From Geminocystis sp. NIES-3708 (GTDB lineage Bacteria; Cyanobacteriota; Cyanobacteriia; Cyanobacteriales; Cyanobacteriaceae): a stretch of DNA of 64,000 bases. Positions within the stretch are counted from its first letter, which is position 1. Each line of letters opens with the position of its first letter. The stretch lies in contig NZ_AP014815.1 of NCBI RefSeq assembly GCF_001548095.1, positions 2,169,656-2,233,655 of the forward strand. Direction: 5' to 3'. Below the pieces are notes generated by a model. It searched no databases, was not told the DNA's origin, and worked only from the letters and a program-made list of their open reading frames with translations. Below are positions 1 through 64,000 of this stretch, piece after piece. The translations under genes were made by a program, and so were the position numbers.

Positions 1-2
1 TA

Positions 3-1031
3 TTAGCCTCTTTTTCGATTAATTTGATCAAAAATAGCTTTATCTGCAAAAAATTGAGATTGAATTTCTCCCCAACCCCCAAAATCCTTAACGGTTACTA
101 ATTTTTTCACCGCAGGATATTGAGATGCAAATTCTTTTGCCACTTGAGGATTTGTCGAACGAAACCCAACACTAGCAAATTCTCTTTGTGCTTCGGGAGT
201 GAAAAGAAATTGTACAAAGGCTTCGGCAACTTTTCTCGTACCGTGTTTATCAACATTTTTATCTACCACTGCCACGGGGTTATCAATGGAAATATTATAG
301 TCTGTGGGAACATAAAATGGTACTTTTGAACCTTTTTTCTTAGCTAAAATTGCCTCATTTTCATAGTTTAACAACACATTACCCCTACCTCTTTTATAAA
401 ATACATCACTAGCTTCCCTTGCATCTTTCGGTAATTGAGGTACTGGTATATTACCATAAATTCTCTCAACGAAACTTCTAGCTTGAGCTTCTGTGCCACC
501 ATTGAGGGCAACTGAACCCCATAAACCCAAAAAATTCCATTGTGCCCCACCAGAAGTTTTAGGATTAGCGGTAATCACCTTGACATTTTCATTGACTAAA
601 TCTGACCATTTTCTGGGTTTTACGCCTTTTTCTCTTGTTATAAAAGTCATGACTGATTTAGTAACGATGGCATTATTTGGTGCTCTGCTTTCCCATCCGG
701 GTTTAATCAATCCTGCTTTTTCAACTTTTTTGGTATCCCCTGCTAAAGCTAAGGCAGCGACATCAGCTTCTAAACCATTAATAATAGCTTTTGTTTGAGT
801 ACCAGAACCAGCATAGCTTTGACGAAAAACCACATTTTGTCCTGTTTTCTTTTTCCATTCAGCAGTAAATTTAGGAATAATTTTCGAGTAAGCACTTTGA
901 GTAACGGCATAAGAAACAAGCGTTACGGTAAGAGGCTGTTGGGCAGTAGCGGTGAAATTAAAGGAAAATAAAAGTGTGATGCTTAAAGTGGCTAATCCTA
1001 AACCAATTAATCGTAAATATTTAGAAAACAT
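3..1031 (-). CDS. sbpA: Sulfate ABC transporter substrate-binding protein (copy 1)
   Basis: Periplasmic sulfate/thiosulfate-binding protein that delivers sulfate to the CysTWA importer. The 342 residues start with a basic, then hydrophobic signal peptide (residues 1-30, likely cleavage after ATA). The body carries the family hallmarks: LVSYAVT near the mature N-terminus, a GSGTQTKAI stretch, NPKTSGGAQWNF and LLNYENEA. It is closely similar to the next gene upstream, so the two are tandem paralogues. The stop codon sits only three bases from the window edge, and no cysTWA permease or ATPase genes are visible in the window. The family assignment is firm; the sulfate versus thiosulfate preference cannot be read from the sequence. 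Confidence 0.93.
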   Translation of the reverse strand: MFSKYLRLIGLGLATLSITLLFSFNFTATAQQPLTVTLVSYAVTQSAYSKIIPKFTAEWKKKTGQNVVFRQSYAGSGTQTKAIINGLEADVAALALAGDTKKVEKAGLIKPGWESRAPNNAIVTKSVMTFITREKGVKPRKWSDLVNENVKVITANPKTSGGAQWNFLGLWGSVALNGGTEAQARSFVERIYGNIPVPQLPKDAREASDVFYKRGRGNVLLNYENEAILAKKKGSKVPFYVPTDYNISIDNPVAVVDKNVDKHGTRKVAEAFVQFLFTPEAQREFASVGFRSTNPQVAKEFASQYPAVKKLVTVKDFGGWGEIQSQFFADKAIFDQINRKRG

Positions 1032-1269
1032 AGTTATATATTAGAGAATGGGCAACGAGCAATAGGCAATGGTATTAAAAGAAAAAACTCGATTTTAAAT
1101 ACTTTTTTGTTAATATATAGCAGTTTTAAACCCTTAATTATTTATATATTTTCATACATTAATCATAAATAGAATTAATGATAATAAGGGGTTGAATTCC
1201 CCTTACCGTCATAAAATTAATTTTATTTAAGCTACTTAAATTAAGTTATTTTTGAGAAAATATTAACTA

Positions 1270-2289
1270 CTATTTACTTCTCATAATCTGATCAAAAATT
1301 CCTTTGTCTGCAAAAAATTTAGAATCAATTTGATTCCATCCGCCTAAATCTTTAACAGTAACTAACTTTTTAATGGTAGGGTATTGTTTAGAAAATTCTT
1401 TTGCCACTTGAGCATTTGTCGAACGAAAACCAACTTTTGCAAACTCCCTTTGAGCTTGAGGAGTAAAGGTAAATTTAACAAAGGCTTCTGCTACTTTTCT
1501 TGTCCCTTTTTTATCAACATTTTTATCGACAACGGCAATGGGATTATCAATGGAGATATTAACATCTGTGGGTACAAAGTAAGGATCTTTTGCACCTTTT
1601 TGTCTGGCTAAAATAGCTTCATTTTCGTAGTTTAACAATACATCTCCTTGCCCTTGTTTGATAAATACGTCAGTGGATTCTCTGGCATCTTTAGGTAATA
1701 CAGGTACAGAATTATAAACTTTATCCACAAAAGTTTTTGCTTGAGCTTCTGTACCACCTTTAGCTGTAACTGATGACCAAAGTGCTAAAAAGTTCCATTT
1801 TGCACCACCAGATGTTTTCGGGTTAGCGGTAATCACTTTAATTTTAGGATCTGCTAATTGTGACCAATTTTTAATTTGAGGTTTACCAGGGCGAGTAATA
1901 AAAGCAACCACCGATTTAGTAACGATAGCATTGTTAGGAGATTCTTTTTCCCATCCGGGCTTAATTAATCCTGCTTTTTCAATTTTAGAGGTATCTCCTG
2001 CTAAAGCTAAAGCGACAACGTCAGCTTCTAAACCATCAATAACTGCACGAGTTTGAGAACCTGAACCACCATAACTTTGTTTAAAAATTACATTTTGACC
2101 TGTTTTCTTTTTCCAATCGGCTGTAAATTGAGGAATAATTTTTGAGTAAGCACCTTGAGTTACAGCATAAGAAACAAGGGTTATTTCTATGGGTTTTTGA
2201 GCGTTAGCAGCTACATTGGGGAATAAAACCGAAACTGATAGACTAGCTAAACCTAAACCAATTAAACTGAGGCTTTTTCTACGAAACAT
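1270..2289 (-). CDS. sbpA: Sulfate ABC transporter substrate-binding protein (copy 2)
   Basis: Second periplasmic sulfate-binding protein, 339 aa, same domain and same motifs as its downstream neighbour (LVSYAVT, GSGSQTRAV, NPKTSGGAKWNF, LLNYENEA). The signal peptide covers residues 1-30 with likely cleavage after ANA. The two genes point the same way with a 238-bp spacer, long enough for separate promoters. Copies differ by scattered substitutions and a short indel around residue 200 (IPVPQLPKDA in copy 1, VPVLPKDA here), so the duplication is not recent. Differential expression under sulfur starvation is plausible but not shown. Confidence 0.93.
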   Translation of the reverse strand: MFRRKSLSLIGLGLASLSVSVLFPNVAANAQKPIEITLVSYAVTQGAYSKIIPQFTADWKKKTGQNVIFKQSYGGSGSQTRAVIDGLEADVVALALAGDTSKIEKAGLIKPGWEKESPNNAIVTKSVVAFITRPGKPQIKNWSQLADPKIKVITANPKTSGGAKWNFLALWSSVTAKGGTEAQAKTFVDKVYNSVPVLPKDARESTDVFIKQGQGDVLLNYENEAILARQKGAKDPYFVPTDVNISIDNPIAVVDKNVDKKGTRKVAEAFVKFTFTPQAQREFAKVGFRSTNAQVAKEFSKQYPTIKKLVTVKDLGGWNQIDSKFFADKGIFDQIMRSK

Positions 2290-2373
2290 TGTTTATCTCT
2301 ATACGCATTATAAGTTTTAATAAACAAATCTAGTTGTCTTTATCAATTTAGCTTTAGAAGCTTATCTTCCCCA

Positions 2374-2389
2374 GATCGTTTCAGATCTT
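2374..2389. promoter_or_regulatory. Short inverted repeat upstream of sbpA and cheY
   Basis: The sequence AGATCGTTTCAGATCT contains the inverted repeat AGATC/GATCT with a 6-bp spacer. It lies in the 267-bp divergent intergenic region between sbpA (minus) and the CheY-like gene (plus). Nothing else in this region is recognisable. An operator role is only a guess. Confidence 0.2.
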
Positions 2390-2556
2390 TGATGGAGTAA
2401 CTATCATGGCATCAATGATTAACTGACAACCCTATTTGTTTCTCAGAAAGATTATAACGAATTTTAAAAAGTTTTTCAATACATTTTAGATAGTAGTCAA
2501 ATTCCCAGAACGAAGATATAATAAAATTGAAATGATTTAAAAATGTAATAGAAATC

Positions 2557-2916
2557 ATGCAAATTTTGGTGGTAGATGATTTAAAGTCAGAACTAGATTT
2601 AATTACTGAATATCTCAGTACCAGTGGTTATAGCGTTATCTCTGCGAATAATGGTAAAGAAGCTTTAGAAAAAATTTTGGAGAATAAACCTGATGCTATT
2701 GTTACTGATTGGATGATGCCAGAAATGGGAGGCTTAGATTTGTGTCGTCAACTGAAAAAGAATCCAAACACCGCTGATATTCCAATCATCGCTTGTACTG
2801 CTAAAGATAAAGATGTTGATCGACTTTGGGCAAAAAAACAAGGGGTTAAGGCTTATCTCGTTAAACCTTGTACAAAAGAAGAATTGATTAATGCAGTTCA
2901 ATCCATAAGCAAATAA
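2557..2916 (+). CDS. CheY-like response regulator (PilH-like)
   Basis: Stand-alone receiver domain of 119 aa with no output domain. The acidic pocket is VVDD near residues 5-8, the phospho-acceptor Asp is in VTDWMMPEMGG, and the conserved Lys is in LVKP. It is the first gene of a co-directional cluster followed by CheW-like, MCP, CheA-like and PatA-like genes. The same gene order is known from the Synechocystis pilG-pilL (Tax3) locus controlling type IV pili and phototaxis. It probably accepts phosphate from the hybrid CheA and modulates pilus motors. The PilH-versus-PilG naming is inferred from position. Confidence 0.88.
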   Translation: MQILVVDDLKSELDLITEYLSTSGYSVISANNGKEALEKILENKPDAIVTDWMMPEMGGLDLCRQLKKNPNTADIPIIACTAKDKDVDRLWAKKQGVKAYLVKPCTKEELINAVQSISK

Positions 2917-3025
2917 GATTGTATTTTATTTCAATTGAAAGTAAAATGTTTGTAAAAGTCAGGAAAATCAGTATTAACTGATACTAATTTTTGTTGATGT
3001 ATTTCTGAGATGAGTATTAAATGCC

Positions 3026-3547
3026 ATGTCCACAACTTCCTCTCTAGCTAGACTCCAAGAATTATTACCTCAATTATTTCAAAGTGTTGAAATTAAGGGC
3101 GATCGTTATTTGCGTTTTGAGATCAATAAATTATCCGCCTTGATTCCGATGATAAGTATTCAAGAATCTTTATTAGTATCTGGGGAAAAAATTACGCCTA
3201 TTCCAAAAATGCCTTCATCCATGATAGGGATAATAAGTTCCAGGGATACGGTGTTTTGCGTGTTTGATTTAAGACAATTAATGGGTTTATCTTCTTTATC
3301 CAATTATTTAAGACAGTATCATATTGTTGTACTAAAAGATTCTTCAGAATTACTAATTGGTATCGCCGTAGATAAAATTCAAGGAGTTACCCGTATTTCA
3401 CAGGAGGAAATTTTAGATTTATTCTCAACTAAAAACCTTTTTCCAATGGAGAAAAATTATTTCCAAAAATTTGTCAAACAAAAAGAGCAAGAATTATTAA
3501 TTTTAGATTTGCCAACATTATTTTCTGAGATTAAACAATCCCATTAA
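3026..3547 (+). CDS. CheW-like adaptor (PilI-like)
   Basis: CheW-domain coupling protein, 173 aa. The N-terminal stretch YLRFEI followed by the SALIPM and ITPIPKMPSSMIGII segments matches CheW folds, as does VVLKDSSELLIGIAVDKIQGV. In chemosensory arrays this protein bridges the MCP and the CheA kinase. It lies 109 bp after the CheY-like gene and 52 bp before the MCP, in the same direction, so one operon is likely. The start is taken at the ATG giving MSTTSS. Confidence 0.87.
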   Translation: MSTTSSLARLQELLPQLFQSVEIKGDRYLRFEINKLSALIPMISIQESLLVSGEKITPIPKMPSSMIGIISSRDTVFCVFDLRQLMGLSSLSNYLRQYHIVVLKDSSELLIGIAVDKIQGVTRISQEEILDLFSTKNLFPMEKNYFQKFVKQKEQELLILDLPTLFSEIKQSH

Positions 3548-3599
3548 GGACTTTTAAAGCATATTTCACCACCTAATAAAAACACAGTTGAGGGTAATT

Positions 3600-5966
3600 A
3601 TGACTATATCTAACAATAAAAATCTGATCAAAGAACAAGTATTATCTCATTCTCTGATAAGAAAAAATATCATTCATGAAGTATTATCCGATTTTCAAAA
3701 TAAATTTTTCCCTCAAAATATCTCTCAATCTTCTCGTCGCACTTTACGCAATCAGTTATTAATTACTGTTTTACCTACTGTGATTATACCTTTGGCGATC
3801 GCCTCTGGAGTAGCCATTAATTTCACTCAACGTCAAGCAAAAGATAGATTAGAAGTTGATACCATTCAAACTTTAAGATTAGCCGCCGAAGCCACTCGAC
3901 AATCAATGGAGGAGATTTTTGAAGTGACAGATATTTTAGAGGCAAATCCTACCATAACAAATGCTTTAAAAGTTGCCTCTGAAGATGTGCAAAAAAATCA
4001 ATTACCAAAAAAAATACCTGCTGTTAATGACTATTTAAAGTTACTTAGCGATAGAAAACAGTTAGATAATATTATTATTATTGAAGAAAAAGGCAACGGT
4101 ATTGGTTATAGCCAGAAACCTTCAGATATTGTAGAAACAACTTATCCTTGGTGGGATTCTGTTTCTTTGGATAACAGGAGAGTAATTGAACCAGCTTACT
4201 TTGATGAAGCCTCTGGCACTGCTTTTGTTACCTTAATTAGAACTATAAAAGATCCTATTTCTACTAATTTTTTAGGCATCACTAAAGTTAGTAAATCCAT
4301 TGAATTTTTAAATGAACAAATTTTCGATTCTTTAAAAGTAAAAATTTCTGATGCACAACAAGTACAAGTAATTAGTGTAAGTTCTGGAGAAGCCTTAAGT
4401 AGTTTTACGGTGGAAGAAGCTACGGCTTTAGGAGAAGTTAACGGAGGTAAACCATTAATCGAAGCGATACAGCTTTTTCAAAGTTCAGTTACTGATAGTC
4501 CTGAAGAGCCACAAGAAGTAATCAAGAAATTGCAAGGTAAAAATGGTATTTCTAACGTCAATATTACCAATACTGTTACCGATGAATTAGTATTATCTTT
4601 TGAATTACAAAATCGTATTTTTAACATTCTCAATGTGCCTGAAAGTGATTTGGCGGTAGTAGCGTCGGTGGCAAAAAGTGAGATTGCTCAGGCAGGGCAA
4701 GAATTAGCTCTGAATTTAACTTTCATTGCCGTGGTATTAGCAGCGATCGCCACAGGGGTTGTAATATTATTAGCTAGACAATTATCTTTACCTTTAACCA
4801 ATTTAACCAAGAAAGCTCAACAGGTAGCAGAAGGTAACTTAGATGTACAAGTAGAGTTACAAGGTACATTAGAAACCTATACTTTAGGGAATAATTTTAA
4901 TAACCTAGTAAAACGGGTAAATAACCTCATTACAGAACAAACAAAGGTAGCACAGGAGCGAGAGAAAGAAAAAGAAGCCTTAGAAGGGTCAATTTATACC
5001 CTCTTAGAAGAAGTACAAGACGCATTGGACGGAGATTTGACGGTTAAAGCCAGTTTAGACTCCATAGAAATTAGTACCGTCGCTGATTTAATTAACGCTA
5101 TTATTGACAACTTACGAGAGATTGCGATTCAGGTAAAACAATCCACAACTCAAGTAGGATCATCATTAACAGAAAATCAATTATCGATTCAAGAATTAAC
5201 TCAACAGGCTATTAAAGAAGCTCAAGCCACTAATAATACTTTAGAATCTGTGCAAGAAATGTCAAAGTCGATAGAAGTTGTGGCAGAAAACGCTAACCAA
5301 GCCGCAACTCTGGCAGAAGATGCTTTTAGGGAAACTCAAGAAGGTACGCAAGTTATGGATGATACGGTAAGTAGTATTGTCTCTTTGAGAAAAACCGTAG
5401 GAGAAACAGCGAAAAAAATGAAGCGTTTAGGAGAATCTTCCCAGAAAATTTCTCAGGTGGTGTCTTTAATTGAAGAAATAGCTTTAAAAACCAACTTATT
5501 AGCTATTAACGCTAGTGTTGAGGCAAGTAGAGCGGGGGAACAAGGACAAGGTTTTACGATTGTAGCAGAACAAGTTGGAGCATTAGCAGAACAATCCGCA
5601 ATGGCAACGAAGGAAATTGCCAAAATTGTTGCCAATATTCAGTTAGAAACTCAAGAAGTAACCCAAGCGATGGAAGTAGGTACAACTCAAGTAGTTGATA
5701 GTACTCGATTAGTGGAAGCCACCAAGCAACGTTTAGAAAAAGTTTTAGTGCGATCGCAATCCATTAACGAATTAATGCAATCCATTTCTCAAGCAACAGT
5801 AACCCAAACAGATACTTCATCTTTGGTAACAGAATTAATGCAACAAATTGCTAGTTATTCGGAAGAAAGACTGAAATCTTCTCAACAGGTATCAGAATCA
5901 ATGCGTAACACCGCACAAGTTGCTCAAAAGTTACAATCTGCTGTTGAACAATTCAAAGTTGAATAA
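3600..5966 (+). CDS. pilJ: Methyl-accepting chemotaxis protein (PilJ-like)
   Basis: Membrane chemoreceptor, 788 aa from the ATG at 3600. A TTG 12 bases upstream is also in frame, but the ATG has a GAGGG ribosome site six bases before it. Features in order: membrane segment near residues 40-65 ([16 protein letters not shown]), a periplasmic sensing region, a second membrane segment near 365-390 ([20 protein letters not shown]), HAMP-like linker, and a C-terminal MCP signalling coiled coil. The signalling hairpin is at [20 protein letters not shown]. It is flanked by cheW-like and cheA-like genes, which indicates a pilus-type chemosensory array. Confidence 0.92.
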
Positions 5967-6052
5967 ATAATTAATAAGAAAATTGGTTTTAATGATTCAA
6001 TAATGTTTGATTTTTCTTCAATATTTAACTGAAAAAATAGCTTATTATACTA

Positions 6053-8956
6053 ATGGATAAAGAAACGCAAATTAAGTTCAATTTTTTAGAAGAAGCACAA
6101 GGGTATTTAGATCAAATTGAATCAGTATTATTAACTTTAAATAGTGACACTTGCGATCCTTTTGGTCTTGATCTTGTATTGCGATCAGCACATTCTCTTA
6201 AAGGTGGTGCGGGAATGATGGGATTTTCTTATTTAAGTCAAGTTTCTCACCGTATTGAAGATTTTTTCAAAATTCTCAAAGTCAAAAATGATCCTCTTTT
6301 ATTTACCAGTGAAGTGGAAAGTTTACTTTTAAAAGGAGTTGATGCTTTAAGAGATATTGTCACTTTCTATCGTCAAGAAACTCCCATTGATAACGATTTT
6401 ATCGAAAATCAAATTAATCCTATTTTTAAAAATTTACGACAATATTTAGGAGATTTAGAAGAAGATGACGAAAATGCCCTTTTTGCCCTTGAACAAAGCT
6501 CTGGTGTTGAATTAGAGCTATTTGAAGAAGAAGTTGATCGTCTTTTAAATCAATTTGAGCAGCAGATTTTTTCTCTTTCAGGGGAAGAATTACAACAGGG
6601 TTTAATTGTCTTATGTGCAGAGTTGATAGTATTTAGTCAAATGGCAGATATTGAACCTTTTACCGCACTTTCTGAGTCTATCCAAGCCCAAATTTTATTT
6701 ATGGAGACTGATGATTTACCGAATTTTGCACATCAGGCGGTGAATATTTGGAAGCGATCGCACTCTCTTGTATTACGAGGAAGTTTAGATAAAATTCCAA
6801 CTATATTTGAGCCAGAAATCTTTAATTTTGATACTTCATTGAATGAGACGAATTGGGATGAAATCGAAGGTTTTAATTTAGACATAGAAACAGAATTTAA
6901 TCTTGATGATGAATACTTGACACAATTACAACAATCAGAGTCATTATCATTAAAAGATGTAGAAATTAAAATACCTCAAACCATCTTAAATAATCAAAAT
7001 AAGAAAATTATTGAGCCTTCTTTGACAAAAGATAACACATCGGAACAAGCCTTACAAATGGTGAGAATCCCTGTCAAACAATTAACTCAATTTAATACTA
7101 TTTTTGGTAAATTAATTCTCGAAAGAAATACTATTAATCGTCAATTGGAAGAGTTGAAAAACTTTGCTTCTTTATTACGAGACAGAATGATTCAATTAGA
7201 AGAATCCCAACAACAGTTAACGAAATGGTATGATAGAGCTTCCATTGAAGGATTAATAACTTCATCTTCTCAAATTTTAACATCTGCCATCAGTAACGGT
7301 TCATCTAATACCATCCTTAAAGAGTCTCAAACTGATAATTTCGATATTCTGGAAATGGATCGTTATACAGATTTACATTTGATTTCTCAAGAACAGATTG
7401 AAACCATTGTACAACTCAAAGAGGTTAGCACCGATATTCAGTTAGGATTGTTAGATATGCAAGGGGTAATCGGAGAGTTAAATCAAACTACTACCGCCTT
7501 GCAAAAAAATATCACTCGTACACAAATGACTCCTTTTGCCGATGTTGTCAAAGTGTTTCCGAGAATGATGCGAGATTTATCAGTACAATTTAAAAAACAG
7601 GTTAAACTCAACATTAAAGGTGAAGGTACTTTAATTGATCGATCCATTTTAGACAAACTTAATTCACCTCTCAATCATTTATTACGCAACGCTTTTGATC
7701 ATGGTATAGAATCCTCTGACAATCGTATTGCTAAAGGTAAATCTCCTCAAGGTAATATTACTATTGCGGCGGTTAACCGTGCTAATCAAACCATTATCAC
7801 CATTGAAGATGATGGAGACGGTATTGCCTTACAGAAAATCAAAAATCGCCTCTTACAACAAGGTATTCCTTCATCAGACATCGAGAAAATGTCAGAAGCT
7901 CAAATTCTTGACTATATTTTTGAACCCGGATTTAGTACAAAAGACAAAGTAACTGAACTTTCTGGCAGGGGAGTTGGTATGGATGTTGTAAAAACTAATT
8001 TAAGAGAAATTCGAGGAGATATTCAAGTAAAAACAAAAGAAGGTATCGGTACATCTTTTATTATTAATATCCCTTTTTCTCTCTCAGTTTTACGAGTTAT
8101 GTTATTAGAAAGAAGTGGGCTTGTTTTTGCCATTCCAATGAATAGTATTCGAGAATTAAAATCTTTTAACACTTGGGAAATTAATACCATTGATAACCAA
8201 GATAAAACCCTTTGGAAAGGGGAAAACATACCTGTTATTAAATTAGAACAACATTTAATTTTTAATCGTCCTTATAAATCAAATCCTCTCAAAGGAAATC
8301 CAAAAATTGATCGCTCAACCTTTGTAATAGTAGGAGATAACGACACTCTAGGAGGTATTTATCTTGATCGAGTTTGGGGTGAACAAGAAGTGACTGTGTA
8401 TCCGATACAATCTCCAATTCCTTTAACTCTTGGCTTCAATAATTCCATTATTTTGGGTGACGGGCGAGTAATTCCTTTAATTGATCCTTCTGAAATGTTG
8501 CAAGAATGCTTAGGAAATTCCGCCTCATCAATTCAGGTTGATAATTCTGTGAGCAAATTAACTAAAATCTATCATCCAGCACCATTTCGCAATCATATTT
8601 TAATAGTTGATGATTCCATTAATGTGCGTAATTACTTAGCTTTAACCCTGGAAAAAGCTGGTTATCAAGTAGAAGAAGCAAAAGACGGTAGGGAAGCAGT
8701 AGATAAATTATTTAATGGTTTATCAGTAAAAGCGGTAATTTCCGATGTCGAAATGCCTCGTCTTGACGGTTATGGATTATTAGAAGAAGTAAAAGGGAAA
8801 AAAGAATTTCATAATTTACCAATTATTATGTTAACTTCTCGCAGTAATGAAAAACATCGAAAAGTAGCTTTTAACTTAGGGGCAAGTGCCTACTTTTCTA
8901 AACCTTATAACGAACAAGAATTATTACAAAAATTAGAACTTTTAATTACTAAATAA
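6053..8956 (+). CDS. Hybrid CheA histidine kinase (PilL-like) with C-terminal receiver
   Basis: Chemotaxis kinase of 967 aa. The N-terminal HPt domain has the phospho-acceptor His47 in RSAHSLKGGAGMMG. The dimerisation and HATPase region follows, with N box HLLRNAFDHGIE, G1 box EDDGDGI and G2 box GRGVGMDVVK. A CheW-like regulatory domain comes next (VLRVMLLERSGLVFAIPM) and a receiver domain ends the protein (ILIVDDSINVR, Asp in VISDVEMPRLDGYG, Lys in FSKPY). This architecture matches cyanobacterial PilL/Tax kinases. It autophosphorylates on His and passes phosphate to the CheY-like and PatA-like regulators next door. Confidence 0.93.
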   Translation: MDKETQIKFNFLEEAQGYLDQIESVLLTLNSDTCDPFGLDLVLRSAHSLKGGAGMMGFSYLSQVSHRIEDFFKILKVKNDPLLFTSEVESLLLKGVDALRDIVTFYRQETPIDNDFIENQINPIFKNLRQYLGDLEEDDENALFALEQSSGVELELFEEEVDRLLNQFEQQIFSLSGEELQQGLIVLCAELIVFSQMADIEPFTALSESIQAQILFMETDDLPNFAHQAVNIWKRSHSLVLRGSLDKIPTIFEPEIFNFDTSLNETNWDEIEGFNLDIETEFNLDDEYLTQLQQSESLSLKDVEIKIPQTILNNQNKKIIEPSLTKDNTSEQALQMVRIPVKQLTQFNTIFGKLILERNTINRQLEELKNFASLLRDRMIQLEESQQQLTKWYDRASIEGLITSSSQILTSAISNGSSNTILKESQTDNFDILEMDRYTDLHLISQEQIETIVQLKEVSTDIQLGLLDMQGVIGELNQTTTALQKNITRTQMTPFADVVKVFPRMMRDLSVQFKKQVKLNIKGEGTLIDRSILDKLNSPLNHLLRNAFDHGIESSDNRIAKGKSPQGNITIAAVNRANQTIITIEDDGDGIALQKIKNRLLQQGIPSSDIEKMSEAQILDYIFEPGFSTKDKVTELSGRGVGMDVVKTNLREIRGDIQVKTKEGIGTSFIINIPFSLSVLRVMLLERSGLVFAIPMNSIRELKSFNTWEINTIDNQDKTLWKGENIPVIKLEQHLIFNRPYKSNPLKGNPKIDRSTFVIVGDNDTLGGIYLDRVWGEQEVTVYPIQSPIPLTLGFNNSIILGDGRVIPLIDPSEMLQECLGNSASSIQVDNSVSKLTKIYHPAPFRNHILIVDDSINVRNYLALTLEKAGYQVEEAKDGREAVDKLFNGLSVKAVISDVEMPRLDGYGLLEEVKGKKEFHNLPIIMLTSRSNEKHRKVAFNLGASAYFSKPYNEQELLQKLELLITK

Positions 8957-9073
8957 TTATGAAAAATAAACACTTTATTAATCAAAATAACATATATTTT
9001 CGATGTCAAAATTACTAATTACTTGAGCGAATACCATTTGCCTCTATAAATTACTCATCACTTATTACCTATT

Positions 9074-10252
9074 ATGAATACTACCTTAAAACCGATTAAT
9101 TTATTTGAAGACCTTAGTTTATCATCTACAACTGGTCAATTAGAAATTAGAAAAAATGCTGTTTCTTGGCAACTTTCTTTACTAGATGGAAAACTAGAAT
9201 TTGCGACTCATTCGTTACAATCAGGAAATACCCTTAAATATTATTTACGCAGTATTGGTTATGAAAATACAGTCAGAATTGATTTTTTAACAGAAAATAA
9301 AACTAATATTAAACAGCTAATTTATTTTTTAGAAAAAGATAATTTTATTAATGCTAAACAAAAAGCTATTATACAAAAGAAAATTACAGAAGATGCTTTA
9401 GAATCACTTTTTTGGCTCAGTAAACATCATAATGAATCAGTTTTAAATCCAGAAATAAAACCTTTACAGTGGCAAAAAAATGAAGTAATTAATTCTGAAT
9501 ATTTATTAGAAATTAAGCCATTAATTAAAAAAATTGAACAACGATGGCACCTATGGCAAAAATTAAGTCCTACTATTATTTCTCCTCATCAAAGACCAAC
9601 TTGTGCTAATACTTCTTTACTTGAAAAATCCGTTCCTTCAGGTACTTTTTCTCTTGGAGTGTTAAAACAATTAGTAAAATTAATGCATGGCTTAAGTCTG
9701 CGTGAATTAGCTTTTTTTGTTAAACAAGATGAATTAAAATTAGCCCAATTACTATCTACTTATATTAAACATGGAATTTTACAATTACACCCTCCTAAAT
9801 CACCCTTAGATTTATTACCTCAAATTCCTCAACCAATTCCACAAAAATTATCTCCCAACTTACCTACAACTAAAAAATTAGTCCCTGTTGAACAAAAATA
9901 TACTATTGTTTGTATTGACGATAGTCCTGCAATGTTAGAAATAATTAGCTCTTATTTAGATGCTGATAAATATAATTTAACAACTATTCCAGATCCTATG
10001 AAGTCTCTTTCTTCTCTGTTTAAAAGCAATCCTGATTTAATTATTATGGATGTTTCTATGCCTGGAATTAATGGAAATCGGTTATGTCAAATTCTTAAAA
10101 GTAGTCCTATTTTTAAATTTGTTCCTATTATTTTAATTAGTGGTGAAACAAACATTAAAAAGGATATTTTAGAATCAACAGGTGCAAGAGATTTTCTCCC
10201 AAAACCTTTTAATAAAGAAACCCTAATTAATCTTATTCATAAATATTGTTAA
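9074..10252 (+). CDS. PatA-like response regulator (DUF4388-type N-terminus plus receiver)
   Basis: The 392-aa protein starts with a PatA N-terminal domain (LSSTTGQLEIRKN, QLSLLDGKLEFATHS), continues with a mid region including SLRELAFFVKQDELKLAQLL, and ends with a receiver domain (VCIDDSPAMLE, Asp in IIMDVSMPGINGNRLC, Lys in LPKPFN). The layout matches PilG/PixG/PatA proteins, which in Synechocystis accompany the CheW/MCP/CheA genes. It closes the chemosensory cluster, 117 bp after the kinase, in the same direction. Its likely role is output control of type IV pili. Confidence 0.85.
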   Translation: MNTTLKPINLFEDLSLSSTTGQLEIRKNAVSWQLSLLDGKLEFATHSLQSGNTLKYYLRSIGYENTVRIDFLTENKTNIKQLIYFLEKDNFINAKQKAIIQKKITEDALESLFWLSKHHNESVLNPEIKPLQWQKNEVINSEYLLEIKPLIKKIEQRWHLWQKLSPTIISPHQRPTCANTSLLEKSVPSGTFSLGVLKQLVKLMHGLSLRELAFFVKQDELKLAQLLSTYIKHGILQLHPPKSPLDLLPQIPQPIPQKLSPNLPTTKKLVPVEQKYTIVCIDDSPAMLEIISSYLDADKYNLTTIPDPMKSLSSLFKSNPDLIIMDVSMPGINGNRLCQILKSSPIFKFVPIILISGETNIKKDILESTGARDFLPKPFNKETLINLIHKYC

Positions 10253-10552
10253 CTGAAAACTATTTAATTTTATTAAAAGAATAAAGCTGATTTATTATAG
10301 GTTAAATTAGATCATAAAACCCAACATTTTAATGAATATTATATTTAGGTAATTGCCCTAAAAATTTTCAAAAATGTGCTATTTTTTGTGCCAATAATTG
10401 CTCTTGTTTTCTTAATTCTACATCAAATAAGAAAAATTATGTATAGAAAATTATGTTTATAATAGTGATCATAATTTAGTAAAAGCCTTATAGTTTTTAA
10501 GAAATTATGATTAATTTTGATATAGAATATATTCTTTTACTTCCTGATATTT
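10253..10552. other. Intergenic region, 300 bp, no gene seen
   Basis: AT-rich spacer between the convergent PatA-like and methyltransferase genes. I see no open frame with coding character, no strong hairpin and no repeat seen elsewhere in the window. Confidence 0.5.
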
Positions 10553-11368
10553 TTAATTAATTTTTTGAAAAACATAACTTAAATAAATCATTTCACCATT
10601 AACAAAACCATTGTATATTTTACTATTTTTAATTCCTGCAAATTCTTGAAAAACATGACGTAAAAATTTAGGAACATTGAGATTAATTAAATCTAGTTTT
10701 GATTCATTTACTAATTCTAATGCTTTAACCACATTAGCCGTTATATTTTCTTTTTTAATTTGTTTTAATCCTGATATTAAAAAAATATTTTCTAAATTTT
10801 CTAGCTCACTAACAGGACGTAAATCTACCCAAGCAAAAATTCCATCAGGTTTTAAAACTCTCTTAACTTCTTGTACAAAATTAGTCATTGAGCCATAACA
10901 ATGGGAAGATTCAACATTAATAATAACATCAAAAGTATCATTATCAAAAGGTAAGTTTTCACTATCTCCTTGTTTATATAATAAGTTAGGAAGATGATAA
11001 AGTTTATTCGCTAATAAAGTATTTTGTTCAGAAAAATCAACTCCTATAATTTGCTCAGGGTTAAATGTTTTTGCTAGAAAAAAAGCTCCACCTCCTCTAC
11101 CTGATCCTATTTCTAAGACTTTTTTTTCTTCTAAATTTATACCATTAATTACATATTGATATAATTGAATAAAATAACGATTTTTTATATCATCACCAGT
11201 TAAATTTAAAGTTGCTAATTGTGAGTTTAAATCAGCAAATCCATAGTTCATAAATTCCCAATCAGATTTTTGATAAGAATTTGCTAAAAATTCGTACCAC
11301 CAACGCCATAGTTTACGTTTTATTTTGGGTGATACTTCTGTTAAGAAGATAAAAATATTTTCTATCAT
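10553..11368 (-). CDS. Class I SAM-dependent methyltransferase
   Basis: 271-aa methyltransferase. Motif I VLEIGSGRGGG is at residues 84-94, followed by the acidic IIGVDFS strand, the IINVESSHCYG segment (motif IV region) and VLKPDGIFAWVDLRP. This pattern fits the UbiE/sterol-like family that includes phthiotriolone and rifamycin-type O-methyltransferases. The substrate cannot be deduced and no biosynthetic cluster surrounds it. It stands alone on the minus strand. Confidence 0.8.
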   Translation of the reverse strand: MIENIFIFLTEVSPKIKRKLWRWWYEFLANSYQKSDWEFMNYGFADLNSQLATLNLTGDDIKNRYFIQLYQYVINGINLEEKKVLEIGSGRGGGAFFLAKTFNPEQIIGVDFSEQNTLLANKLYHLPNLLYKQGDSENLPFDNDTFDVIINVESSHCYGSMTNFVQEVKRVLKPDGIFAWVDLRPVSELENLENIFLISGLKQIKKENITANVVKALELVNESKLDLINLNVPKFLRHVFQEFAGIKNSKIYNGFVNGEMIYLSYVFQKIN

Positions 11369-11834
11369 TATTAATTTTGATGATTGTTTATTTATTTTTT
11401 ATACTGTATCATAATATTTAATTTAAAAAGTTCAAAAAGCTCAAAAAGCTCTAAAAAACTGTTAAGCTGAAACAGATTTAACTTACATTTTTTATTAATT
11501 CTTAACAAGAGGTTTAAACCTCTTGCCTTGACTAAAAACTTGCTTTTTATTGTATGAGTGCCTACTCTCACCAATAAAATTAGAGGCAAACTAGCTTAAT
11601 TACGGTTTGTGTGTGGGAATCAAAAACTATTTCTTCTATCGTCTGTCAGGATAATTCACGAATTATATCTACTAAGCTACAAATAAAAAATTGCCAAAGT
11701 AGAGCAAAATTCTTCGTAGTAGATAAAATTTATATTGCACAAAAGTTAGATATAATTACCACTGACAGAATTGAGAATATAGCTTAACCTATTCTTAACC
11801 GTAAATTGAACACTTATACTAATTAAATATTCTA
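11369..11834. other. Intergenic region with palindromic repeat
   Basis: 466 bp between divergent genes. It holds direct repeats of an AAAAAGCTC-like unit near 11428-11455 and the perfect palindrome AAGAGGTTTAAACCTCTT near 11504-11521. A related palindrome (AAAGGGTTTAAACCCTTT) lies near 27668-27685, so this may be a dispersed REP/MITE-like element. A 65-codon open frame on the minus strand across this region has low-complexity translation and is not called as a gene. Confidence 0.4.
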
Positions 11835-13172
11835 ATGACTACTCGTGTAATCATCGTTCGTCATGGTCAAAGTAGCTACAATGCACAAAAAATGATACAA
11901 GGGCGTTGTAATGAGTCAATAATTACTGAAAAAGGAGAAATTCAGGCAAATTTGCTAGGAAAAGCCTTAAGTAATTTAAAAATTGATGGTTTTTATTGTA
12001 GCCCATTACAAAGAGCCCATAAAACTGCTCAAATAATTCAAGAATTAAATCAACATCAACCAAATTTAACCGTTGCCGAAAAATTACGAGAAATTAATTT
12101 ACCCATATGGGAAAAGTGGAAAAAAGAAGACGTAAAACGAGAATATCCGAATGAATATAAACAATGGAAAGAAAAACCCCATGAATTAAAAATGACGTTT
12201 GACGGTGAAGAAATTTATCCTGTTTTAGATTTATACCGTCAAGCCGAAGAATTTTGGCAAGAAATCATTCCTCACCATCACAACGAAACAATTTTAATCA
12301 CTGCCCATAATGGCATTAATCGTTGTTTAATTCTTACTGCCTTGGGTATGGAAGCTAGTCATTATCATAGCATTCAACAATCTAACTGTTGTATCAACGT
12401 ACTTAATTTTACTGGTGATTATGGACAACCAGTACAATTAGAATCTCTTAACCAAACTTCACATTTAGGGATGCCGTTACCTGATTATCGCCCAGAGCAA
12501 AAACAAGGATTAAGATTGTTATTAGTGCGTCATGGGGAAACCGAGTGGAATCGTCTGTCAAGATTTCAGGGAGTCAAAGATATTCCTTTAAATGATAATG
12601 GCAGACAACAAGCACAAAAAGCCGCCGACTTTCTGAAAGATATTCCTTTAGATTTTGCGGTAACAAGCCCATTATCTCGCCCGAAAGAAACCGCAGAGAT
12701 AATCTTGCAAAATCATCCTAATATTACCTTAACCACCAAAAAAGATTTAGAGGAAATTTCTCATGGTTTATGGGAAGGTAAATTAGAAAAAGAAATAGAA
12801 GCTGAATATCCAGGATTATTAAATCAATGGAAAGAAAAACCAGAAACAGTACAAATGCCTGAAGGAGAAAACTTAGATGATGTTTGGCAAAGAGCAATTA
12901 ATTCTTGGCAAGAAATCGTCAAAGAAAATTTAGAAGACGGCAAAATGAAAACTGGTTTAGTCACTGCTCATGATGCTATAAATAAAGTAATTATCTGTTA
13001 TTTATTAGGTTTAAAACCAGCTAATTTTTGGAACATTAAACAAGGTAATGGTGCAGTTACTGTCATTGATTATCATAATGGCTTAGATGGAATGCCCATT
13101 TTACAAGCTATTAATTTAACCAGTCATTTAAGTGGTGGTGTTTTCGATCAAACTGCTGCTGGTGCACTGTAA
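11835..13172 (+). CDS. Tandem histidine phosphatase (two-domain PspA-like phosphoserine phosphatase)
   Basis: 445 aa with two consecutive histidine-phosphatase domains. Domain 1 carries IIVRHGQSSYN at residues 5-15 and domain 2 carries LLVRHGETEWN near residue 230. Each has the later His in an AHNGIN or AHDAIN motif. The two-domain form is known in cyanobacteria (for example Synechocystis slr1124), where it was characterised as a metal-independent phosphoserine phosphatase. The link to serine biosynthesis rests on that family knowledge. The short C-terminal tail ending in TAAGAL is not catalytic. Confidence 0.85.
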   Translation: MTTRVIIVRHGQSSYNAQKMIQGRCNESIITEKGEIQANLLGKALSNLKIDGFYCSPLQRAHKTAQIIQELNQHQPNLTVAEKLREINLPIWEKWKKEDVKREYPNEYKQWKEKPHELKMTFDGEEIYPVLDLYRQAEEFWQEIIPHHHNETILITAHNGINRCLILTALGMEASHYHSIQQSNCCINVLNFTGDYGQPVQLESLNQTSHLGMPLPDYRPEQKQGLRLLLVRHGETEWNRLSRFQGVKDIPLNDNGRQQAQKAADFLKDIPLDFAVTSPLSRPKETAEIILQNHPNITLTTKKDLEEISHGLWEGKLEKEIEAEYPGLLNQWKEKPETVQMPEGENLDDVWQRAINSWQEIVKENLEDGKMKTGLVTAHDAINKVIICYLLGLKPANFWNIKQGNGAVTVIDYHNGLDGMPILQAINLTSHLSGGVFDQTAAGAL

Positions 13173-13204
13173 GTAAGTAATAAGTAATAAGTAATAAGTA
13201 ATAA
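13170..13204. repeat. Short tandemly repeated repetitive (STRR) heptamer
   Basis: Four to five tandem copies of the 7-mer TAAGTAA (with one short unit) begin at the stop codon of the histidine phosphatase gene. Heptamer STRRs of this kind are known from many cyanobacteria. Confidence 0.8.
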
Positions 13205-13212
13205 AAAAATTC

Positions 13213-14097
13213 TTAATTGTTAATTTTATCCCATACTTCTTCTATTAAATTGGAAGAATCTCCATTAAACCAAATAATATTTTTATTGGCATTAAACCAG
13301 GTGTGTTGTCTTTTTGCAAACTGGCGAGTATGAATAATGATTAATTCTTCTGCTTCGCTTAAGGAAATTTGTCCTTTTAAATACTGTTTAATTTCTGCAT
13401 ATCCCAAGGTATTTAATAATTGCAAATCGAAACCATATTTATTAATCAAATTTTCCGTTTCTGTTACTAATCCCATTTCTAGCATTATTTTTGTGCGTTG
13501 TTCGATACGTTTATGAATAGCATCTCGATTCCAATATAAACCAATTTGTAAGATAGGATATAAAGGTGGATTTTCTCCCTGTTGCTCAGAAATTGGTCTT
13601 CCTGTAACATAGTAAACTTCTAATGCTCTAATCGTCCTAATTTCGTCATTATAGTGAATTTTTTTACAGGATTTAGAATCAACCTGTTGTAAAAAACCAT
13701 ATTTTTCTTGTTGACTATAATATTCTAACTGCCATCGCAAATTCGGTTGAGGAGAAACACGAGGAATTTTCAAGCCTTTTGTAATAGAATCTAAATATAA
13801 ACCAGTACCACCTACTAATAAAGGAATAGAAGAAGAAGAATTAATAATATTTTGTGCTTTTTCTTGATAATCAGCTAAAGTTAAAGTTTCTGTGGGGCGA
13901 CAAATATCAATCAAATAATGAGGTACTAAAGTTTGTTCCTGTAAAGTTGGTTTAGCCGTTCCAATATCAAAATCCTGATACACTTGACGAGAATCAGCAC
14001 TAATAATAATTGTATTCAATCTTTGAGCCAATTTTAGGGCGAAAGAAGACTTACCACTTGCTGTTGCACCACAAATAACGATTAAACCTGTTTTCAT
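13213..14097 (-). CDS. miaA: tRNA dimethylallyltransferase
   Basis: Adds the dimethylallyl group from DMAPP to A37 of tRNAs reading UNN codons. The chosen ATG gives MKTGLIVICGATASGKSS, placing the P-loop GATASGKSS directly at the N-terminus as in the family; a TTG seven codons upstream is in frame but adds residues not expected in MiaA. Further motifs: SADSRQVYQDFDIGTAKP, PHYLID and VGGTGLYLDS. 294 aa, close to the usual size. It is convergent with the histidine phosphatase gene. Confidence 0.95.
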   Translation of the reverse strand: MKTGLIVICGATASGKSSFALKLAQRLNTIIISADSRQVYQDFDIGTAKPTLQEQTLVPHYLIDICRPTETLTLADYQEKAQNIINSSSSIPLLVGGTGLYLDSITKGLKIPRVSPQPNLRWQLEYYSQQEKYGFLQQVDSKSCKKIHYNDEIRTIRALEVYYVTGRPISEQQGENPPLYPILQIGLYWNRDAIHKRIEQRTKIMLEMGLVTETENLINKYGFDLQLLNTLGYAEIKQYLKGQISLSEAEELIIIHTRQFAKRQHTWFNANKNIIWFNGDSSNLIEEVWDKINN

Positions 14098-14239
14098 CTT
14101 ATTATTTCTTAACCTCAAGTTAACAGTTTACATTAATTAACAAAAATGCAAAGTATTGCAACAAAATAATTATTTTTTACCCTTCACGAATTAAAATTAA
14201 GACTTTGAAAACATTATCAATTATTTTTGGAGAACATTA

Positions 14240-14506
14240 GTGTTATATTTAACCTCTTTAGTTGCCACCGCTATTCCTACTACCATTACATGGAATCTAA
14301 ACGTTGCCATCACTATGATCATTTGTAATATTATAGCGATCGCCATTGGTAAATTCAGTATCCAACAACCTAACTCAGGACCTCAATTACCTAGTCCTGA
14401 ATTATTTGGTGGTTTTGGCTTACCAGCCGTATTAGCTACCACCAGTTTTGGACACTTGCTAGGTGCTGGAGTCATTTTAGGCTTATCTAGTTTTGGTGTA
14501 CTATAA
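14240..14506 (+). CDS. psaK: Photosystem I reaction centre subunit X
   Basis: Small thylakoid membrane protein of PSI, 88 aa. It has two hydrophobic membrane spans (about residues 17-37 and 60-85) separated by the SIQQPNSGPQLPSPELFGG loop, and ends in the typical GHLLGAGVILGLSS. The start is a GTG preceded by GGAG eight bases upstream. PsaK binds chlorophyll at the periphery of PSI and takes part in energy transfer from antennae. Whether it is the constitutive or stress isoform cannot be told from this window. Confidence 0.94.
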   Translation: MLYLTSLVATAIPTTITWNLNVAITMIICNIIAIAIGKFSIQQPNSGPQLPSPELFGGFGLPAVLATTSFGHLLGAGVILGLSSFGVL

Positions 14507-14532
14507 TATCAGCCAATAATGATTCAAGGAAT

Positions 14533-14575
14533 AATGGACAATAGTGTTTTTTCAATGTTCACTTTATTGTCCATT
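14533..14575. terminator. Long inverted repeat downstream of psaK
   Basis: AATGGACAATA at 14533-14543 is perfectly complementary to TATTGTCCATT at 14565-14575, an 11-bp stem with a 21-nt loop. It lies 27 bp after the psaK stop and could act as a transcript 3' end structure. There is no clear U-run directly after it. Confidence 0.4.
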
Positions 14576-14791
14576 GTCAATAGTCTATTTATTATTTGAT
14601 CTCACCCCACTTCGATGTAAAAACTTTGAAAAATAAAGATTGAAGACTGATAACATCTCAAATTTTACCAACTGAAAATAATTAAATTTGATCCATAATT
14701 GTCGAAAATCAATTTGAATAATGTTTAAGTTAATTCTTTCCTCTTCCCCTGTTCTCCTAGTATCATTTTCCCCAACAAATATATATTGAAC

Positions 14792-15772
14792 TTACGTGGG
14801 CTTGTGTAAAGTAAAAATTGTAATTTCAGGACGACAATTAAAACGAATATAAGGATAAGCCATTCCAACTCCACGATTAGTATATTGAATCATATTTTTA
14901 ACTTTATAAAAACCATCAATATATATTTCCCCATAAGGAGGTAAAAAAGGTGCTCCAAAAAAAGGAATTGTTATTTGTCCACCATGAGAGTGACCTGATA
15001 ATTGTACATCAAAACGATTAGTTGCGGCACTTTGGGGTGCAAAATCTGGTTCATGAACTAAAAGAATATTAACTCCTGTTTGTGGTAATTTTTCCAAAAC
15101 TAAATCCAAATTATCTTTACCAAATAAAATATCATCTAGTCCAATAATATTAAAGATACTGTTATTATTTTTAATACTGTAGATCTCATTTTTTAAATTA
15201 ATAATATTAGCTTCATTTAAGCCTTCTTGAACTAAGTCAACATTTGTACTATAATCATGATTTCCCAAGACGGAAAAACTTTTATAACGAGGTTTTAATT
15301 TCTTGAGAGTTTTACTTAAAACTTGTTTATCATCCTCAAAAGATCTGGTTACAAATTTAGACTTATAAAAACCTATTTTATTCATAACTCGTTGAAAGAT
15401 AGAAGAAAATTTATTGAGATAAGAAATAGAACCTGTATTAACTCTATGGGAATAAGTAATGTTATCAGAGAAAAAATCTCCTGTTAAAACTACTATATCT
15501 GGTGTTTGCTCATTGATTAAATTAACAATATTTTCTAACCTTTTTTCTGTCATCCATTCGCTGATATGAATATCACTGACTTGAACTATTTTCCATCCTT
15601 CAAATTCTTGACTTAACTTAGGTAAATTTAGATCAATATTTTTTAATTCAATCCATTGTGGCTCTATTTGATAAATATAAATCAAAAAAGTAATAATACT
15701 CAAAATAAAAAGAGTTATTAATAAGGAAAGAAAGCGTAATGAACTACAAATACATTTTATTAAAAATCTCAT
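14792..15772 (-). CDS. Membrane-anchored metallophosphoesterase (YkuE/LpxG-like)
   Basis: 326 aa with an N-terminal membrane anchor (residues 8-33) and a calcineurin-like phosphoesterase domain. The metal-binding motifs are visible in order: VSDIHIS, LTGDFFSDN, LGNHDYS, LVHEPDF and LSGHSHGGQ. Related proteins include B. subtilis YkuE and UDP-2,3-diacylglucosamine pyrophosphatase LpxG. An envelope phosphohydrolase role is inferred; the substrate is unknown. The region downstream to psaK (14576-14791) holds nothing recognisable. Confidence 0.85.
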   Translation of the reverse strand: MRFLIKCICSSLRFLSLLITLFILSIITFLIYIYQIEPQWIELKNIDLNLPKLSQEFEGWKIVQVSDIHISEWMTEKRLENIVNLINEQTPDIVVLTGDFFSDNITYSHRVNTGSISYLNKFSSIFQRVMNKIGFYKSKFVTRSFEDDKQVLSKTLKKLKPRYKSFSVLGNHDYSTNVDLVQEGLNEANIINLKNEIYSIKNNNSIFNIIGLDDILFGKDNLDLVLEKLPQTGVNILLVHEPDFAPQSAATNRFDVQLSGHSHGGQITIPFFGAPFLPPYGEIYIDGFYKVKNMIQYTNRGVGMAYPYIRFNCRPEITIFTLHKPT

Positions 15773-15919
15773 ATTAGTAATAAAAAAACATTTATAAATT
15801 GTTAATTTTTAGATATCAAATCGTCAATTTATGATAACTACAATTCAAATTAGCAAAGATGAATTAACCAAAAACCTTAGCATCTATTTATAATTGTAGA
15901 AAAGAGATCAAGAATTTGA

Positions 15920-16342
15920 ATGACTAAATCACATTTACACATCGAAAACTATTCCACCGAACAAAAAATTAATCAACCAACTTCGTCTTCTATAAGCAGT
16001 CAGGAATTTGCTTTAATGATTGCTGATGCTGCTGATGATCGCAAGGCAAATAACATCATATTGTTAAATGTAGAGAAATTATCTTATTTAGCAGATTATT
16101 TTGTGATTATGACAGGTTTTTCTCAACCACAATTGCGAGCAATTTCTATGGCTATCGAAGATAAAGTTTATGAAAAATTACATCGTCTTCCTACAAGAAT
16201 AGAAGGTAAAAATGAAGGAAATTGGATACTTCATGATTATGGTGACGTTATTGCTCATATTTTCCTGCCAGAAGCCAGAGATTTTTACGATTTAGAGGCT
16301 TTTTGGGGAAGTGCAGAAAGAACTATTTTTCAAAGTAAGTAA
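15920..16342 (+). CDS. rsfS: Ribosomal silencing factor RsfS (Iojap family)
   Basis: 140 aa, binds uL14 on the 50S subunit and blocks subunit joining under starvation. Family signatures are the AADDRKANNIILLNV strand, LADYFVIMTGFSQPQLRAIS, and the C-terminal WILHDYGDVIAHIFLPEARDFYDLEAFW block. The first 30 residues are a variable extension. It is followed by the CGLD27 gene 42 bp later, an arrangement also seen in other cyanobacteria. Confidence 0.95.
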   Translation: MTKSHLHIENYSTEQKINQPTSSSISSQEFALMIADAADDRKANNIILLNVEKLSYLADYFVIMTGFSQPQLRAISMAIEDKVYEKLHRLPTRIEGKNEGNWILHDYGDVIAHIFLPEARDFYDLEAFWGSAERTIFQSK

Positions 16343-16384
16343 GAAAAAAATATTGATAAGCTGTTGTTAATTATTAATTGATTT

Positions 16385-16891
16385 ATGAATCAACCTTCAA
16401 CTACTTTTTGTCCTGTACCACCAGAGCAACAACCTGTAAATGAATATCAAGAATTAGCACAATCATGGTTTTTCCAATGGGCGACATTATCTAAGTGGGA
16501 ATTTGCCCTTAAACTAACGAAGGTATGGATATTAAGTTTATTCATTTGTACACCTATTTCCGCAGCAAGTTTTTTCCCAAAAGAACAAAGTTTCGCCTTT
16601 ATTTTGTCTAGTGGTTTAGGTGCATCTTTATTTGTTACTTTTTCTTTAGTCCGTTTATATTTAGGGTGGTCATATATTGGCGATCGCCTAAAAAAAACAA
16701 AAATAGTCTATGAAGAGTCAAGTTGGTATGACGGTCAAATATGGGAAAAACCTTTAGAATTTTATCGTCGAGATCAACTTATTTTTCAGTATCAAGTTCA
16801 ACCAATTCTAATTAAGTTAAAAAAAAGTTTTATCTTGTTATTAAGTTTAATAGGCACTGGTTTATTGGCATTATGGATAACTATCAATTGA
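16385..16891 (+). CDS. CGLD27-family protein (DUF1230)
   Basis: 168-aa membrane protein of the Conserved in Green Lineage and Diatoms 27 family. It begins with CPVPPEQQPVNEYQEL, which is characteristic, and has membrane segments near residues 47-68, 74-96 and 145-166. YVEESSWYDGQ-like residues (here IVYEESSWYDGQIWEKP) and FYRRDQLI are also family hallmarks. Plant homologues have been linked to iron or photosynthesis homeostasis; the molecular function is unknown. Confidence 0.88.
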   Translation: MNQPSTTFCPVPPEQQPVNEYQELAQSWFFQWATLSKWEFALKLTKVWILSLFICTPISAASFFPKEQSFAFILSSGLGASLFVTFSLVRLYLGWSYIGDRLKKTKIVYEESSWYDGQIWEKPLEFYRRDQLIFQYQVQPILIKLKKSFILLLSLIGTGLLALWITIN

Positions 16892-16961
16892 CAATCAAGA
16901 CTAGATAATAGACAATGAACACAGAATGATTAAGGAATAGGGAATAACTAATTTATCTATC

Positions 16962-16991
16962 TATTACTTATTACTTATTACTTATTACTTA
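16962..16991. repeat. STRR heptamer array
   Basis: About four tandem copies of TTACTTA-type heptamers, the reverse complement of the array at 13170-13204, placed just before the asparaginase start. Same repeat family on the opposite strand. Confidence 0.75.
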
Positions 16992-16999
16992 GATTAAAA

Positions 17000-17953
17000 A
17001 TGACAAGATTAAAACGTCCTCCCCATCCTCGTTTAGAAATACACCTTCTCAGAGAAGGCATCGTTGAATCGATTCATCAAGGAGAAGTTGTAGTTGCCGA
17101 TGATAGAGGTAGAATTCTCGCTGTGGCTGGAAATACAGAAACCGTTTCTTTTATGCGATCAGCTATGAAACCATTTCAAGCTCTAGCTGTTACAAGTACT
17201 GGAGTAATGGAGAGATTTGACTTAAATGATAAAGATTTAGCCATTATTTGCAGTTCCCATCAAGGTAATATAGAACAAGCCAGACAAGTATTTAATATTT
17301 TGTGGAGGGCAGATATTGAACCAAGTTATCTTAAATGTCCTATTCCTAACGGAAAAGATAGTGCCTTACAATATAACTGCTCAGGAAAACACGCAGGAAT
17401 GTTAGCTGTGTGTCAACAGAGAAATTGGAATTTAGATAATTATTTTCATCGTTCTAATCCTGTACAACAATTAATCTTACAGAAAGTAGCTGAATTATTA
17501 TCTATTCCAGCGGCTGAAATTATGACAGCTAGAGATGATTGCGGAGTACCAACTTACGCCCTAGAGTTAGGACAAATGGCTACTCTATACGCCAAACTAG
17601 CTTCAGGTAATAACATCGATTTAGAAAGAATTATTCGAGCTATGACAAATCACCCCACAATGATAGCAGGAGAAGGAGCTTTCGACACTGAATTAATGAA
17701 TTTGACTGACGGAATATTAGTTAGTAAATCAGGAGCTGAAGGTATCCAATGTATTGGTAATATGAGTCAAAATATGGGTTTAGCTATCAAAATTCTTGAT
17801 GGTAGTAAACGGGCAAAATGTGCCACCGCCATTCATGTTTTAAAACAAATGGGATGGATTAGCCCTACTGTAGCTGAAAATTTAGGAGACAAGTTTCTGC
17901 GCATTGATGACTATAAACGTCTAGAAGTAGCAGGGGAATTATCTTTACTTTAA
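17000..17953 (+). CDS. Asparaginase (asparaginase II family)
   Basis: 317 aa of the Rhizobium-type asparaginase II family, distinct from the E. coli AnsA/B fold. Visible conserved blocks are SFMRSAMKPFQALA, IICSSHQGN, YNCSGKHAGMLAVC and ARDDCGVPTYAL, followed by NHPTMIAGEGAFDT. It hydrolyses L-asparagine to aspartate and ammonia in characterised members. The gene is alone on the plus strand and its 3' end is 7 bp from the convergent gmhA stop. Confidence 0.85.
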   Translation: MTRLKRPPHPRLEIHLLREGIVESIHQGEVVVADDRGRILAVAGNTETVSFMRSAMKPFQALAVTSTGVMERFDLNDKDLAIICSSHQGNIEQARQVFNILWRADIEPSYLKCPIPNGKDSALQYNCSGKHAGMLAVCQQRNWNLDNYFHRSNPVQQLILQKVAELLSIPAAEIMTARDDCGVPTYALELGQMATLYAKLASGNNIDLERIIRAMTNHPTMIAGEGAFDTELMNLTDGILVSKSGAEGIQCIGNMSQNMGLAIKILDGSKRAKCATAIHVLKQMGWISPTVAENLGDKFLRIDDYKRLEVAGELSLL

Positions 17954-17960
17954 TAAGATT

Positions 17961-18554
17961 TTAACTTGCTACCAAAGGCTTTTCGATGGTGTTATGAGCA
18001 AATAATTGAGCCTCTACTTGTTCACAAATACGATGATATGTCATTAAATGTATTTCTTGGACGTACGGAGTATTTTTTTCCCTGACAAAAAGAGGATGAT
18101 CAATTAAATCCCTCATCATACCACCGTTATTTCCTGCCATACCAATAGTGATTAAACCTCTTTTTTTAGCTTCTTTCAAAGCCAGAATCACATTTTTAGA
18201 TTTTCCCGAAGTGGACAATACCCATAAAATATCTCCCTTTTTACCAAAAGATTGTACTTGACGGGCAAAAATTGTTTCAAATTCATGATCATTACTCCAC
18301 GCTGTTAAAGTCGCTGGATTTGTACCTAATGCAATAGCTGGTAAACCCGGACGTTCAATTTGAAATCTGCCGACAAACTCCGCCGCTATATGTTGTGCAT
18401 CTGCCGCCGAGCCACCATTGCCACAAATCAATAACGTATTTCCACCTTGAAAGCAAGAGGCAACAACATCAATTACGTTATCTATATCATCACAGTATTC
18501 TTGATTAAAAGATTCTTGTAAACATTGTAGTCTTTCTTGTACCCAGTAATTCAA
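17961..18554 (-). CDS. gmhA: Phosphoheptose isomerase family (SIS domain)
   Basis: 197 aa, single SIS domain. CGNGGSAADAQHIAAEFVGRF is the sedoheptulose-7-phosphate isomerase signature (residues about 44-64), and LSTSGKSKNVI is the second sugar-phosphate loop. The C-terminal EIHLMTYHRICEQVEAQLF is typical. The enzyme makes D-glycero-D-manno-heptose 7-phosphate for surface polysaccharides. The other heptose genes are not in this window. Confidence 0.88.
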   Translation of the reverse strand: MNYWVQERLQCLQESFNQEYCDDIDNVIDVVASCFQGGNTLLICGNGGSAADAQHIAAEFVGRFQIERPGLPAIALGTNPATLTAWSNDHEFETIFARQVQSFGKKGDILWVLSTSGKSKNVILALKEAKKRGLITIGMAGNNGGMMRDLIDHPLFVREKNTPYVQEIHLMTYHRICEQVEAQLFAHNTIEKPLVAS

Positions 18555-18719
18555 CTTTTGCCTCCTCTAATAAAATTTAGAATATAAAATTTAGAACTTA
18601 GAAACAACAATTAAGTTAAGATTCGTTGAAGTTCTATATAATCTCGTTATCTATAAACAAATAAATTTCTTCCCTCTTACCCCCATCAGTATATTTTATT
18701 GTGGGTGCAAGATCTCAAT

Positions 18720-19532
18720 TTAACCACATACTTGGGCAACCAAAGCCATCACATCATTACGTGTTAGCTTAGGTTTACCTAAAATTAAGACTTCTAAAGT
18801 AGCATGAGCAAGAGTTAAAGGTATTTGACAAAATTGTAAAGCAGGACCTTTTGGTAAAGACTTTGCATAAGCATCAGCTAAACTGAGATTATAACGGGCA
18901 TAATGGTGCATATCTTCTAACTCCCAACCTTGAGGAAAAAAACTCACTCCTCTAATTTTATCTTCTTGATGATTTCGGAGAATATTGACTGCTTGTAAGC
19001 CTCTACCAAAACCAATAGCATCCTCTCGATTTGTTTGAGTGTTGTCATACCATCCCCATAAATCAGATAATAATAAACCCACAGAACCAGCTACACTAAA
19101 AGTATATTGATCCAAATTAGATTTAGTTTTAATTGTCCAATTATTTTCTGACCAATAAGCCATTCTATCAGCCATTGCTCCTGTAGCGTCCCAAATTCTT
19201 CCTGCGATACTAGGAGGTGCAAGTAAAGCCCATTCACCAAAACGATAACTAACCTCAGGTATTATATACTCATAGGATTTAATTGCTTTTGCCATTTCCT
19301 CATGGGTAATATGTTCATGACCTGATTGTAAAGCTAGACTAATATCTCTTAATATTTTAGCTTTGGTAAGATTATCAATGTGCGGGTGATCTTCAATTTC
19401 ATCGATAGCTCTCATACATAAGTAAGCAGATGTAACGGCTTCTTGTAATCCATTTGGTAAACGACTAATGGGAATATAAAAAGTTCGACTTGTTTCCTTA
19501 AGTATTTTTAAGGCATCTTTCTTCAAATTCAT
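18720..19532 (-). CDS. Squalene/phytoene synthase family protein
   Basis: Prenyl-transferase of the trans-isoprenyl diphosphate head-to-head class, 270 aa from the ATG at 19532, which has GAGGAG nine bases upstream. An ATG nine codons earlier is in frame but lacks a ribosome site. The Asp-rich motifs appear as CMRAIDEIEDH and NHQEDKIRG, with SRTFYIP near the N-terminus. The RGVSFFP segment resembles squalene synthases more than phytoene synthases. Squalene formation for hopanoids is likely but not certain. Confidence 0.8.
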   Translation of the reverse strand: MNLKKDALKILKETSRTFYIPISRLPNGLQEAVTSAYLCMRAIDEIEDHPHIDNLTKAKILRDISLALQSGHEHITHEEMAKAIKSYEYIIPEVSYRFGEWALLAPPSIAGRIWDATGAMADRMAYWSENNWTIKTKSNLDQYTFSVAGSVGLLLSDLWGWYDNTQTNREDAIGFGRGLQAVNILRNHQEDKIRGVSFFPQGWELEDMHHYARYNLSLADAYAKSLPKGPALQFCQIPLTLAHATLEVLILGKPKLTRNDVMALVAQVCG

Positions 19533-19559
19533 TGATATTAACTCCTCACGCCCACACAA

Positions 19560-19883
19560 TGGGACAATACTAATACTGTTTTAGGTAATCTTAACCGAAT
19601 CTTCTTCAAATAGAACGAAAAAATTGTTTTCTCAATAGAAATATTTTCATCTACAATTTTGAGTTGAGATAAGAAATTGATGATTATTCTACTATAAAGA
19701 CAGACTTTTTGTGAAATAGTAGTAAGATTTGCAGATTTATTTTTTAATCATTAATTATTTGCCAATGATTTAGGATTGCTATAGGGAAATAGGATTTTAA
19801 CAAATTACCTAGAATAATTATTTTTATTAGGTTTAAACACTATTTATAGTGGTTTGTGGACAATAATCTATCTACATTCAGCC
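19560..19883. other. Intergenic region, ~320 bp, no gene seen
   Basis: AT-rich spacer upstream of the squalene-synthase-like gene and downstream of the Nudix-like gene. No coding frame or strong hairpin; the promoter of the squalene-synthase-like gene should be here. Confidence 0.4.
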
Positions 19884-20459
19884 TTATTGCTTAATTTCTA
19901 AAGGTTTTAAAGTAAAAAGACTGAGTATTTTTTCTTCTTCTTGAAATTCTGAAAATCTAATCTTTTTAAGTTCTTTTTCTCCTAAAATAATTGAATAGTT
20001 AAAAAGCTGATAAGTAGTCAGTAAATTAGGATAACTAGGAGCAAATTTTTCCCAAGTAGTTTCTCCTTCAAAAACTAAACCTGAATCAATTTTTAAGCCA
20101 ATTTCTTCTTCTAAACCTCGATAAGCACCCATTAAAGGAATTTCATTTTTCGTGAGTTTTTCGGTTATTGTTGATAATTCTCTTTTTCTGACTACACTAC
20201 TTAAAAATATTTGCTGATCTTCTATTAATTGAAAATATTTATTTCCTAATTGAAATTTAACATCAATAGAACTAACCTTTAATAATCGTACTAATTTCTC
20301 ATTAATAATTTCTAAGGTTGATTCTCCTTTTTCTATTTCTGTGAATAACTCTTCAAGAGTTTTATTTCCATATTGATGATGCCAATTCGTTGTATCAATA
20401 TTATGTTCAAATAGTAAATTAACTAATTTTTCATAACTATTATAATTATCAATATTCAT
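19884..20459 (-). CDS. Hypothetical protein with degenerate Nudix-like box
   Basis: 191 aa. The centre contains GAYRGLEEEIGL, which resembles the Nudix box core (RELxEExGL) with Gly in place of Glu. The preceding strand pair LSSVVRKRELSTIT and the following TTYQLFNYSIIL would fit a Nudix fold. The N-terminal 80 residues look helical and are not recognised. Loss of the Glu in the REL triad suggests weak or altered catalysis. It is a stand-alone minus-strand gene 63 bp upstream of the accC stop. Confidence 0.5.
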   Translation of the reverse strand: MNIDNYNSYEKLVNLLFEHNIDTTNWHHQYGNKTLEELFTEIEKGESTLEIINEKLVRLLKVSSIDVKFQLGNKYFQLIEDQQIFLSSVVRKRELSTITEKLTKNEIPLMGAYRGLEEEIGLKIDSGLVFEGETTWEKFAPSYPNLLTTYQLFNYSIILGEKELKKIRFSEFQEEEKILSLFTLKPLEIKQ

Positions 20460-20522
20460 TAGTATTTTTAATATAGTTTAATTATTTCTTTTAGTAAAAA
20501 GAGATTTTTCTTCAAAAGAAAA

Positions 20523-21872
20523 TTATAAATTTAGAATATTTTTTTCGACAAAGTTTGTGTAAACATTTCCTGCTAAAAATTCAGGGTTTTCTAAAATTTT
20601 ACGATGAAAATTAATGGTTGTCGGGACACCTGTTATAGCACATTCTCTTAAAGCTCGTTTCATCCGTTTTATGGCAGTATCTCTATCTTTACCCCAAACG
20701 ATCAATTTTCCGATAAGAGAATCATAATAGGGCGGAATAACGTAGTCTGGATAAACAAAAGAATCCATCCTTACCCCAGGACCACCGGGTGGTAAATAAG
20801 CGATAATTTTCCCCGGATTTGGACGAAAATCATGATCAGGATCTTCCGCATTGATTCTACACTCAATGGCATGACCTCGAATTTCTATATCTTGCTGACG
20901 GAATGATAATTTTTCCCCCTGAGCGATGGCAATTTGTTCTCTAATTAAATCTAATCCCGTAATCATCTCTGTGACAGGATGCTCTACTTGAATACGGGTA
21001 TTCATTTCCATGAAATAATAATTACCATATTTATCCAATAAAAATTCTACCGTACCAGCTCCAACATAATTAATAGATTTTGCGGCTTTTACGGCGGCTT
21101 GTCCCATTTTTTGGCGAATTTTAGGATTTAAAGCAGGAGAAGGAGCTTCTTCTAATAATTTTTGGTGTCTTCTTTGAATAGAACAATCACGCTCTCCTAA
21201 ATGAACTACATTACCATAACTATCCGCTAAAATTTGAAACTCAATATGACGAGGTAATTCGATAAATTTTTCAATGTAAACTCCCGCATTCCCAAAGGCG
21301 GCTTCGGCTTCTCCTTGGGCGGCTGCTAATAATCGACTTAAATCACATTCTTCTTTAACTAAACGCATCCCTCTACCACCACCACCAGCAGTAGCTTTAA
21401 TAATTACGGGATAACCGATTTCTGCGGCAACTCTGGCCGCTTCTTGTTCATCGGTAATTAAACCTTTACTACCCGGAATTGTTGGAACACCAGCATTTTG
21501 CATGGTTTTTTTAGCCGTAGATTTATCTCCCATAGCAATGATAGAATCTGGACTAGGACCAATAAATTTTAATTGATGATCACCACAAATTTGGGCAAAA
21601 CGAGCATTTTCCGCTAAAAATCCATAACCGGGGTGAATTGCTTCCGCACCTCTAGTTAAAGCCGCCGAAATAATATTAGGAATGTTTAAATAACTTTTAT
21701 TACTAGGAGGAGGCCCTATACATACACTTTCATCTGCTAATTTTACATGAAGGGCGTTACGATCGATGGTAGAATGAACAGCAACTGTAGCGATACCCAT
21801 TTCTTCACAACTGTGAATGATGCGCAGAGCGATTTCTCCTCGATTAGCAATTAAAATTTTGGCAAACGGCAT
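20523..21872 (-). CDS. accC: Biotin carboxylase subunit of acetyl-CoA carboxylase
   Basis: 449 aa ATP-grasp enzyme that carboxylates biotin on AccB, the first step of fatty acid synthesis. It begins [19 protein letters not shown], has the glycine-rich ATP loop [12 protein letters not shown], the biotin carboxylase signature [12 protein letters not shown] and the catalytic [14 protein letters not shown] block. Length is standard. accB is not adjacent, as usual in cyanobacteria. Confidence 0.97.
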
Positions 21873-22000
21873 TTTAAAACATTAAATCTAATATCTTTTG
21901 TATCATATTTTGTTTTTGCACTCGTGGCAATTTTTCTATAACAATCTCCATAAAATTTTTGGTATATTTTTATACATAATGTAAAAATAGCATTGATAAA

Positions 22001-22582
22001 ATGTTAAAGTATATTCGTCATATTCAAAAAAGATTAAGAAAGAAAAAAGCCTATCGCATAGCGAAATACATTATTTATCGGGAAACAATTTTAAAACCAA
22101 TCGATCATTTATGGACTTTTTTGGGTGCTTTTTTTGGCATTTCTCTGATTGGATTCTTACAAAATTCTCAACTACCATTATCTGATCATGTTTTTTTGAT
22201 TGGCTCTTTTGGAGCATCTGCTGTGTTAATTTATGGTGCAACAAATAGCCCCTTAGCTCAACCAAGAAATTTATTTGGTGGTCATCTTATTGGTGCTTTT
22301 ATTGGTGTTAGTATAGCTAAATTAATTCCTTCACCAAATTTTATTTGGATTGCGTCAGGTTTAGCCGTAGCTTTATCCATTGTTTTTATGCAAATATCAA
22401 AAACCTTACATCCTCCTGGCGGAGCAACGGCTTTAATTGCTGTGATTGGTTCTACAAAAATTAAGGCTCTAGGATTTTTGTATTTATTTAATCCTGTATT
22501 CAGTTCAATTTTTATTATGTATATAGTCGCTCTTATTTTTAATAATATTCCCGATGATCGATCTTATCCTTATCGCAAATAA
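22001..22582 (+). CDS. HPP family membrane protein
   Basis: 193 aa. After a basic N-terminus it has four to five hydrophobic segments and the family signature LHPPGGATALIAVIG around residues 131-145, plus GSFGASAVLIYG and PLAQPRNLFGGH. HPP proteins in some cyanobacteria and plants transport nitrite; this substrate is possible here but not demonstrated. Divergent from accC with a 128-bp spacer. Confidence 0.85.
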   Translation: MLKYIRHIQKRLRKKKAYRIAKYIIYRETILKPIDHLWTFLGAFFGISLIGFLQNSQLPLSDHVFLIGSFGASAVLIYGATNSPLAQPRNLFGGHLIGAFIGVSIAKLIPSPNFIWIASGLAVALSIVFMQISKTLHPPGGATALIAVIGSTKIKALGFLYLFNPVFSSIFIMYIVALIFNNIPDDRSYPYRK

Positions 22583-22656
22583 TCATTTATTTTGAACAAG
22601 TTTAATAAAGTAAGATAGAGACAAAATAACGTTATGCAATAATAGAATATCATTTT

Positions 22657-23031
22657 ATGACTACACTGTACGAAAAGTTAGGCGGAAAAGAAGCAGTTAA
22701 CGTAGCTGTAGATATATTTTACGACAAAGTGTTAAAGGATGACCGAGTTAAAGATTTTTTTGTTAATACTGACATGGTAAAACAAAAAGCTCATCAAAAA
22801 GCCTTTATGACTTATGCTTTTGGCGGTAGTGATGGCTTTGATGGCAATGAGATGAGAAAAGCACATCAAGAATTAGTTGCTAATAAGGGTTTAACAGATA
22901 TTCATTTTGATGCGATCGCTGAAAATCTTGTGATTACTTTACAAGAATTAAAGGTTGCACCAGATATCATAGATGAAGTAGTTAAAATTGTCGGTTCTGT
23001 ACAACACAGAAATGATGTTCTTAACCGTTAA
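22657..23031 (+). CDS. glbN: Group I truncated haemoglobin
   Basis: 124 aa, TrHbI fold. It starts TTLYEKLGGKEAV, and has FFVNTD, the AFGG motif, and MRKAHQEL. The C-terminal SVQHRNDVLNR is the same as I recall for Synechocystis GlbN and places a His at residue 117, the position that covalently attaches to the haem vinyl there. A role in reactive nitrogen detoxification or nitrate metabolism is known for that homologue; the HPP gene just upstream fits a nitrogen theme, but this is inference. Confidence 0.92.
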   Translation: MTTLYEKLGGKEAVNVAVDIFYDKVLKDDRVKDFFVNTDMVKQKAHQKAFMTYAFGGSDGFDGNEMRKAHQELVANKGLTDIHFDAIAENLVITLQELKVAPDIIDEVVKIVGSVQHRNDVLNR

Positions 23032-23114
23032 TAATTGTAGAGAAAACACGATGATTCAAGCTAAAAATCCTAAGTTACAATGGTTTTATAGTCTTGAATC
23101 TTGATTCTTAATTT

Positions 23115-23777
23115 ATGACGACAAATTGCGATCCTAATAAATATACTTCTCAACAAATTTCTGCATGGTTAAGAGGTTTACTCACCGTGGCTTATGCTGA
23201 TGGTAATTTTGATCCTGAAGAAAAAGAATTTATTGCTAGTCTCACTCAAGATGAATTAATTCCTTGTACTGATTTAGGTAGTTTAGAAATCATTTCTCCT
23301 GAAGAATTAGCACAGGCTTTAGGAGAGGATATTAATACTAAAGAAAATTTTTTACGTACTGCGGTAATGATGGCGATCGCAAATGGTGTATATAGTCAAC
23401 AAGAAGCGGATACAGTTCATCAATTTCAATCGGCACTAGGATTAGATTTAGAAGCGCTAAAATCTTTAGAATCAACCCTTTGGCATCCCGAAAATGAACA
23501 AATAGAAGAAGCAAATCATCCTGATTTATTGCAACCTGTGAAAAAATGGTTAGATGGCATGGATATAAATGATCCCAGAGTTGCTCGTTTTCTATGTAAA
23601 ATGATTCCTCCTCAATGCCCTTTTGAACGAGATATTAAATTATTTGGGAAAAAAATAGTTCATATTCCACCCATGTGCAAATTAAATCCTTTATATGATC
23701 AAATGGTAGGTTTAAGATTTCGTTCTCTTTCTTTTCTGGCAGATGATTGTAATGAAGATATTACACCATACATATAA
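23115..23777 (+). CDS. TerB-like plus Mo-dependent nitrogenase C-terminal domain protein
   Basis: 220 aa. The N-terminal half resembles TerB-type helical domains (LLTVAYADGNFDPEEKEFI, AVMMAIANGVYSQQEADTV). The C-terminal half matches the domain named after the Mo-dependent nitrogenase C-terminus (MIPPQCPFERDIKLFG, HIPPMCKLNPLYDQ, LRFRSLSFLADDC). Despite the name, no nitrogenase is implied: this protein is widespread in non-fixing cyanobacteria and its function is unknown. Confidence 0.82.
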   Translation: MTTNCDPNKYTSQQISAWLRGLLTVAYADGNFDPEEKEFIASLTQDELIPCTDLGSLEIISPEELAQALGEDINTKENFLRTAVMMAIANGVYSQQEADTVHQFQSALGLDLEALKSLESTLWHPENEQIEEANHPDLLQPVKKWLDGMDINDPRVARFLCKMIPPQCPFERDIKLFGKKIVHIPPMCKLNPLYDQMVGLRFRSLSFLADDCNEDITPYI

Positions 23778-23937
23778 GCTGAAACGTATTTAATCTGAGC
23801 TTTTTACCTTTTTAAAAATTAGTAAAAATTTTAAAAACTATTACCCATTGCAACAGCACCTATTCCCTAAAAACTGAGATACGGTACAATAGGGATCTAT
23901 TTTCAAATTTAGTCAAGAAGAAGACTAATCGTAGTTT

Positions 23938-24978
23938 ATGAAATTTATCGATCAAGTAGAGATAGAAGCAGAAGCGGGAAAAGGTGGTGACGGGATTGTA
24001 GCCTTTCGTAGAGAAAAATATGTTCCAGCAGGTGGCCCTTCAGGAGGTAATGGTGGCAGAGGAGGCTCGATAATTTTTACAACGACTCCTAGACTACAAA
24101 CTTTATTAGATTTTAAATATGCTCGTCGTTTTAAAGCAGATGATGGTGGTAGAGGAGGCCCAAATAATCGAACAGGTGCGGCAGGAAAAGATCTAATTTT
24201 AGAAATACCCTGTGGGACAATGATTTATGATGCACAAACAGAAGAATTAATTGCTGATTTGGTTCATCCAAATGAAACATTTTTAATCGCAAAAGGTGGC
24301 AAAGGTGGTTTAGGTAATCAGCATTTTCTCAGTAACAGTAACCGAGCTCCTGAATATGCTTTGCCCGGATTGGAAGGAGAGATTAAACAATTAAGGTTAG
24401 AATTGAAATTGTTAGCAGAAGTTGGTATTATCGGGCTTCCTAATGCTGGAAAATCAACTCTTATCTCTTCTCTATCTTCTGCTAAACCAAAAATTGCTGA
24501 TTATCCTTTTACTACTCTTATACCTAACTTAGGAGTAGTTCGTAAACCTACTGGAGATGGTACGGTTTTTGCTGATATTCCGGGGTTGATTGAAGGTGCT
24601 TCTGAAGGTATTGGTTTAGGACACGATTTTTTACGTCATATTGAACGCACTCGTCTTTTAGTTCATTTAGTAGATGTTAATTCTGATGATCCTATCCATG
24701 ATTATCAAGTTATTCAAGGAGAATTATCCGCTTATGGAAAAGGATTGTGCGATCGCCCTCAAATTATTGGATTGAACAAAATTGATTCTATTGATGAAGA
24801 AAGCCAAAATACCATCATCTCAGAGTTTCAAGCTTTGACGGATGATCCTATTTTCTTAATTTCTGCCGTTACAGGTTCAGGTTGTGATAGTCTTTTACAA
24901 GCAGTATGGAATCAACTAGATACCATGACGAAAGAATCAACTACCGAAATTAGTTTTTTAGAGAGTTTGCACACCTAA
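23938..24978 (+). CDS. obgE: Obg family GTPase
   Basis: 346 aa. The N-terminal glycine-rich Obg fold (residues 1-158) has repeats such as [12 protein letters not shown]. The GTPase domain carries GLPNAGKST (G1), DIPGLIEG (G3) and NKID (G4). Obg acts in late 50S assembly and stress signalling. The usual C-terminal OCT extension is absent, as is common in cyanobacteria. Confidence 0.96.
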
Positions 24979-25024
24979 AATAATATTTTCAAGATTTTTT
25001 TTGATAAAATAATAATTTTATGCT

Positions 25025-25975
25025 ATGAAATCAGAACCTGCCATCGCTACCATCGGATTAACAAAACAATTTGAAGGACATATCGCAGTTAATGATGTGG
25101 ATTTACAAGTAAAAAAAGGCGATGTTTATGGTTTAATTGGTCCTAATGGTGCAGGAAAAACCACTTTAATTAGAATGTTAGCCGCCGCCGAAAATCCCAC
25201 CAAAGGCGAAATTTACCTTAACGGCGATCGCCTTTTAATAGATGATAGTAACCGTTATTTAAAACAATATATCGGCTATCTTCCTGATGATTTTCCTTTA
25301 TATGATGACTTGACGGTAATTAACTATTTAGAATATTTTGCAAGACTTTATAAGTTAAAACCTCCTCAACGTCGTCGCCGAATCGAAGAAGTTTTGGAAT
25401 TAGTTAATCTCGAATCGAAATTTAATTCTTTAATTGCCACTCTTTCTCGTGGAATGAAACAGAGATTAAGTTTAGCACGTACTATTATCCATCAACCTAT
25501 TATCTTACTATTAGATGAGCCTGTTTCTGGATTAGATCCCATTGCGAGGATGGAATTTCGGGAAACCATCAAAACCTTACAACAGGCACAGATGACTATT
25601 TTAATTTCTTCTCATGTTTTATCAGATTTAGCGGAATTATGCACATCAGTGGGCATTATGGAATTAGGTTGTTTAGTGGAAAATACTTCTTTACAGAATT
25701 TATATAGTCGTCTTAGTCGTCAACAAATCATTATTAAAATCTTAGGAGAATGGGATAAATTACAGGTAGAGCTACGTAATTGTGAGACAGTTAAAGCATG
25801 GGAAAAATTACCTGATGCACAAACAATAAAAGTAGAGTTTGTCGGTAATGATAATGATAGTGCAATGCTTTTAAAAAGTTTAATTAATGCTAATATTCCT
25901 GTCAGTAATTTTCATTGTCAACAGGAAGATTTAGAAAGTATTTTTTTAAAATTAGGACACAAACAAGTATCTTAA
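25025..25975 (+). CDS. ABC transporter ATP-binding protein
   Basis: 316 aa. Walker A GPNGAGKTT, signature LSRGMKQRLSLART, Walker B LLLDEPVSGLDP and the H-loop SSH are all present. The C-terminal 90 residues after the ATPase core are typical of the CcmA/NatA-like exporters. It starts 46 bp after obgE on the same strand, and its stop overlaps the convergent glutathionyl-hydroquinone reductase stop by 4 bp. No permease lies next to it, so the substrate is unknown. Confidence 0.88.
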   Translation: MKSEPAIATIGLTKQFEGHIAVNDVDLQVKKGDVYGLIGPNGAGKTTLIRMLAAAENPTKGEIYLNGDRLLIDDSNRYLKQYIGYLPDDFPLYDDLTVINYLEYFARLYKLKPPQRRRRIEEVLELVNLESKFNSLIATLSRGMKQRLSLARTIIHQPIILLLDEPVSGLDPIARMEFRETIKTLQQAQMTILISSHVLSDLAELCTSVGIMELGCLVENTSLQNLYSRLSRQQIIIKILGEWDKLQVELRNCETVKAWEKLPDAQTIKVEFVGNDNDSAMLLKSLINANIPVSNFHCQQEDLESIFLKLGHKQVS

Positions 25976-26934
25976 ATAGGTAATAAAAAATCAATTTCTG
26001 GTCCAGATGGTACAATTCCTGTAGGATTAATGGTTTTATGACTTTCGTAATAATGTCTTTTTATATGTTGAAAATTAACAGTTTCTGCAATGCCTTCTAT
26101 TTGATAAAGTTTTCGTAAATAATTCCAAATATTCGGATAATCAACTATACGACGAATATTACATTTAAAATGTCCTACATAAACTGCATCAAAACGAACT
26201 AAGGTAGTAAATAATCGCCAATCTGCCTCAGTAATGCGATCACCAATGAGATATTGTTGTGTTGACAGTTTGTTTTCTAGCCAATTCAGTGTCTCAAATA
26301 AAGGAGTTAATGCTTCTTCATAGGCTTGTTGAGTAGTAGCAAAACCGCATTTATAAACCCCATTATTAATATTGTGGTAAATACGATCATTTATACTATT
26401 AATTTCTTCTCTTAAACTCACTGGATAATAGTCACCTTCTTTTGCACCCATTTCATCAAAGGCACTGTTAAAAATTCTGATAATTTCTGAAGATTCATTA
26501 TTGACGATAGTTTGAGTTTGTTTATCCCAAAGAACAGGAACTGTAACTCTACCTGTATAATTAGAATTAGCCTGAGTATATATTTGATAGAGATATTCAG
26601 CGTTGAATAAAGGATCAGATATTACCCCCTCTCCCGATGCAAATGTCCAGCCATTTTCTCCCATAAACCAATGAACAATAGAAATGGGTATAATGTTCTC
26701 TAACCCTTTTAAAGTCCGAAAAATTAAAGTTCGATGAGCCCAAGGACAAGCTAAAGAGATATAAAGATGATAACGTCCTAATTCTGCCTTAAATCCACTT
26801 TTTCCAGTTATTCCAGCACTACCATCAGGAGTGATCCAATTACGAAACTGAGATGCCTGACGGACAAATTTACCTTGAGTTTTACTTGTATCATACCATT
26901 GATCATGCCAAACACCATCAATTAAAAGTCCCAT
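25972..26934 (-). CDS. Glutathionyl-hydroquinone reductase (omega-like GST)
   Basis: 320 aa, Ecm4/YqjG/PcpF family. The catalytic Cys63 lies in SLACPWAHRT, the family signature, with WFMGENGWTF and FEALNWLE-like helices (here FETLNWLENKL) further on. These enzymes reduce glutathionyl-hydroquinones to hydroquinones, using a Cys rather than a Ser/Tyr. Stand-alone gene. Confidence 0.9.
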   Translation of the reverse strand: MGLLIDGVWHDQWYDTSKTQGKFVRQASQFRNWITPDGSAGITGKSGFKAELGRYHLYISLACPWAHRTLIFRTLKGLENIIPISIVHWFMGENGWTFASGEGVISDPLFNAEYLYQIYTQANSNYTGRVTVPVLWDKQTQTIVNNESSEIIRIFNSAFDEMGAKEGDYYPVSLREEINSINDRIYHNINNGVYKCGFATTQQAYEEALTPLFETLNWLENKLSTQQYLIGDRITEADWRLFTTLVRFDAVYVGHFKCNIRRIVDYPNIWNYLRKLYQIEGIAETVNFQHIKRHYYESHKTINPTGIVPSGPEIDFLLPI

Positions 26935-26975
26935 AATTTTTTTCGATTTTGATTAGTTGTTATGTATAGAGAAAA

Positions 26976-27452
26976 TTAACAAACACTATTATTCTGATTA
27001 GAGTTAATTAAATGAACTAAATTTTGATTGATAGCTGTTTGTAACTTATTGCAAAAAATTTCCTTACTTTGTTGATAGTTTTCTGGTTTTTCGACAAAAA
27101 TAACACTATCAACTTCTTTCATGGTAAACATTTGAAAAAGAATTTGACTAACGGGAATGCCCTGGGCAACAATATTACCATCATTAAGTTTACTATCGGG
27201 AAATTTTGCCGCATCTTCTACCGTTGGAAAGGCATAAATTACTTTTTTTTCTACTTCTGGATGTTGATCACTGGCTAAAATAGTTAGGACTAAATTATCT
27301 TCAAGGGTCTGTCTTAAATAATATTGACTATAATCAAGTTGATGAGCATAAGCACTAATGACAGGGATAACCCCATGCTCCATAATAATAGCAGGAACAC
27401 CATAATTAGGTGCTTCGTTAATCAAATTTCTTAGTTGTTGATCTAAGTCCAT
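26976..27452 (-). CDS. Conserved hypothetical protein
   Basis: 158 aa, no family recognised with certainty. The N-terminus (RNLINEAPNYGVPAIIMEHGVIPVI) and centre (LTILASDQHPEVEKKVIYAFPTVEDAAKF) look like a compact alpha/beta protein, with a helix-rich C-terminus. No signal peptide or membrane segment. It lies 41 bp upstream of the reductase on the same strand, so the two may be co-transcribed. Confidence 0.7.
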   Translation of the reverse strand: MDLDQQLRNLINEAPNYGVPAIIMEHGVIPVISAYAHQLDYSQYYLRQTLEDNLVLTILASDQHPEVEKKVIYAFPTVEDAAKFPDSKLNDGNIVAQGIPVSQILFQMFTMKEVDSVIFVEKPENYQQSKEIFCNKLQTAINQNLVHLINSNQNNSVC

Positions 27453-27667
27453 AAATTCTCAAATCTTGTTTTTCCTCTTCTATCCTACATTAGTTTTTGA
27501 ATTACGAACTTTTCTCATCTAAATAGGTTGCAAGGTTTTAGATAATAGACACGAGTGCAAAATAACAATTAAAATCTATTTAAGGTAAAAATTATTAGTT
27601 TTAATAACCATTACCTATTGACTTGTGTAAGAAATCTAAATAAATATTGCTAATTCCCAATTTCTAA

Positions 27668-27685
27668 CAAAGGGTTTAAACCCTT
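27668..27685. repeat. Palindrome AAAGGGTTTAAACCCTTT
   Basis: Perfect 18-bp palindrome just downstream of frr on the minus strand. It is related to AAGAGGTTTAAACCTCTT near 11504 and may be a REP-like repeat or a bidirectional terminator stem. Confidence 0.5.
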
Positions 27686-27701
27686 TGCTAATTCCTCATT
27701 T

Positions 27702-28253
27702 TTAAATATTGGTTAACTCTTTTTCTTTGACGACTAGAATTTCATCAATTTTTGCGGTGTATTTATCCGTAATTTTTTGAATTTGATCTTGTAAATCACG
27801 AGATTCATCTTCAGAAATTTCGCTACTTTTTTCTTGTTTACGTACTTTTTCAATAGCGTCACGACGAACATTCCGAATAGCGACTTTTCCCTCTTCCGCA
27901 TATTTCCCGGCTAACTTGACAAATTCTTGACGACGTTCAGTTGTAAGAGGAGGGATATTTAATCGAATTACTTGCCCGTCATTATTAGGGGTTAAACCAA
28001 GATCAGATAAGGAAATAGCTTTTTGTAATTGATTCATACTTCCTTTATCGAAAGGCTGAATTACAATAGTAGTGGCATCAGGGGTACTAATATTCGCCAA
28101 AGATTTTAAGGGAGTTTCCGCTCCATAATAATCTACCATGACTTTATCTAGTAAACTAGCATTAGCTCTACCGGTGCGAATGGTATTAAAATCTTGCTGT
28201 GTCTTTTCGACACTTTTTTGCATATTATCTCGAATTTCGTCAGTTAACTTCAC
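27702..28253 (-). CDS. frr: Ribosome recycling factor
   Basis: 183 aa. It splits post-termination ribosomes with EF-G. Recognised by [34 protein letters not shown] and the C-terminal [11 protein letters not shown]. Its start overlaps the end of pyrH by 14 bp, indicating translational coupling in a pyrH-frr operon, a widely conserved pair. Confidence 0.97.
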
Positions 28254-28962
28254 AAAAACCTCCTACAGTAGTTCCTACTTTTTCTCCTTTTACTGCTCGA
28301 ATAATATTACCGCGCTCGAAAAGGTTAAATACAATAATGGGGATGTTATTTTCTTTGCATAAAGCAATAGCAGTGCCATCCATAACCCTTAAATCTTGGG
28401 TCAACACATGATTATAATTCAATGTATCATAACGGTGAGCATTGGGATTTTTCATCGGATCAGAATCGTAAACTCCATCAACTTTGGTCGCTTTAAAAAT
28501 TACTTGGGCATCAATTTCTGCCGCTCTTAAAGCTGCCGTAGTATCAGTTGTAAAAAATGGATTACCTGATCCAGCTCCAAATATTACTACTCTACCTAAT
28601 TCCAGATGACGAATAGCTTTACGACGAATATAAGGTTCTGCTACTTCTTGCATAGCGATGGCAGTTTGAACTCTAGTGGGAACATTTCTTCTTTCTAAAG
28701 CATCCTGTAAAGTCATCGCATTCATAACTGTAGCAATCATCCCGACATAATCTGCCGTAGCTCGATCCATACCATCCGCAGAAGCTTTAACCCCACGAAA
28801 AATATTACCACCGCCTACAACAATGGCAACTTCTACGTTTAGCTGAACTACTTCTGCAATATCTTCTGCAATATCAGCAACTACTTTGGGATCGATGCCA
28901 TAGCCCAAATCTCCCATTAATGCTTCACCGCTTAATTTGAGTAAAATCCTTTGGTAAGTCAT
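28240..28962 (-). CDS. pyrH: Uridylate kinase
   Basis: 240 aa amino-acid-kinase fold enzyme converting UMP to UDP. Motifs: [13 protein letters not shown] at the N-terminus, [22 protein letters not shown] and [12 protein letters not shown]. First gene of the pyrH-frr operon, overlapping frr by 14 bp. Confidence 0.97.
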
Positions 28963-29087
28963 TGTTTTGTTGCCTTTTTCTTTGATTAATTCTTCAGTTA
29001 AGATAGCAGTTTTTGTCTCTTAATTTTAATGGTGCTTAAATAATTTACCCTATTTTACGTGAGTTAGACATAAAATTATTAGTAACA

Positions 29088-29244
29088 ACTGACTCTGGTT
29101 GACAAGCAGACAGTCCGACAGGGGGATTATATTTCTTTTGAATCAATAAAATTCTCTCAAAAGTGCATCGAATATTGAGAAGTTTTCTTCCATTCTACTT
29201 GTCCACTTGTCTCGTCTTTACTATTTTTCTTCTGTCGAATTCAG
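29088..29244. repeat. Left copy of an imperfect ~150-bp inverted repeat
   Basis: This segment aligns with the reverse complement of 31436-31583. Shared blocks include ACTGACTCT, TTGACA.GCAGACA, GATTATATTT, TGAATCAATAAA, and CATTCTACTTGT.CACTTGTCT. The pair brackets the ictB and polyprenol kinase genes. A 65-codon GTG frame here (29163-29360) lies partly in the repeat and is not called as a gene. Confidence 0.7.
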
Positions 29245-29356
29245 ATTATTTTGGCGAAACTCTTAATTATTACCATCAATCAGTAATTTCTAATTTGACA
29301 AAAGACAATGGAAAAGTAATAGTTAAAATGTTAATTGTTAAACGTTCACTGTCAAT

Positions 29357-30739
29357 ATGACTCAAGCAGAATATTCACCAGAAGAAACCAAATCGCCTCT
29401 GTTGTATTGGCGTAAAACAAGCATCATCGGTAAATTTGTTGGTTTATTATCCCATTGGCACTCTAGTAGTTATCTTTTAAGTTATCAAGATATTATTGCT
29501 ACTATTTTTATTTGTTTAGTAATTATTGCCGCACCTTTTACAAATAATACTCTTATCGGTTTAATTTTATTTGCCAGTGGTGCATTTTGGCTGTTATTAA
29601 CGATTTCGGAAGTCAAAACGAATCAAATAACAGCTATTCATCTGTGGATATTCGCTTATTGGTTAATTTCGGTGGTAGCCACTGCTTTTTCTCCTTTAAA
29701 ATCTGAAGCATTATCAGGTTTAATTAAATTCACTCTTTATCTGTTCTTTTTTGCTTTAGCGACAAGGGTTTTTCGCCACCCAAAATTGCTATCTTGGATC
29801 ACAACATTCTATCTTTTAATTTCTTTAATCGTTAGCAGTTATGGAGTTAGACAACAATTTATCGGTGTAAAACCTCTAGCTACATGGAATGATCCTACTT
29901 CACCTTTGGCTGATGCTACCAGAGTTTATAGTTATTTAGGAAATCCCAATTTATTAGGCAGTTATTTAATTCCAGCAGTGGCTTTTTCTGTTGCGGCTTT
30001 GATTATCTGGCAAACTTTACCACAAAAAATCTTCGCTGGTTTTGCTTTAACAATTAATATTGCCTGTATTTATTTTACTGGTAGTCGTGGTTCATGGTTA
30101 GCTTTAGTTGCCACAGGAATAGTCTTTTTATTAGCGTTTAAATTTTGGTGGAATGATTATTTATCACCGTTTTGGCGTAAATGGCTAATTCCTATCGCTA
30201 TAGGTAGTTTTATTGTCTTAGTTGTCGTTGGTGCAATTTTTAGTGAAACATTGAGATTAAGAATTTTTAGCCTGTTTTCTGGCAGAGGAGACAGTAGTAA
30301 TAATTTTCGCATCAATGTCTGGAACTCTGCATTTAAAATGTTTCAAGATTATCCTTTGATTGGAATAGGACCAGGAAACGAGGTTTTTAATAAAATTTAT
30401 CCCAATTATATGCAAACAAAATTTACTGCTTTAAGTGCTTATTCTATTTTTCTCGAAATCACTCTTGAAACAGGTTTAATAGGTATTATGAGCTTTTTAG
30501 GGGTGATTATAGCTACTTTTCAAAGGGGAATAAGAATCATTAAAAACTTTCAACTTAAAAATGATTCACAAGCTATGTGGGTAATTGCTGCCCTTGCGGG
30601 GATGACTGGTTTAGCCACTCAAGGCTTATTTGATACAGTTTGGTATCGCCCTCAAGTCAATACATTGTGGTGGTTATCTATCGCTGTTATTGCTTCTTTT
30701 CCTGTGTTGAATATCTCTGGAGATAATGATGTTAACTGA
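29357..30739 (+). CDS. ictB: IctB-family putative bicarbonate transporter (O-antigen ligase-like)
   Basis: 460-aa polytopic membrane protein with about ten to eleven hydrophobic segments. The N-terminal SHWHSSSYLLS and later TGSRGSWLAL, GIGPGNEVFNKIYP and TQGLFDTVWYRPQVN are typical of the cyanobacterial IctB family, which shares the Wzy/O-antigen ligase fold. It was first proposed as a bicarbonate transporter; that role has since been questioned and polysaccharide ligase activity is an alternative. Its last 14 bases overlap the next gene. Confidence 0.88.
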   Translation: MTQAEYSPEETKSPLLYWRKTSIIGKFVGLLSHWHSSSYLLSYQDIIATIFICLVIIAAPFTNNTLIGLILFASGAFWLLLTISEVKTNQITAIHLWIFAYWLISVVATAFSPLKSEALSGLIKFTLYLFFFALATRVFRHPKLLSWITTFYLLISLIVSSYGVRQQFIGVKPLATWNDPTSPLADATRVYSYLGNPNLLGSYLIPAVAFSVAALIIWQTLPQKIFAGFALTINIACIYFTGSRGSWLALVATGIVFLLAFKFWWNDYLSPFWRKWLIPIAIGSFIVLVVVGAIFSETLRLRIFSLFSGRGDSSNNFRINVWNSAFKMFQDYPLIGIGPGNEVFNKIYPNYMQTKFTALSAYSIFLEITLETGLIGIMSFLGVIIATFQRGIRIIKNFQLKNDSQAMWVIAALAGMTGLATQGLFDTVWYRPQVNTLWWLSIAVIASFPVLNISGDNDVN

Positions 30740-31412
30740 TTTATCTACTAATTTTATTTCCATCAGCGTGGTTGCTGTTTATTTAACAATTCTCTTATTC
30801 ATCGCTGAAATCTTTAGTCGTTATCAAAAAATCGATGCGGAATTAAGTCGCAAAATAGTTCATATCGGTACTGGTAATGTTATCTTATTGGCGTGGTGGC
30901 TAAATATTCCCGCTTCTATCATTATCCTTGCTTCTATTGTTGCAGGTTTAGTGGCGATCGCTTCCTATTTTTTACCTATCTTATCAAGTATTAATGGAGT
31001 AGGAAGAAAAAGTTTAGGCACATTATTTTATGCAATAAGTATCGGAATTTTAACAGCATTATTTTGGCAAAGTGGGCAACAACAATATACTGCCATAGGA
31101 ATTTTAATCATGAGTTATGGCGATGGCATGGCAGCATTAATTGGCAAAAAATGGGGTAAAAATCCTTATCAACTATGGGGAAATAAAAAAAGTTGGGAAG
31201 GATCATTGACAATGACATTAGTTAGTATTTTAGTAGGAATTTTTATTTTTACTTTTACCAGTGATTGGCAATGGCAAAATTTAATTATTATTGTAATTGT
31301 AGGAGTATTTGCTACTATTTTAGAAACAATTTCTTATATTGGCATCGATAATTTAACTGTGCCTGTAGGGAGTGGAATTATGACTTATTATCTACAATTG
31401 ATGTTGAAGTAA
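30726..31412 (+). CDS. Phytol/dolichol kinase family (VTE5-like) membrane protein
   Basis: 228 aa with six to seven hydrophobic segments. Family hallmarks are LSRKIVHIGTGNV, GRKSLGTLFYA, SYGDGMAALIGKKWG, NKKSWEGS and DNLTVPVGSG. CTP-dependent phytol or farnesol kinases of this family (Synechocystis slr1652, plant VTE5) salvage phytol for tocopherol synthesis. The start overlaps the end of ictB by 14 bp, so the two are translationally coupled. Confidence 0.87.
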   Translation: MMLTDLSTNFISISVVAVYLTILLFIAEIFSRYQKIDAELSRKIVHIGTGNVILLAWWLNIPASIIILASIVAGLVAIASYFLPILSSINGVGRKSLGTLFYAISIGILTALFWQSGQQQYTAIGILIMSYGDGMAALIGKKWGKNPYQLWGNKKSWEGSLTMTLVSILVGIFIFTFTSDWQWQNLIIIVIVGVFATILETISYIGIDNLTVPVGSGIMTYYLQLMLK

Positions 31413-31744
31413 AGATTAAGAGACTAGAAGATTACCTCTGTCAGACAAAATAAGAATGGTGAAAATAAGACAAGTGCACAAGTAGAATGCTAGATAAATT
31501 ACTAATATTTGTGCTTTTTTAAAATAACTTTATTGATTCATGAAAAATATAATCTATTTGTCTGCCTGTCAAAGAGAGTCAGTAATTATCTATTTTTATC
31601 TCAAACTCAGTTAGAAAATTAGGAAGATGTTACGCAGGAAAATTAGTGTTTTTTTGAAAAAATTAATTAAGATTTTTAGTCAATTCTTAATATTATTTCC
31701 TATCCCTTACCAAAAAACTTTTTCATAACACCCTAATTAACAAT
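31413..31744. other. Intergenic region containing the right inverted-repeat copy
   Basis: 332 bp between convergent genes. Most of it (31436-31583) is the repeat copy described separately. The remainder up to the aminotransferase stop is AT-rich with no gene. Confidence 0.5.
31436..31583. repeat. Right copy of an imperfect ~150-bp inverted repeat
   Basis: Reverse complement partner of 29088-29244. The outer ends (CTGCCTGTCAAAGAGAGTCA here) and the inner ends (GACAAGTGCACAAGTAGAAT) are best conserved. The orientation makes the ictB-kinase pair look bracketed like the cargo of a transposon, but no transposase is present. Confidence 0.7.
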
Positions 31745-32914
31745 TTAAGAATTTAAAAAAAATGCTATTTTCTCTATGGCTTCTTTTAAAATGTCTGGTG
31801 GTTTAACTAACGCAAATCTTACATAACCTTCCCCATTATTACCAAAACCTGCTCCGGGAGATAATGCAACTCCAGTATTTTTAACTAATTCTACACAGAA
31901 TTTGATGGAATCTTTTTGCCATTTTTCGGGAAGTTTCGCCCAGACATATAAAGTAGCGTTGGGTATAGATACATTCCAACCAATTTTATTCAATTCTGTT
32001 ACTAAAAAATCTCTTCTTTCTTGATATATTTTAACGGTTTCACTTACACATTCCTGAGAAGAAGTTAAGGCAGTAATTGCACCTTCTAAAATGCCTTTAT
32101 ATTGGTTAAAATCAACAATGGATTTAATCTGTTTTAAAGCCGTAATTAATTGTGGATTTCCAATAGCAAAACCGATTCTAAATCCTCCCATATTATAAGA
32201 TTTAGAAAAAGTAAAAAACTCAATAGATATTTCTTTTTTGCTATCAACTTGTAAAATTGAAGGGGGTTGATTTTCATCAAAAACAATATCAACATAGGGA
32301 AAATCATGTACTAAAATGATATTGTTGATTTTACAAAATTCTACAGCTGATGTAAAAAAATCTAAAGAAGCTGTTGCCGTTGTCGGATTATGAGGATAAC
32401 TTAAAACCATCATTTTAGCTTGAGTTAAAATCTGTTGGGGAATATCATTAAATATAGGTAAAAAATTATTTTCAGCTAATAAGGGCATCGAGTAAATTTT
32501 TCCACCCGCAAGGTAAATTCCACCAGCATGGGAGGGATAACCCGGATCTAATAATAGGGCATAATCTCCTTCATTTAAGATAGCTAAAGGAAAGTGTGCT
32601 GTACCTTCTTGACAGCCAATTAAAGGTATAACTTCTGTTTGCCAATCGATAAAAACACCAAATCTTTTTTCATACCAATTAGCCACAATTTTTCTAAATT
32701 CTGCTGTGCCACCATGTAATAAATAACCATGATTTTCAGGATTACTAAGAGATTTTTCAATAGTTTTAATAATATGTATAGAAGTTGGTAAATCTGATGA
32801 GCCTAAAGATAAATCTATAATTTTTTTACCTTGGGAAATTGCTTCTGTTTTCGCTGTGTCCATATCTGCAAAAACATTTTTTTCTAAAGGTTTTATTCTT
32901 TCTGATAATTGCAT
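31745..32914 (-). CDS. PLP-dependent class I/II aminotransferase (DapL/DapC-like)
   Basis: 389 aa fold-type I aminotransferase. The PLP lysine is in TFSKSYNMGGFRIGF; SYPHNPTTATA and GYLLHGGTAEFRK are substrate and cofactor loops; PGAGFGNNGEGYVRFAL is the C-terminal Arg-containing motif. Similarity points to LL-diaminopimelate or succinyl-DAP aminotransferases, but the precise substrate cannot be fixed from the sequence. Confidence 0.82.
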   Translation of the reverse strand: MQLSERIKPLEKNVFADMDTAKTEAISQGKKIIDLSLGSSDLPTSIHIIKTIEKSLSNPENHGYLLHGGTAEFRKIVANWYEKRFGVFIDWQTEVIPLIGCQEGTAHFPLAILNEGDYALLLDPGYPSHAGGIYLAGGKIYSMPLLAENNFLPIFNDIPQQILTQAKMMVLSYPHNPTTATASLDFFTSAVEFCKINNIILVHDFPYVDIVFDENQPPSILQVDSKKEISIEFFTFSKSYNMGGFRIGFAIGNPQLITALKQIKSIVDFNQYKGILEGAITALTSSQECVSETVKIYQERRDFLVTELNKIGWNVSIPNATLYVWAKLPEKWQKDSIKFCVELVKNTGVALSPGAGFGNNGEGYVRFALVKPPDILKEAIEKIAFFLNS

Positions 32915-32951
32915 AAGTTAATGATTTTGAATAAATATATTGTTATTTTTT

Positions 32952-32970
32952 GGGTGAATACTATTCACCC
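32952..32970. repeat. Hairpin GGGTGAAT/ATTCACCC
   Basis: Perfect 8-bp inverted repeat with a 3-nt loop between the aminotransferase promoter side and the thioredoxin stop. The same hairpin recurs at 57330-57348. It may serve as a terminator for thioredoxin. Confidence 0.6.
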
Positions 32971-33014
32971 CTATAAATTTCAAATTTCTTTTTAATTGCT
33001 AATTTTTAAATTAA

Positions 33015-33338
33015 TTAAATACTTGTCTCAATAAATTCTTTTAATTTATCTTTACCTATCGCACCTTCAAGACTGCTAACAATTTCACCTTGTTTAAATA
33101 CTCTTAAAGCTGGTACACCTTCTACTTTACAATTAGCTACAGTTTCAGGATTAGCGTCCACTTCTAGTTTAACAACTTTGAGGCGATCACCATAATTTTC
33201 TGCTGCCCAATTAATAGAAGGTGACACAAGACGACAAGGGCCACACCAACTCGCCCAAAAATAGGCTAAAACTGTTTGATTTTCATTGATTACTTCATCT
33301 TGAAACTGAGAGTCATTAATTTCAATTACTTTACTCAT
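33015..33338 (-). CDS. trxA: Thioredoxin
   Basis: 107 aa with active-site WCGPC at residues 31-35, cis-Pro in EGVPALRVF and the usual beta-alpha fold (LKVVKLEVDANPETVANC). A cytosolic disulfide reductase. The specific type (m, x, y) is not resolved. It is the last intact chromosomal gene before the integrated element. Confidence 0.93.
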   Translation of the reverse strand: MSKVIEINDSQFQDEVINENQTVLAYFWASWCGPCRLVSPSINWAAENYGDRLKVVKLEVDANPETVANCKVEGVPALRVFKQGEIVSSLEGAIGKDKLKEFIETSI

Positions 33339-33491
33339 GATTGCTAATTTTTGATAAAATTTTCATTGATAACGGTTAATAGTCCTCGATAGAAATTAAG
33401 ATGAGAACATTTATGATCTTACTCCACAATGAACAATGAACAGTTAATGTTCACTAATTTTTTTAAAAGAAAATATTCCGTGGTAAAAATG

Positions 33492-33787
33492 TCAATTATT
33501 CCACTTATTAAAAGAAATTTTTTGCTTTTCTTTGAGATTAAAAACATCAGGATTAACCAATTCAATTTTCCCTTCCTCAATACGCCAAACATTATCAGCA
33601 ATATCAACTAAATCACTAGCATCATGAGTAACAATCAATAAAGTCCAATGTTGTTTTAATCTTGATAATAAATTAACTAATTGTTCTTTCATTAACCAGT
33701 CTAAACCAGCCGTTGGCTCATCTAATAATAAAATATTCGGCTGACGAATTAACTGCACAGCTAAAGATAATCGTCGCTGTTGTCCTC
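33492..33787 (-). pseudogene. Displaced native 3' end of the CbiO-like ABC ATPase gene
   Basis: Open frame matching the last ~95 codons of the intact ATPase at 55601-56281 from the GGQQRR signature to the stop. It lacks Walker A and any promoter or ribosome site. It ends in KISFNKWNN, whereas the intact gene ends in KISLDKW. The difference shows that this is the original chromosomal 3' end, cut off when the element inserted and supplied its own version. At the 5' side the match stops abruptly at 33787, which marks the left element boundary. Confidence 0.9.
33514..33787. repeat. attL: left copy of the 274-bp direct repeat flanking the element
   Basis: Matches 55617-55890 base for base except 33525 (C) versus 55628 (T); 33526-33787 is a 262-bp exact match. 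Outside, the sequences diverge at once on the element side (ACGGTA here, CACTAA there) and gradually on the gene 3' side. It covers the 3' third of the ABC ATPase gene. Confidence 0.93.
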
Positions 33788-33832
33788 ACGGTATTTTAAT
33801 GAGGTTTATTCTGTTTAATTTAATAAGGTATA

Positions 33833-33852
33833 TTTAAGCCATTTTTAAGCCA
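33833..33852. promoter_or_regulatory. Left-end candidate integrase arm sites (two TTTAAGCCA)
   Basis: TTTAAGCCA occurs at 33833-33841 and again at 33844-33852, an 11-bp pitch. The same 9-mer occurs at the right end near the integrase gene (55555-55563, and inverted at 55580-55588). Placement near both termini fits arm-type binding sites. Confidence 0.6.
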
Positions 33853-34004
33853 CTAACATCCTAGCATATGTGTCTGTGGTTATCAAGAAATATTTAATTT
33901 TTTAGTAAAAATAATATTAATTAGTAATAATAATTAGTAGTCAATAATTAGGGGATAAGATATAATAATAATAGGTAAAATTTAAGATTAAGGAATACTT
34001 AATA

Positions 34005-34208
34005 ATGAGTGATAATACTATGGTTATTGAACTTGAGGAAAAAGTTGCTGATTATGCTTTTCAGATTAGGGATATGATTAATGAGTTGAATAATAATGAA
34101 AATTTAGATAAAGATTTACTTTTTATGTTTGATGATATAGCAGGAGAAGAAATCAGGATATACCAAAGATTATTTAAAGTATCCGAGGCTTCGGGTAATC
34201 CCCCCTGA
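34005..34208 (+). CDS. Small acidic hypothetical protein
   Basis: 67 aa, predicted mostly helical (LEEKVADYAFQIRDMINELN) and acidic. Not recognised. A TATAAT at 33961-33966 lies 38 bp upstream and AAGGA precedes the ATG by 11 bases. It is the first gene inside the left end and points inward. Confidence 0.5.
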   Translation: MSDNTMVIELEEKVADYAFQIRDMINELNNNENLDKDLLFMFDDIAGEEIRIYQRLFKVSEASGNPP

Positions 34209-34269
34209 GCTTGTGTTAGTAGCTTAGGGTAGCTGGTGTACATTTTTTCTGGTTTTTATTGCAGGGAAA

Positions 34270-34491
34270 TTAAAGGTAAGGTTCAGAGTCATCTAGGGTG
34301 ATTGATAAGCTATAGTCCTCCTCGTCATTATCTGTAATGTCTGATATTCTGTAAAGTAATTTATCGATAATCTGTAAAGTGCTGGTGACTTCCTTAAAGT
34401 TTGTAAATCCTATACTAGAGCTTCTGATAAGTTTCTTGAGCAATACTAAGCCTTTTTCGAGGTCTTCTGTAAGTAAAGTTATGGTATCCAT
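34270..34491 (-). CDS. Small hypothetical protein
   Basis: 73 aa, helical and acidic at the C-terminus, not recognised. Its ATG directly abuts the stop codon of the Zn-HTH gene upstream (34492), so the two are co-translated. Confidence 0.5.
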   Translation of the reverse strand: MDTITLLTEDLEKGLVLLKKLIRSSSIGFTNFKEVTSTLQIIDKLLYRISDITDNDEEDYSLSITLDDSEPYL

Positions 34492-34983
34492 TTATTTTAG
34501 GTATTCATTGATTTCTTCGTTAATTTCAGGAAGAATTGAGGGATTGATAAAGCTATAACTACACTTACTGATTGTGTTCAGTAAATTATTAATTGAAGTT
34601 GATAGGACTGATTCTTCTTTCATGGTACGGGTAATCTTGGTTAGAGCTATTTGCCTTTGGATGGAGTGTACACACTCTTTGATTAAGTCCCGTACCAGAG
34701 TCTCTGTATTATCTACGTTAATCTCTGGTAGTAGAGTATCGATGTTTTCAGGATTAAAGTCTGCTGTAATTTCCTCTACTTCTTGTAAAAGGTGGTATCT
34801 TCTGTGGGTAGCTAATTTACTGGTGGAGGTGAAAAAGTTAAAAGATTGACACATTTCTTTGATTTTGTCTGCCCTTTCCCCTTTGATTAGTAGGTGGTCA
34901 ATTCTGTCAAGTAAAATTAACCCGTCACCTCCCTGTTTAGCTAATGCACATATCTCACATTTATCTGACCGTTTTCCTACCAT
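34492..34983 (-). CDS. CxxC...HxxxH zinc/HTH protein of phage type
   Basis: 163 aa. The N-terminus has CEIC (Cys9, Cys12) followed about 48 residues later by HRRYH (His60, His64), with a helix-turn-helix-like segment between. The pattern C-x2-C, helix, G, I, then S-x2-L-x2-H-R-x2-H-L is common in small phage DNA-binding proteins, including some small-terminase-like proteins. The C-terminal 90 residues are helical. The start codon lies inside a copy of the 27-bp TGGTAG motif. A terminase role is possible but no large terminase is present. Confidence 0.5.
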   Translation of the reverse strand: MVGKRSDKCEICALAKQGGDGLILLDRIDHLLIKGERADKIKEMCQSFNFFTSTSKLATHRRYHLLQEVEEITADFNPENIDTLLPEINVDNTETLVRDLIKECVHSIQRQIALTKITRTMKEESVLSTSINNLLNTISKCSYSFINPSILPEINEEINEYLK

Positions 34984-35003
34984 TTACTTTTAATTACTAC
35001 CAT
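34977..35003 (-). repeat. 27-bp TGGTAG motif, copy 1
   Basis: On the minus strand: ATGGTAGTAATTA followed by AAAGTAAATGGTAG. It is identical over 27 bp to copy 2 at 41333-41359. It overlaps the start codon of the gene ending at 34492. TGGTAG units are 20 bp apart. Confidence 0.85.
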
Positions 35004-35342
35004 AATATAATATGAACTAGGAATGAGCGAGATTACCTTAATCTGTACAAGGGTTGGTAAAGTTGTAAGAGTTGATGGTGTAAGGCTCAAAAATTATATT
35101 TAAGATTTTCTTTGAGTCTCCATGTATAAAAGCAGTTAATCATATATATTACTCTATAGTTATACAGTTATACAATGATTAATCTCTATATATCAGGAAA
35201 ATAGGGAAGTGAGGAAGTGTCTGGGAGAATTGCAAGTAATTTAAGGGTACTATCGCCCAATACTATTGTATAGAATTTTTTTGTTAAGTTTAATTTTGCC
35301 CTCCTGTTTGGGGGTTTTTTTTCTATTTACCCTGTCACTCTA
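35004..35342. other. Regulatory leader of the giant gene
   Basis: About 340 bp without a gene. It contains the direct repeats TATAGTTATACAGTTATAC near 35155-35175, which may hold a -10 box, and ends in a terminator-like hairpin (see separate entry). No Shine-Dalgarno sequence is obvious before the ATG at 35343. Confidence 0.5.
35299..35322 (+). terminator. Terminator-like hairpin 20 bp before the giant gene
   Basis: CCTCC pairs with GGGGG (one T-G wobble) across a 5-nt loop and is followed by eight T. It lies between the likely promoter and the start codon, so it would stop transcription unless antiterminated. A similar hairpin precedes the SLOG gene. Confidence 0.65.
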
Positions 35343-38300
35343 ATGAATCAAAGAATAGTGTTGTTTAAAGCCCTTAGAGAGTATAAAGAAACTATCCTTA
35401 AAGGTGTAGCTCTGAATAGGTTAAGTACTCAAGAACTAGAAAATATACACCAATATATTAAGGCTAATGAGGGGAGTATTAGGGAAAATATAAAGATTGA
35501 GAAAAAGAATATTGATAGCCTGATAAATAGGAATAAGCTACTAAAACAAAGGTCTGATTTACAGAAAAAGACTTTTAACCTTGAAGTAACTCAAGGAGAT
35601 TTACTAGAGAAATATTTAGGTAATCAGCAAGAAATAAGGGAAAAGAAAAGAGATTTAGTGTTACAGCAAGGGGCTGTTGGTGGTAAAACCTCAACAACAC
35701 TGAATGGCTCGGTCATGTTTGTGAGGGAATTGGAGAAAATCAGGTTAGATGCCTTCAGAGAATTACGGCAACTACAGGGATTAAGAAAAGGTAGTATAAA
35801 TGAAACAATAGGTAAGGAGTCAGATAAGGTTAAGCCGTTACAGGAAAATATAAAGGTAATTATTGATAAGTTATCGAGCCAAGTTTTAGATAAACAGAAG
35901 ATTAAGGAAGAGATAATAAGACAGGAAGCAAAGAATTATACTACCAGATTAATGTTAGAAATACCAAAATCTATTAGAGATGGTTTTCAGGGTATAATTA
36001 ATAATAACAATAATAATATTTTAGGTGGCAATAATCTTAGTAATATTCAGTCTGCTTATCAAGGGTTTGGGGAAAATATTAAGGGGGTATATGAGAAATT
36101 AGCTACTATTAATTTTCTTAATAAATCAGGTATAACTAATCAAAATACTGAGGTAATTAAGGGGTTTTTAGGGGATAATGTTGGTAAATTATTTCAGGAC
36201 TCTATAAAGTCTGTTTTACAGGATATTAAACAGGAGATAAAAGGCTTTTTTAATGCACTAAAAGAATCAATTAATAATCTTAATAATAGTATTCAAAATA
36301 AGTTACCAAGAGCTTACCCTGATATAGTAAGAGAACTTAATAATATTCAGAAGGATAGGGATAAAAGTAAGGAAAATACTAGAAATGAGATAGAGAAATT
36401 AACTGTTAGTAAGTCTATCTTAGGGGTTGATAATATCCTGAATAAACTAGAGCAAAGGGTTAATAATTCTGTGGATAATCCTGACCCTTTCGCTAGGGTA
36501 AATGATACTATTGCTACAGTTATTAATGGGGTAAAATCTGGTATAATTGATAAACAAATAGCATCTCTAATTTTAAAGGATAAAGCAGAGGAAAATTTAA
36601 CTAAAATCAGTGAGAAAGGGTCTGTCTTAAGATTTATTGATGGTATTGTAAATGATTCTAGGGATTTGGTTAATGGGGGTAATGATAGGGTAAATGAGGT
36701 AAATAAAACTGTTAGATATTCTGATAAGGAAACAGGGAAATATCAGGGGATAATTGAGACTTTAAATAATCAAAAAGTTAAGGCAATTGTCGATAATGAT
36801 ATTAAATTATTACAGTCTGTAAATCTTGCTATTACTCAAACTGAAGATGCTATTAATTCCCTTGAGTTTAGTAGAAAAGATGCGATTGCAAAATTCAAAG
36901 CTAGTTTTGCTGATATTGATAATGATTACTTAAATATTTACACTAAAACTCTTGATAGTAATTTTGAGAATACTAAGGAAATAATTAGTAATCAGTCTGA
37001 TAGTTTCTTTGCTAATAGAAGAATACTTGAGCTAGAGTTAGAGAAAACTAGGGAGTCTGCTACTGCTAAGATTGATTTTATTGATAGTAAAATTGCTGAC
37101 ATAATTTCTGCTCCTGTACCTACTGATAAAGCATCGATGGAGACTGACAGGGAAGAAAGAAAGATAAAAATTGCTAAATTGGAGTTTGATAAACAACAAC
37201 TCGAAAGGTCTGTTAGTAGTGTTGAGGATAAATTAAAAAATTTAGGTGATTTATTTGGTAAGGTTTTTAGAGAAATTGGTAATAGTGTTACGGATTCTAT
37301 TAAGGGCTTTTTTGATGGTATTATTGATGGAAGAGATAATGCTTTAGATGCTATTCGTGATATTCCTAAACTAATTCAAAAAATACTGGTACGCAATCTC
37401 ATTGATAGGTTTATTGCTCCTTTCTTTAAGCCTTTTAGTGAGCCTGATAAAACTAAGGTAGCATTGCAGAAGTCGGATGTACCTTCTTTGGACTTTGATA
37501 CGGTAGGGATAAAGTTAGATAGACTTATACTTGAATTATCAGAGAACTACTCGAAACAATCTGATGTTGTGGCGAACCAGTTTGATAGTGCTGTCAGTAG
37601 TATGGAGCAATCTACCACAGAGTTATTGGAGAAGGTAGAAAAGATAAAGATTGATTTTCCCTTTGAGGAGTTGGATAAATTTTATAGGGACTTACTGGAT
37701 AAATTAGCTAATACTGTAAACCTTGAAACAGTTAATAGTTCTATTGTAGCTATTGAAGGTATCCTTAAGGGTATTAGTGGTAAATTAGATAAATTAGTAG
37801 GAAATAAGAGTAATTATAGTATTAATACTGAAAATGAGAAACTCAAGACTATAAATCAGGAAATAAAGAATAATATTAGTAAAAATCAGGGAAATGTTAC
37901 TACTTCAAATAATATCAATAATAATAACCCTAATAACCCCGAACTTGACGAGAGTGCGAATGATTCATCTAAATTAGATTCTGATATGCAATGGTATATT
38001 GACCAAGTAAATTTAGAACGAAAACAGAAAAAGGAAGAGGAGAATTTAAAGGAAATAGGTAAGGATTCCTTAGAGATAGGATTGTCAGGGGTTTTAGGAA
38101 GTCTGTTATTGGGGTTAGTAAATAAACTCAAAAAGGATAAGGATAAAAAAGATAAGGATGATGATGACGATAATAGTACTGGCGGTGAACAGGAAGGGGA
38201 GTCTTTAAATATTGATGACACTATACAAGAATTACTGGAAATTGCTTCTCAGTTAGAGGACTTATTCACTGACAATGAGATGGAGGGCATAAGACGGGCT

Positions 38301-41300
38301 GTAAGAAATAGAAATATACCGAAAATCATTAGAATTATCCGCCACCGTGCTAATGAAAAAGGAGAGGGTAGAACTGTAGATGACCAACTAAAGGATATGG
38401 GGTTATCTTTCTTTAAATCTCCTGAAGGTGTATCTGGTTTGTCCTCTAATATATTAGGTGAGCAAGGATTGACAGAGCTTTATAGTGTTTTAGTTACCCT
38501 CAGTAGTACCTTATTGAGTACTAATAGTTTATTGCAGACTACTAACAGTTTGTTACAAAATCTGAATGTAAGTGATAATACTTCTAACTTACCTTTATCA
38601 GTTAATCAAGGGGGTATAAAGTCTTCTTTTAGTGACATTTATAATCCTAATAGTAGCATTAATAGAGCTTTCTCAACTTCTAATGGTTCGGTAAATCCCT
38701 CTCAAGGAGTCTCTGATACTACTAAAATACCTTTTACTAACCCTTCTAAAGTACCTGTAGCTAATACCCCTAAAGTAAACCCGAATACTCCTCAATATAA
38801 TAGTTTAGGTCAACAAATTCCTAATGTTGTTTATGAGCAGTTAATAAATGCCCCTGAAGGTTCTACCACTAGATTAAAGGTTGGTAAGGACTTTAAATAT
38901 TTCATTAGGACTGCTAAAAATGTTGCTCAGACTTCGGTAAATTCCAAATACACTCCTACGGGTTCTACTTTGCAATATACTGTAGCTCTTAATAAACAAG
39001 GGTTGCCTATTCTTACTAATGCTGGTATGCAGTTTGTACCTACTAATCCTACTGCTAATAACCCTAAACCAGTAAACAATGAAAATAAGGGTAATATGTC
39101 TGTTACCTCTAATACTCCTGCTGTTAATTCTGTGGGTAAGGTATTAGCTAATGTGATGACGGCTGATAATAAATTCTGGTCTTGGTTAGCTAATGGTATC
39201 TCGAGTAATAAAACTGCTAGTTCTGTTGAAGCATGGTTAAGGGTGGATGGTAATGCAGAGAAAATACAAAAGGCTGGTCTAACAATAGGGTCTATTTTAG
39301 CTTTGGTAAAATCTGGGGGATTAACTGGTCTTTTAGGTACAGGGATGAAAGGTGTAGGGGCTTTAGGACTCTTAAAGGGTTTATTTGGGTTTAATGATGG
39401 TGGTACTGTAGGTGGTTATGGTTTAGTTAATGCGGCACTTACCCCTAATGAGTTAGTTATCCCTGCTAGTCAAGCTAAAACTATTGGTTATGATAATTTA
39501 GAGTTAATCAATAATCTCCATAAAGGTAATGTTTTCTCTGGGGGTGGTAAGGTTAAAGGTGGTAATTCCTACTTAGGTGATACTATCCCTGCTTTACTTG
39601 AAGGGGGTAGTTTTGTTGTTAATAATACTACTGCTGATTTATTGGCGAACCATGTTGATAATAAGTTTATGGGGGGGATATTTGGTAAACAAGACTACTC
39701 CAAATATAATGATACTAACCTTTTTGGCACTAAGGGTTTAATGCCCTTTATTGGTGGTTTGGGTACTTTAGGTTTGCAGTTATGGGGGATTATGAACCCT
39801 GCCCCTGACCCTAAGAAAGCTAAGAAGTTACAGTATAAAAGAATTAAAGCCTTTGCGATGCTTAATGAGGTAGAAAAATCTGAAGGGGCATATCTAAAGG
39901 ATAAGGACGGTAATCCTACTTACTGGCAAACTCGTAATGAAGGGGGTATTATCCAGAGACTAAATGAGGGGGGAGAAGTTTTTTCTAATGTTTCTGATAT
40001 TGAAAAAACTATTACCAAGAATACTCCTGAAAAACCTAAAACTTGGTTAGATTATTTACCTATGGTTGCTATGACGGGTTTAAGTTTTTTAGCTGGTAAG
40101 AAAAAAGACCCTAATCAAGAGCAAGAAAGAATAGCTGAAAAAGAAAGAATTAAATCATTAACAGAGTTTGGAAATGACCCATTTTTAGCCAATAAAAGAA
40201 TAACTAATTGGATGAAAAAAAGAGGGGATATTTTAGCTGTAACTAAAGGGTTATTATCAAGGAAAGATGTTAAGGATTATAGTAAAATAAATAAGAGAAA
40301 TATAGGGGGTATAATAGATTATTTACCTGATAATATTAAGAGTTTACCTAATCCTAATTTATTTAGTGATAACTTAGCTAAAGGTAGAATATTTAAAGGT
40401 TCTGGTTTGCTTAAGGGATGGGGTAATAGTAATTTAAGGGATGTAATCCCTGCTCAGTTAAAGGCTGGTGATTACGTGGTAAATGCTGATTCTACCCGAA
40501 TTTTAAGAAATAATAATCCTAAATTATACAGTAAATTAACTAAACTAAATTCAGGGGGTATGTTTGGGGTTAATCCTAATTTTTCAGATACTAAAGGAGT
40601 TATAAATATAGATAATCCTATTGATTTAACTCCTGTATCTTTATGGGGTAATACTAAAAAATTCTTTAGGGGAATTAAACAAAAATCAGGTAATTTTGAT
40701 AACAATAAAATAGTTAAAGATTTTTATAAAAATATCAAAAAGTCTGCTGAAAATTCTGTAATTGAAACAAAAAATCTGAGTAAGAATATTAGAAAGTCTG
40801 TTGAAGAGGTAACAGAAGCTAATAAGTCATTTAATCTGGGAAATTTGGGGGGTAAGGAGTTAACAAGATTTATGATGCCTGAGATGATGGGTAAATCTGA
40901 GAGTTGGGGGTTAGGGGATCAGGTAAGTAACTTTAATTACACTGATACTAATGGGTTGAGGGATGTAGGGCTAAATATAGATAATTTACCTCAAAGTTTG
41001 GGGATGGATTCTTTAAAAATGTACTCTAATGACTCGGAAAGAATTACTAATAATATTAAAGGTATTGAGTCTGTTCCTAATTCTGTTGGTTTAGCTATGG
41101 ACAAGATACCTGATAGTTTTGCCCGTGCTTTTAATGATTCTAATATGACTCCTCAAGAAATTACAGTAGATTACAATGTTAAACGGATTAATAACGTTGA
41201 TTATGTGTCGAAGGAAGAATTTATGGCAGGTATTAATTACGCTTCTCAAGCAGGGGCAAATATTATTCAAAATAAACTTAAATTTAACCCTAATTACCGT

Positions 41301-41318
41301 AAAAATTTAGGCTTTTAA
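35343..41318 (+). CDS. Giant tape-measure-like protein
   Basis: 1991 aa, rich in Asn, Lys and Ile. Residues 1-640 are largely predicted coiled coil. About residues 645-700 contain a segment typical of tail tape measures (IKGFFDGIIDGRDNALDAI, then IQKILVRNLIDRFIAPFF). The C-terminal third has three copies of a GG-x-V/L-x-G ... P-A-x-L-x-x-G-x-x-V box (about residues 1350, 1400 and 1685, for example DTIPALLEGGSFVV and DVIPAQLKAGDYVV), which also occurs at tape-measure C-termini. Hydrophobic stretches near 909-931, 1310-1348 and 1567-1585 fit membrane or channel insertion. It is the only structural-type phage gene seen. Alternative: a surface or toxin-like giant protein that reuses these modules. 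Confidence 0.7.
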   Translation: MNQRIVLFKALREYKETILKGVALNRLSTQELENIHQYIKANEGSIRENIKIEKKNIDSLINRNKLLKQRSDLQKKTFNLEVTQGDLLEKYLGNQQEIREKKRDLVLQQGAVGGKTSTTLNGSVMFVRELEKIRLDAFRELRQLQGLRKGSINETIGKESDKVKPLQENIKVIIDKLSSQVLDKQKIKEEIIRQEAKNYTTRLMLEIPKSIRDGFQGIINNNNNNILGGNNLSNIQSAYQGFGENIKGVYEKLATINFLNKSGITNQNTEVIKGFLGDNVGKLFQDSIKSVLQDIKQEIKGFFNALKESINNLNNSIQNKLPRAYPDIVRELNNIQKDRDKSKENTRNEIEKLTVSKSILGVDNILNKLEQRVNNSVDNPDPFARVNDTIATVINGVKSGIIDKQIASLILKDKAEENLTKISEKGSVLRFIDGIVNDSRDLVNGGNDRVNEVNKTVRYSDKETGKYQGIIETLNNQKVKAIVDNDIKLLQSVNLAITQTEDAINSLEFSRKDAIAKFKASFADIDNDYLNIYTKTLDSNFENTKEIISNQSDSFFANRRILELELEKTRESATAKIDFIDSKIADIISAPVPTDKASMETDREERKIKIAKLEFDKQQLERSVSSVEDKLKNLGDLFGKVFREIGNSVTDSIKGFFDGIIDGRDNALDAIRDIPKLIQKILVRNLIDRFIAPFFKPFSEPDKTKVALQKSDVPSLDFDTVGIKLDRLILELSENYSKQSDVVANQFDSAVSSMEQSTTELLEKVEKIKIDFPFEELDKFYRDLLDKLANTVNLETVNSSIVAIEGILKGISGKLDKLVGNKSNYSINTENEKLKTINQEIKNNISKNQGNVTTSNNINNNNPNNPELDESANDSSKLDSDMQWYIDQVNLERKQKKEEENLKEIGKDSLEIGLSGVLGSLLLGLVNKLKKDKDKKDKDDDDDNSTGGEQEGESLNIDDTIQELLEIASQLEDLFTDNEMEGIRRAVRNRNIPKIIRIIRHRANEKGEGRTVDDQLKDMGLSFFKSPEGVSGLSSNILGEQGLTELYSVLVTLSSTLLSTNSLLQTTNSLLQNLNVSDNTSNLPLSVNQGGIKSSFSDIYNPNSSINRAFSTSNGSVNPSQGVSDTTKIPFTNPSKVPVANTPKVNPNTPQYNSLGQQIPNVVYEQLINAPEGSTTRLKVGKDFKYFIRTAKNVAQTSVNSKYTPTGSTLQYTVALNKQGLPILTNAGMQFVPTNPTANNPKPVNNENKGNMSVTSNTPAVNSVGKVLANVMTADNKFWSWLANGISSNKTASSVEAWLRVDGNAEKIQKAGLTIGSILALVKSGGLTGLLGTGMKGVGALGLLKGLFGFNDGGTVGGYGLVNAALTPNELVIPASQAKTIGYDNLELINNLHKGNVFSGGGKVKGGNSYLGDTIPALLEGGSFVVNNTTADLLANHVDNKFMGGIFGKQDYSKYNDTNLFGTKGLMPFIGGLGTLGLQLWGIMNPAPDPKKAKKLQYKRIKAFAMLNEVEKSEGAYLKDKDGNPTYWQTRNEGGIIQRLNEGGEVFSNVSDIEKTITKNTPEKPKTWLDYLPMVAMTGLSFLAGKKKDPNQEQERIAEKERIKSLTEFGNDPFLANKRITNWMKKRGDILAVTKGLLSRKDVKDYSKINKRNIGGIIDYLPDNIKSLPNPNLFSDNLAKGRIFKGSGLLKGWGNSNLRDVIPAQLKAGDYVVNADSTRILRNNNPKLYSKLTKLNSGGMFGVNPNFSDTKGVINIDNPIDLTPVSLWGNTKKFFRGIKQKSGNFDNNKIVKDFYKNIKKSAENSVIETKNLSKNIRKSVEEVTEANKSFNLGNLGGKELTRFMMPEMMGKSESWGLGDQVSNFNYTDTNGLRDVGLNIDNLPQSLGMDSLKMYSNDSERITNNIKGIESVPNSVGLAMDKIPDSFARAFNDSNMTPQEITVDYNVKRINNVDYVSKEEFMAGINYASQAGANIIQNKLKFNPNYRKNLGF

Positions 41319-41332
41319 GATTCGTGGTAGCT

Positions 41333-41359
41333 ATGGTAGTAATTAAAAGTAAATGGTAG
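41333..41359 (+). repeat. 27-bp TGGTAG motif, copy 2
   Basis: Same 27-mer as copy 1, on the plus strand, 15 bp after the giant gene. An additional TGGTAG precedes it at 41325-41330. Confidence 0.85.
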
Positions 41360-41364
41360 TTACT

Positions 41365-41390
41365 AAAAAACCCTGTTGAAGTGGCAGGGT
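41365..41390 (-). terminator. Intrinsic terminator for leftward transcripts
   Basis: ACCCTG/CAGGGT stem (6 bp, 9-nt loop) which on the minus strand is followed by TTTTTT. It would end the leftward operon of 41484-41717 and beyond, protecting the giant gene from antisense transcription. Confidence 0.75.
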
Positions 41391-41446
41391 AATAAATAAT
41401 AGTATTCACTTAGTTTAACAAGACAGTATTAGGGTGGGCGATTTGT

Positions 41447-41478
41447 TTGTTAATTGTTAATTGTTAATTGTTAATTAC
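41447..41478. repeat. STRR heptamer array (TTAATTG)
   Basis: Four tandem TTGTTAA heptamers inside the element, similar to chromosomal arrays at 58051. Shorter runs occur at 41761 and 47090. Confidence 0.75.
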
Positions 41479-41483
41479 TGACG

Positions 41484-41717
41484 CTAGAAATACTTGATAT
41501 TATGGGTTTTAGTGCCTATTATTTGGTCTTCTAAAAGGTAAAAATTATACCAAAAATTTCTGGCACTGACCTTTAATTTATAGTTTAAATCTCCTAATAC
41601 TTTAGCTGTAAGTATTGATAATTTATGGTATTCTTTGCTTTTTACTGTGTAGTTAGCGTACATGAATAATACTGAGATAATGGTTAAGCCGATGATGGAG
41701 TTTATAATTTCTAACAT
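41484..41717 (-). CDS. Small membrane protein
   Basis: 77 aa with a single N-terminal hydrophobic segment (IINSIIGLTIISVLFMYAN, residues 4-22) and a basic, Tyr- and Lys-rich remainder. Not recognised. Its position at the end of the leftward operon and single membrane span could suit a phage-type membrane accessory, but no function can be assigned. Confidence 0.5.
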   Translation of the reverse strand: MLEIINSIIGLTIISVLFMYANYTVKSKEYHKLSILTAKVLGDLNYKLKVSARNFWYNFYLLEDQIIGTKTHNIKYF

Positions 41718-41786
41718 TTTGATTATCTTATTTATGTGTAGTATTTGAGAATGTATTGAATGTTAATTGTTAATTGTCTTAGCTGA

Positions 41787-42107
41787 TTAAGGAATTAACT
41801 CTACTCTGGTACGGTTATGGTTGCGTATGCCTTGAGTTAGTTTTATGTGACCTTCTGGCACTATACAAGGGATTGAAATGCTAAATCCTAAGTCTTCTAC
41901 GTTTCTTACTAAAATACTTTGTTTTATAGTTACTGACCATGTGTATATAAATTCACTGGGTAATTTATCGAACCATACCTCCGCTACAAAACCTGTATAA
42001 CTTCTGGTTGATTCTCGCCAATAATATTCTTTAGCTCCTGATTCTTGAGCTATTATTGCAATTAAGGGATAAGGTACGTTTAATCTTTCTTTAACTAACT
42101 GTGTCAT
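41787..42107 (-). CDS. Hypothetical protein
   Basis: 106 aa, beta-strand-rich by eye (YTGFVAEVWFDKL, FIYTWSVTIKQSILV, FSISIPCIVPEGHIKL). No family recognised. Located between the structured intergenic region and the small membrane protein, same direction. Confidence 0.5.
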   Translation of the reverse strand: MTQLVKERLNVPYPLIAIIAQESGAKEYYWRESTRSYTGFVAEVWFDKLPSEFIYTWSVTIKQSILVRNVEDLGFSISIPCIVPEGHIKLTQGIRNHNRTRVELIP

Positions 42108-42464
42108 GATTTTTACCTACTAAAAGACAGCTTCTTTTCACCCGTCCTTTTTTAATCCGTGTACTTTGATATGTGTGCAATTTCGGTAAAAAAAATCGGA
42201 GTGTAGCCGTTACTACTGTTTTGGCAAGTAGAGCTAACTATTGCGGCGGAACGGAGTCGATAAAAAATGATGAAATAGTCACACCACTGTGAGGGTATAA
42301 TAGAAAAGCTGTAGTACTATGCCTACACGGGTTCGAGCGAACGTAGAGAGCCAGTGCCTAGCGGCGGAGAGCGACACCATTTATGATTTTTACAGATATT
42401 ATTGAGTGGGGCTAACTTTAGGCTTTTCTTTTCTCTTAGAAAAGACACGGTAAATTAATGGTAA
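42108..42464. other. GC-richer structured intergenic region, candidate small RNA
   Basis: 357 bp without a gene. It has higher GC than its surroundings and several short hairpins (GTAG/CTAC near 42312-42327; GTTC-GAGC-GAAC near 42334-42346). Two related GCGGCGGA blocks occur near 42244 and 42363. TATAAT at 42296-42301 could start a plus-strand transcript and the CTTTTCT/AGAAAAG hairpin near 42424-42445 could end it. A non-coding RNA or a strand-specific origin are both possible. Confidence 0.35.
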
Positions 42465-43742
42465 TTACTTATTCCTCATGGCTTTTAACCAGTTAGCAAT
42501 CTCTCCCTTAGCTTTAGGATTTACAGGTACTTCTTCGGCATCCTTTACGGTATAGGTTTTGTAGATTTTTCCTTCAGCATCGGTGGCAATATCTATTTTT
42601 AATGGTTCGCCTTCACTGCTTTTTATTTCCTTGAGTTCTTGGGGTTCTGAGAGGTAAGTATCTTGTTGGTATATAGTAATAGATTGTTCAGGGTTTAATG
42701 GCTTTAGGGCGGTTAATCGTGCCATTGTCTCTTGTTGCTGTTGCTCTGAGATGATACAACCTAAATTCAGTCTCTCCTTAATATTCTCTGCTTTGGCTAA
42801 AAACTCTGCTTGGTATTGTTCCCATTTTATCGGTAATTTAACAGGGTCATTGCGGAAGTAACTTAAGACATTTGCTTTTGTCTCATAGATGTCAGAATCA
42901 GGATATTTTATTAACCATTTTTGGGCTAACCAGTTATGAAAGTTAGGGTCAAGTTTGCCGTTGATGTTCCATACTCCCTCTGGTAGCCACTGCCAATTAA
43001 CGGACTGTACAGAGCTATTGATGGGGGTGAGGGTATGTTTACTCATTAACTGATTTAATGGCACTAATCCTACCTTTTTATCTTTAGTGTCTGAGGGATA
43101 ATCATTTATACTACTGCTCGGAATATTTGCCTTAATGATGGTTTGCTGGTAATCTTCTGTATTTTCTTTATTTTCTTGGTCAATAGAACTGTATTGCTCT
43201 ATTAATTGATTTTCTTCTTCTTGCAATTCTTTAAAAATGTTCTCTATTTCTTTCTCTTGTGCTTCGCTCTCTGAATAAGTATGATTAGTCTGAATAGTCT
43301 TTAAGTCTAAGGGCTTCTGAGATATATATATATCAATGCTTTCAGAGTCTGAACACGATCCTATTGTCGTTTGGGGCGATCCTGCTGTCGCTGTCACGAT
43401 CTTACTGTCGCTATAACGATCCTGTTGTCGGGTAGGCGATCCTAATGTCGCTAGTTCATCAGTATTTACTATGATGTCATTTTTAAGGTTATTGGTTTTA
43501 TACTCAAACTCAGTGATTTTGTACTCAATTAATTTTAAGGCTTTTAGCTTTTTTATAGTTCTTTGGGCTGTCCTTTGAGTAATCTGTAAGTCATTGCTTA
43601 TCTGTGCTGTTCTTATTCGCTTATAGGTGTCTGTAAATGGGTTATTAGCTTTAAGGTACAGAAATATTAATACTTCATTGGCGGTTAATTGTTCCCTAAG
43701 CTCTAATAATGTCTCAGTTGTTAATCTGTAGAATTTGCTCAT
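42465..43742 (-). CDS. Replication initiator-like winged-helix protein (lambda O-like layout)
   Basis: 425 aa. Residues 1-80 form a winged-helix/MarR-type DNA-binding domain (LTANEVLIFLYLKANNP, AQISNDLQITQRTAQRTIKKL, LIEYKI). Residues about 98-129 are a linker encoded by five DNA iterons. After a Glu/Gln-rich segment, the C-terminal part (WLPEGVWNINGKLDPNFHNW, LAQKWLIKYPDSDI, NDPVKLPIKWEQYQAEFL) resembles segments of cyanobacterial phage and plasmid replication proteins. The order of DNA-binding domain, in-gene iterons, then C-terminal interaction domain parallels lambda O. Initiator function is inferred. Confidence 0.65.
   Translation of the reverse strand: MSKFYRLTTETLLELREQLTANEVLIFLYLKANNPFTDTYKRIRTAQISNDLQITQRTAQRTIKKLKALKLIEYKITEFEYKTNNLKNDIIVNTDELATLGSPTRQQDRYSDSKIVTATAGSPQTTIGSCSDSESIDIYISQKPLDLKTIQTNHTYSESEAQEKEIENIFKELQEEENQLIEQYSSIDQENKENTEDYQQTIIKANIPSSSINDYPSDTKDKKVGLVPLNQLMSKHTLTPINSSVQSVNWQWLPEGVWNINGKLDPNFHNWLAQKWLIKYPDSDIYETKANVLSYFRNDPVKLPIKWEQYQAEFLAKAENIKERLNLGCIISEQQQQETMARLTALKPLNPEQSITIYQQDTYLSEPQELKEIKSSEGEPLKIDIATDAEGKIYKTYTVKDAEEVPVNPKAKGEIANWLKAMRNK
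43321..43334. other. AT tract next to iterons, candidate DNA unwinding element
   Basis: GATATATATATATC lies 21 bp from the first iteron, on the side that is downstream in the initiator gene. An easily melted AT run beside iterons is the normal organisation of replication origins such as lambda ori. Confidence 0.5.
43356..43450 (-). repeat. Five iterons inside the initiator gene (candidate origin)
   Basis: On the plus strand the units are CGATCCTATTGTCG (43356), CGATCCTGCTGTCG (43377), CGATCTTACTGTCG (43397), CGATCCTGTTGTCG (43417) and CGATCCTAATGTCG (43437). Spacings are 21, 20, 20 and 20 bp, two helical turns. Because 20 is not a multiple of 3, successive copies are read in different frames and give unrelated peptides, so selection acts on DNA rather than on protein. 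Confidence 0.88.
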
Positions 43743-43826
43743 AATCGTTACAATGTAATTATGTTAAGGATTTATGGTTAATTTGTGGTTAGCTGTGAAG
43801 CCTTTTTTCTAGTTTTGTATTATTAA

Positions 43827-43849
43827 AGGGGCTTTTTACACCCCTCTTT
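43827..43849. terminator. Hairpin between the Gp157-like and initiator genes
   Basis: AGGGG/CCCCT stem with a 9-nt loop and a T-rich flank on the plus strand (CTTTTG). On the minus strand it would lie between the Gp157-like stop and the initiator start and may act as an attenuator. Confidence 0.5.
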
Positions 43850-43867
43850 TGTTTAACTTTTGTTGTC

Positions 43868-44419
43868 TTATTTTACGCTAAGATAAGTAGATTTTTCCCC
43901 TAATTTACCATATCGTAAAGCCTCTGTTTTTCCTGCCTTAACATCTTCTTTTAATTGTTTTTTATCTATTTCTATTGTTATTTTTTGATATTTTTCAGGG
44001 TAATTATTAGGGTTAACTTTATCATTAAGTATTAACGGAGCGATCGATGCTTTTTTGATGGATAAATTAAATTTATTTGTTCTTAGTTTATCTACTCCTA
44101 TTTTTTCTAAATGTTGCTTAAGGTATTCTTGTAACCATTCGATTGTTTTCTCGTCTTTGCGTACCAGTTTTGTAAGTCTGTCTGCTTCGGCTTTCCTGAT
44201 TTCTAACCATCTTTTTCTTGATTGTATTAGGGATAGGATAGAATCAATCTTTCCCTCAAAGTCTTCTGCTGTCTCTTTTGCTTCTGATAGTAACTCTAAG
44301 TATTCTAAGTGTAAATCAGCAGGTATATCTACCCCTTCAAGGTTTTCTATTGTTTCCTCTAATTCCTCTAATTTACTGGTTAATTCATAGAGTTTATATG
44401 TGCCTTTAGTTTCTGTCAT
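43868..44419 (-). CDS. Siphovirus Gp157-like protein
   Basis: 183 aa. A long N-terminal coiled coil (KLYELTSKLEELEETIENLE and on to about residue 110) includes SILSLIQSRKRWLEIRKAEADRL, followed by a small C-terminal beta domain (RTNKFNLSIKKASI, ITIEIDKKQLKEDVKAG). This matches the Gp157 family first seen in Streptococcus thermophilus siphophages, found in early replication/recombination modules. Its location between ssb and the initiator fits. The exact role is unknown; over-expression of an S. thermophilus homologue gave phage resistance. Confidence 0.75.
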   Translation of the reverse strand: MTETKGTYKLYELTSKLEELEETIENLEGVDIPADLHLEYLELLSEAKETAEDFEGKIDSILSLIQSRKRWLEIRKAEADRLTKLVRKDEKTIEWLQEYLKQHLEKIGVDKLRTNKFNLSIKKASIAPLILNDKVNPNNYPEKYQKITIEIDKKQLKEDVKAGKTEALRYGKLGEKSTYLSVK

Positions 44420-44423
44420 ATAG

Positions 44424-44451
44424 TTGGTAGTAATTTAAAAGTAAATGGTAG
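44424..44451 (+). repeat. TGGTAG motif, copy 3
   Basis: TTGGTAGTAATTTAAAAG then TAAATGGTAG, a 28-bp variant with one extra T, directly upstream of the Gp157-like start codon (opposite orientation to the gene). Followed by a GAGGG-rich segment also seen after copy 4. Confidence 0.8.
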
Positions 44452-44565
44452 ATAATAGGTGAGGGCGGTTAAATACCTCAGATGTGAGGGAGTTTCTTCC
44501 TTTCTTTGATGAGTTCGCTCTTCTAAATCCTGTTTTAAAATCTTTGCTTGTCATGTTATTTTTGC

Positions 44566-44603
44566 TTGGTAGTAATTTGGTAGTAATTAATAGTAATTAG
44601 TAG
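44566..44603 (+). repeat. TGGTAG motif, copy 4 (extended)
   Basis: Runs of TTGGTAGTAATT, TGGTAGTAATTAATAG and TAATTAGTAG form a more degenerate, longer copy just downstream of ssb. The following GAGGGCAGTTAAACCCTC can fold into a hairpin (GAGGG/CCCTC), a probable ssb terminator. Confidence 0.7.
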
Positions 44604-44639
44604 ATGAGGGCAGTTAAACCCTCTATTAATTTCTCTAAT

Positions 44640-44965
44640 TTACTTTTTTTTTCCTCCTTTATTTTCTGTTTTAGACTTCGGAGATTCTATTTGATTTGCA
44701 TATACAAATAGTCTTGTTTTTTTCTCTCCTTCTTCTGTTTCCCATGAGCTTTGTTCTAGTTTTCCTGATACTATTACATAACTCCCTGAGCTTAAATAGT
44801 TATTAACAAATATTGCTTGATTTCCCCAACATTCACAGGGTATCCATGAGGTTTTTTCCTCTCCTTTTATTACTGAATTTACTGCTACTGAAAAACTAAC
44901 TTTTGTCAAATATTCATGGTAGGTTCTGCACCTATATAACCAGCTATTGTTACTGTATTTATCAT
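44640..44965 (-). CDS. ssb: Single-stranded DNA-binding protein with apparent frameshift
   Basis: OB-fold SSB. From the ATG at 44965 the first frame reads MINTVTIAGYIGAEPT, a normal SSB N-terminus, then hits a stop (MNI*). The rest continues in another frame from 44909: TKVSFSVAVNSVIKGEEKTS, then WIPCECWGNQA and VIVSGKLEQSSWE. One extra base in the short A-run near 44919 would join the halves into ~108 aa. Either a sequencing error, a real mutation or a slippery site explains it. The tail is basic (GGKKK) rather than the acidic DDDIPF-type tip of housekeeping SSB. Confidence 0.8.
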
Positions 44966-44969
44966 TATT

Positions 44970-44992
44970 GGTATTTCCCTTTTAACTTGATT
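44970..44992 (-). promoter_or_regulatory. Shared 5' leader motif, ssb copy
   Basis: On the minus strand, AATCAAGTTAAAAGGG then AAATACC, ending five bases before the ssb ATG. Nearly the same leader precedes the SWIM gene at 47672 and occurs at 45721-45741. Confidence 0.7.
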
Positions 44993-45061
44993 AATTTGCA
45001 TAACTTAGGTAAGTATTAAGGCTTTTTTCTCTCTCTTAATCTTTCCTTTTGCTATATTTTT

Positions 45062-45105
45062 ATTATACTCTATATTTTATTAAATAGCAAGTAAAATATA
45101 TGCTA
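45062..45105 (-). promoter_or_regulatory. ssb promoter with 26-bp operator
   Basis: On the minus strand: -35 TTGCTA (45085-45090), 17-bp spacer, -10 TATAAT (45062-45067). The -35 lies within a 26-bp element (45080-45105) that recurs exactly, in opposite orientation, at 47739-47764. Its core TAGCA...TGCTA is an inverted repeat, so it may bind a dimeric regulator. Confidence 0.75.
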
Positions 45106-45124
45106 ATTAATATTTTGTTTATGC

Positions 45125-45130
45125 TATAAT
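45125..45130 (+). promoter_or_regulatory. -10 box for the gene at 45162
   Basis: TATAAT with 31 bp to the ATG. No good -35 box at 17 bp; the nearby operator may mediate control of both directions. Confidence 0.5.
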
Positions 45131-45161
45131 AAGGAAAAGATAGTATAGATTAATTTAATTT

Positions 45162-45674
45162 ATGAGCAATAATTCTGATATTCAGGTAATTAATAAAGAC
45201 TTGGTAAATGTTCCTTTAAAGTTTAATTTATTAGAAGATAATGACATCGAACAAGCTAGTATTGTTTTTGATGCTATGAGACAATATGTTAAACGGTATT
45301 TAAAAGAAAAAGTAGATTATGGCACGATTCCTTATTGTGGTAATAAAGATGTTTTATTTAAGGCTGGTGCAGAGAAATTAATTAGATTATTTAAACTTCG
45401 CCCTACCTTTGATTTAATTGATAAAATTGTAGATTATGATAAGGATTTATTTCATTATCATTATCGTTGTAGTTTGTTTCGTTATGGTGATTTAGTTGGT
45501 CAATGTGATGGTCTTGCTAATAGTCGTGAAAAGAAGTTTGTTAAGCAAATATTAGCTAAAGATTATACTATTGTTAATACTATTTGTAAGATGGCACAAA
45601 AAAGAAGTCTTGTGGGTAGTGTGCTTATAGTCTGTGGTGCTTCTGAATATTTTACTCAAGATTTAGAGGATTAG
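45162..45674 (+). CDS. Phage/plasmid-type protein with KMAxKRxxV motif
   Basis: 170 aa. Features: an N-terminal helical region (QASIVFDAMRQYVKRYLKEK), DYGTIPYCGNKDVLFKAGAEKL, and a C-terminal NTICKMAQKRSLVGSVL followed by SEYFTQDLED. The block GxGxKxxLxKxGAEKL plus N-T-x-x-K-M-A-x-K-R-x-x-V and FTQD(L)ED is shared by many phage/plasmid proteins found near recombination genes. A role in single-strand annealing or replication has been guessed for such proteins; function remains unproven. It is divergent from ssb, sharing its operator region. Confidence 0.6.
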   Translation: MSNNSDIQVINKDLVNVPLKFNLLEDNDIEQASIVFDAMRQYVKRYLKEKVDYGTIPYCGNKDVLFKAGAEKLIRLFKLRPTFDLIDKIVDYDKDLFHYHYRCSLFRYGDLVGQCDGLANSREKKFVKQILAKDYTIVNTICKMAQKRSLVGSVLIVCGASEYFTQDLED

Positions 45675-45850
45675 GGAATAAAAGAGTAGTCAGTAATTTT
45701 TTTACTTCTACTCTGGTTCAAATCAAGTTAAAAGAAATACCTATGTGTCGGTTGTTCTTCTGATTATATGGTATCACTTTAAGAAGTTGTTAAGATAGAA
45801 TATGTTAGATTTTTCTTATTATTTTAAAGATTTTTATATGGGGTTATTTT
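45675..45850. promoter_or_regulatory. Intergenic leader copy with mini-ORF MCRLFF
   Basis: AATCAAGTTAAAAGAAATAC (45721-45740) repeats the leader seen before ssb and the SWIM gene. It is followed at 45743-45763 by ATG and a six-codon frame MCRLFF then TGA. Either the remnant of a lost gene, or a leader peptide controlling the downstream 45851 gene. Confidence 0.5.
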
Positions 45851-46195
45851 ATGTCTGTTCGTAAAAGAGGTAATGTGTTACCTAATGAATATAAAGAAAA
45901 AGCTCTTTCTAATGGTTTGGCATTAACTACGGTTTATGCACGGTTAAAAAGGGGGTGGAATATTGATGAAGCTGTTTCTATTCAGCCCACTGAGAAAACA
46001 AGTACTCATGAATTAAAAAGAGATAAGGGCTGGTTGGTAGCAAATAGGGCTAAAGGTTCATCGATCACTTTTGCTATTTATCAGGATTTAGAAGATTTAT
46101 TTAATAAGGCTTTGCAAGAGTCTGGGGTTACTAAAAGTCAGTTTGTTGCTGATGCTGTAGAGCAATATTTGTTAAAATGGCAATCTAATAATTAA
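45851..46195 (+). CDS. HTH plus ribbon-helix-helix DNA-binding protein
   Basis: 114 aa with two small modules. Residues 8-42 (LALTTVYARLKRGWNIDEAV) match a short phage helix-turn-helix often seen as xYxRLKRGWSxExAL. Residues 65-110 (SITFAIYQDLEDLFNKALQE, SGVTKSQFVADAVEQYL) are a ribbon-helix-helix. A transcription regulator of the element is likely; it is a candidate to bind the 26-bp operator. Confidence 0.65.
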   Translation: MSVRKRGNVLPNEYKEKALSNGLALTTVYARLKRGWNIDEAVSIQPTEKTSTHELKRDKGWLVANRAKGSSITFAIYQDLEDLFNKALQESGVTKSQFVADAVEQYLLKWQSNN

Positions 46196-46212
46196 GGATT
46201 TAGATAAAAAGT

Positions 46213-46374
46213 ATGGATTCCGACAAAGTTATTATCGTAGATTTTTCTAAGTCTGTCAGAAAAAATACTACTAAAACTTACAAAGAAAACCCTAAAGTCC
46301 TTAATCATCCAATTATTACTGAAAGACGCAGACGCTTAGGGCTAAAGTTAAAGATTAATAAGCAATGGTTTTAG
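46213..46374 (+). CDS. Small basic hypothetical protein
   Basis: 53 aa (starts MDSDKVIIVDFSKSV, ends LGLKLKINKQWF), rich in Lys and Arg with an ITERRRRLGLK segment. Not recognised. It follows the HTH/RHH gene by 17 bp on the same strand and overlaps the stop of the convergent SWIM-like gene by four bases. Good codon character and position support a real gene. Confidence 0.5.
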   Translation: MDSDKVIIVDFSKSVRKNTTKTYKENPKVLNHPIITERRRRLGLKLKINKQWF

Positions 46375-46784
46375 TTCGTTAGGTTCTTGATTACTTGGTG
46401 GTGGTGACAGGTAATAGGGAAGTATCGGAAAAACTGCGGTAATTCCTGTTTTCTTTTCTGTCTTAATCTGAATAATGGACAATTACAAGAATATGGGGTG
46501 ACAGTATAATATTTAGCTTGTTTACCTTTAACAATATAGATATTTTCTCCTACTTGTTTGTAAGGTAATTGGTAGGCTTTGGCTTGGGTATAGAGCATTA
46601 GAAACTCTGCATAATCTTTATAACTGATAATTCCTGATAGGTTAGTCCACAGTCCTGTAAACCATAAATCAAATTTAAGATCTTGGTAACGATAATTATA
46701 ATGACTACGATCAAGGTGGCATAGGGCTTTATCAATAAGGTTAGGGGTGAAGTGCTGTGATATTAATTGCTGTGATGGATTCAT
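46371..46784 (-). CDS. SWIM-like zinc-finger protein 1
   Basis: 137 aa. The C-terminal half carries YSCNCPLFRL followed by ITCHHHQVI: a C-x-C ... C-x-H zinc motif of SWIM type, with an insert of basic residues (RLRQKRKQELPQFF). The preceding VGENIYIVKGKQAKYYTVTP is the usual SWIM beta hairpin. SWIM domains bind DNA or protein, for instance in recombination factors. Paired here with a second SWIM protein in the same operon. Confidence 0.65.
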   Translation of the reverse strand: MNPSQQLISQHFTPNLIDKALCHLDRSHYNYRYQDLKFDLWFTGLWTNLSGIISYKDYAEFLMLYTQAKAYQLPYKQVGENIYIVKGKQAKYYTVTPYSCNCPLFRLRQKRKQELPQFFRYFPITCHHHQVIKNLTN

Positions 46785-46843
46785 GCTTTTTCGTGCCAGT
46801 GGTAAAATGTTCTTTTCTCTGTTAACAGTTAATTGTCTGCTGG

Positions 46844-47056
46844 TTATAATCTGTGATGTTCTAGGTAAAATTCTTGGTCTGTTTGCTGTAAATCTAGTTG
46901 TTTAAAGGCTTGGTTAGGGGTCAATCCTTCCTCGAATAATTCGATATATAATTCTTGGTCATCTTCTAAAAATTCAGGGTAGTGACCGTAATAATTTGTG
47001 AGTAATTCGTCTAGTTCTTCTTGCCATAAAGTGTAGATTTCTTTTGCTTGTCCCAT
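46844..47056 (-). CDS. Small acidic hypothetical protein
   Basis: 70 aa, very acidic, helical (IYTLWQEELDELLTNYYGHY, LYIELFEEGLTPNQAFKQL). Not recognised. It sits between the two SWIM genes in the same direction. Confidence 0.5.
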   Translation of the reverse strand: MGQAKEIYTLWQEELDELLTNYYGHYPEFLEDDQELYIELFEEGLTPNQAFKQLDLQQTDQEFYLEHHRL

Positions 47057-47111
47057 GTCCGTTTAGTTATGTGTAGGTTAAAGGTAGTTAACAGTTAATT
47101 GTCTGTAGTTT

Positions 47112-47672
47112 TTATATCCCTTGGTTCGCTTGGTAGTTAGCTATTTCTCGGTCTAATCTTTCGTAATGCTCGATGTAATCAAATTCACCATTAATTAACT
47201 GGTAATAGTCCTGTTCCTCAAGGTATCTTTGGTACTGTCTTTGTGTCTGTTTTTCTTCTATGTCTTCGAGGTATTCCTCAAAACTGCTGAACCCTAGATA
47301 ATTTAATAATGCGTACCCATGTTTACATAAGGCTTTTTCTCCTTCAAATACTATCCATTGATTACCGTAATCTGGACAGGTGCAATCAACAAAGCAATCA
47401 TTTGGGGTTAAGGTATATTCAGTGCTTTTTATCAGGTTCTTAGCTGTATATGTGTTGTCTTTGTTATCTACAATCTCTATGTTATTGCTTCGGGTTTTTC
47501 TCTCTTTTCCTATAACTGCCTTAACTTCTTTTGCAGTTACCTTAATAATTTCTTCTGACTTTAGATGAACTGTGCAATATTCGTTACTGCTAACCTTGAT
47601 CATTTTTATATCCTTACGATCAATCCATGTAACCTTTTCGATGTTACTGAAATTAAATAGTATATGTGACAT
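47112..47672 (-). CDS. SWIM zinc-finger protein 2
   Basis: 186 aa. The motif CTCPDYGNQWIVFEGEKALC then KHGYALLNYL gives C-x-C ... C-x-H, a canonical SWIM finger, preceded by the beta hairpin TAKNLIKSTEYTLTPNDC. The C-terminus is acidic and rich in Gln and Tyr. Its leader shares AATCAAG-type sequence with ssb (47677-47698), and TTGTTA/TATAAT boxes on the minus strand (47728-47733, 47705-47710) with 17-bp spacing give a promoter. Likely early-expressed with ssb. Confidence 0.72.
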   Translation of the reverse strand: MSHILFNFSNIEKVTWIDRKDIKMIKVSSNEYCTVHLKSEEIIKVTAKEVKAVIGKERKTRSNNIEIVDNKDNTYTAKNLIKSTEYTLTPNDCFVDCTCPDYGNQWIVFEGEKALCKHGYALLNYLGFSSFEEYLEDIEEKQTQRQYQRYLEEQDYYQLINGEFDYIEHYERLDREIANYQANQGI

Positions 47673-47676
47673 AACT

Positions 47677-47698
47677 GGTATTTCTTTTTTAACTTGAT
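47677..47698 (-). promoter_or_regulatory. Shared 5' leader motif, SWIM-gene copy
   Basis: On the minus strand, ATCAAGTTAAAAAAGAAATA then CC, ending four bases before the ATG at 47672. Same block as at 44970-44992 and 45721-45741. Confidence 0.7.
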
Positions 47699-47738
47699 AA
47701 CTTAATTATAATCCGTTTTAACAAAAATAACAATAGAA

Positions 47739-47782
47739 TAGCATATATTTTACTTGCTATTTAACAGATAAAGAGTTATAAT
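47739..47782 (+). promoter_or_regulatory. Promoter of 47813 gene with 26-bp operator
   Basis: Operator 47739-47764 is the exact reverse complement of 45080-45105. It overlaps -35 TTGCTA (47754-47759); 17 bp later is -10 TATAAT (47777-47782). The relative placement of operator, -35 and -10 is the same as in the ssb promoter. Confidence 0.8.
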
Positions 47783-47812
47783 AGAAATATCAAGTTAAGA
47801 GGATTATCTATT

Positions 47813-48031
47813 ATGACCGCTAAATTATTTCCCGTTCGGATGGAGCTTTCTACCTATAAATCTTCGGTTTATGCTTCCCGTTGTGAGGAGTTACGCAAGG
47901 CTTTGGACACTATGAAAAAGTTAACTTTATTTGCAGATTTGGAACTTATGGGAGGAGTCGAAAACTATGAGAAGTTAGTTTCTGCTTCTGCCGAGCTTAA
48001 GGCTTTTCTTGATACGCAATGCCCTTTCTAG
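47813..48031 (+). CDS. Small hypothetical protein
   Basis: 72 aa, predicted helical hairpin (SRCEELRKALDTMKKLTLFA, NYEKLVSASAELKAFLD). Not recognised. Ribosome site AAGAGG lies 13 bases before the ATG. First gene of a short rightward unit with the SLOG gene, separated from it by an attenuator-like hairpin. Confidence 0.6.
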   Translation: MTAKLFPVRMELSTYKSSVYASRCEELRKALDTMKKLTLFADLELMGGVENYEKLVSASAELKAFLDTQCPF

Positions 48032-48041
48032 TTTATTTTCT

Positions 48042-48060
48042 ACCTCCTTCGGGGGGTTTT
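48042..48060 (+). terminator. UUCG-tetraloop hairpin before the SLOG gene
   Basis: ACCTCC-TTCG-GGGGGT: six pairs (one wobble) closed by the very stable C(UUCG)G tetraloop, followed by TTTT. It lies between the stop at 48031 and the SLOG start at 48081, so it should attenuate read-through. Confidence 0.7.
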
Positions 48061-48080
48061 ATTCCTATACATTTGAGGTT

Positions 48081-48569
48081 ATGATGCAAATTAGACATTT
48101 TGATGTAGTTGGTTTTTCGGGTTCTCGCTCTTGTTCTCCTGCTATTCTTTATCAGGTTCTTGAGTTGGTTAAGCATAAACAGATTTATGTAGGCTGTGCT
48201 AGAGGTGTAGATGCCACTGTACGCTCTTATTCTCCTCCTAATTTAAGGGTCTTTAAGGCTTCTGATTATGGTACGGGTAAATCTAGCTTTGCTCGGCGGT
48301 CAATGGTAATGGTAAATGAACTTAAGGCTTCTGGGGGGTGTCTTATTTCTTTTCCCTCCTCTCCTTGTCCTTCTGGGTTAAAGCCTTCTCCTAATCCTTT
48401 TAATGGTAAGGGTTCTGGTTCATGGGCAACTCTTGCTTATGCTATTTTCTTAAATGTTCCTTGCTTTATTTACCTTGATAGTTTTCCTGTACCTCATGGA
48501 TGGGGTTTTTCTCCTTCTGTAACTGATTGGTTCGTAGTCTCTCCTGTTAAGCAATATACTATGATTTAA
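48081..48569 (+). CDS. SLOG/DprA-like Rossmann protein
   Basis: 162 aa from the ATG at 48081 (preceded by TGAGG); an upstream in-frame ATG at 48009 would start inside the previous gene and read through the hairpin, so it is not chosen. VVGFSGSRSCSPA at the N-terminus and YVGCARGVDATVRSY form the nucleotide-binding core of the SLOG superfamily (DprA, YspA, LOG). SSFARRSMVMVNELKASGG and GSGSWATLAYAIFLNVPCF complete it. Codon use is pyrimidine-rich compared with neighbours. SLOG proteins bind nucleotide-derived ligands or DNA; the role here is unknown. Confidence 0.68.
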   Translation: MMQIRHFDVVGFSGSRSCSPAILYQVLELVKHKQIYVGCARGVDATVRSYSPPNLRVFKASDYGTGKSSFARRSMVMVNELKASGGCLISFPSSPCPSGLKPSPNPFNGKGSGSWATLAYAIFLNVPCFIYLDSFPVPHGWGFSPSVTDWFVVSPVKQYTMI

Positions 48570-49075
48570 TTGTACTCTGAGAGCCGAAGCCCTCATGCAA
48601 GATTTGAGAAATTATATATACAATTTACCCTCTCTCTCCTCTCCTTTCTTTTCCTTTCTCTCCTTCTAGCTAGTGTCACGAATCCCATTTTTACCTTAAA
48701 CGCATCCCTTATCACCCTTCTAATTTTATGTTAGGCGGTTACTTCACCTAATTCTCTGCATTTTTCCCTAAAATGTGTTACCGCCTTCCTAAATGCGTTA
48801 CAATCTCAAAAATTGATGAGTGAAACGTAATAACATTTTAATTCCGCACTCCGTAAGCTCTGTATTTTACCTGATTTTCTTGTTACTGACCTTTGCTTTT
48901 TTCCTGCTTCTGCGTACCATTGTTCCTTAATTCCTGAAGAATTTTTTATAGTTCCCTATGACTAAAATTTAATAAGCAATAAGTAATCACCAAACCCTGA
49001 AAGTATTTTCACTGAAGGTTTCGGCTATTTTTACCGAATCTAATTTATGAGGATTTTCTCTTTGATGTCATGTAG

Positions 49076-49103
49076 TTGGTAGCTATTTAAAAGTAAATGG
49101 TAG
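49076..49103 (+). repeat. TGGTAG motif, copy 5
   Basis: TTGGTAGCTATTTAAAAG then TAAATGGTAG, 28 bp, differing from copy 3 only in the centre (GCTA for GTAA). Upstream of the RHH gene. Confidence 0.82.
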
Positions 49104-49125
49104 ATTCACTCAAGTTTATGTTAGT

Positions 49126-49152
49126 ATGGTAGTAATTAGTAGCAAATGGTAG
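49126..49152 (+). repeat. TGGTAG motif, copy 6
   Basis: ATGGTAGTAATTAGTAGC then AAATGGTAG, 27 bp, ending 9 bases before the RHH gene start; GGTAG here may also be its ribosome site. Confidence 0.82.
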
Positions 49153-49161
49153 TAAATAATT

Positions 49162-49986
49162 ATGGGTTCAACTCAGGTAAGTTTCAGGCTAGATACAGAT
49201 GTTTACAATGACTTCTCAGCAAAAATCAAGGAGTTGGGGATTAGTAAACAAAGTTTTTATGAACGGGCGATCACCCTATTAATCTCTGGTAAGTTCCCTT
49301 TTGATTCTGATGGTAGCAATAAGGTAGCAATTGATAGTAAGGATATTGAACAGGTAGTAAAGGATAATCTACAGGATTTAGCTAAAATGGTAGCTGATAA
49401 CCCTGATTTCCTTCAGTTAGTTTCATCCCATATCATAAAATTGAAAGATACAAATAACATCCCTGTAAAAGAAGCTCAAATCCTTACTGCTACTGGATTA
49501 AAAACCCAGAAATTAATCAGTGAGAATGCTGATAAGATAGCTAGTACTGATAATGAGTTAAAGGTTATGGAGTCTGTAGATATTGAGGTTAATGCAGTGT
49601 CAGGAATACCACTGTTAGAAAAGTCAGCAGGGTTAAATCCTTTATGTATTAAGGACATAGCTAGTTTTGATGTTGAAATGTTAGCAGAATTAAATACTAA
49701 AACAGTAAAGGATAAGGATATTGAGGATACCCCAGAAATAATTAATAAGTCTGATTCTCAAGGTGATTTTGTTGTTAGTCAAGTATTTATCGATAAGTTA
49801 AAAGCTCTTCCTTACAGATTTAATACTCAAAGAGATTTAGAATTAGCTCTGGGTATTCCTGAAACTTATTTGAGTAAATATAAGAAAAATCCTGAGAAAT
49901 TGGTTCGGTGGCAACCTTACCTAAATGCCCTTGAGATAATTGATGGGGTTTATGTTAATAAATTTAGTACTGATAAACCTAAATAA
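49162..49986 (+). CDS. Ribbon-helix-helix DNA-binding protein
   Basis: 274 aa. The N-terminal 45 residues (STQVSFRLDTDVYNDFSAKI, LGISKQSFYERAITLLISG) are a ribbon-helix-helix domain with the typical strand T-Q-V-S-F-R-L. The middle is an acidic, Lys-rich, probably disordered linker. The C-terminus (FNTQRDLELALGIPETYLSK) looks like a second helix-turn-helix. Two TGGTAG motifs sit directly before the gene, so autoregulation through them is a reasonable hypothesis; a partition (ParG/CopG-like) or repressor role is possible. Confidence 0.65.
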   Translation: MGSTQVSFRLDTDVYNDFSAKIKELGISKQSFYERAITLLISGKFPFDSDGSNKVAIDSKDIEQVVKDNLQDLAKMVADNPDFLQLVSSHIIKLKDTNNIPVKEAQILTATGLKTQKLISENADKIASTDNELKVMESVDIEVNAVSGIPLLEKSAGLNPLCIKDIASFDVEMLAELNTKTVKDKDIEDTPEIINKSDSQGDFVVSQVFIDKLKALPYRFNTQRDLELALGIPETYLSKYKKNPEKLVRWQPYLNALEIIDGVYVNKFSTDKPK

Positions 49987-50055
49987 TAGAACTAATGTAC
50001 CTCCCCTTAATGTCTGGGTAAAGGTCTTTGATTGTTTTAGCGGAATTTAGGGGGA

Positions 50056-50304
50056 TTAGCTTAATTTTTTTTTGATATTTTCACAGTTTACTAAATATCT
50101 ATTACCATTCATTCGGTAATCTACCCCTTTTTTTAGGATGCCTTTTTTAATTCTGTTTTTGACCACATAATAAGATATTCCTGTAATTCTGACAGATTCT
50201 TTTAGGGTTTGCCATTTTTCTTTTTGAACATAACTTCTAACTTGCTCTTTTAAGTACTCCACATCTTTTTTTAATTGCTTAATTTCTAGCTCGTGGTTCA
50301 TCAT
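50056..50304 (-). CDS. Small coiled-coil/HTH protein, possible excisionase-type
   Basis: 82 aa. The N-terminal 30 residues form a coiled coil (ELEIKQLKKDVEYLKEQVRS). They are followed by a winged-helix-like segment (ESVRITGISYYVVKNRIKKG, GVDYRMNGNRYLVN) resembling excisionase/MerR-type DNA-binding folds. A helper of the integrase or a regulator of the adjacent motif cluster are both possible. Confidence 0.5.
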   Translation of the reverse strand: MMNHELEIKQLKKDVEYLKEQVRSYVQKEKWQTLKESVRITGISYYVVKNRIKKGILKKGVDYRMNGNRYLVNCENIKKKLS

Positions 50305-51163
50305 ATTTTTATTGCTATACAGAATTTACGAAAACCTTATAGTAGTATTTCTTCCTATCAATTTTTCTATTGTAACATGATTTTCTGGGTTTTTCTATAT
50401 TATTTTGCTTTTTATCTTGCACTGTCAAGCTAGTAGCTATTTATTTTTATACTTTAACTATATTACTTTTCTCTGCTTTCTCGTGCCAGTAGTAAAGTCC
50501 CCCCCCCTTCTCTTTCTTCTCAGCACTGTTGTACTAATATTCAGAGAAATAATGACAACATTTCAGTAATATGACTCCTGAGCAAAAATCTATTATCAAG
50601 GCTTTCCCGTCTGCTTTCCCTCATTTATCAAGAATCTCTGGTTTATCCTGTGCTAAACAAATATTCTGGTAAGCGATCGCCAAAAATAAGGGAAATTACT
50701 AAGGTTTAATCTTTATATTGTAGTATTAGTAATGAGAGACAGTAAATTGTTTGCCGTCCCCTACCGTCCCCCTTGCCGTCCCCCTGTCTAAGCTATATAT
50801 ATCAAGGCTTTTATAGTTAAGAGGACAGTAAGACAGTAAAATTTGATTTCTTCAGCAAAGGGAACACCACCCTCAACTACTGGTTCGTAAAAAAAATGAT
50901 AAATGTTTATTGCTAATTGTAGTTTGTGGTAAAAATTTAGCTTATTTAGAAAAAAACTATCCCTATATACTAAGAAACTGCTGTCCGTCCGTCTTACCGT
51001 CCCCTTTTCCTTAAAACTTTTGCTATATAAGGATTATAGAGGAGACAGTAAGGGGGACAGTAGATTTTTGGTTAAAATAGGTGAAAATAACAAAACCTCA
51101 GAACTGTTATGCTCTAAGGTTTACAAGATTTTATGTAATATGGGACATGGGGGACAGTAAATT
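50305..51163. other. 859-bp intergenic region with repeat cluster
   Basis: No convincing gene (a 33-codon frame at 50571-50672 ends at a HIP1 site and is not called). It contains a C9 tract at 50499-50507 and a TCGTGCCAGTAGTAAA word (50481) shared with 46791 (TCGTGCCAGTGGTAAA). About ten GGGGACRGTAA-type motifs occupy 50738-51160. Confidence 0.6.
50738..51160. repeat. Cluster of about ten GGGGACRGTAA motifs
   Basis: Plus-strand GACAGTAA at 50738, 50824, 50832, 51044 and 51153, and GACAGTAG at 51056. The reverse form CCGTCCCC is at 50754, 50764 and 50776, and CTTACCGTCCCC at 50993. Opposed copies flank AT-rich segments (CTATATATAT near 50793, GCTATATAAGG near 51022), suggesting a centromere, origin or operator array. 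Confidence 0.8.
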
Positions 51164-53926
51164 TTACCAAGGGGCATTTTCAGGGGTAATAACTATTTTT
51201 TCTCCTGTTTGTTCACCAGAAAATAAGGTTGGTTGCTCTTCTCCTTCATCTTTAATTCGTAATCCTTTAAGTCCTCTTTTTTCACTATTATTTATTTTGA
51301 TTTTGCAAGGAGTGTAATGTATTTTTTTATCATCAAGGATACCTCTGATAGCTTCACCTAATTTACAATGATTAGTGAATTTAGTTTGTATTCTTAATTT
51401 TTCCATTTTTGTAATAAAGTCTATCCATAACTTTTCTGTACTTAGTTTAGAATCAGGGCTTATGACTAACCATTCATTTAAGTAGCTGGTTAAGGGATCT
51501 TCGTTTAAATCATCTTCTATCATTCTTTCTCGGTAGCCTTCGGAGTATGATTCAGGTTTAGCTATTATTTTCTCCATTTCTTCGGTGGTCATTTCCAGTA
51601 GATAATTGAGAAAACCACTGATTTCTGCTCTTAATTTATCAGCAAGGTAAATATCAGGAGTGTTAGGTACATTATTAAAGTCTATGTGTCTGCGTCTTCT
51701 TTCAAGAGCTTTGGCACGGTCTGAGGCTCTTACTCGTTCATTACCATTTACTAATACACATCCTTCGTATAGTTTGCTCCCTCCTCCTTTTTGTAGCTTT
51801 TTATTAATATTTAAGGCTTCCTTTCCTGTGATTTTTAGGAGGTTATTAGGTCTTTTATGAAACTGTGTGGCTTCAGAAATAACTACTAATTTTTTATCAT
51901 GGTATTCATCAAAGGTAAATTTATCTTCTAAATCTTCTATTGAGGTGTTATAGCAGTTAGTTTGTCCTACTAAATCAGTAACTAATCCTGTGAAGGTGCT
52001 TTTACCTGATCCTTTTTTACCGATAATTTCTAAGAAAAATTCTAGGTCATACCGAGAGGTTAATATTGCTCTTACACAGGCTTTTAGGATTAATAAATCT
52101 CCTTTTCTGCTGACTCCTTCATTTAAGAATCTCAGGACTGTTTCACATTGAGCATCTGGGATATAATCATAATTTAAGATGTAATTATTTAAAAACTCTG
52201 AGTTATGGGGTAATAGCTCTTTGGTGGTTAGGTTAAGGATACCGTTTTTAAGGGGTAAATAATTCTTATATAGTTCAAGCCTTTGTTTTTCTCTGTTTTC
52301 TTCTTGTTCCTTACTAAGACTTAATTTAATGGTCATTAAGTAGTAAATATCTTTAGATTTAGTAGCATTAATTTGGTGACTAAAGGGGCTATAACCTGTT
52401 AAATTGCACCATTCCAGAGATTTTTCACTGTAGGTGCTATCAATCATTTTCTTTACCATTGTTTCGGTGATGATGGAGAAATGATTATTAGTTCCGTAAT
52501 AATACCATGATTGACTAAGGGAAGAATAATAAAGGGTTTTATCATACCTCGTTACTATTTCATTCAGTATATTTTCTGCTTTTGTGTACTCAGTGTATTG
52601 ATTTTTAAGTTCTTTATTTGATTGAGGGCGATCACTTCGGGGGTCTGCTATTCCTGAGTTTAATCCGCTTTTGATCGTACTTTCTACATTACTTATTCCT
52701 GTGTCTGCTACTTTGCCGTTTATGTGACTAGCTTGTAGCATTACCATTTCTATCAGGTCTTGGTTAAGTCCTTGATTTACTAATTGTCCTAAATTGTAAC
52801 TAGCGGTATTTAGGTAATTGTTTCTGTCGTCTGTGAGGTTGGCAACTTTTAGGTACTCCTTCTCAAGGGCTTTGGCTAGGTAAGGGTTGGTAGGTAAGTT
52901 TAACCCTAATTTATGCAGTAATACTACTAAATCAGGTACTTTATGAGAGTTATTGGTTACAGGGGCTTTCTGATTATTATAACTACTGGTACGATCTAGC
53001 TTAGGGGTGATTGGGATTACTTTATCAAGGTCTTCTGGGGTATATCTGAGAGAGCGGTCGCAAAGGTCATGGAGTATTGTTGTTTCTTTGCCTGAGTATG
53101 TACCTTTTTTAACGTAAGGACATTGGGGTAATCGGAGTAACTGACAAATATCTCTTAGTGAGGTATCGGATTTACTGTAATCCATTAATTTATCCTGTAA
53201 AGCTCTCCATTGTTTTGCTGGTGTGGGGTCTTTTAATACCCAGTAAAAATGAATTGATTTACCACCTGTATGTATGGCAAGGGTAGGTTTTGGTAATTTC
53301 AGTTTATCTATTATTGTTAATTGTTGTTGGTAGGTGAGGTTATCAAACTCCATATAGTGAGTTCTTCCTGTTAGTATATGCTCTTGTTTATATCCATATT
53401 TTTTAAGGTGTTCTCCTTGAGGTATATCTGATTTTTGTCCGTAACTGTTAGGTACAAAATAATAAGCAGTTAAGGGTTTGAGATTTAGTTGTTTTAGGGG
53501 ATAAGGGTTTGTAATCGTCACTGTTTTCCCTTTTTCATCAAATCCTCTGATTCTGATTAAGTCATTTTCTTTATAGCCTAATGTGTCAAATACCGAGTTA
53601 ACTATTTCTAGGTCTTCTTTACTGAGATGGGTTTTAGGTATATATTCCTTAATTTCTGTGTTGTTATCTTTTATTTCTTTACTATTTTTCTGTTTGTCAA
53701 AATCAAAATCATCCCAACAATTATCAGTGTTAGAGTTATTTTCTGTGCTGTCATTCCAAGAATCTGCTATAATATTATTAGTAGATAATTTTGTCTGTTC
53801 TGAGATTACCTCTGTACTTTTAGTGGTTAATTCTTGATTTTCTGGAGAATCGCCCAATATATATTCAGTAGGGGTAACAGCTTGATTGAGAGTGGTCTTG
53901 AGATGGTTGTTAATTTCTAAGTTCAT
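51164..53926 (-). CDS. Primase-helicase (AEP/RepB-like primase plus D5-type SF3 helicase)
   Basis: 920 aa. After an acidic, poorly structured first 90 residues, a primase domain shows MEFDN (192-196) and GGKSIHFYW (221-229), the hxD and sxH motifs of archaeo-eukaryotic/RepB primases, then CQLLRLPQCPY. The C-terminal half is a D5-type superfamily 3 helicase: NGILNLTTKELLPH, Walker A GKKGSGKST (636-644), Walker B LVVISEA (680-686), sensor GCVLVNGNE (722-730) and Arg-rich RRRR finger. Such fusions replicate phages and plasmids. With the iteron initiator and SSB it indicates autonomous replication after excision. Confidence 0.88.
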   Translation of the reverse strand: MNLEINNHLKTTLNQAVTPTEYILGDSPENQELTTKSTEVISEQTKLSTNNIIADSWNDSTENNSNTDNCWDDFDFDKQKNSKEIKDNNTEIKEYIPKTHLSKEDLEIVNSVFDTLGYKENDLIRIRGFDEKGKTVTITNPYPLKQLNLKPLTAYYFVPNSYGQKSDIPQGEHLKKYGYKQEHILTGRTHYMEFDNLTYQQQLTIIDKLKLPKPTLAIHTGGKSIHFYWVLKDPTPAKQWRALQDKLMDYSKSDTSLRDICQLLRLPQCPYVKKGTYSGKETTILHDLCDRSLRYTPEDLDKVIPITPKLDRTSSYNNQKAPVTNNSHKVPDLVVLLHKLGLNLPTNPYLAKALEKEYLKVANLTDDRNNYLNTASYNLGQLVNQGLNQDLIEMVMLQASHINGKVADTGISNVESTIKSGLNSGIADPRSDRPQSNKELKNQYTEYTKAENILNEIVTRYDKTLYYSSLSQSWYYYGTNNHFSIITETMVKKMIDSTYSEKSLEWCNLTGYSPFSHQINATKSKDIYYLMTIKLSLSKEQEENREKQRLELYKNYLPLKNGILNLTTKELLPHNSEFLNNYILNYDYIPDAQCETVLRFLNEGVSRKGDLLILKACVRAILTSRYDLEFFLEIIGKKGSGKSTFTGLVTDLVGQTNCYNTSIEDLEDKFTFDEYHDKKLVVISEATQFHKRPNNLLKITGKEALNINKKLQKGGGSKLYEGCVLVNGNERVRASDRAKALERRRRHIDFNNVPNTPDIYLADKLRAEISGFLNYLLEMTTEEMEKIIAKPESYSEGYRERMIEDDLNEDPLTSYLNEWLVISPDSKLSTEKLWIDFITKMEKLRIQTKFTNHCKLGEAIRGILDDKKIHYTPCKIKINNSEKRGLKGLRIKDEGEEQPTLFSGEQTGEKIVITPENAPW

Positions 53927-54004
53927 GATTTTAATTATTTTATTTGAAAGATTTATACGAAATAGGTAAGATTACTTCAGGGGTGTTCTTACCTTTTTTA
54001 GTGA

Positions 54005-54202
54005 TTATTTTTTCGAGTATTTTTCGAGTATTAGTGTTACTGCTTCTCTGTTAATTTCTGCCATTGGTTTTTTTAAGGTAGATTGTAGTTCTTTAAGTTG
54101 CTTGTAAGTGTTTTCTGTAATCTGAAATTTATTTATCCATTTCACGGGTTCTTTTTCTCTGTAAAGCATATTTTTTACTTTGTAATTAATTTCTTTGTAC
54201 AT
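54005..54202 (-). CDS. Small RHH-like protein
   Basis: 65 aa, basic; the C-terminal half (FQITENTYKQLKELQSTLKK, AEINREAVTLILEKYSK) resembles a ribbon-helix-helix domain. It lies between integrase and primase, the place where a directionality or copy-number regulator would be expected. Start codon uncertain; ATG codons at residues 1 and 12 are possible. Confidence 0.5.
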   Translation of the reverse strand: MYKEINYKVKNMLYREKEPVKWINKFQITENTYKQLKELQSTLKKPMAEINREAVTLILEKYSKK

Positions 54203-54394
54203 ATATTGGGCGAAAATAATAAAACGTTAAAAATAAAAGGCAATAAACTATAGAAATAACTGATAATTTAGGAGATAATCTATAAGTTTGATCAATAAAA
54301 GGGAGTAGAGAAAAAAGAGGGGCAACAAAACATGGCTCGAAAAAGTCGGAGAGAGTATAAGAAGTACACACAAGAGCATGATATAGTACAGAGA

Positions 54395-55552
54395 TTATAA
54401 GGGGGGTACTTCAAAATCAAGGTTATCAGCGAGATAGTGTTTGTATAGGGTTTGGGGGCTGTTACCCATTATTGTACTGACGGTCTTAATGTCTGAGGTT
54501 TTTCTGAGGATAAGTGAACCAAAGCAGTGTCGGCAGTCATAAAAAGGTAGATAAAAAGGTAGCTGATTGTTTGCTACTAATTCATCAATAGCTGGTTTCC
54601 ATATTCTACGACTCAGGTTATCAGTATTTATGTATAAACCTTGAGGGCTTGGGAATAACAGATTTAGGGGGTTATGAGGGGGATTTGTAATGTTATTGAT
54701 TAATTCCTGTAAGTCTAGGTTACAAGGGAATAGTCTTGAGTGTTTACCGTTTTTTAGTCCTTCTTTTAGCTGTCCTCTGACATATCTTTTGTTGAATAGT
54801 ATATAAGTTCTATTATCCTTTTTAATTATGTCTGTGGTGGTCAGAGCTATTGCTTCTGAGGGTCTGCATCCTGTAAGGAATCTGAACTCTATGAAGTCTC
54901 TGTAATATGATTCACTAAACTTTTGTAATATTATCTTTATTTCTTCACCACTATAGCTTTTTATTTCTTTACTGATTTTAGTGTTAAGGGTCTGGGATAA
55001 GGGGATGAGGGGGTTATAGCTTATTTTTTTCATGGCGATCGCTAAATTTATCCCTGTTATTAGAATACTCCAACTATTAGCTATGGTTTTGTCTGAATAT
55101 CCCCTGCCTTTGCTATGTGGTATTTCGTAGCGTAAGTAATTTAACCATAAATCAGCTTGATCAAGTTTTAATAGTTCATTAGGAGTTTTTTGTAACCATG
55201 TAGCTACCCTTTTTCTGATAATTTTCATTGAGGGGTCTGGATTATGTTTTATATTACAGTAATAGCTAAATATTTCCTGTAAGTTCCATTCTTTTTCAGG
55301 GGTTATTTCTTTGTGAGGAGAGATTACACTTTTTTTGATCTTATAATTATTTTTGTTGGTGTAAAGGTCATTTTTAATGTCTGTATCTATTGTGTAAGCT
55401 GTTTGATATGCCTTACTTAAATTCTCTGGGGTGTAGGGTAATCCAATGTTTATCTGTTGTCTTGTGCCAGAATATGTGTATCTTAACTGGATACTACCAT
55501 TATTATTTGCGATCGTAACTTTACAATTTTGTGGTTTAATAGAAGTTGTCAT
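54395..55552 (-). CDS. int: Tyrosine recombinase (integrase)
   Basis: 385 aa. The N-terminal ~50 residues form an arm-DNA-binding type domain (QLRYTYSGTRQQINIGLPY), the middle is the core-binding SAM-like domain, and the catalytic domain holds Arg230 (TGCRPSEA), Lys270 (KNGKHSR), Arg341 (YDCRH) and Tyr370 (TLYKHY). The first catalytic His is Tyr338 and the second is Asn364 (MGNSP), variants seen in some integrase families. It lies beside the right repeat and a TTTAAGCCA site overlaps its promoter region, which would allow autoregulation. Confidence 0.92.
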   Translation of the reverse strand: MTTSIKPQNCKVTIANNNGSIQLRYTYSGTRQQINIGLPYTPENLSKAYQTAYTIDTDIKNDLYTNKNNYKIKKSVISPHKEITPEKEWNLQEIFSYYCNIKHNPDPSMKIIRKRVATWLQKTPNELLKLDQADLWLNYLRYEIPHSKGRGYSDKTIANSWSILITGINLAIAMKKISYNPLIPLSQTLNTKISKEIKSYSGEEIKIILQKFSESYYRDFIEFRFLTGCRPSEAIALTTTDIIKKDNRTYILFNKRYVRGQLKEGLKNGKHSRLFPCNLDLQELINNITNPPHNPLNLLFPSPQGLYINTDNLSRRIWKPAIDELVANNQLPFYLPFYDCRHCFGSLILRKTSDIKTVSTIMGNSPQTLYKHYLADNLDFEVPPL

Positions 55553-55554
55553 AA

Positions 55555-55588
55555 TTTAAGCCAAAATTAAGGGTAAAAATGGCTTAAA
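55555..55588. promoter_or_regulatory. Right-end candidate integrase arm sites
   Basis: TTTAAGCCA at 55555-55563 and its inverse TGGCTTAAA at 55580-55588, between the integrase start and attR. They match the two left-end copies at 33833 and 33844. Confidence 0.6.
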
Positions 55589-55600
55589 AAGGCTATATAC

Positions 55601-56281
55601 TTACCATTTATCGAGGGAAATTTTTTGTTTTTCTTTGAGATTAAAAACATCAGGATTAACCAATTCAATTTTCCCTTCCTCAATACGCCAAACATTATCA
55701 GCAATATCAACTAAATCACTAGCATCATGAGTAACAATCAATAAAGTCCAATGTTGTTTTAATCTTGATAATAAATTAACTAATTGTTCTTTCATTAACC
55801 AGTCTAAACCAGCCGTTGGCTCATCTAATAATAAAATATTCGGCTGACGAATTAACTGCACAGCTAAAGATAATCGTCGCTGTTGTCCTCCACTAAGAGC
55901 ATGGGGCGGAGTATCATAATTAATATGATCTAATCCTACTTCCGTTAAAGCCTCCTTAACACGAATAGCACTTAACTCAGGATGACCTAATCTTAACTCT
56001 TCTAGGATATTTCTACCACAAAAGTGACGCTCAGGAAATTGAAACACGATACCGCTTAGTTGTTGTAATTCTTCTGATGTTAGTTCTTCAGTACCCCAAA
56101 GAATTTTACCACTGGTTTTTTCGGCTAATCCAGCTAAAATCTCTAACAATGTAGTCTTGCCTGATCCACTTGTTCCTACAATTAAACCAAGTTTTTGAGG
56201 TGCTAAGGTTAAGGTAATATCTTCAATAATAGGATGAGTAGTTGCCGTCGGATGATAAGTAACGTTTTTTAAGTAAAGCAT
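55601..56281 (-). CDS. CbiO/EcfA-like ABC transporter ATPase, target gene of the element
   Basis: 226 aa ABC ATPase. Walker A GTSGSGKTT, Q-loop FQFPERHF, signature LSGGQQRRLSLA, Walker B ILLLDEPTAGLDW and H-loop VTHD. The pattern FQFPERHFF is typical of cobalt/nickel/ECF-type ATPases. The first ~130 codons are chromosomal; part of the rest was brought in with the element, which replaced the ending KISFNKWNN by KISLDKW. The gene is therefore intact and probably active. Confidence 0.88.
   Translation of the reverse strand: MLYLKNVTYHPTATTHPIIEDITLTLAPQKLGLIVGTSGSGKTTLLEILAGLAEKTSGKILWGTEELTSEELQQLSGIVFQFPERHFCGRNILEELRLGHPELSAIRVKEALTEVGLDHINYDTPPHALSGGQQRRLSLAVQLIRQPNILLLDEPTAGLDWLMKEQLVNLLSRLKQHWTLLIVTHDASDLVDIADNVWRIEEGKIELVNPDVFNLKEKQKISLDKW
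55617..55890. repeat. attR: right copy of the 274-bp direct repeat
   Basis: Partner of 33514-33787 with a single difference (T at 55628). It lies wholly inside the intact ABC ATPase gene and ends at the codons for the GGQQRR signature. Confidence 0.93.
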
Positions 56282-56343
56282 AAGAAGTTTAAGTTAAAAT
56301 CGTAAACAAAGTAATTTGATTGTGGCTCAAAATCGTGATAAGT

Positions 56344-57318
56344 ATGAATTTTTATCTTCCTATTTTTAAAAATAAGGCTAATCAATATCAGCTTAATGTT
56401 AATCCGAAAATTTCTTATTCTTGGATAAAATTATCTACTACTGGTTTATTGTCAATATTTTCTCTTGTTCTTTTTTCTGGAGCTAGTTTCGCTGGTGATC
56501 CTTTTCGTACTACTAATGCTCGTGATATTTCTCCTCAAACAGAATCAGCTTTTAAAGCCTTATTTGAAGATGGCAATTATCCTCAAGCGAAACAGTATTT
56601 AAACACGTCTCAAAATTCTTCTAATAATGATCCTATGTTACCAGCATTAAGAGCTTCTCTTGCTTATACTGATCAGGATTGGAGTGCTATGGAAACTTAC
56701 ACGGCTGAAACTTTAAAAATTGCTAAAACCATCGCAAAACAAGATCCTCTTCGTAGTAACTTATACTTAGCAGTTGGTAACTTTTTAGATGGTGCTAATG
56801 AATATAGAAAGAGTGGTGCGATCGCAGCTTTAGGTAAATTACAATTAGTATTTGATTATTTTGACAAAGCAGAAAAAATTGATCAAAATGATCCTGAATT
56901 AAATTTAATTAAAGGTTATTTAAACTTAATGTTAGCAGTAAATTTACCTTTTTCTAGTCCTCAACAAGCCATTGATAATTTACAAACTTATGCTTCTCCT
57001 AAATACTTAGTTAATCGTGGTATTGCTTTAGCTTATAGAGATTTAAAAGACTACGATTTAGCTCTAACTTTTGTCAATAAAGCCATTGAAAGTACACCTT
57101 CAAATCCTGAATTATATTATCTTAAAGGACAAATTTTGAGACAAAAAGGACAAAAGGAAAATAATTTGCCATTATTAGAAGAAGCCGTGAAAAATTTTGA
57201 TATAGCGTTAGCTAAAGCTAATCAATTACCTCAAGAAGCAGTACAAAAACCCTTACAAAGAGAAAAACGTAAAACTCTGGAAAAAATATCTGAATTAGGC
57301 ACATCTTCTCGTAATTAA
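56344..57318 (+). CDS. TPR-containing secreted/lumenal protein
   Basis: 324 aa from the ATG at 56344; a TTG eight codons upstream is also in frame. A membrane/signal segment lies near residues 30-52 (LSTTGLLSIFSLVLFSGASFAG). The body carries helical TPR-like repeats (YLVNRGIALAYRDLKDYDLA, PSNPELYYLKGQILRQKG). It resembles the cyanobacterial Sll0314/Alr1548 family by its DPFRT start and the DGANEYRKSGAIAALGKLQL segment, but that assignment is from memory. Function unknown. Confidence 0.75.
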   Translation: MNFYLPIFKNKANQYQLNVNPKISYSWIKLSTTGLLSIFSLVLFSGASFAGDPFRTTNARDISPQTESAFKALFEDGNYPQAKQYLNTSQNSSNNDPMLPALRASLAYTDQDWSAMETYTAETLKIAKTIAKQDPLRSNLYLAVGNFLDGANEYRKSGAIAALGKLQLVFDYFDKAEKIDQNDPELNLIKGYLNLMLAVNLPFSSPQQAIDNLQTYASPKYLVNRGIALAYRDLKDYDLALTFVNKAIESTPSNPELYYLKGQILRQKGQKENNLPLLEEAVKNFDIALAKANQLPQEAVQKPLQREKRKTLEKISELGTSSRN

Positions 57319-57329
57319 TGATTGAGTAG

Positions 57330-57348
57330 GGGTGAATGCTATTCACCC
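57330..57348. repeat. Hairpin GGGTGAAT/ATTCACCC
   Basis: Same 8-bp inverted repeat with 3-nt loop as at 32952-32970, here between the convergent TPR and apt genes. Possibly a shared REP-like or terminator element. Confidence 0.65.
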
Positions 57349-57405
57349 ATAAAACCAAAAATTGATTTATTTTTTACCCATAAATATTGTTATTTATTAA
57401 ATTTT

Positions 57406-57927
57406 TTAACTATATTTAACCAATGTAATCATTGGTACATCAGGTAATTTTTTTCTACCTTGTAAACCTTCTAATTCCACAATAAAACCACAAGCAACAA
57501 TTTCACAACCGATTTGAGTTAATAAATCCGCCGTTGCCTTAGCTGTGCCACCTGTAGCAATTACATCATCTACAATCATTACTTTTGCCCCTTGAATAAA
57601 AGCGTCCTGATGGATTTCGAGAATATCTGTGCCATACTCTAAATCATATTCAATAGAAAATACTTCTGCTGGCAATTTACCTTTTTTCCGTGCAGGAACA
57701 AAACCAGCATCAAGATGATAGGCTAAAGCAGGAGCAAAAATAAACCCCCTAGATTCAATTCCCACAACATAATCAGGTAAAATATCTAGTTTTTCTGTTT
57801 CTACAGCTAAACTGTCAATAACATACTTTAAACCTTGAGGATTTCTGAGTAAAGTCGTTATATCCCGAAAAATAATACCGGGTTGAGGAAAATCATGTAT
57901 ATCACGAATAAGAGCTTTTAAATCCAT
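57406..57927 (-). CDS. apt: Adenine phosphoribosyltransferase
   Basis: 173 aa purine-salvage enzyme. It starts [18 protein letters not shown], a hallmark of APRT, has [24 protein letters not shown] and the PRPP-binding loop [16 protein letters not shown]. It converts adenine and PRPP to AMP. Confidence 0.96.
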
Positions 57928-58050
57928 AATAATTAATATTTAAAAATAAATTTTGACCATAGAAGAATCTAGTTTTTTTGTTTCGACAATGAATTGTATA
58001 ATATAATGACTTTATTGAGTAAGGCAAAAGATAACTAACAAAAGTTATTG

Positions 58051-58094
58051 ATCAATTGTCAATTATCAATTATCAATTATTAATTATTAATTAC
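58051..58094. repeat. STRR heptamer array (ATCAATT/ATTAATT)
   Basis: About six tandem TCAATTA-type heptamers immediately before the DUF3038 gene. In-frame reading of the array adds a spurious N-terminus, so the start is set after it. Confidence 0.8.
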
Positions 58095-58100
58095 TGTCTG

Positions 58101-58760
58101 ATGACTCAATCTGCTTCTTTAATGTCTGACTCTAACCTTGAACTAATTACCGAAGATCAATCACAACTAGCAATTCTTCGTCAACTACCCGATTTTCCCT
58201 TGCCTAATACTAGCGGTATGATGAAGTTACAACAACATCTTGATCTATTACTATTAGCCCTAGAAGCTCTACAATTAGGGGGATCAGAATATATGTTAGC
58301 AACGGCGAAAGAGTTAGAATTAAATAATATTATCAAAAATCGTCTTAGTTTATGGCGTTTACGTTGTAGCAATCCTTGGCGCAAATGTTATACCAGAAAT
58401 TCATTGACTTTATCTCAAGCAAAAACATTAGTTTTAATAACTTGCGAAAGTGCCAAAAAATGTATAATCCCTATTCGTCAATTGTTAGTTTCTGTGCAAC
58501 AAATGAGAGATAAAGATATGCCTTTAGAAAATAATTTTCGCCTTTCAGAATATTTTTCAAGGTTTCATGCTCATTTTGCCAATCGTATGAATCCTCGTCG
58601 AGCAAAAGTATCGGTTTATTTATCTACCCCAGATGAATTAAATCAATTAGCATTATCTTTATTAGAAGAATTATTGTTTTGTACCGGTGTTAGAGGAAAA
58701 GAGAGATTTTGGATTAGTCTTTTTGATGGCGAAGTTAACGTTAAGTCGGAGATAGGATAA
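58101..58760 (+). CDS. DUF3038-family cyanobacterial protein
   Basis: 219 aa from the ATG at 58101 (MTQSASL). Features include LLALEALQLGGSEYMLATAKEL, IKNRLSLWRLRCSNPWRK and RLSEYFSRFHAHFANRMNP. The N-terminal 30 residues are variable and the rest is helical and basic. Found only in cyanobacteria as far as I know; function unknown. No membrane segment. Confidence 0.78.
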   Translation: MTQSASLMSDSNLELITEDQSQLAILRQLPDFPLPNTSGMMKLQQHLDLLLLALEALQLGGSEYMLATAKELELNNIIKNRLSLWRLRCSNPWRKCYTRNSLTLSQAKTLVLITCESAKKCIIPIRQLLVSVQQMRDKDMPLENNFRLSEYFSRFHAHFANRMNPRRAKVSVYLSTPDELNQLALSLLEELLFCTGVRGKERFWISLFDGEVNVKSEIG

Positions 58761-58867
58761 AACATTGTAGGGATAATTCATGAACTATCCCTACAAAAGT
58801 TAGGAGAAATACTTATAAATGATAAATAAATCTCTCAGTGGTTAATTGTTAATTACTAATTGTTTAA

Positions 58868-61800
58868 TTACAAAATTGTTTCAAAAGCAACTCCTTCTTC
58901 CACAAAGTTAAAATTGCTTTGTACTATACTTTGACGTTCTTCTTCACCTACGAAAATATAAGCTCCAGCCACAGTTTGAAAACGATAAACATCATTCCCT
59001 TGTTGTGCATTTGCACCGTAAGTATAAAATGCTAATCCTTCTTGAATAAAATTAGGATTATTTTTCAATATACTTTGACGCTCTTGCTCACCGACATATA
59101 AGTAAGCATTACCAATATCTTGATTGCGGAAACGATAAATAGGAATTAATTCGTCATTAGCTTCAAAAGATACTTTAAATGCTTCTCCTTCTTCTGTAAA
59201 GTTAAAACCACCTTGTAAGATAATTTGTTTTTCAGTTTCTCCCACATATAAATATCCTCCGGGGCTAGTTTGGAAGCGATAAATTTGATCATTTAATAAG
59301 GGATCAGTAGGATCGGTAGGATCGGTAGGATCGGTAGGATCGGTAGGATCGGTAGGATTAGTAGGATCGGTAGGATCAGTAGGATCAGTAGGATTAGTAG
59401 GATCAGTAGGATCAGTAGGATCGGTAGGATCGGTAGGATCAGTAGGATCAGTAGGATCAGTAGGATCAGTAGGATCAGTAGGATCAGTAGGATCAGTAGG
59501 ATCAGTAGGATCGGTAGGATCGGTCACTAAGTCTTCTACTAAAACAGTACGATCTCCGAACTGTAGTTGTTCGACATTGATTAAGGTATCGGTATTAGCA
59601 CCAACGGTGACAATATTATTTACAATACTAATAGGGAAATCAGCAAACGCACCATCATAAATTACGGTATCAAAACCTTCTTCCCCATCAATTCGATTAT
59701 CTACGCCGAGTAATGCTTTTCCAATAATTACATCATCTCCAGCACCCGCATTAACAATGTTATTTCCATCACCAGGATCAATCGTATCATTTCCTGAACC
59801 AGAGATGATAGTTTGATCTCCTTCTCCACCAATGATGTTCAAGTTGTTGGTGCGATCACTAAAATCAAAAGTACCACTAGCATTACCCAAATTTATCTCT
59901 TCTATTTCTGGATTGGGGTTGGGGTTAGGATTAGGGTTGGGATTAACTCCGTCGAAAATCGTATCATTACGGAAGTTTAAATTTTGAATCCTTGTATCTT
60001 CACTGATAGGGGTATCAGATTCGTTAAAGGCTTCATCAGCAGTAGGATGAAACTCAGCTAAATACTCTGCTAAGGCATCTTGCTCTCCTGCAATGGTCAA
60101 ATTAGAGTTATTGGGTAAGCCATCAGGGTTTAAGCTATCAAGTCTGATTACATTGTCAAAGTAGAAAGAAGGATAACCGTCTCCTCCAGTAGCCAAGAAG
60201 TCTAGAATCACCATTTTATAAATAGTATCAGCATCAACTACTAACTCCCCATCGATGATAATGGCTTCTTTTGTACCGTCTTCACGATTTAAAACAAGAT
60301 TTTGGATTCTTTCTCCTGCCACTGCAACACCTGTTGCTAATCCGTTACCATTACGGGTGAACTGAATAGCTGTATTATCAGGATCAAAACTAAAGCTAAA
60401 ACCACCGATTTGTCCGAATTGCCCAGGGGTTGTGCCTTCTCTCCATTGAGCGACAAAATGCTCTGCTAAGTCTTTGATGCCTTGAGCAGAAATATCGGCT
60501 ACGGAGAGTGTGTTGTCAAAACGCAGAGAATTTTCTATATCCAACTGAGAAATATCTCCTTCTTCTTTACCCACTGCTGGATTAGCTTGGGGAGGTAGTT
60601 GAATTAACTCGTTTGTGCCACCTTCAATGTAGGAAACACCGATTTGATCACGGATACCACCGCCATTTTTGACGGAAATATCAATGTCAAAGCCATATTG
60701 TTCGGCATACCAGAGGTTAGCATCGGCAGTTAAGTTACCGAGGTTAGTTTCTTCAGTTCTGACACTGCTACGCAATCCGTTAAGATAAACTTCAGTATTA
60801 CCGAAAATTGTGCCGTCTGAGGAATTGATAAATTCTCCTACATTATCGACAATTTCTACTATGTCAGGGTTAGCTAATTCTTTTACTTGTTCAAAAGTAG
60901 TGATTTCCTCTTCGTAAAGTCGATCGACACCCTCAATATCAGTGGCAAAAGTACCGCTATCATCACCAATTTCAAGGATTTGACCATTAGGATCAAATTC
61001 TACAATTAACTGCCCTAAATAACGATAATTAGCACCCGTATTGATTAAATAAACGTCATTACCATCAGCATCTTGGAAGACTTGAGGATAAGGTTGCAAT
61101 AACTCAGGGGGAGTTTGAATTTCGTCTTGACGGAGAGGATCATCTGTATTCGCCATAACACGATGAGAACCACCACCCATGATAATATCAACATCAGTGA
61201 GTTTAGTAGCTAAAGCCTGTTCAATTTCAAACTGTTGTAAGTGAGTCATCAAGATGATTTTATTGATACCTTGACTAACTAACTCATCCACAAAGGGTTG
61301 AATATTCTCTGCTAAAAGTTGGGCGTTAACCTCAATATCTCGACTGGTAGGATCGGTTAACATGGTGATACCACCGATATTAGCAATGGCAGGAAGATAA
61401 GGCACAACTGCACCAATTACCCCCACTTGCTCACCATTAACATCAATGACCACACTTTCCGTTAAACTATTGGGTAAAGGTGCTTCGCCAGATTCTACTA
61501 CTAAATTTTTCAAGTTAGAGCTATCGGTGGAATAGTCTAAATTAGTAGATAAGTAGGGGAATAATGCACCAAGATAACCCGTTTCAGGATCAATGCCTAC
61601 TCCTTGAATAGCTGGGTTACTGGCGATCGCATTATAGAAAGCAGAAGTTCCAGCGTCAAATTCATGATTACCGACGGCGGCGGCATCCCAACCTAAAGCG
61701 TTTTGAATTAAGATGTCTGCAATGCCTTGTTGTCCATAAATATCAAGACTAGCATTAAAGAAAGGTCCTGCGATGAATAAATCTCCCGAAGTGAGTTTCA

Positions 61801-64000
61801 GAGTATTCTCATATTGTGCATCGAGGGCATTCATGACGGCAGAAAAACCGATCGAATCTTGTAAGGCGGGGATACCTGCTTCTTGATCCGAGGCGTGAAG
61901 TAGTTGTAGGGTAAAGTTTTTATCAGTATTTTCTAAAAATGCTAATTGTCCACCTTGAACTAATCCTTCTCTTTCAATGACACCATCTAGGAGAGAATGA
62001 GCTTGAACATCAAACAAGAATAATGAACCGGGGGTTTCATCAAACAAGCTAGAAACATCAATGATACCTGAAGATTCCCAGTTACCAATGTCATCGGGAC
62101 TACTATCGGTTTGTCCTTCGGGTACAGCAGTTCGATCGATCTGAGCAATACGAGTAAGAATACCTGTTTCGGGGCTAAGTTGCCAGATGGATGCTTCTTC
62201 TCCTGATGTTTGACCAAATTCGCTAAAAGAGCGATCTTCTTGAATATAGATTAAGCCATTAGTTGCCCATTCGAGGTTATCAGGACTACGCAACCCAAAA
62301 TCAGGACTCTCAAATTGACCATTTCCTGCGTCATCACCATCATAGAAAATATCAGCTTGAGCTGTAATATTATTCAAGTCGGTAAAGTCCACATCAATTT
62401 GATAAGTTGTACCCCAACTATCTTCAGGGAATAAACTATCCCGTCCAGTGGATGCTAATACAGCGATCGTACCATCTTTAGGATTAGTAGCTAAGTCTTC
62501 GGGGCGAGAAAACTTGAATGCGCCAACTTCTTCGGCTAAAGCATCTTGTTTTTCTTGAGTGGCAAAACCTTGAGAATCATAACCCTCTGTGTTGGCTAAT
62601 TCGGGGCGATAAAAATCTATTTCCACAAAACTACCCGATCGACTTTCTTGAGTACCATTGAACTGACTAGGATCAATATCTCCATTGTCTGCAACCCAAA
62701 CATAGAGTTTGCCTTGAGCTAAACCATTACGCACGAGAATATCTGGTCCTTCACCTTGTCCTTTTTCTCCTACATAGAGAAGTAAGGGCGCACCACCTCG
62801 ATCGTCTCCAATTAACAAGGCTACTTTATCTGTTGTACCAGTGTCCAATTGAGTAACACTTTCCCATGCGGCACGTCCCATCCAAGGCACGGCATAAAGG
62901 GTATTACTTTCGGGATCTAAAACAAACTCAGTACCGCCGTCGGTTTCTTCCCCAGTGAAGAATAAACCATCCACTAAACCACGATTATCACCAAATTGAT
63001 TAGCAATAATGAATTGAGCGGAACAAAGACGATCGAGCCCCATAAAATCAAGATCACTGGCTTCGTCCACCACTTCCCCAGCACGGTTAATAATGGTATC
63101 GTAAGCTAATCCTGCTCCTTCAAGTTCACGAGTTTCTTTATTGATGTCAAAGAAACTAACTCGCCCTCCAGTTAATTGAGTACCATTAGCAAGGGTGTAA
63201 GCATAACCCACATCACTACTCAATTCATGGTTAGCTAATACTCGAACAGTGTCTTCATCGAGAGCAAATGCACCCAAACCATCGAGAATACCGGGGGGTA
63301 CATAATATTCCCCATCGCCACTAGGAACAATTTCTCCGACTGTGAAGACTGGTTGCACCTCAAAAGTTTCTAAACCTTGCATTTGTGCAGGTTGATTTGA
63401 AGGAGTAAATCCAGCATCAATTTCAAAAACATTAGTAGTGTTACTTACTTCGTTGGAGACAACTAACAAAGGTTTACCATTAGAACTATCTTGTGCACTG
63501 ATAAAGGTTAAACCTTCAGGACCAGAGTCTGTTAAGCTAGTTTCAGGGTCTTGTTCAAAGTCACGGGTGTTGATATATTGAATAAATTCCGGAGTCTCAG
63601 GATTACTAACGTTATAAACCATTACCCCACCAATGCGTTCTAAACCAACAAAAGCATAAGTTTGTCCGTTAACTGTGCCAACGGTAACACCTTCAGGTTC
63701 TGGTCCTTTGTTATCACTACGGTTATCAAAGTTGTTATTGGAGTTACTAGCGTTAAAGTAATCAGGAAAGGCTTGAGCAGTAATACGTTCAAAATCATCG
63801 CCACTGTCGAAAACGAGATTACCTTCGCTATCCCAAATGGTAAACGATCGAGCACCAAAGGCATAAAGTTCATCGTAAGCGATTTCACCGACAATTTGTC
63901 CTCGAATTTCACCCCCGGGGTTGCCTGTGGTATGGAGGTTAAAGTAATATTCGGTGTCTTCTCCTTGGTCAGTTTTTTCGATGGTATTTTCTTGCCAAGT
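58868..64000 (-). CDS. Very long secreted multidomain phosphatase (partial, runs off the right edge)
   Basis: At least 1710 aa; the frame stays open to base 64000, so the N-terminus lies outside. Order from the edge: end of a CHRD domain (TEYYFNLHTTGNPGGEIRGQ), choice-of-anchor I domain (ELYAFGARSFTIWD, YAFVGLERIGG), PhoX/DUF839-like part (VLANHELSSDVGYAYTLANG), 5'-nucleotidase metallophosphoesterase (LQLLHASDQEAG, VGNHEFDAG) with its C-terminal domain (DISVKNGGGIRDQIG), RTX calcium repeats (GSGNDTIDPGDGNNIV), about 25 DPT repeats, and three DUF5648-like repeats (for example YRFQTVAGAYIFVGEEERQ). Likely an extracellular, calcium-dependent enzyme for phosphate scavenging, exported by a type I system. 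Confidence 0.88.
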   Translation of the reverse strand, partial: TWQENTIEKTDQGEDTEYYFNLHTTGNPGGEIRGQIVGEIAYDELYAFGARSFTIWDSEGNLVFDSGDDFERITAQAFPDYFNASNSNNNFDNRSDNKGPEPEGVTVGTVNGQTYAFVGLERIGGVMVYNVSNPETPEFIQYINTRDFEQDPETSLTDSGPEGLTFISAQDSSNGKPLLVVSNEVSNTTNVFEIDAGFTPSNQPAQMQGLETFEVQPVFTVGEIVPSGDGEYYVPPGILDGLGAFALDEDTVRVLANHELSSDVGYAYTLANGTQLTGGRVSFFDINKETRELEGAGLAYDTIINRAGEVVDEASDLDFMGLDRLCSAQFIIANQFGDNRGLVDGLFFTGEETDGGTEFVLDPESNTLYAVPWMGRAAWESVTQLDTGTTDKVALLIGDDRGGAPLLLYVGEKGQGEGPDILVRNGLAQGKLYVWVADNGDIDPSQFNGTQESRSGSFVEIDFYRPELANTEGYDSQGFATQEKQDALAEEVGAFKFSRPEDLATNPKDGTIAVLASTGRDSLFPEDSWGTTYQIDVDFTDLNNITAQADIFYDGDDAGNGQFESPDFGLRSPDNLEWATNGLIYIQEDRSFSEFGQTSGEEASIWQLSPETGILTRIAQIDRTAVPEGQTDSSPDDIGNWESSGIIDVSSLFDETPGSLFLFDVQAHSLLDGVIEREGLVQGGQLAFLENTDKNFTLQLLHASDQEAGIPALQDSIGFSAVMNALDAQYENTLKLTSGDLFIAGPFFNASLDIYGQQGIADILIQNALGWDAAAVGNHEFDAGTSAFYNAIASNPAIQGVGIDPETGYLGALFPYLSTNLDYSTDSSNLKNLVVESGEAPLPNSLTESVVIDVNGEQVGVIGAVVPYLPAIANIGGITMLTDPTSRDIEVNAQLLAENIQPFVDELVSQGINKIILMTHLQQFEIEQALATKLTDVDIIMGGGSHRVMANTDDPLRQDEIQTPPELLQPYPQVFQDADGNDVYLINTGANYRYLGQLIVEFDPNGQILEIGDDSGTFATDIEGVDRLYEEEITTFEQVKELANPDIVEIVDNVGEFINSSDGTIFGNTEVYLNGLRSSVRTEETNLGNLTADANLWYAEQYGFDIDISVKNGGGIRDQIGVSYIEGGTNELIQLPPQANPAVGKEEGDISQLDIENSLRFDNTLSVADISAQGIKDLAEHFVAQWREGTTPGQFGQIGGFSFSFDPDNTAIQFTRNGNGLATGVAVAGERIQNLVLNREDGTKEAIIIDGELVVDADTIYKMVILDFLATGGDGYPSFYFDNVIRLDSLNPDGLPNNSNLTIAGEQDALAEYLAEFHPTADEAFNESDTPISEDTRIQNLNFRNDTIFDGVNPNPNPNPNPNPEIEEINLGNASGTFDFSDRTNNLNIIGGEGDQTIISGSGNDTIDPGDGNNIVNAGAGDDVIIGKALLGVDNRIDGEEGFDTVIYDGAFADFPISIVNNIVTVGANTDTLINVEQLQFGDRTVLVEDLVTDPTDPTDPTDPTDPTDPTDPTDPTDPTDPTDPTDPTDPTDPTNPTDPTDPTDPTNPTDPTDPTDPTDPTDPTDPLLNDQIYRFQTSPGGYLYVGETEKQIILQGGFNFTEEGEAFKVSFEANDELIPIYRFRNQDIGNAYLYVGEQERQSILKNNPNFIQEGLAFYTYGANAQQGNDVYRFQTVAGAYIFVGEEERQSIVQSNFNFVEEGVAFETIL
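59301..59524. repeat. 9-bp tandem repeat encoding the Asp-Pro-Thr linker
   Basis: About 25 copies of GGATCRGTA (DPT, occasionally NPT on the minus strand), 224 bp. In-frame, so length changes leave the protein intact; likely variable between strains. Confidence 0.93.

What the first reader, a model, noticed from the sequence alone, without database searches (positions are those of the whole stretch)
35343..41318. Orphan tape-measure-like giant protein in an element without other virion genes
A 1991-aa protein has the coiled-coil body, the membrane-like stretches and three C-terminal GG...P-A-x-L-x-x-G-x-x-V boxes of tape-measure proteins, yet no capsid, portal, tail tube or large terminase gene is seen. 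It is about a quarter of the element. A satellite that supplies its own tape measure to alter or hijack a helper phage tail, or a new type of delivery or contact protein, would be undescribed to my knowledge.
Basis: inference. Interest (0 to 1): 0.82.

Follow-up and report, generated by a model that had tools for sequence, protein, structure and literature searches.

The report
Phage-tail ruler in cyanobacterial satellite element
A small mobile DNA element in a cyanobacterium carries one huge gene that looks like the 'ruler' protein setting the length of a virus tail, but none of the recognisable genes needed to build the rest of the virus, as if it fits its own ruler into the tails of another virus, a trick recently shown in cholera bacteria.

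Summary
Confirmed: an intact 1991-aa ORF (35343-41318, +) fills 27% of a 22,103-bp integrative element (33788-55890), bounded by a 274-bp repeat (273 identical) at the 3' end of an ABC-ATPase gene. The element has a tyrosine integrase, D5 primase-helicase, SSB, Gp157-like and other phage early genes. In 22 named element ORFs no terminase, portal, capsid or tail-tube family was recognised. The whole genome has no Terminase_6N, Phage_portal or Phage_capsid match.

The ORF is most likely a tape measure protein (TMP): its C-terminal GG...PAxLxxG boxes match TMP profiles (E 2e-4; reversed control none), and its weak tblastn hits (29 of 29 phage records, three phage groups) lie on TMP genes. The helical part is poor evidence, since its reversed copy also matches TMPs; the membrane-like stretches are weak.

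Best reading: a phage satellite that lends its own TMP to a helper's tail (inferred; helper unknown). This is no longer undescribed: Vibrio PLE satellites build chimeric tails with their own TMP, and cf-PICIs carry putative ones (Nature 2026, PMC12987554). Here the host is a cyanobacterium, the backbone differs and no chaperone or hub gene was seen. No second copy was found.

The parts
33788..55890 (.). whole integrative element, 22,103 bp, counting one copy of the repeat
   Evidence: direct repeat plus integrase; lengths
33514..33787 (.). att repeat, outer copy: displaced 3' end of the ABC-ATPase gene
   Evidence: 273 of 274 bases identical to 55617-55890; joining the flanks gives one open ABC reading frame of 228 aa
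55617..55890 (.). att repeat, inner copy: replacement 3' end brought by the element
34005..34208 (+). 67-aa ORF, unknown
   Evidence: no Pfam match; only weak unknown PHROGs
34270..34491 (-). 73-aa protein conserved in the G133 element
   Evidence: 49% identity over 69 aa, E 4e-20
34492..34983 (-). 163-aa protein with CxxC and a predicted N-terminal helix-turn-helix-like part; conserved in G133; small-terminase role considered, not shown
   Evidence: 37% identity to G133; model pLDDT 61.6; no significant fold match
34977..35001 (-). 25-nt repeat, copy upstream of the giant gene
   Evidence: exact copy of 41335-41359 in opposite orientation
35343..41318 (+). 1991-aa tape-measure-like protein
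39399..39476 (+). degenerate box 1 (GGTVGGYGLVNAALTPNELVIP)
   Evidence: read from the translation
39540..39620 (+). box 2 (GGGKVKGGNSYLGDTIPALLEGGSFVV)
   Evidence: weak TMP profile match phrog_24676, E 0.016
40398..40481 (+). box 3 (GSGLLKGWGNSNLRDVIPAQLKAGDYVV)
   Evidence: TMP profile match phrog_25241, E 2.1e-4 in the C-terminal fragment; aligned with the JF1 phage TMP
41335..41359 (+). 25-nt repeat, copy just downstream of the giant gene
41484..41717 (-). 77-aa protein with hydrophobic N-terminus, conserved in G133
   Evidence: 42% identity over 64 aa, E 5e-15
41787..42107 (-). 106-aa protein, unknown
   Evidence: no family above threshold
42465..43742 (-). 425-aa protein, weakly like a phage replication initiation protein
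   Evidence: phrog_8102, E 1e-4
43868..44419 (-). Siphovirus Gp157 / Mu Gam-like protein
   Evidence: PF05565 E 1e-22; phrog_253 E 6e-22
44640..44909 (-). single-strand DNA-binding protein
   Evidence: PF00436 E 2.6e-17; phrog_44 E 2.7e-21
45162..45674 (+). 170-aa phage early-gene family of unknown function
   Evidence: phrog_10048 E 4e-34; tblastn in 15 phage records
49162..49986 (+). 274-aa protein, ribbon-helix-helix-like N-terminus (recalled reading)
   Evidence: no Pfam or PHROG match; N-terminal relatives on this genome's own contig C4
51164..53926 (-). D5-type primase-helicase
   Evidence: PF19263, PF08706; phrog_1829 E 1.4e-38
54005..54202 (-). small ribbon-helix-helix protein
   Evidence: PF12651 E 3e-4, just under cut-off
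54395..55552 (-). tyrosine integrase
   Evidence: PF00589; phrog_1 E 6e-32; 52% identical to the G133 integrase

Best explanation
The ORF is a tape measure protein carried by a phage satellite. Shown: the element has integrated at a gene end with an intact integrase and a near-identical att repeat, has its own replication genes, and has no recognised packaging or other virion genes. Inferred: when a long-tailed phage infects the cell, the element excises and replicates, its giant protein replaces the helper's tape measure during tail assembly, and its DNA leaves in a particle with a helper capsid and a partly satellite-specified tail. From the published rule for PLE11 (95 aa for about 10-15 nm), 1991 aa would set a tail of roughly 210-310 nm. 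The benefit (compatibility with altered tails, escape from a tail-targeting defence, or interference with the helper) is open.
For: C-terminal boxes match TMP profiles (phrog_25241 E 2.1e-4, phrog_17300 E 0.011), while the reversed C-terminus gave only one unrelated weak hit. All 29 weak phage records lie on TMP genes (6; 23, where five RefSeq copies name the same gene 'endolysin'). Element structure and att repeat. No Terminase_6N, Phage_portal or Phage_capsid match in the whole genome, with controls ringing in 6, 4 and 4 of 14 genomes. Precedent: PLE tmp deletions cut transduction by 96% to 99.9%, and the PLE11 TMP is in its virions (PMC12987554, section 8).
Against: Full-length searches are empty or unrelated: Pfam E<=0.01 none and E<=10 three unrelated, PHROGs none at E<=0.01, NCBIfam none, PDB two unrelated helical hits (best E 0.0089). 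The helical fragment's TMP matches (best E 4e-5) are partly compositional: its reversed copy also matches TMPs (E 0.007). The 29 phage records come from only three phage groups and have E 0.1-4. No tail assembly chaperone ORF precedes the gene and no hub protein was seen, unlike PLE11. No helper, no particle, no second copy. The C-terminal model was useless (pLDDT 33).
Confidence: 0.5

Rival explanations
1. A decayed or deleted prophage: head and most tail genes were lost and the tape measure gene happens to remain.
For: Phage early genes (Gp157, SSB, 170-aa family) of siphophage type are present; only one virion-like gene remains.
Against: The ORF is fully open, the att repeat is 273 of 274 identical, which suggests recent integration, integrase and primase are intact, and the giant gene sits alone on its own strand between two copies of a 25-nt repeat shared with other element genes.
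Confidence: 0.18
2. A giant non-virion protein (surface, contact or scaffold) that resembles tape measures in composition and short boxes.
For: Helical-region similarity is partly compositional; hydrophobic stretches are weak; no full-length profile match.
Against: The box region matches TMP profiles in the right orientation only, and phage hits fall on TMP genes.
Confidence: 0.15
3. An anti-phage device: the element makes a tape measure that poisons or mis-sizes the tails of an infecting phage, protecting the host without being packaged.
For: PLE11's Rta shows that tape measures are a defence target (PMC12987554); satellites often restrict helpers (recalled).
Against: No PADLOC match to the giant protein; no direct evidence.
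Confidence: 0.1
4. A complete small virus whose capsid and packaging genes are of unknown families.
For: Several element proteins have no assignment.
Against: The other ORFs of the 22 are nearly all under 280 aa; the larger ones are the 425-aa replication-like protein, the primase and the integrase, which leaves little room for terminase, portal and capsid.
Confidence: 0.05

Closest known systems
Vibrio cholerae PLE satellites (PLE11, PLE1, PLE4), PMC12987554
   Same: Integrative satellite-type element with its own predicted tape measure and without a full tail gene set.
   Different: PLEs also encode a tail assembly chaperone (PLE11 also a hub protein) and have a known helper, ICP1, with a contractile tail; here neither accessory gene was seen, the helper is unknown, the host is a cyanobacterium, and no relation by sequence was tested.
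cf-PICIs with putative tmp genes (PMC12987554, Extended Data Fig. 10 legend)
   Same: Satellite that carries a predicted tape measure.
   Different: cf-PICIs encode capsid, portal and terminase genes (passage of PMC10690885); none was recognised here.
Tape measure proteins of siphophages (Mycobacterium phage JF1, Streptococcus phage Javan105, Staphylococcus phage PT1-4)
   Same: Long helical protein; box 3 aligns with the JF1 TMP (GEFVVNAAATR... versus GDYVVNADSTR...).
   Different: Those lie in tail operons behind the major tail protein (PT1-4 neighbours are mostly hypothetical); this one stands alone.
Element in genome G133 (same genus)
   Same: Related integrase, 163-aa, 73-aa and 77-aa proteins and two small regulators; its two contigs share a 60-bp identical stretch, likely att.
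   Different: DNA polymerase B-like gene instead of the primase in the parts seen; the middle of the element is missing and no relative of the giant gene was found in G133.

Membership tests
tailed-phage tape measure protein | sequence-profile match to known tape measures | tested here: inconclusive
   C-terminal fragment E 2.1e-4 with clean reversed control; helical fragment E 4e-5 but reversed copy 0.007; full length none
tailed-phage tape measure protein | lies in a tail operon behind tail tube and tail assembly chaperone genes | tested here: not met
   divergent 163-aa gene and about 360 bp without a + strand ORF longer than 26 aa precede it
tailed-phage tape measure protein | incorporated in a phage tail and sets its length | not testable with these tools
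   needs particles
phage satellite | integrase and att repeats at a specific site | tested here: met
phage satellite | own replication genes but no full virion gene set | tested here: met
   on 22 named ORFs; unknown families could hide a gene
phage satellite | mobilised by a helper phage | not testable with these tools
   no helper known; no Terminase_6N, Phage_portal or Phage_capsid match in the own genome
PLE | tmp accompanied by tac | tested here: not met
   no such ORF before the gene; no family match in the 22 ORFs
PLE | homology to PLE genes | not tested
   PLE sequences were not fetched
cf-PICI | own capsid, portal and terminase genes | tested here: not met
   none recognised
complete prophage | terminase, portal, capsid and tail genes | tested here: not met
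   same calls; only the tape-measure-like gene

The most novel reading that the evidence does not exclude
A cyanobacterial satellite lineage, unrelated to PLEs and cf-PICIs, has reduced tail hijacking to one gene: a lone giant tape measure, without chaperone, hub or capsid genes, that re-specifies the tail of a passing long-tailed phage to about 210-310 nm.
Probability: 0.4. Interest if true: 0.72.

Novelty: new variant of a known kind. Interest (0 to 1): 0.52.

Why it matters
Satellite-encoded tape measures were first shown in Vibrio in 2026. A lone tape measure in an unrelated cyanobacterial element would mean that tail takeover arose more than once and can work with a single gene, and it would give a simple system to ask why a satellite needs its own tail ruler. 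It also offers a handle on the helper: a phage with a tail tube that accepts a roughly 2000-residue ruler.

Tried and rejected
Relatives of the giant protein: no confirmed relative in IMG/VR, in genome contigs, in PLSDB plasmids (no match), or in 388 genomes of the order (2 of 388, the window itself and one 22% match over 127 residues in G086, taken as chance). Seven named neighbours searched again at E<=10 gave nothing, and the tool notes that such an empty answer shows nothing by itself. The integrase in genome contigs, the 163-aa alignment in IMG/VR and the G133 163-aa relative in plasmids and phages gave nothing; the integrase alignment in IMG/VR gave three 25% matches that were not followed.

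Neighbourhoods: 12 primase hits from 10 genomes (of 161 of 376 genomes with a match) and 20 stretches around integrases from 19 genomes (of 158 of 388 genomes; five of these stretches are under 5.4 kb because the contig ends) were read. None holds an ORF with the tape-measure box, but this is a small, partly truncated sample and the box is a narrow test: the four phage TMPs compared also fail it.

Small terminase idea for the 163-aa protein: no profile match, low-confidence model, no significant fold match; left open. phrog_2, which I recalled as a terminase family, gave two hits in the own genome (E 1.3e-6 and 1.8e-4) that I read as PhoH-like and UvrB-like ATPases, and it rang in 13 of 14 control genomes, so it says nothing. 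Other terminase, portal, capsid and tail families were not searched genome-wide. Structure of the C-terminus (pLDDT 33): discarded. Terminator-like site before the gene at 35298: five such sites found against 4.0 expected, and the leader folds no better than shuffles, so chance. Rfam: nothing. PADLOC: two weak hits to the 425-aa protein and one to the 170-aa protein, judged unrelated.

Literature absence: searches listed no cyanobacterial satellite with a tape measure. The library is partial and holds no separate bioRxiv collection. Of the listed papers only PMC12987554 (abstract, outline, section 8, passages of sections 6 and 9 and a figure legend) and PMC10690885 (passages) were opened.
Full report
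What is there. The ORF at 35343-41318 is exactly as described, 1991 aa, no interruption. It sits in an element bounded by a 274-bp direct repeat, 33514-33787 and 55617-55890, with 273 identical bases. The repeat is the 3' end of an ABC-transporter ATPase gene. Joining the flanks gives one open frame of 228 aa, and the present gene, ending in the element's copy, is 226 aa. So the element, 22,103 bp, inserted at a gene end and replaced it, and the near-identity of the repeats suggests that this was recent (inference).

Gene content. The element carries a tyrosine integrase, a D5 primase-helicase, a Gp157/Gam-like protein, SSB, a 170-aa family found in 15 phage records, a weakly matched replication initiation protein and small regulators. 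All 22 named ORFs were scanned with Pfam and PHROGs. None matches terminase, portal, capsid or tail tube. Many remain unknown, and smaller ORFs were not scanned. In the whole genome, Terminase_6N, Phage_portal and Phage_capsid gave no match at E<=0.1, while the same searches rang in 6, 4 and 4 of 14 control genomes. So no resident helper of those families was detected; other families were not tested.

Is the giant protein a tape measure? Full-length searches do not say so: Pfam and PHROGs give nothing at E<=0.01, NCBIfam nothing at E<=1, PDB two unrelated helical hits, the better at E 0.0089. Ten fragments against PHROGs do. The C-terminal 612 residues match TMP families phrog_25241 (E 2.1e-4) and phrog_17300 (E 0.011) and one unknown family (E 9.6e-4), with the best stretch on box 3. 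The fragment aa 250-480 matches TMP phrog_4070 (E 4.1e-5), TMP phrog_1272 (E 2.7e-4) and tail protein phrog_1204 (E 2.9e-4). Controls: the reversed C-terminus gave one unrelated hit (E 0.035). The reversed helical fragment still hit TMPs (E 0.0072, 0.014), and two shuffles of it hit none. So the box region is real, order-dependent evidence, and the helical region is weak evidence. tblastn against phages, with loose cut-offs, gave 6 records with the full protein (E 0.1-0.8, helical part) and 23 with the C-terminus (E 1-4, box 3). All 29 lie on TMP genes; five RefSeq copies of mycobacteriophages call the same gene endolysin. They come from three phage groups only, so they count as three observations rather than 29. 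In the JF1 phage the aligned stretch reads GEFVVNAAATRKFLPLLQAINSG against GDYVVNADSTRILRNNNPKLYSKLTKLNSG here (its pairwise E is biased by prior selection). My own probability that it is a tape measure is about 0.8.

Relatives. One genome of the same genus, G133, holds relatives of the 163-aa protein (37%), the 73-aa and 77-aa proteins, the integrase (52%) and two small regulators on two contigs that share a 60-bp identical stretch, so they are probably the two ends of one element (joining is inferred). It has a DNA polymerase B-like gene where ours has the primase. The contig stops 363 bp from the start of the 163-aa gene, about where the giant gene would begin; in the window that gap is about 360 bp. 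A search of G133 for the giant protein found nothing, which cannot decide. In 368 genomes of the order only the window and G133 had the 163-aa protein; in 388 genomes of the class, the window and one doubtful match (E 0.004, inside a 3938-aa frame). So the lineage is rare in what is held.

Regulation. A 25-nt sequence occurs exactly once on each side of the giant gene, in opposite orientation, and twice more with three mismatches before or near other element genes; none is found in the rest of the window and none in 100 shuffles. I read these as regulator sites shared by the giant gene and the early genes (inference).

How it likely works. The best-supported model is a phage satellite with its own tape measure. 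Vibrio PLEs do this: their TMP is found in the particles, the helper's TMP is excluded, and deleting tmp cuts transduction by 96% (PLE1), 99% (PLE4) and about 99.9% (PLE11) (PMC12987554, section 8 read in full). The authors add that PLE-like elements and cf-PICIs carry putative tmp genes (passages and figure legend). By their scale, 95 aa for about 10-15 nm, this protein would set a tail of roughly 210-310 nm (my arithmetic; not all of the protein need lie in the tube). What differs: no chaperone before the gene, no hub or capsid gene recognised, and a cyanobacterial host. A lone tape measure needs a compatible chaperone from the helper, which is a weak point of the model.

Rivals. A decayed prophage is argued against by the open frame, the fresh att repeat and the intact integrase and primase, but it cannot be excluded without a second copy. 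A giant non-virion protein remains possible because full-length evidence is thin. An anti-phage tape-measure decoy and a virus with unknown capsid genes are less likely. Verdict: an interesting new variant of a kind first shown in 2026, with moderate confidence.

Noticed in passing
G013:C1 about 2438900-2459900 and 2459900-2479000 (L037, L038, L053): Two adjacent elements of about 20 kb in a genome of the same family, each with a related integrase, a peptidoglycan-binding/lysozyme-like protein and several long proteins that look structural. In the first, 10 proteins were scanned: an endolysin (phrog_7 E 8.5e-66) and a virion structural protein family (phrog_10356 E 2e-26) were found, while five had no clear match. 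They may be satellites or viruses of an unknown kind.
   Followed up: partly
G133:C18 (L058) 753-8035: Beside the related element lies a TniB/TnsC-type ATPase (PF05621 E 2.8e-34), TniQ (PF06527 E 1e-9), DNA methyltransferase-like ORFs and ORFs that I read, from recall, as a Cas12k-like gene: perhaps a CRISPR-associated transposon. The last of these ORFs had no Pfam match.
   Followed up: partly
G133:C14 (L067) 6464-9430: A 988-aa DNA polymerase B-like protein (PF00136 E 2e-4, under cut-off; phrog_36870 E 7e-16) in an integrative element with related integrase and small genes.
   Followed up: partly
G064:C1 about 735080-739980, G146:C66 about 15199-20493, G159:C21 (L089): Very small integrase units: integrase, two small ORFs and a primase-like ORF between host genes (G064, G146), and two integrases 5.7 kb apart, each followed by an 846-aa ORF (G159). 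They look like minimal integrative elements.
   Followed up: no
window 34977-35001, 41335-41359, 44579-44603, 49128-49152: 25-nt repeat GGTAGTAATTAAAAGTAAATGGTAG, two exact copies flanking the giant gene and two with three mismatches, none elsewhere in the window; two shifted, looser copies at 44427 and 49079.
   Followed up: partly
window 58868-63622: 1584-aa ORF outside the element, read by eye as a nucleotidase/phosphatase-like exoprotein with a long TDP repeat.
   Followed up: no
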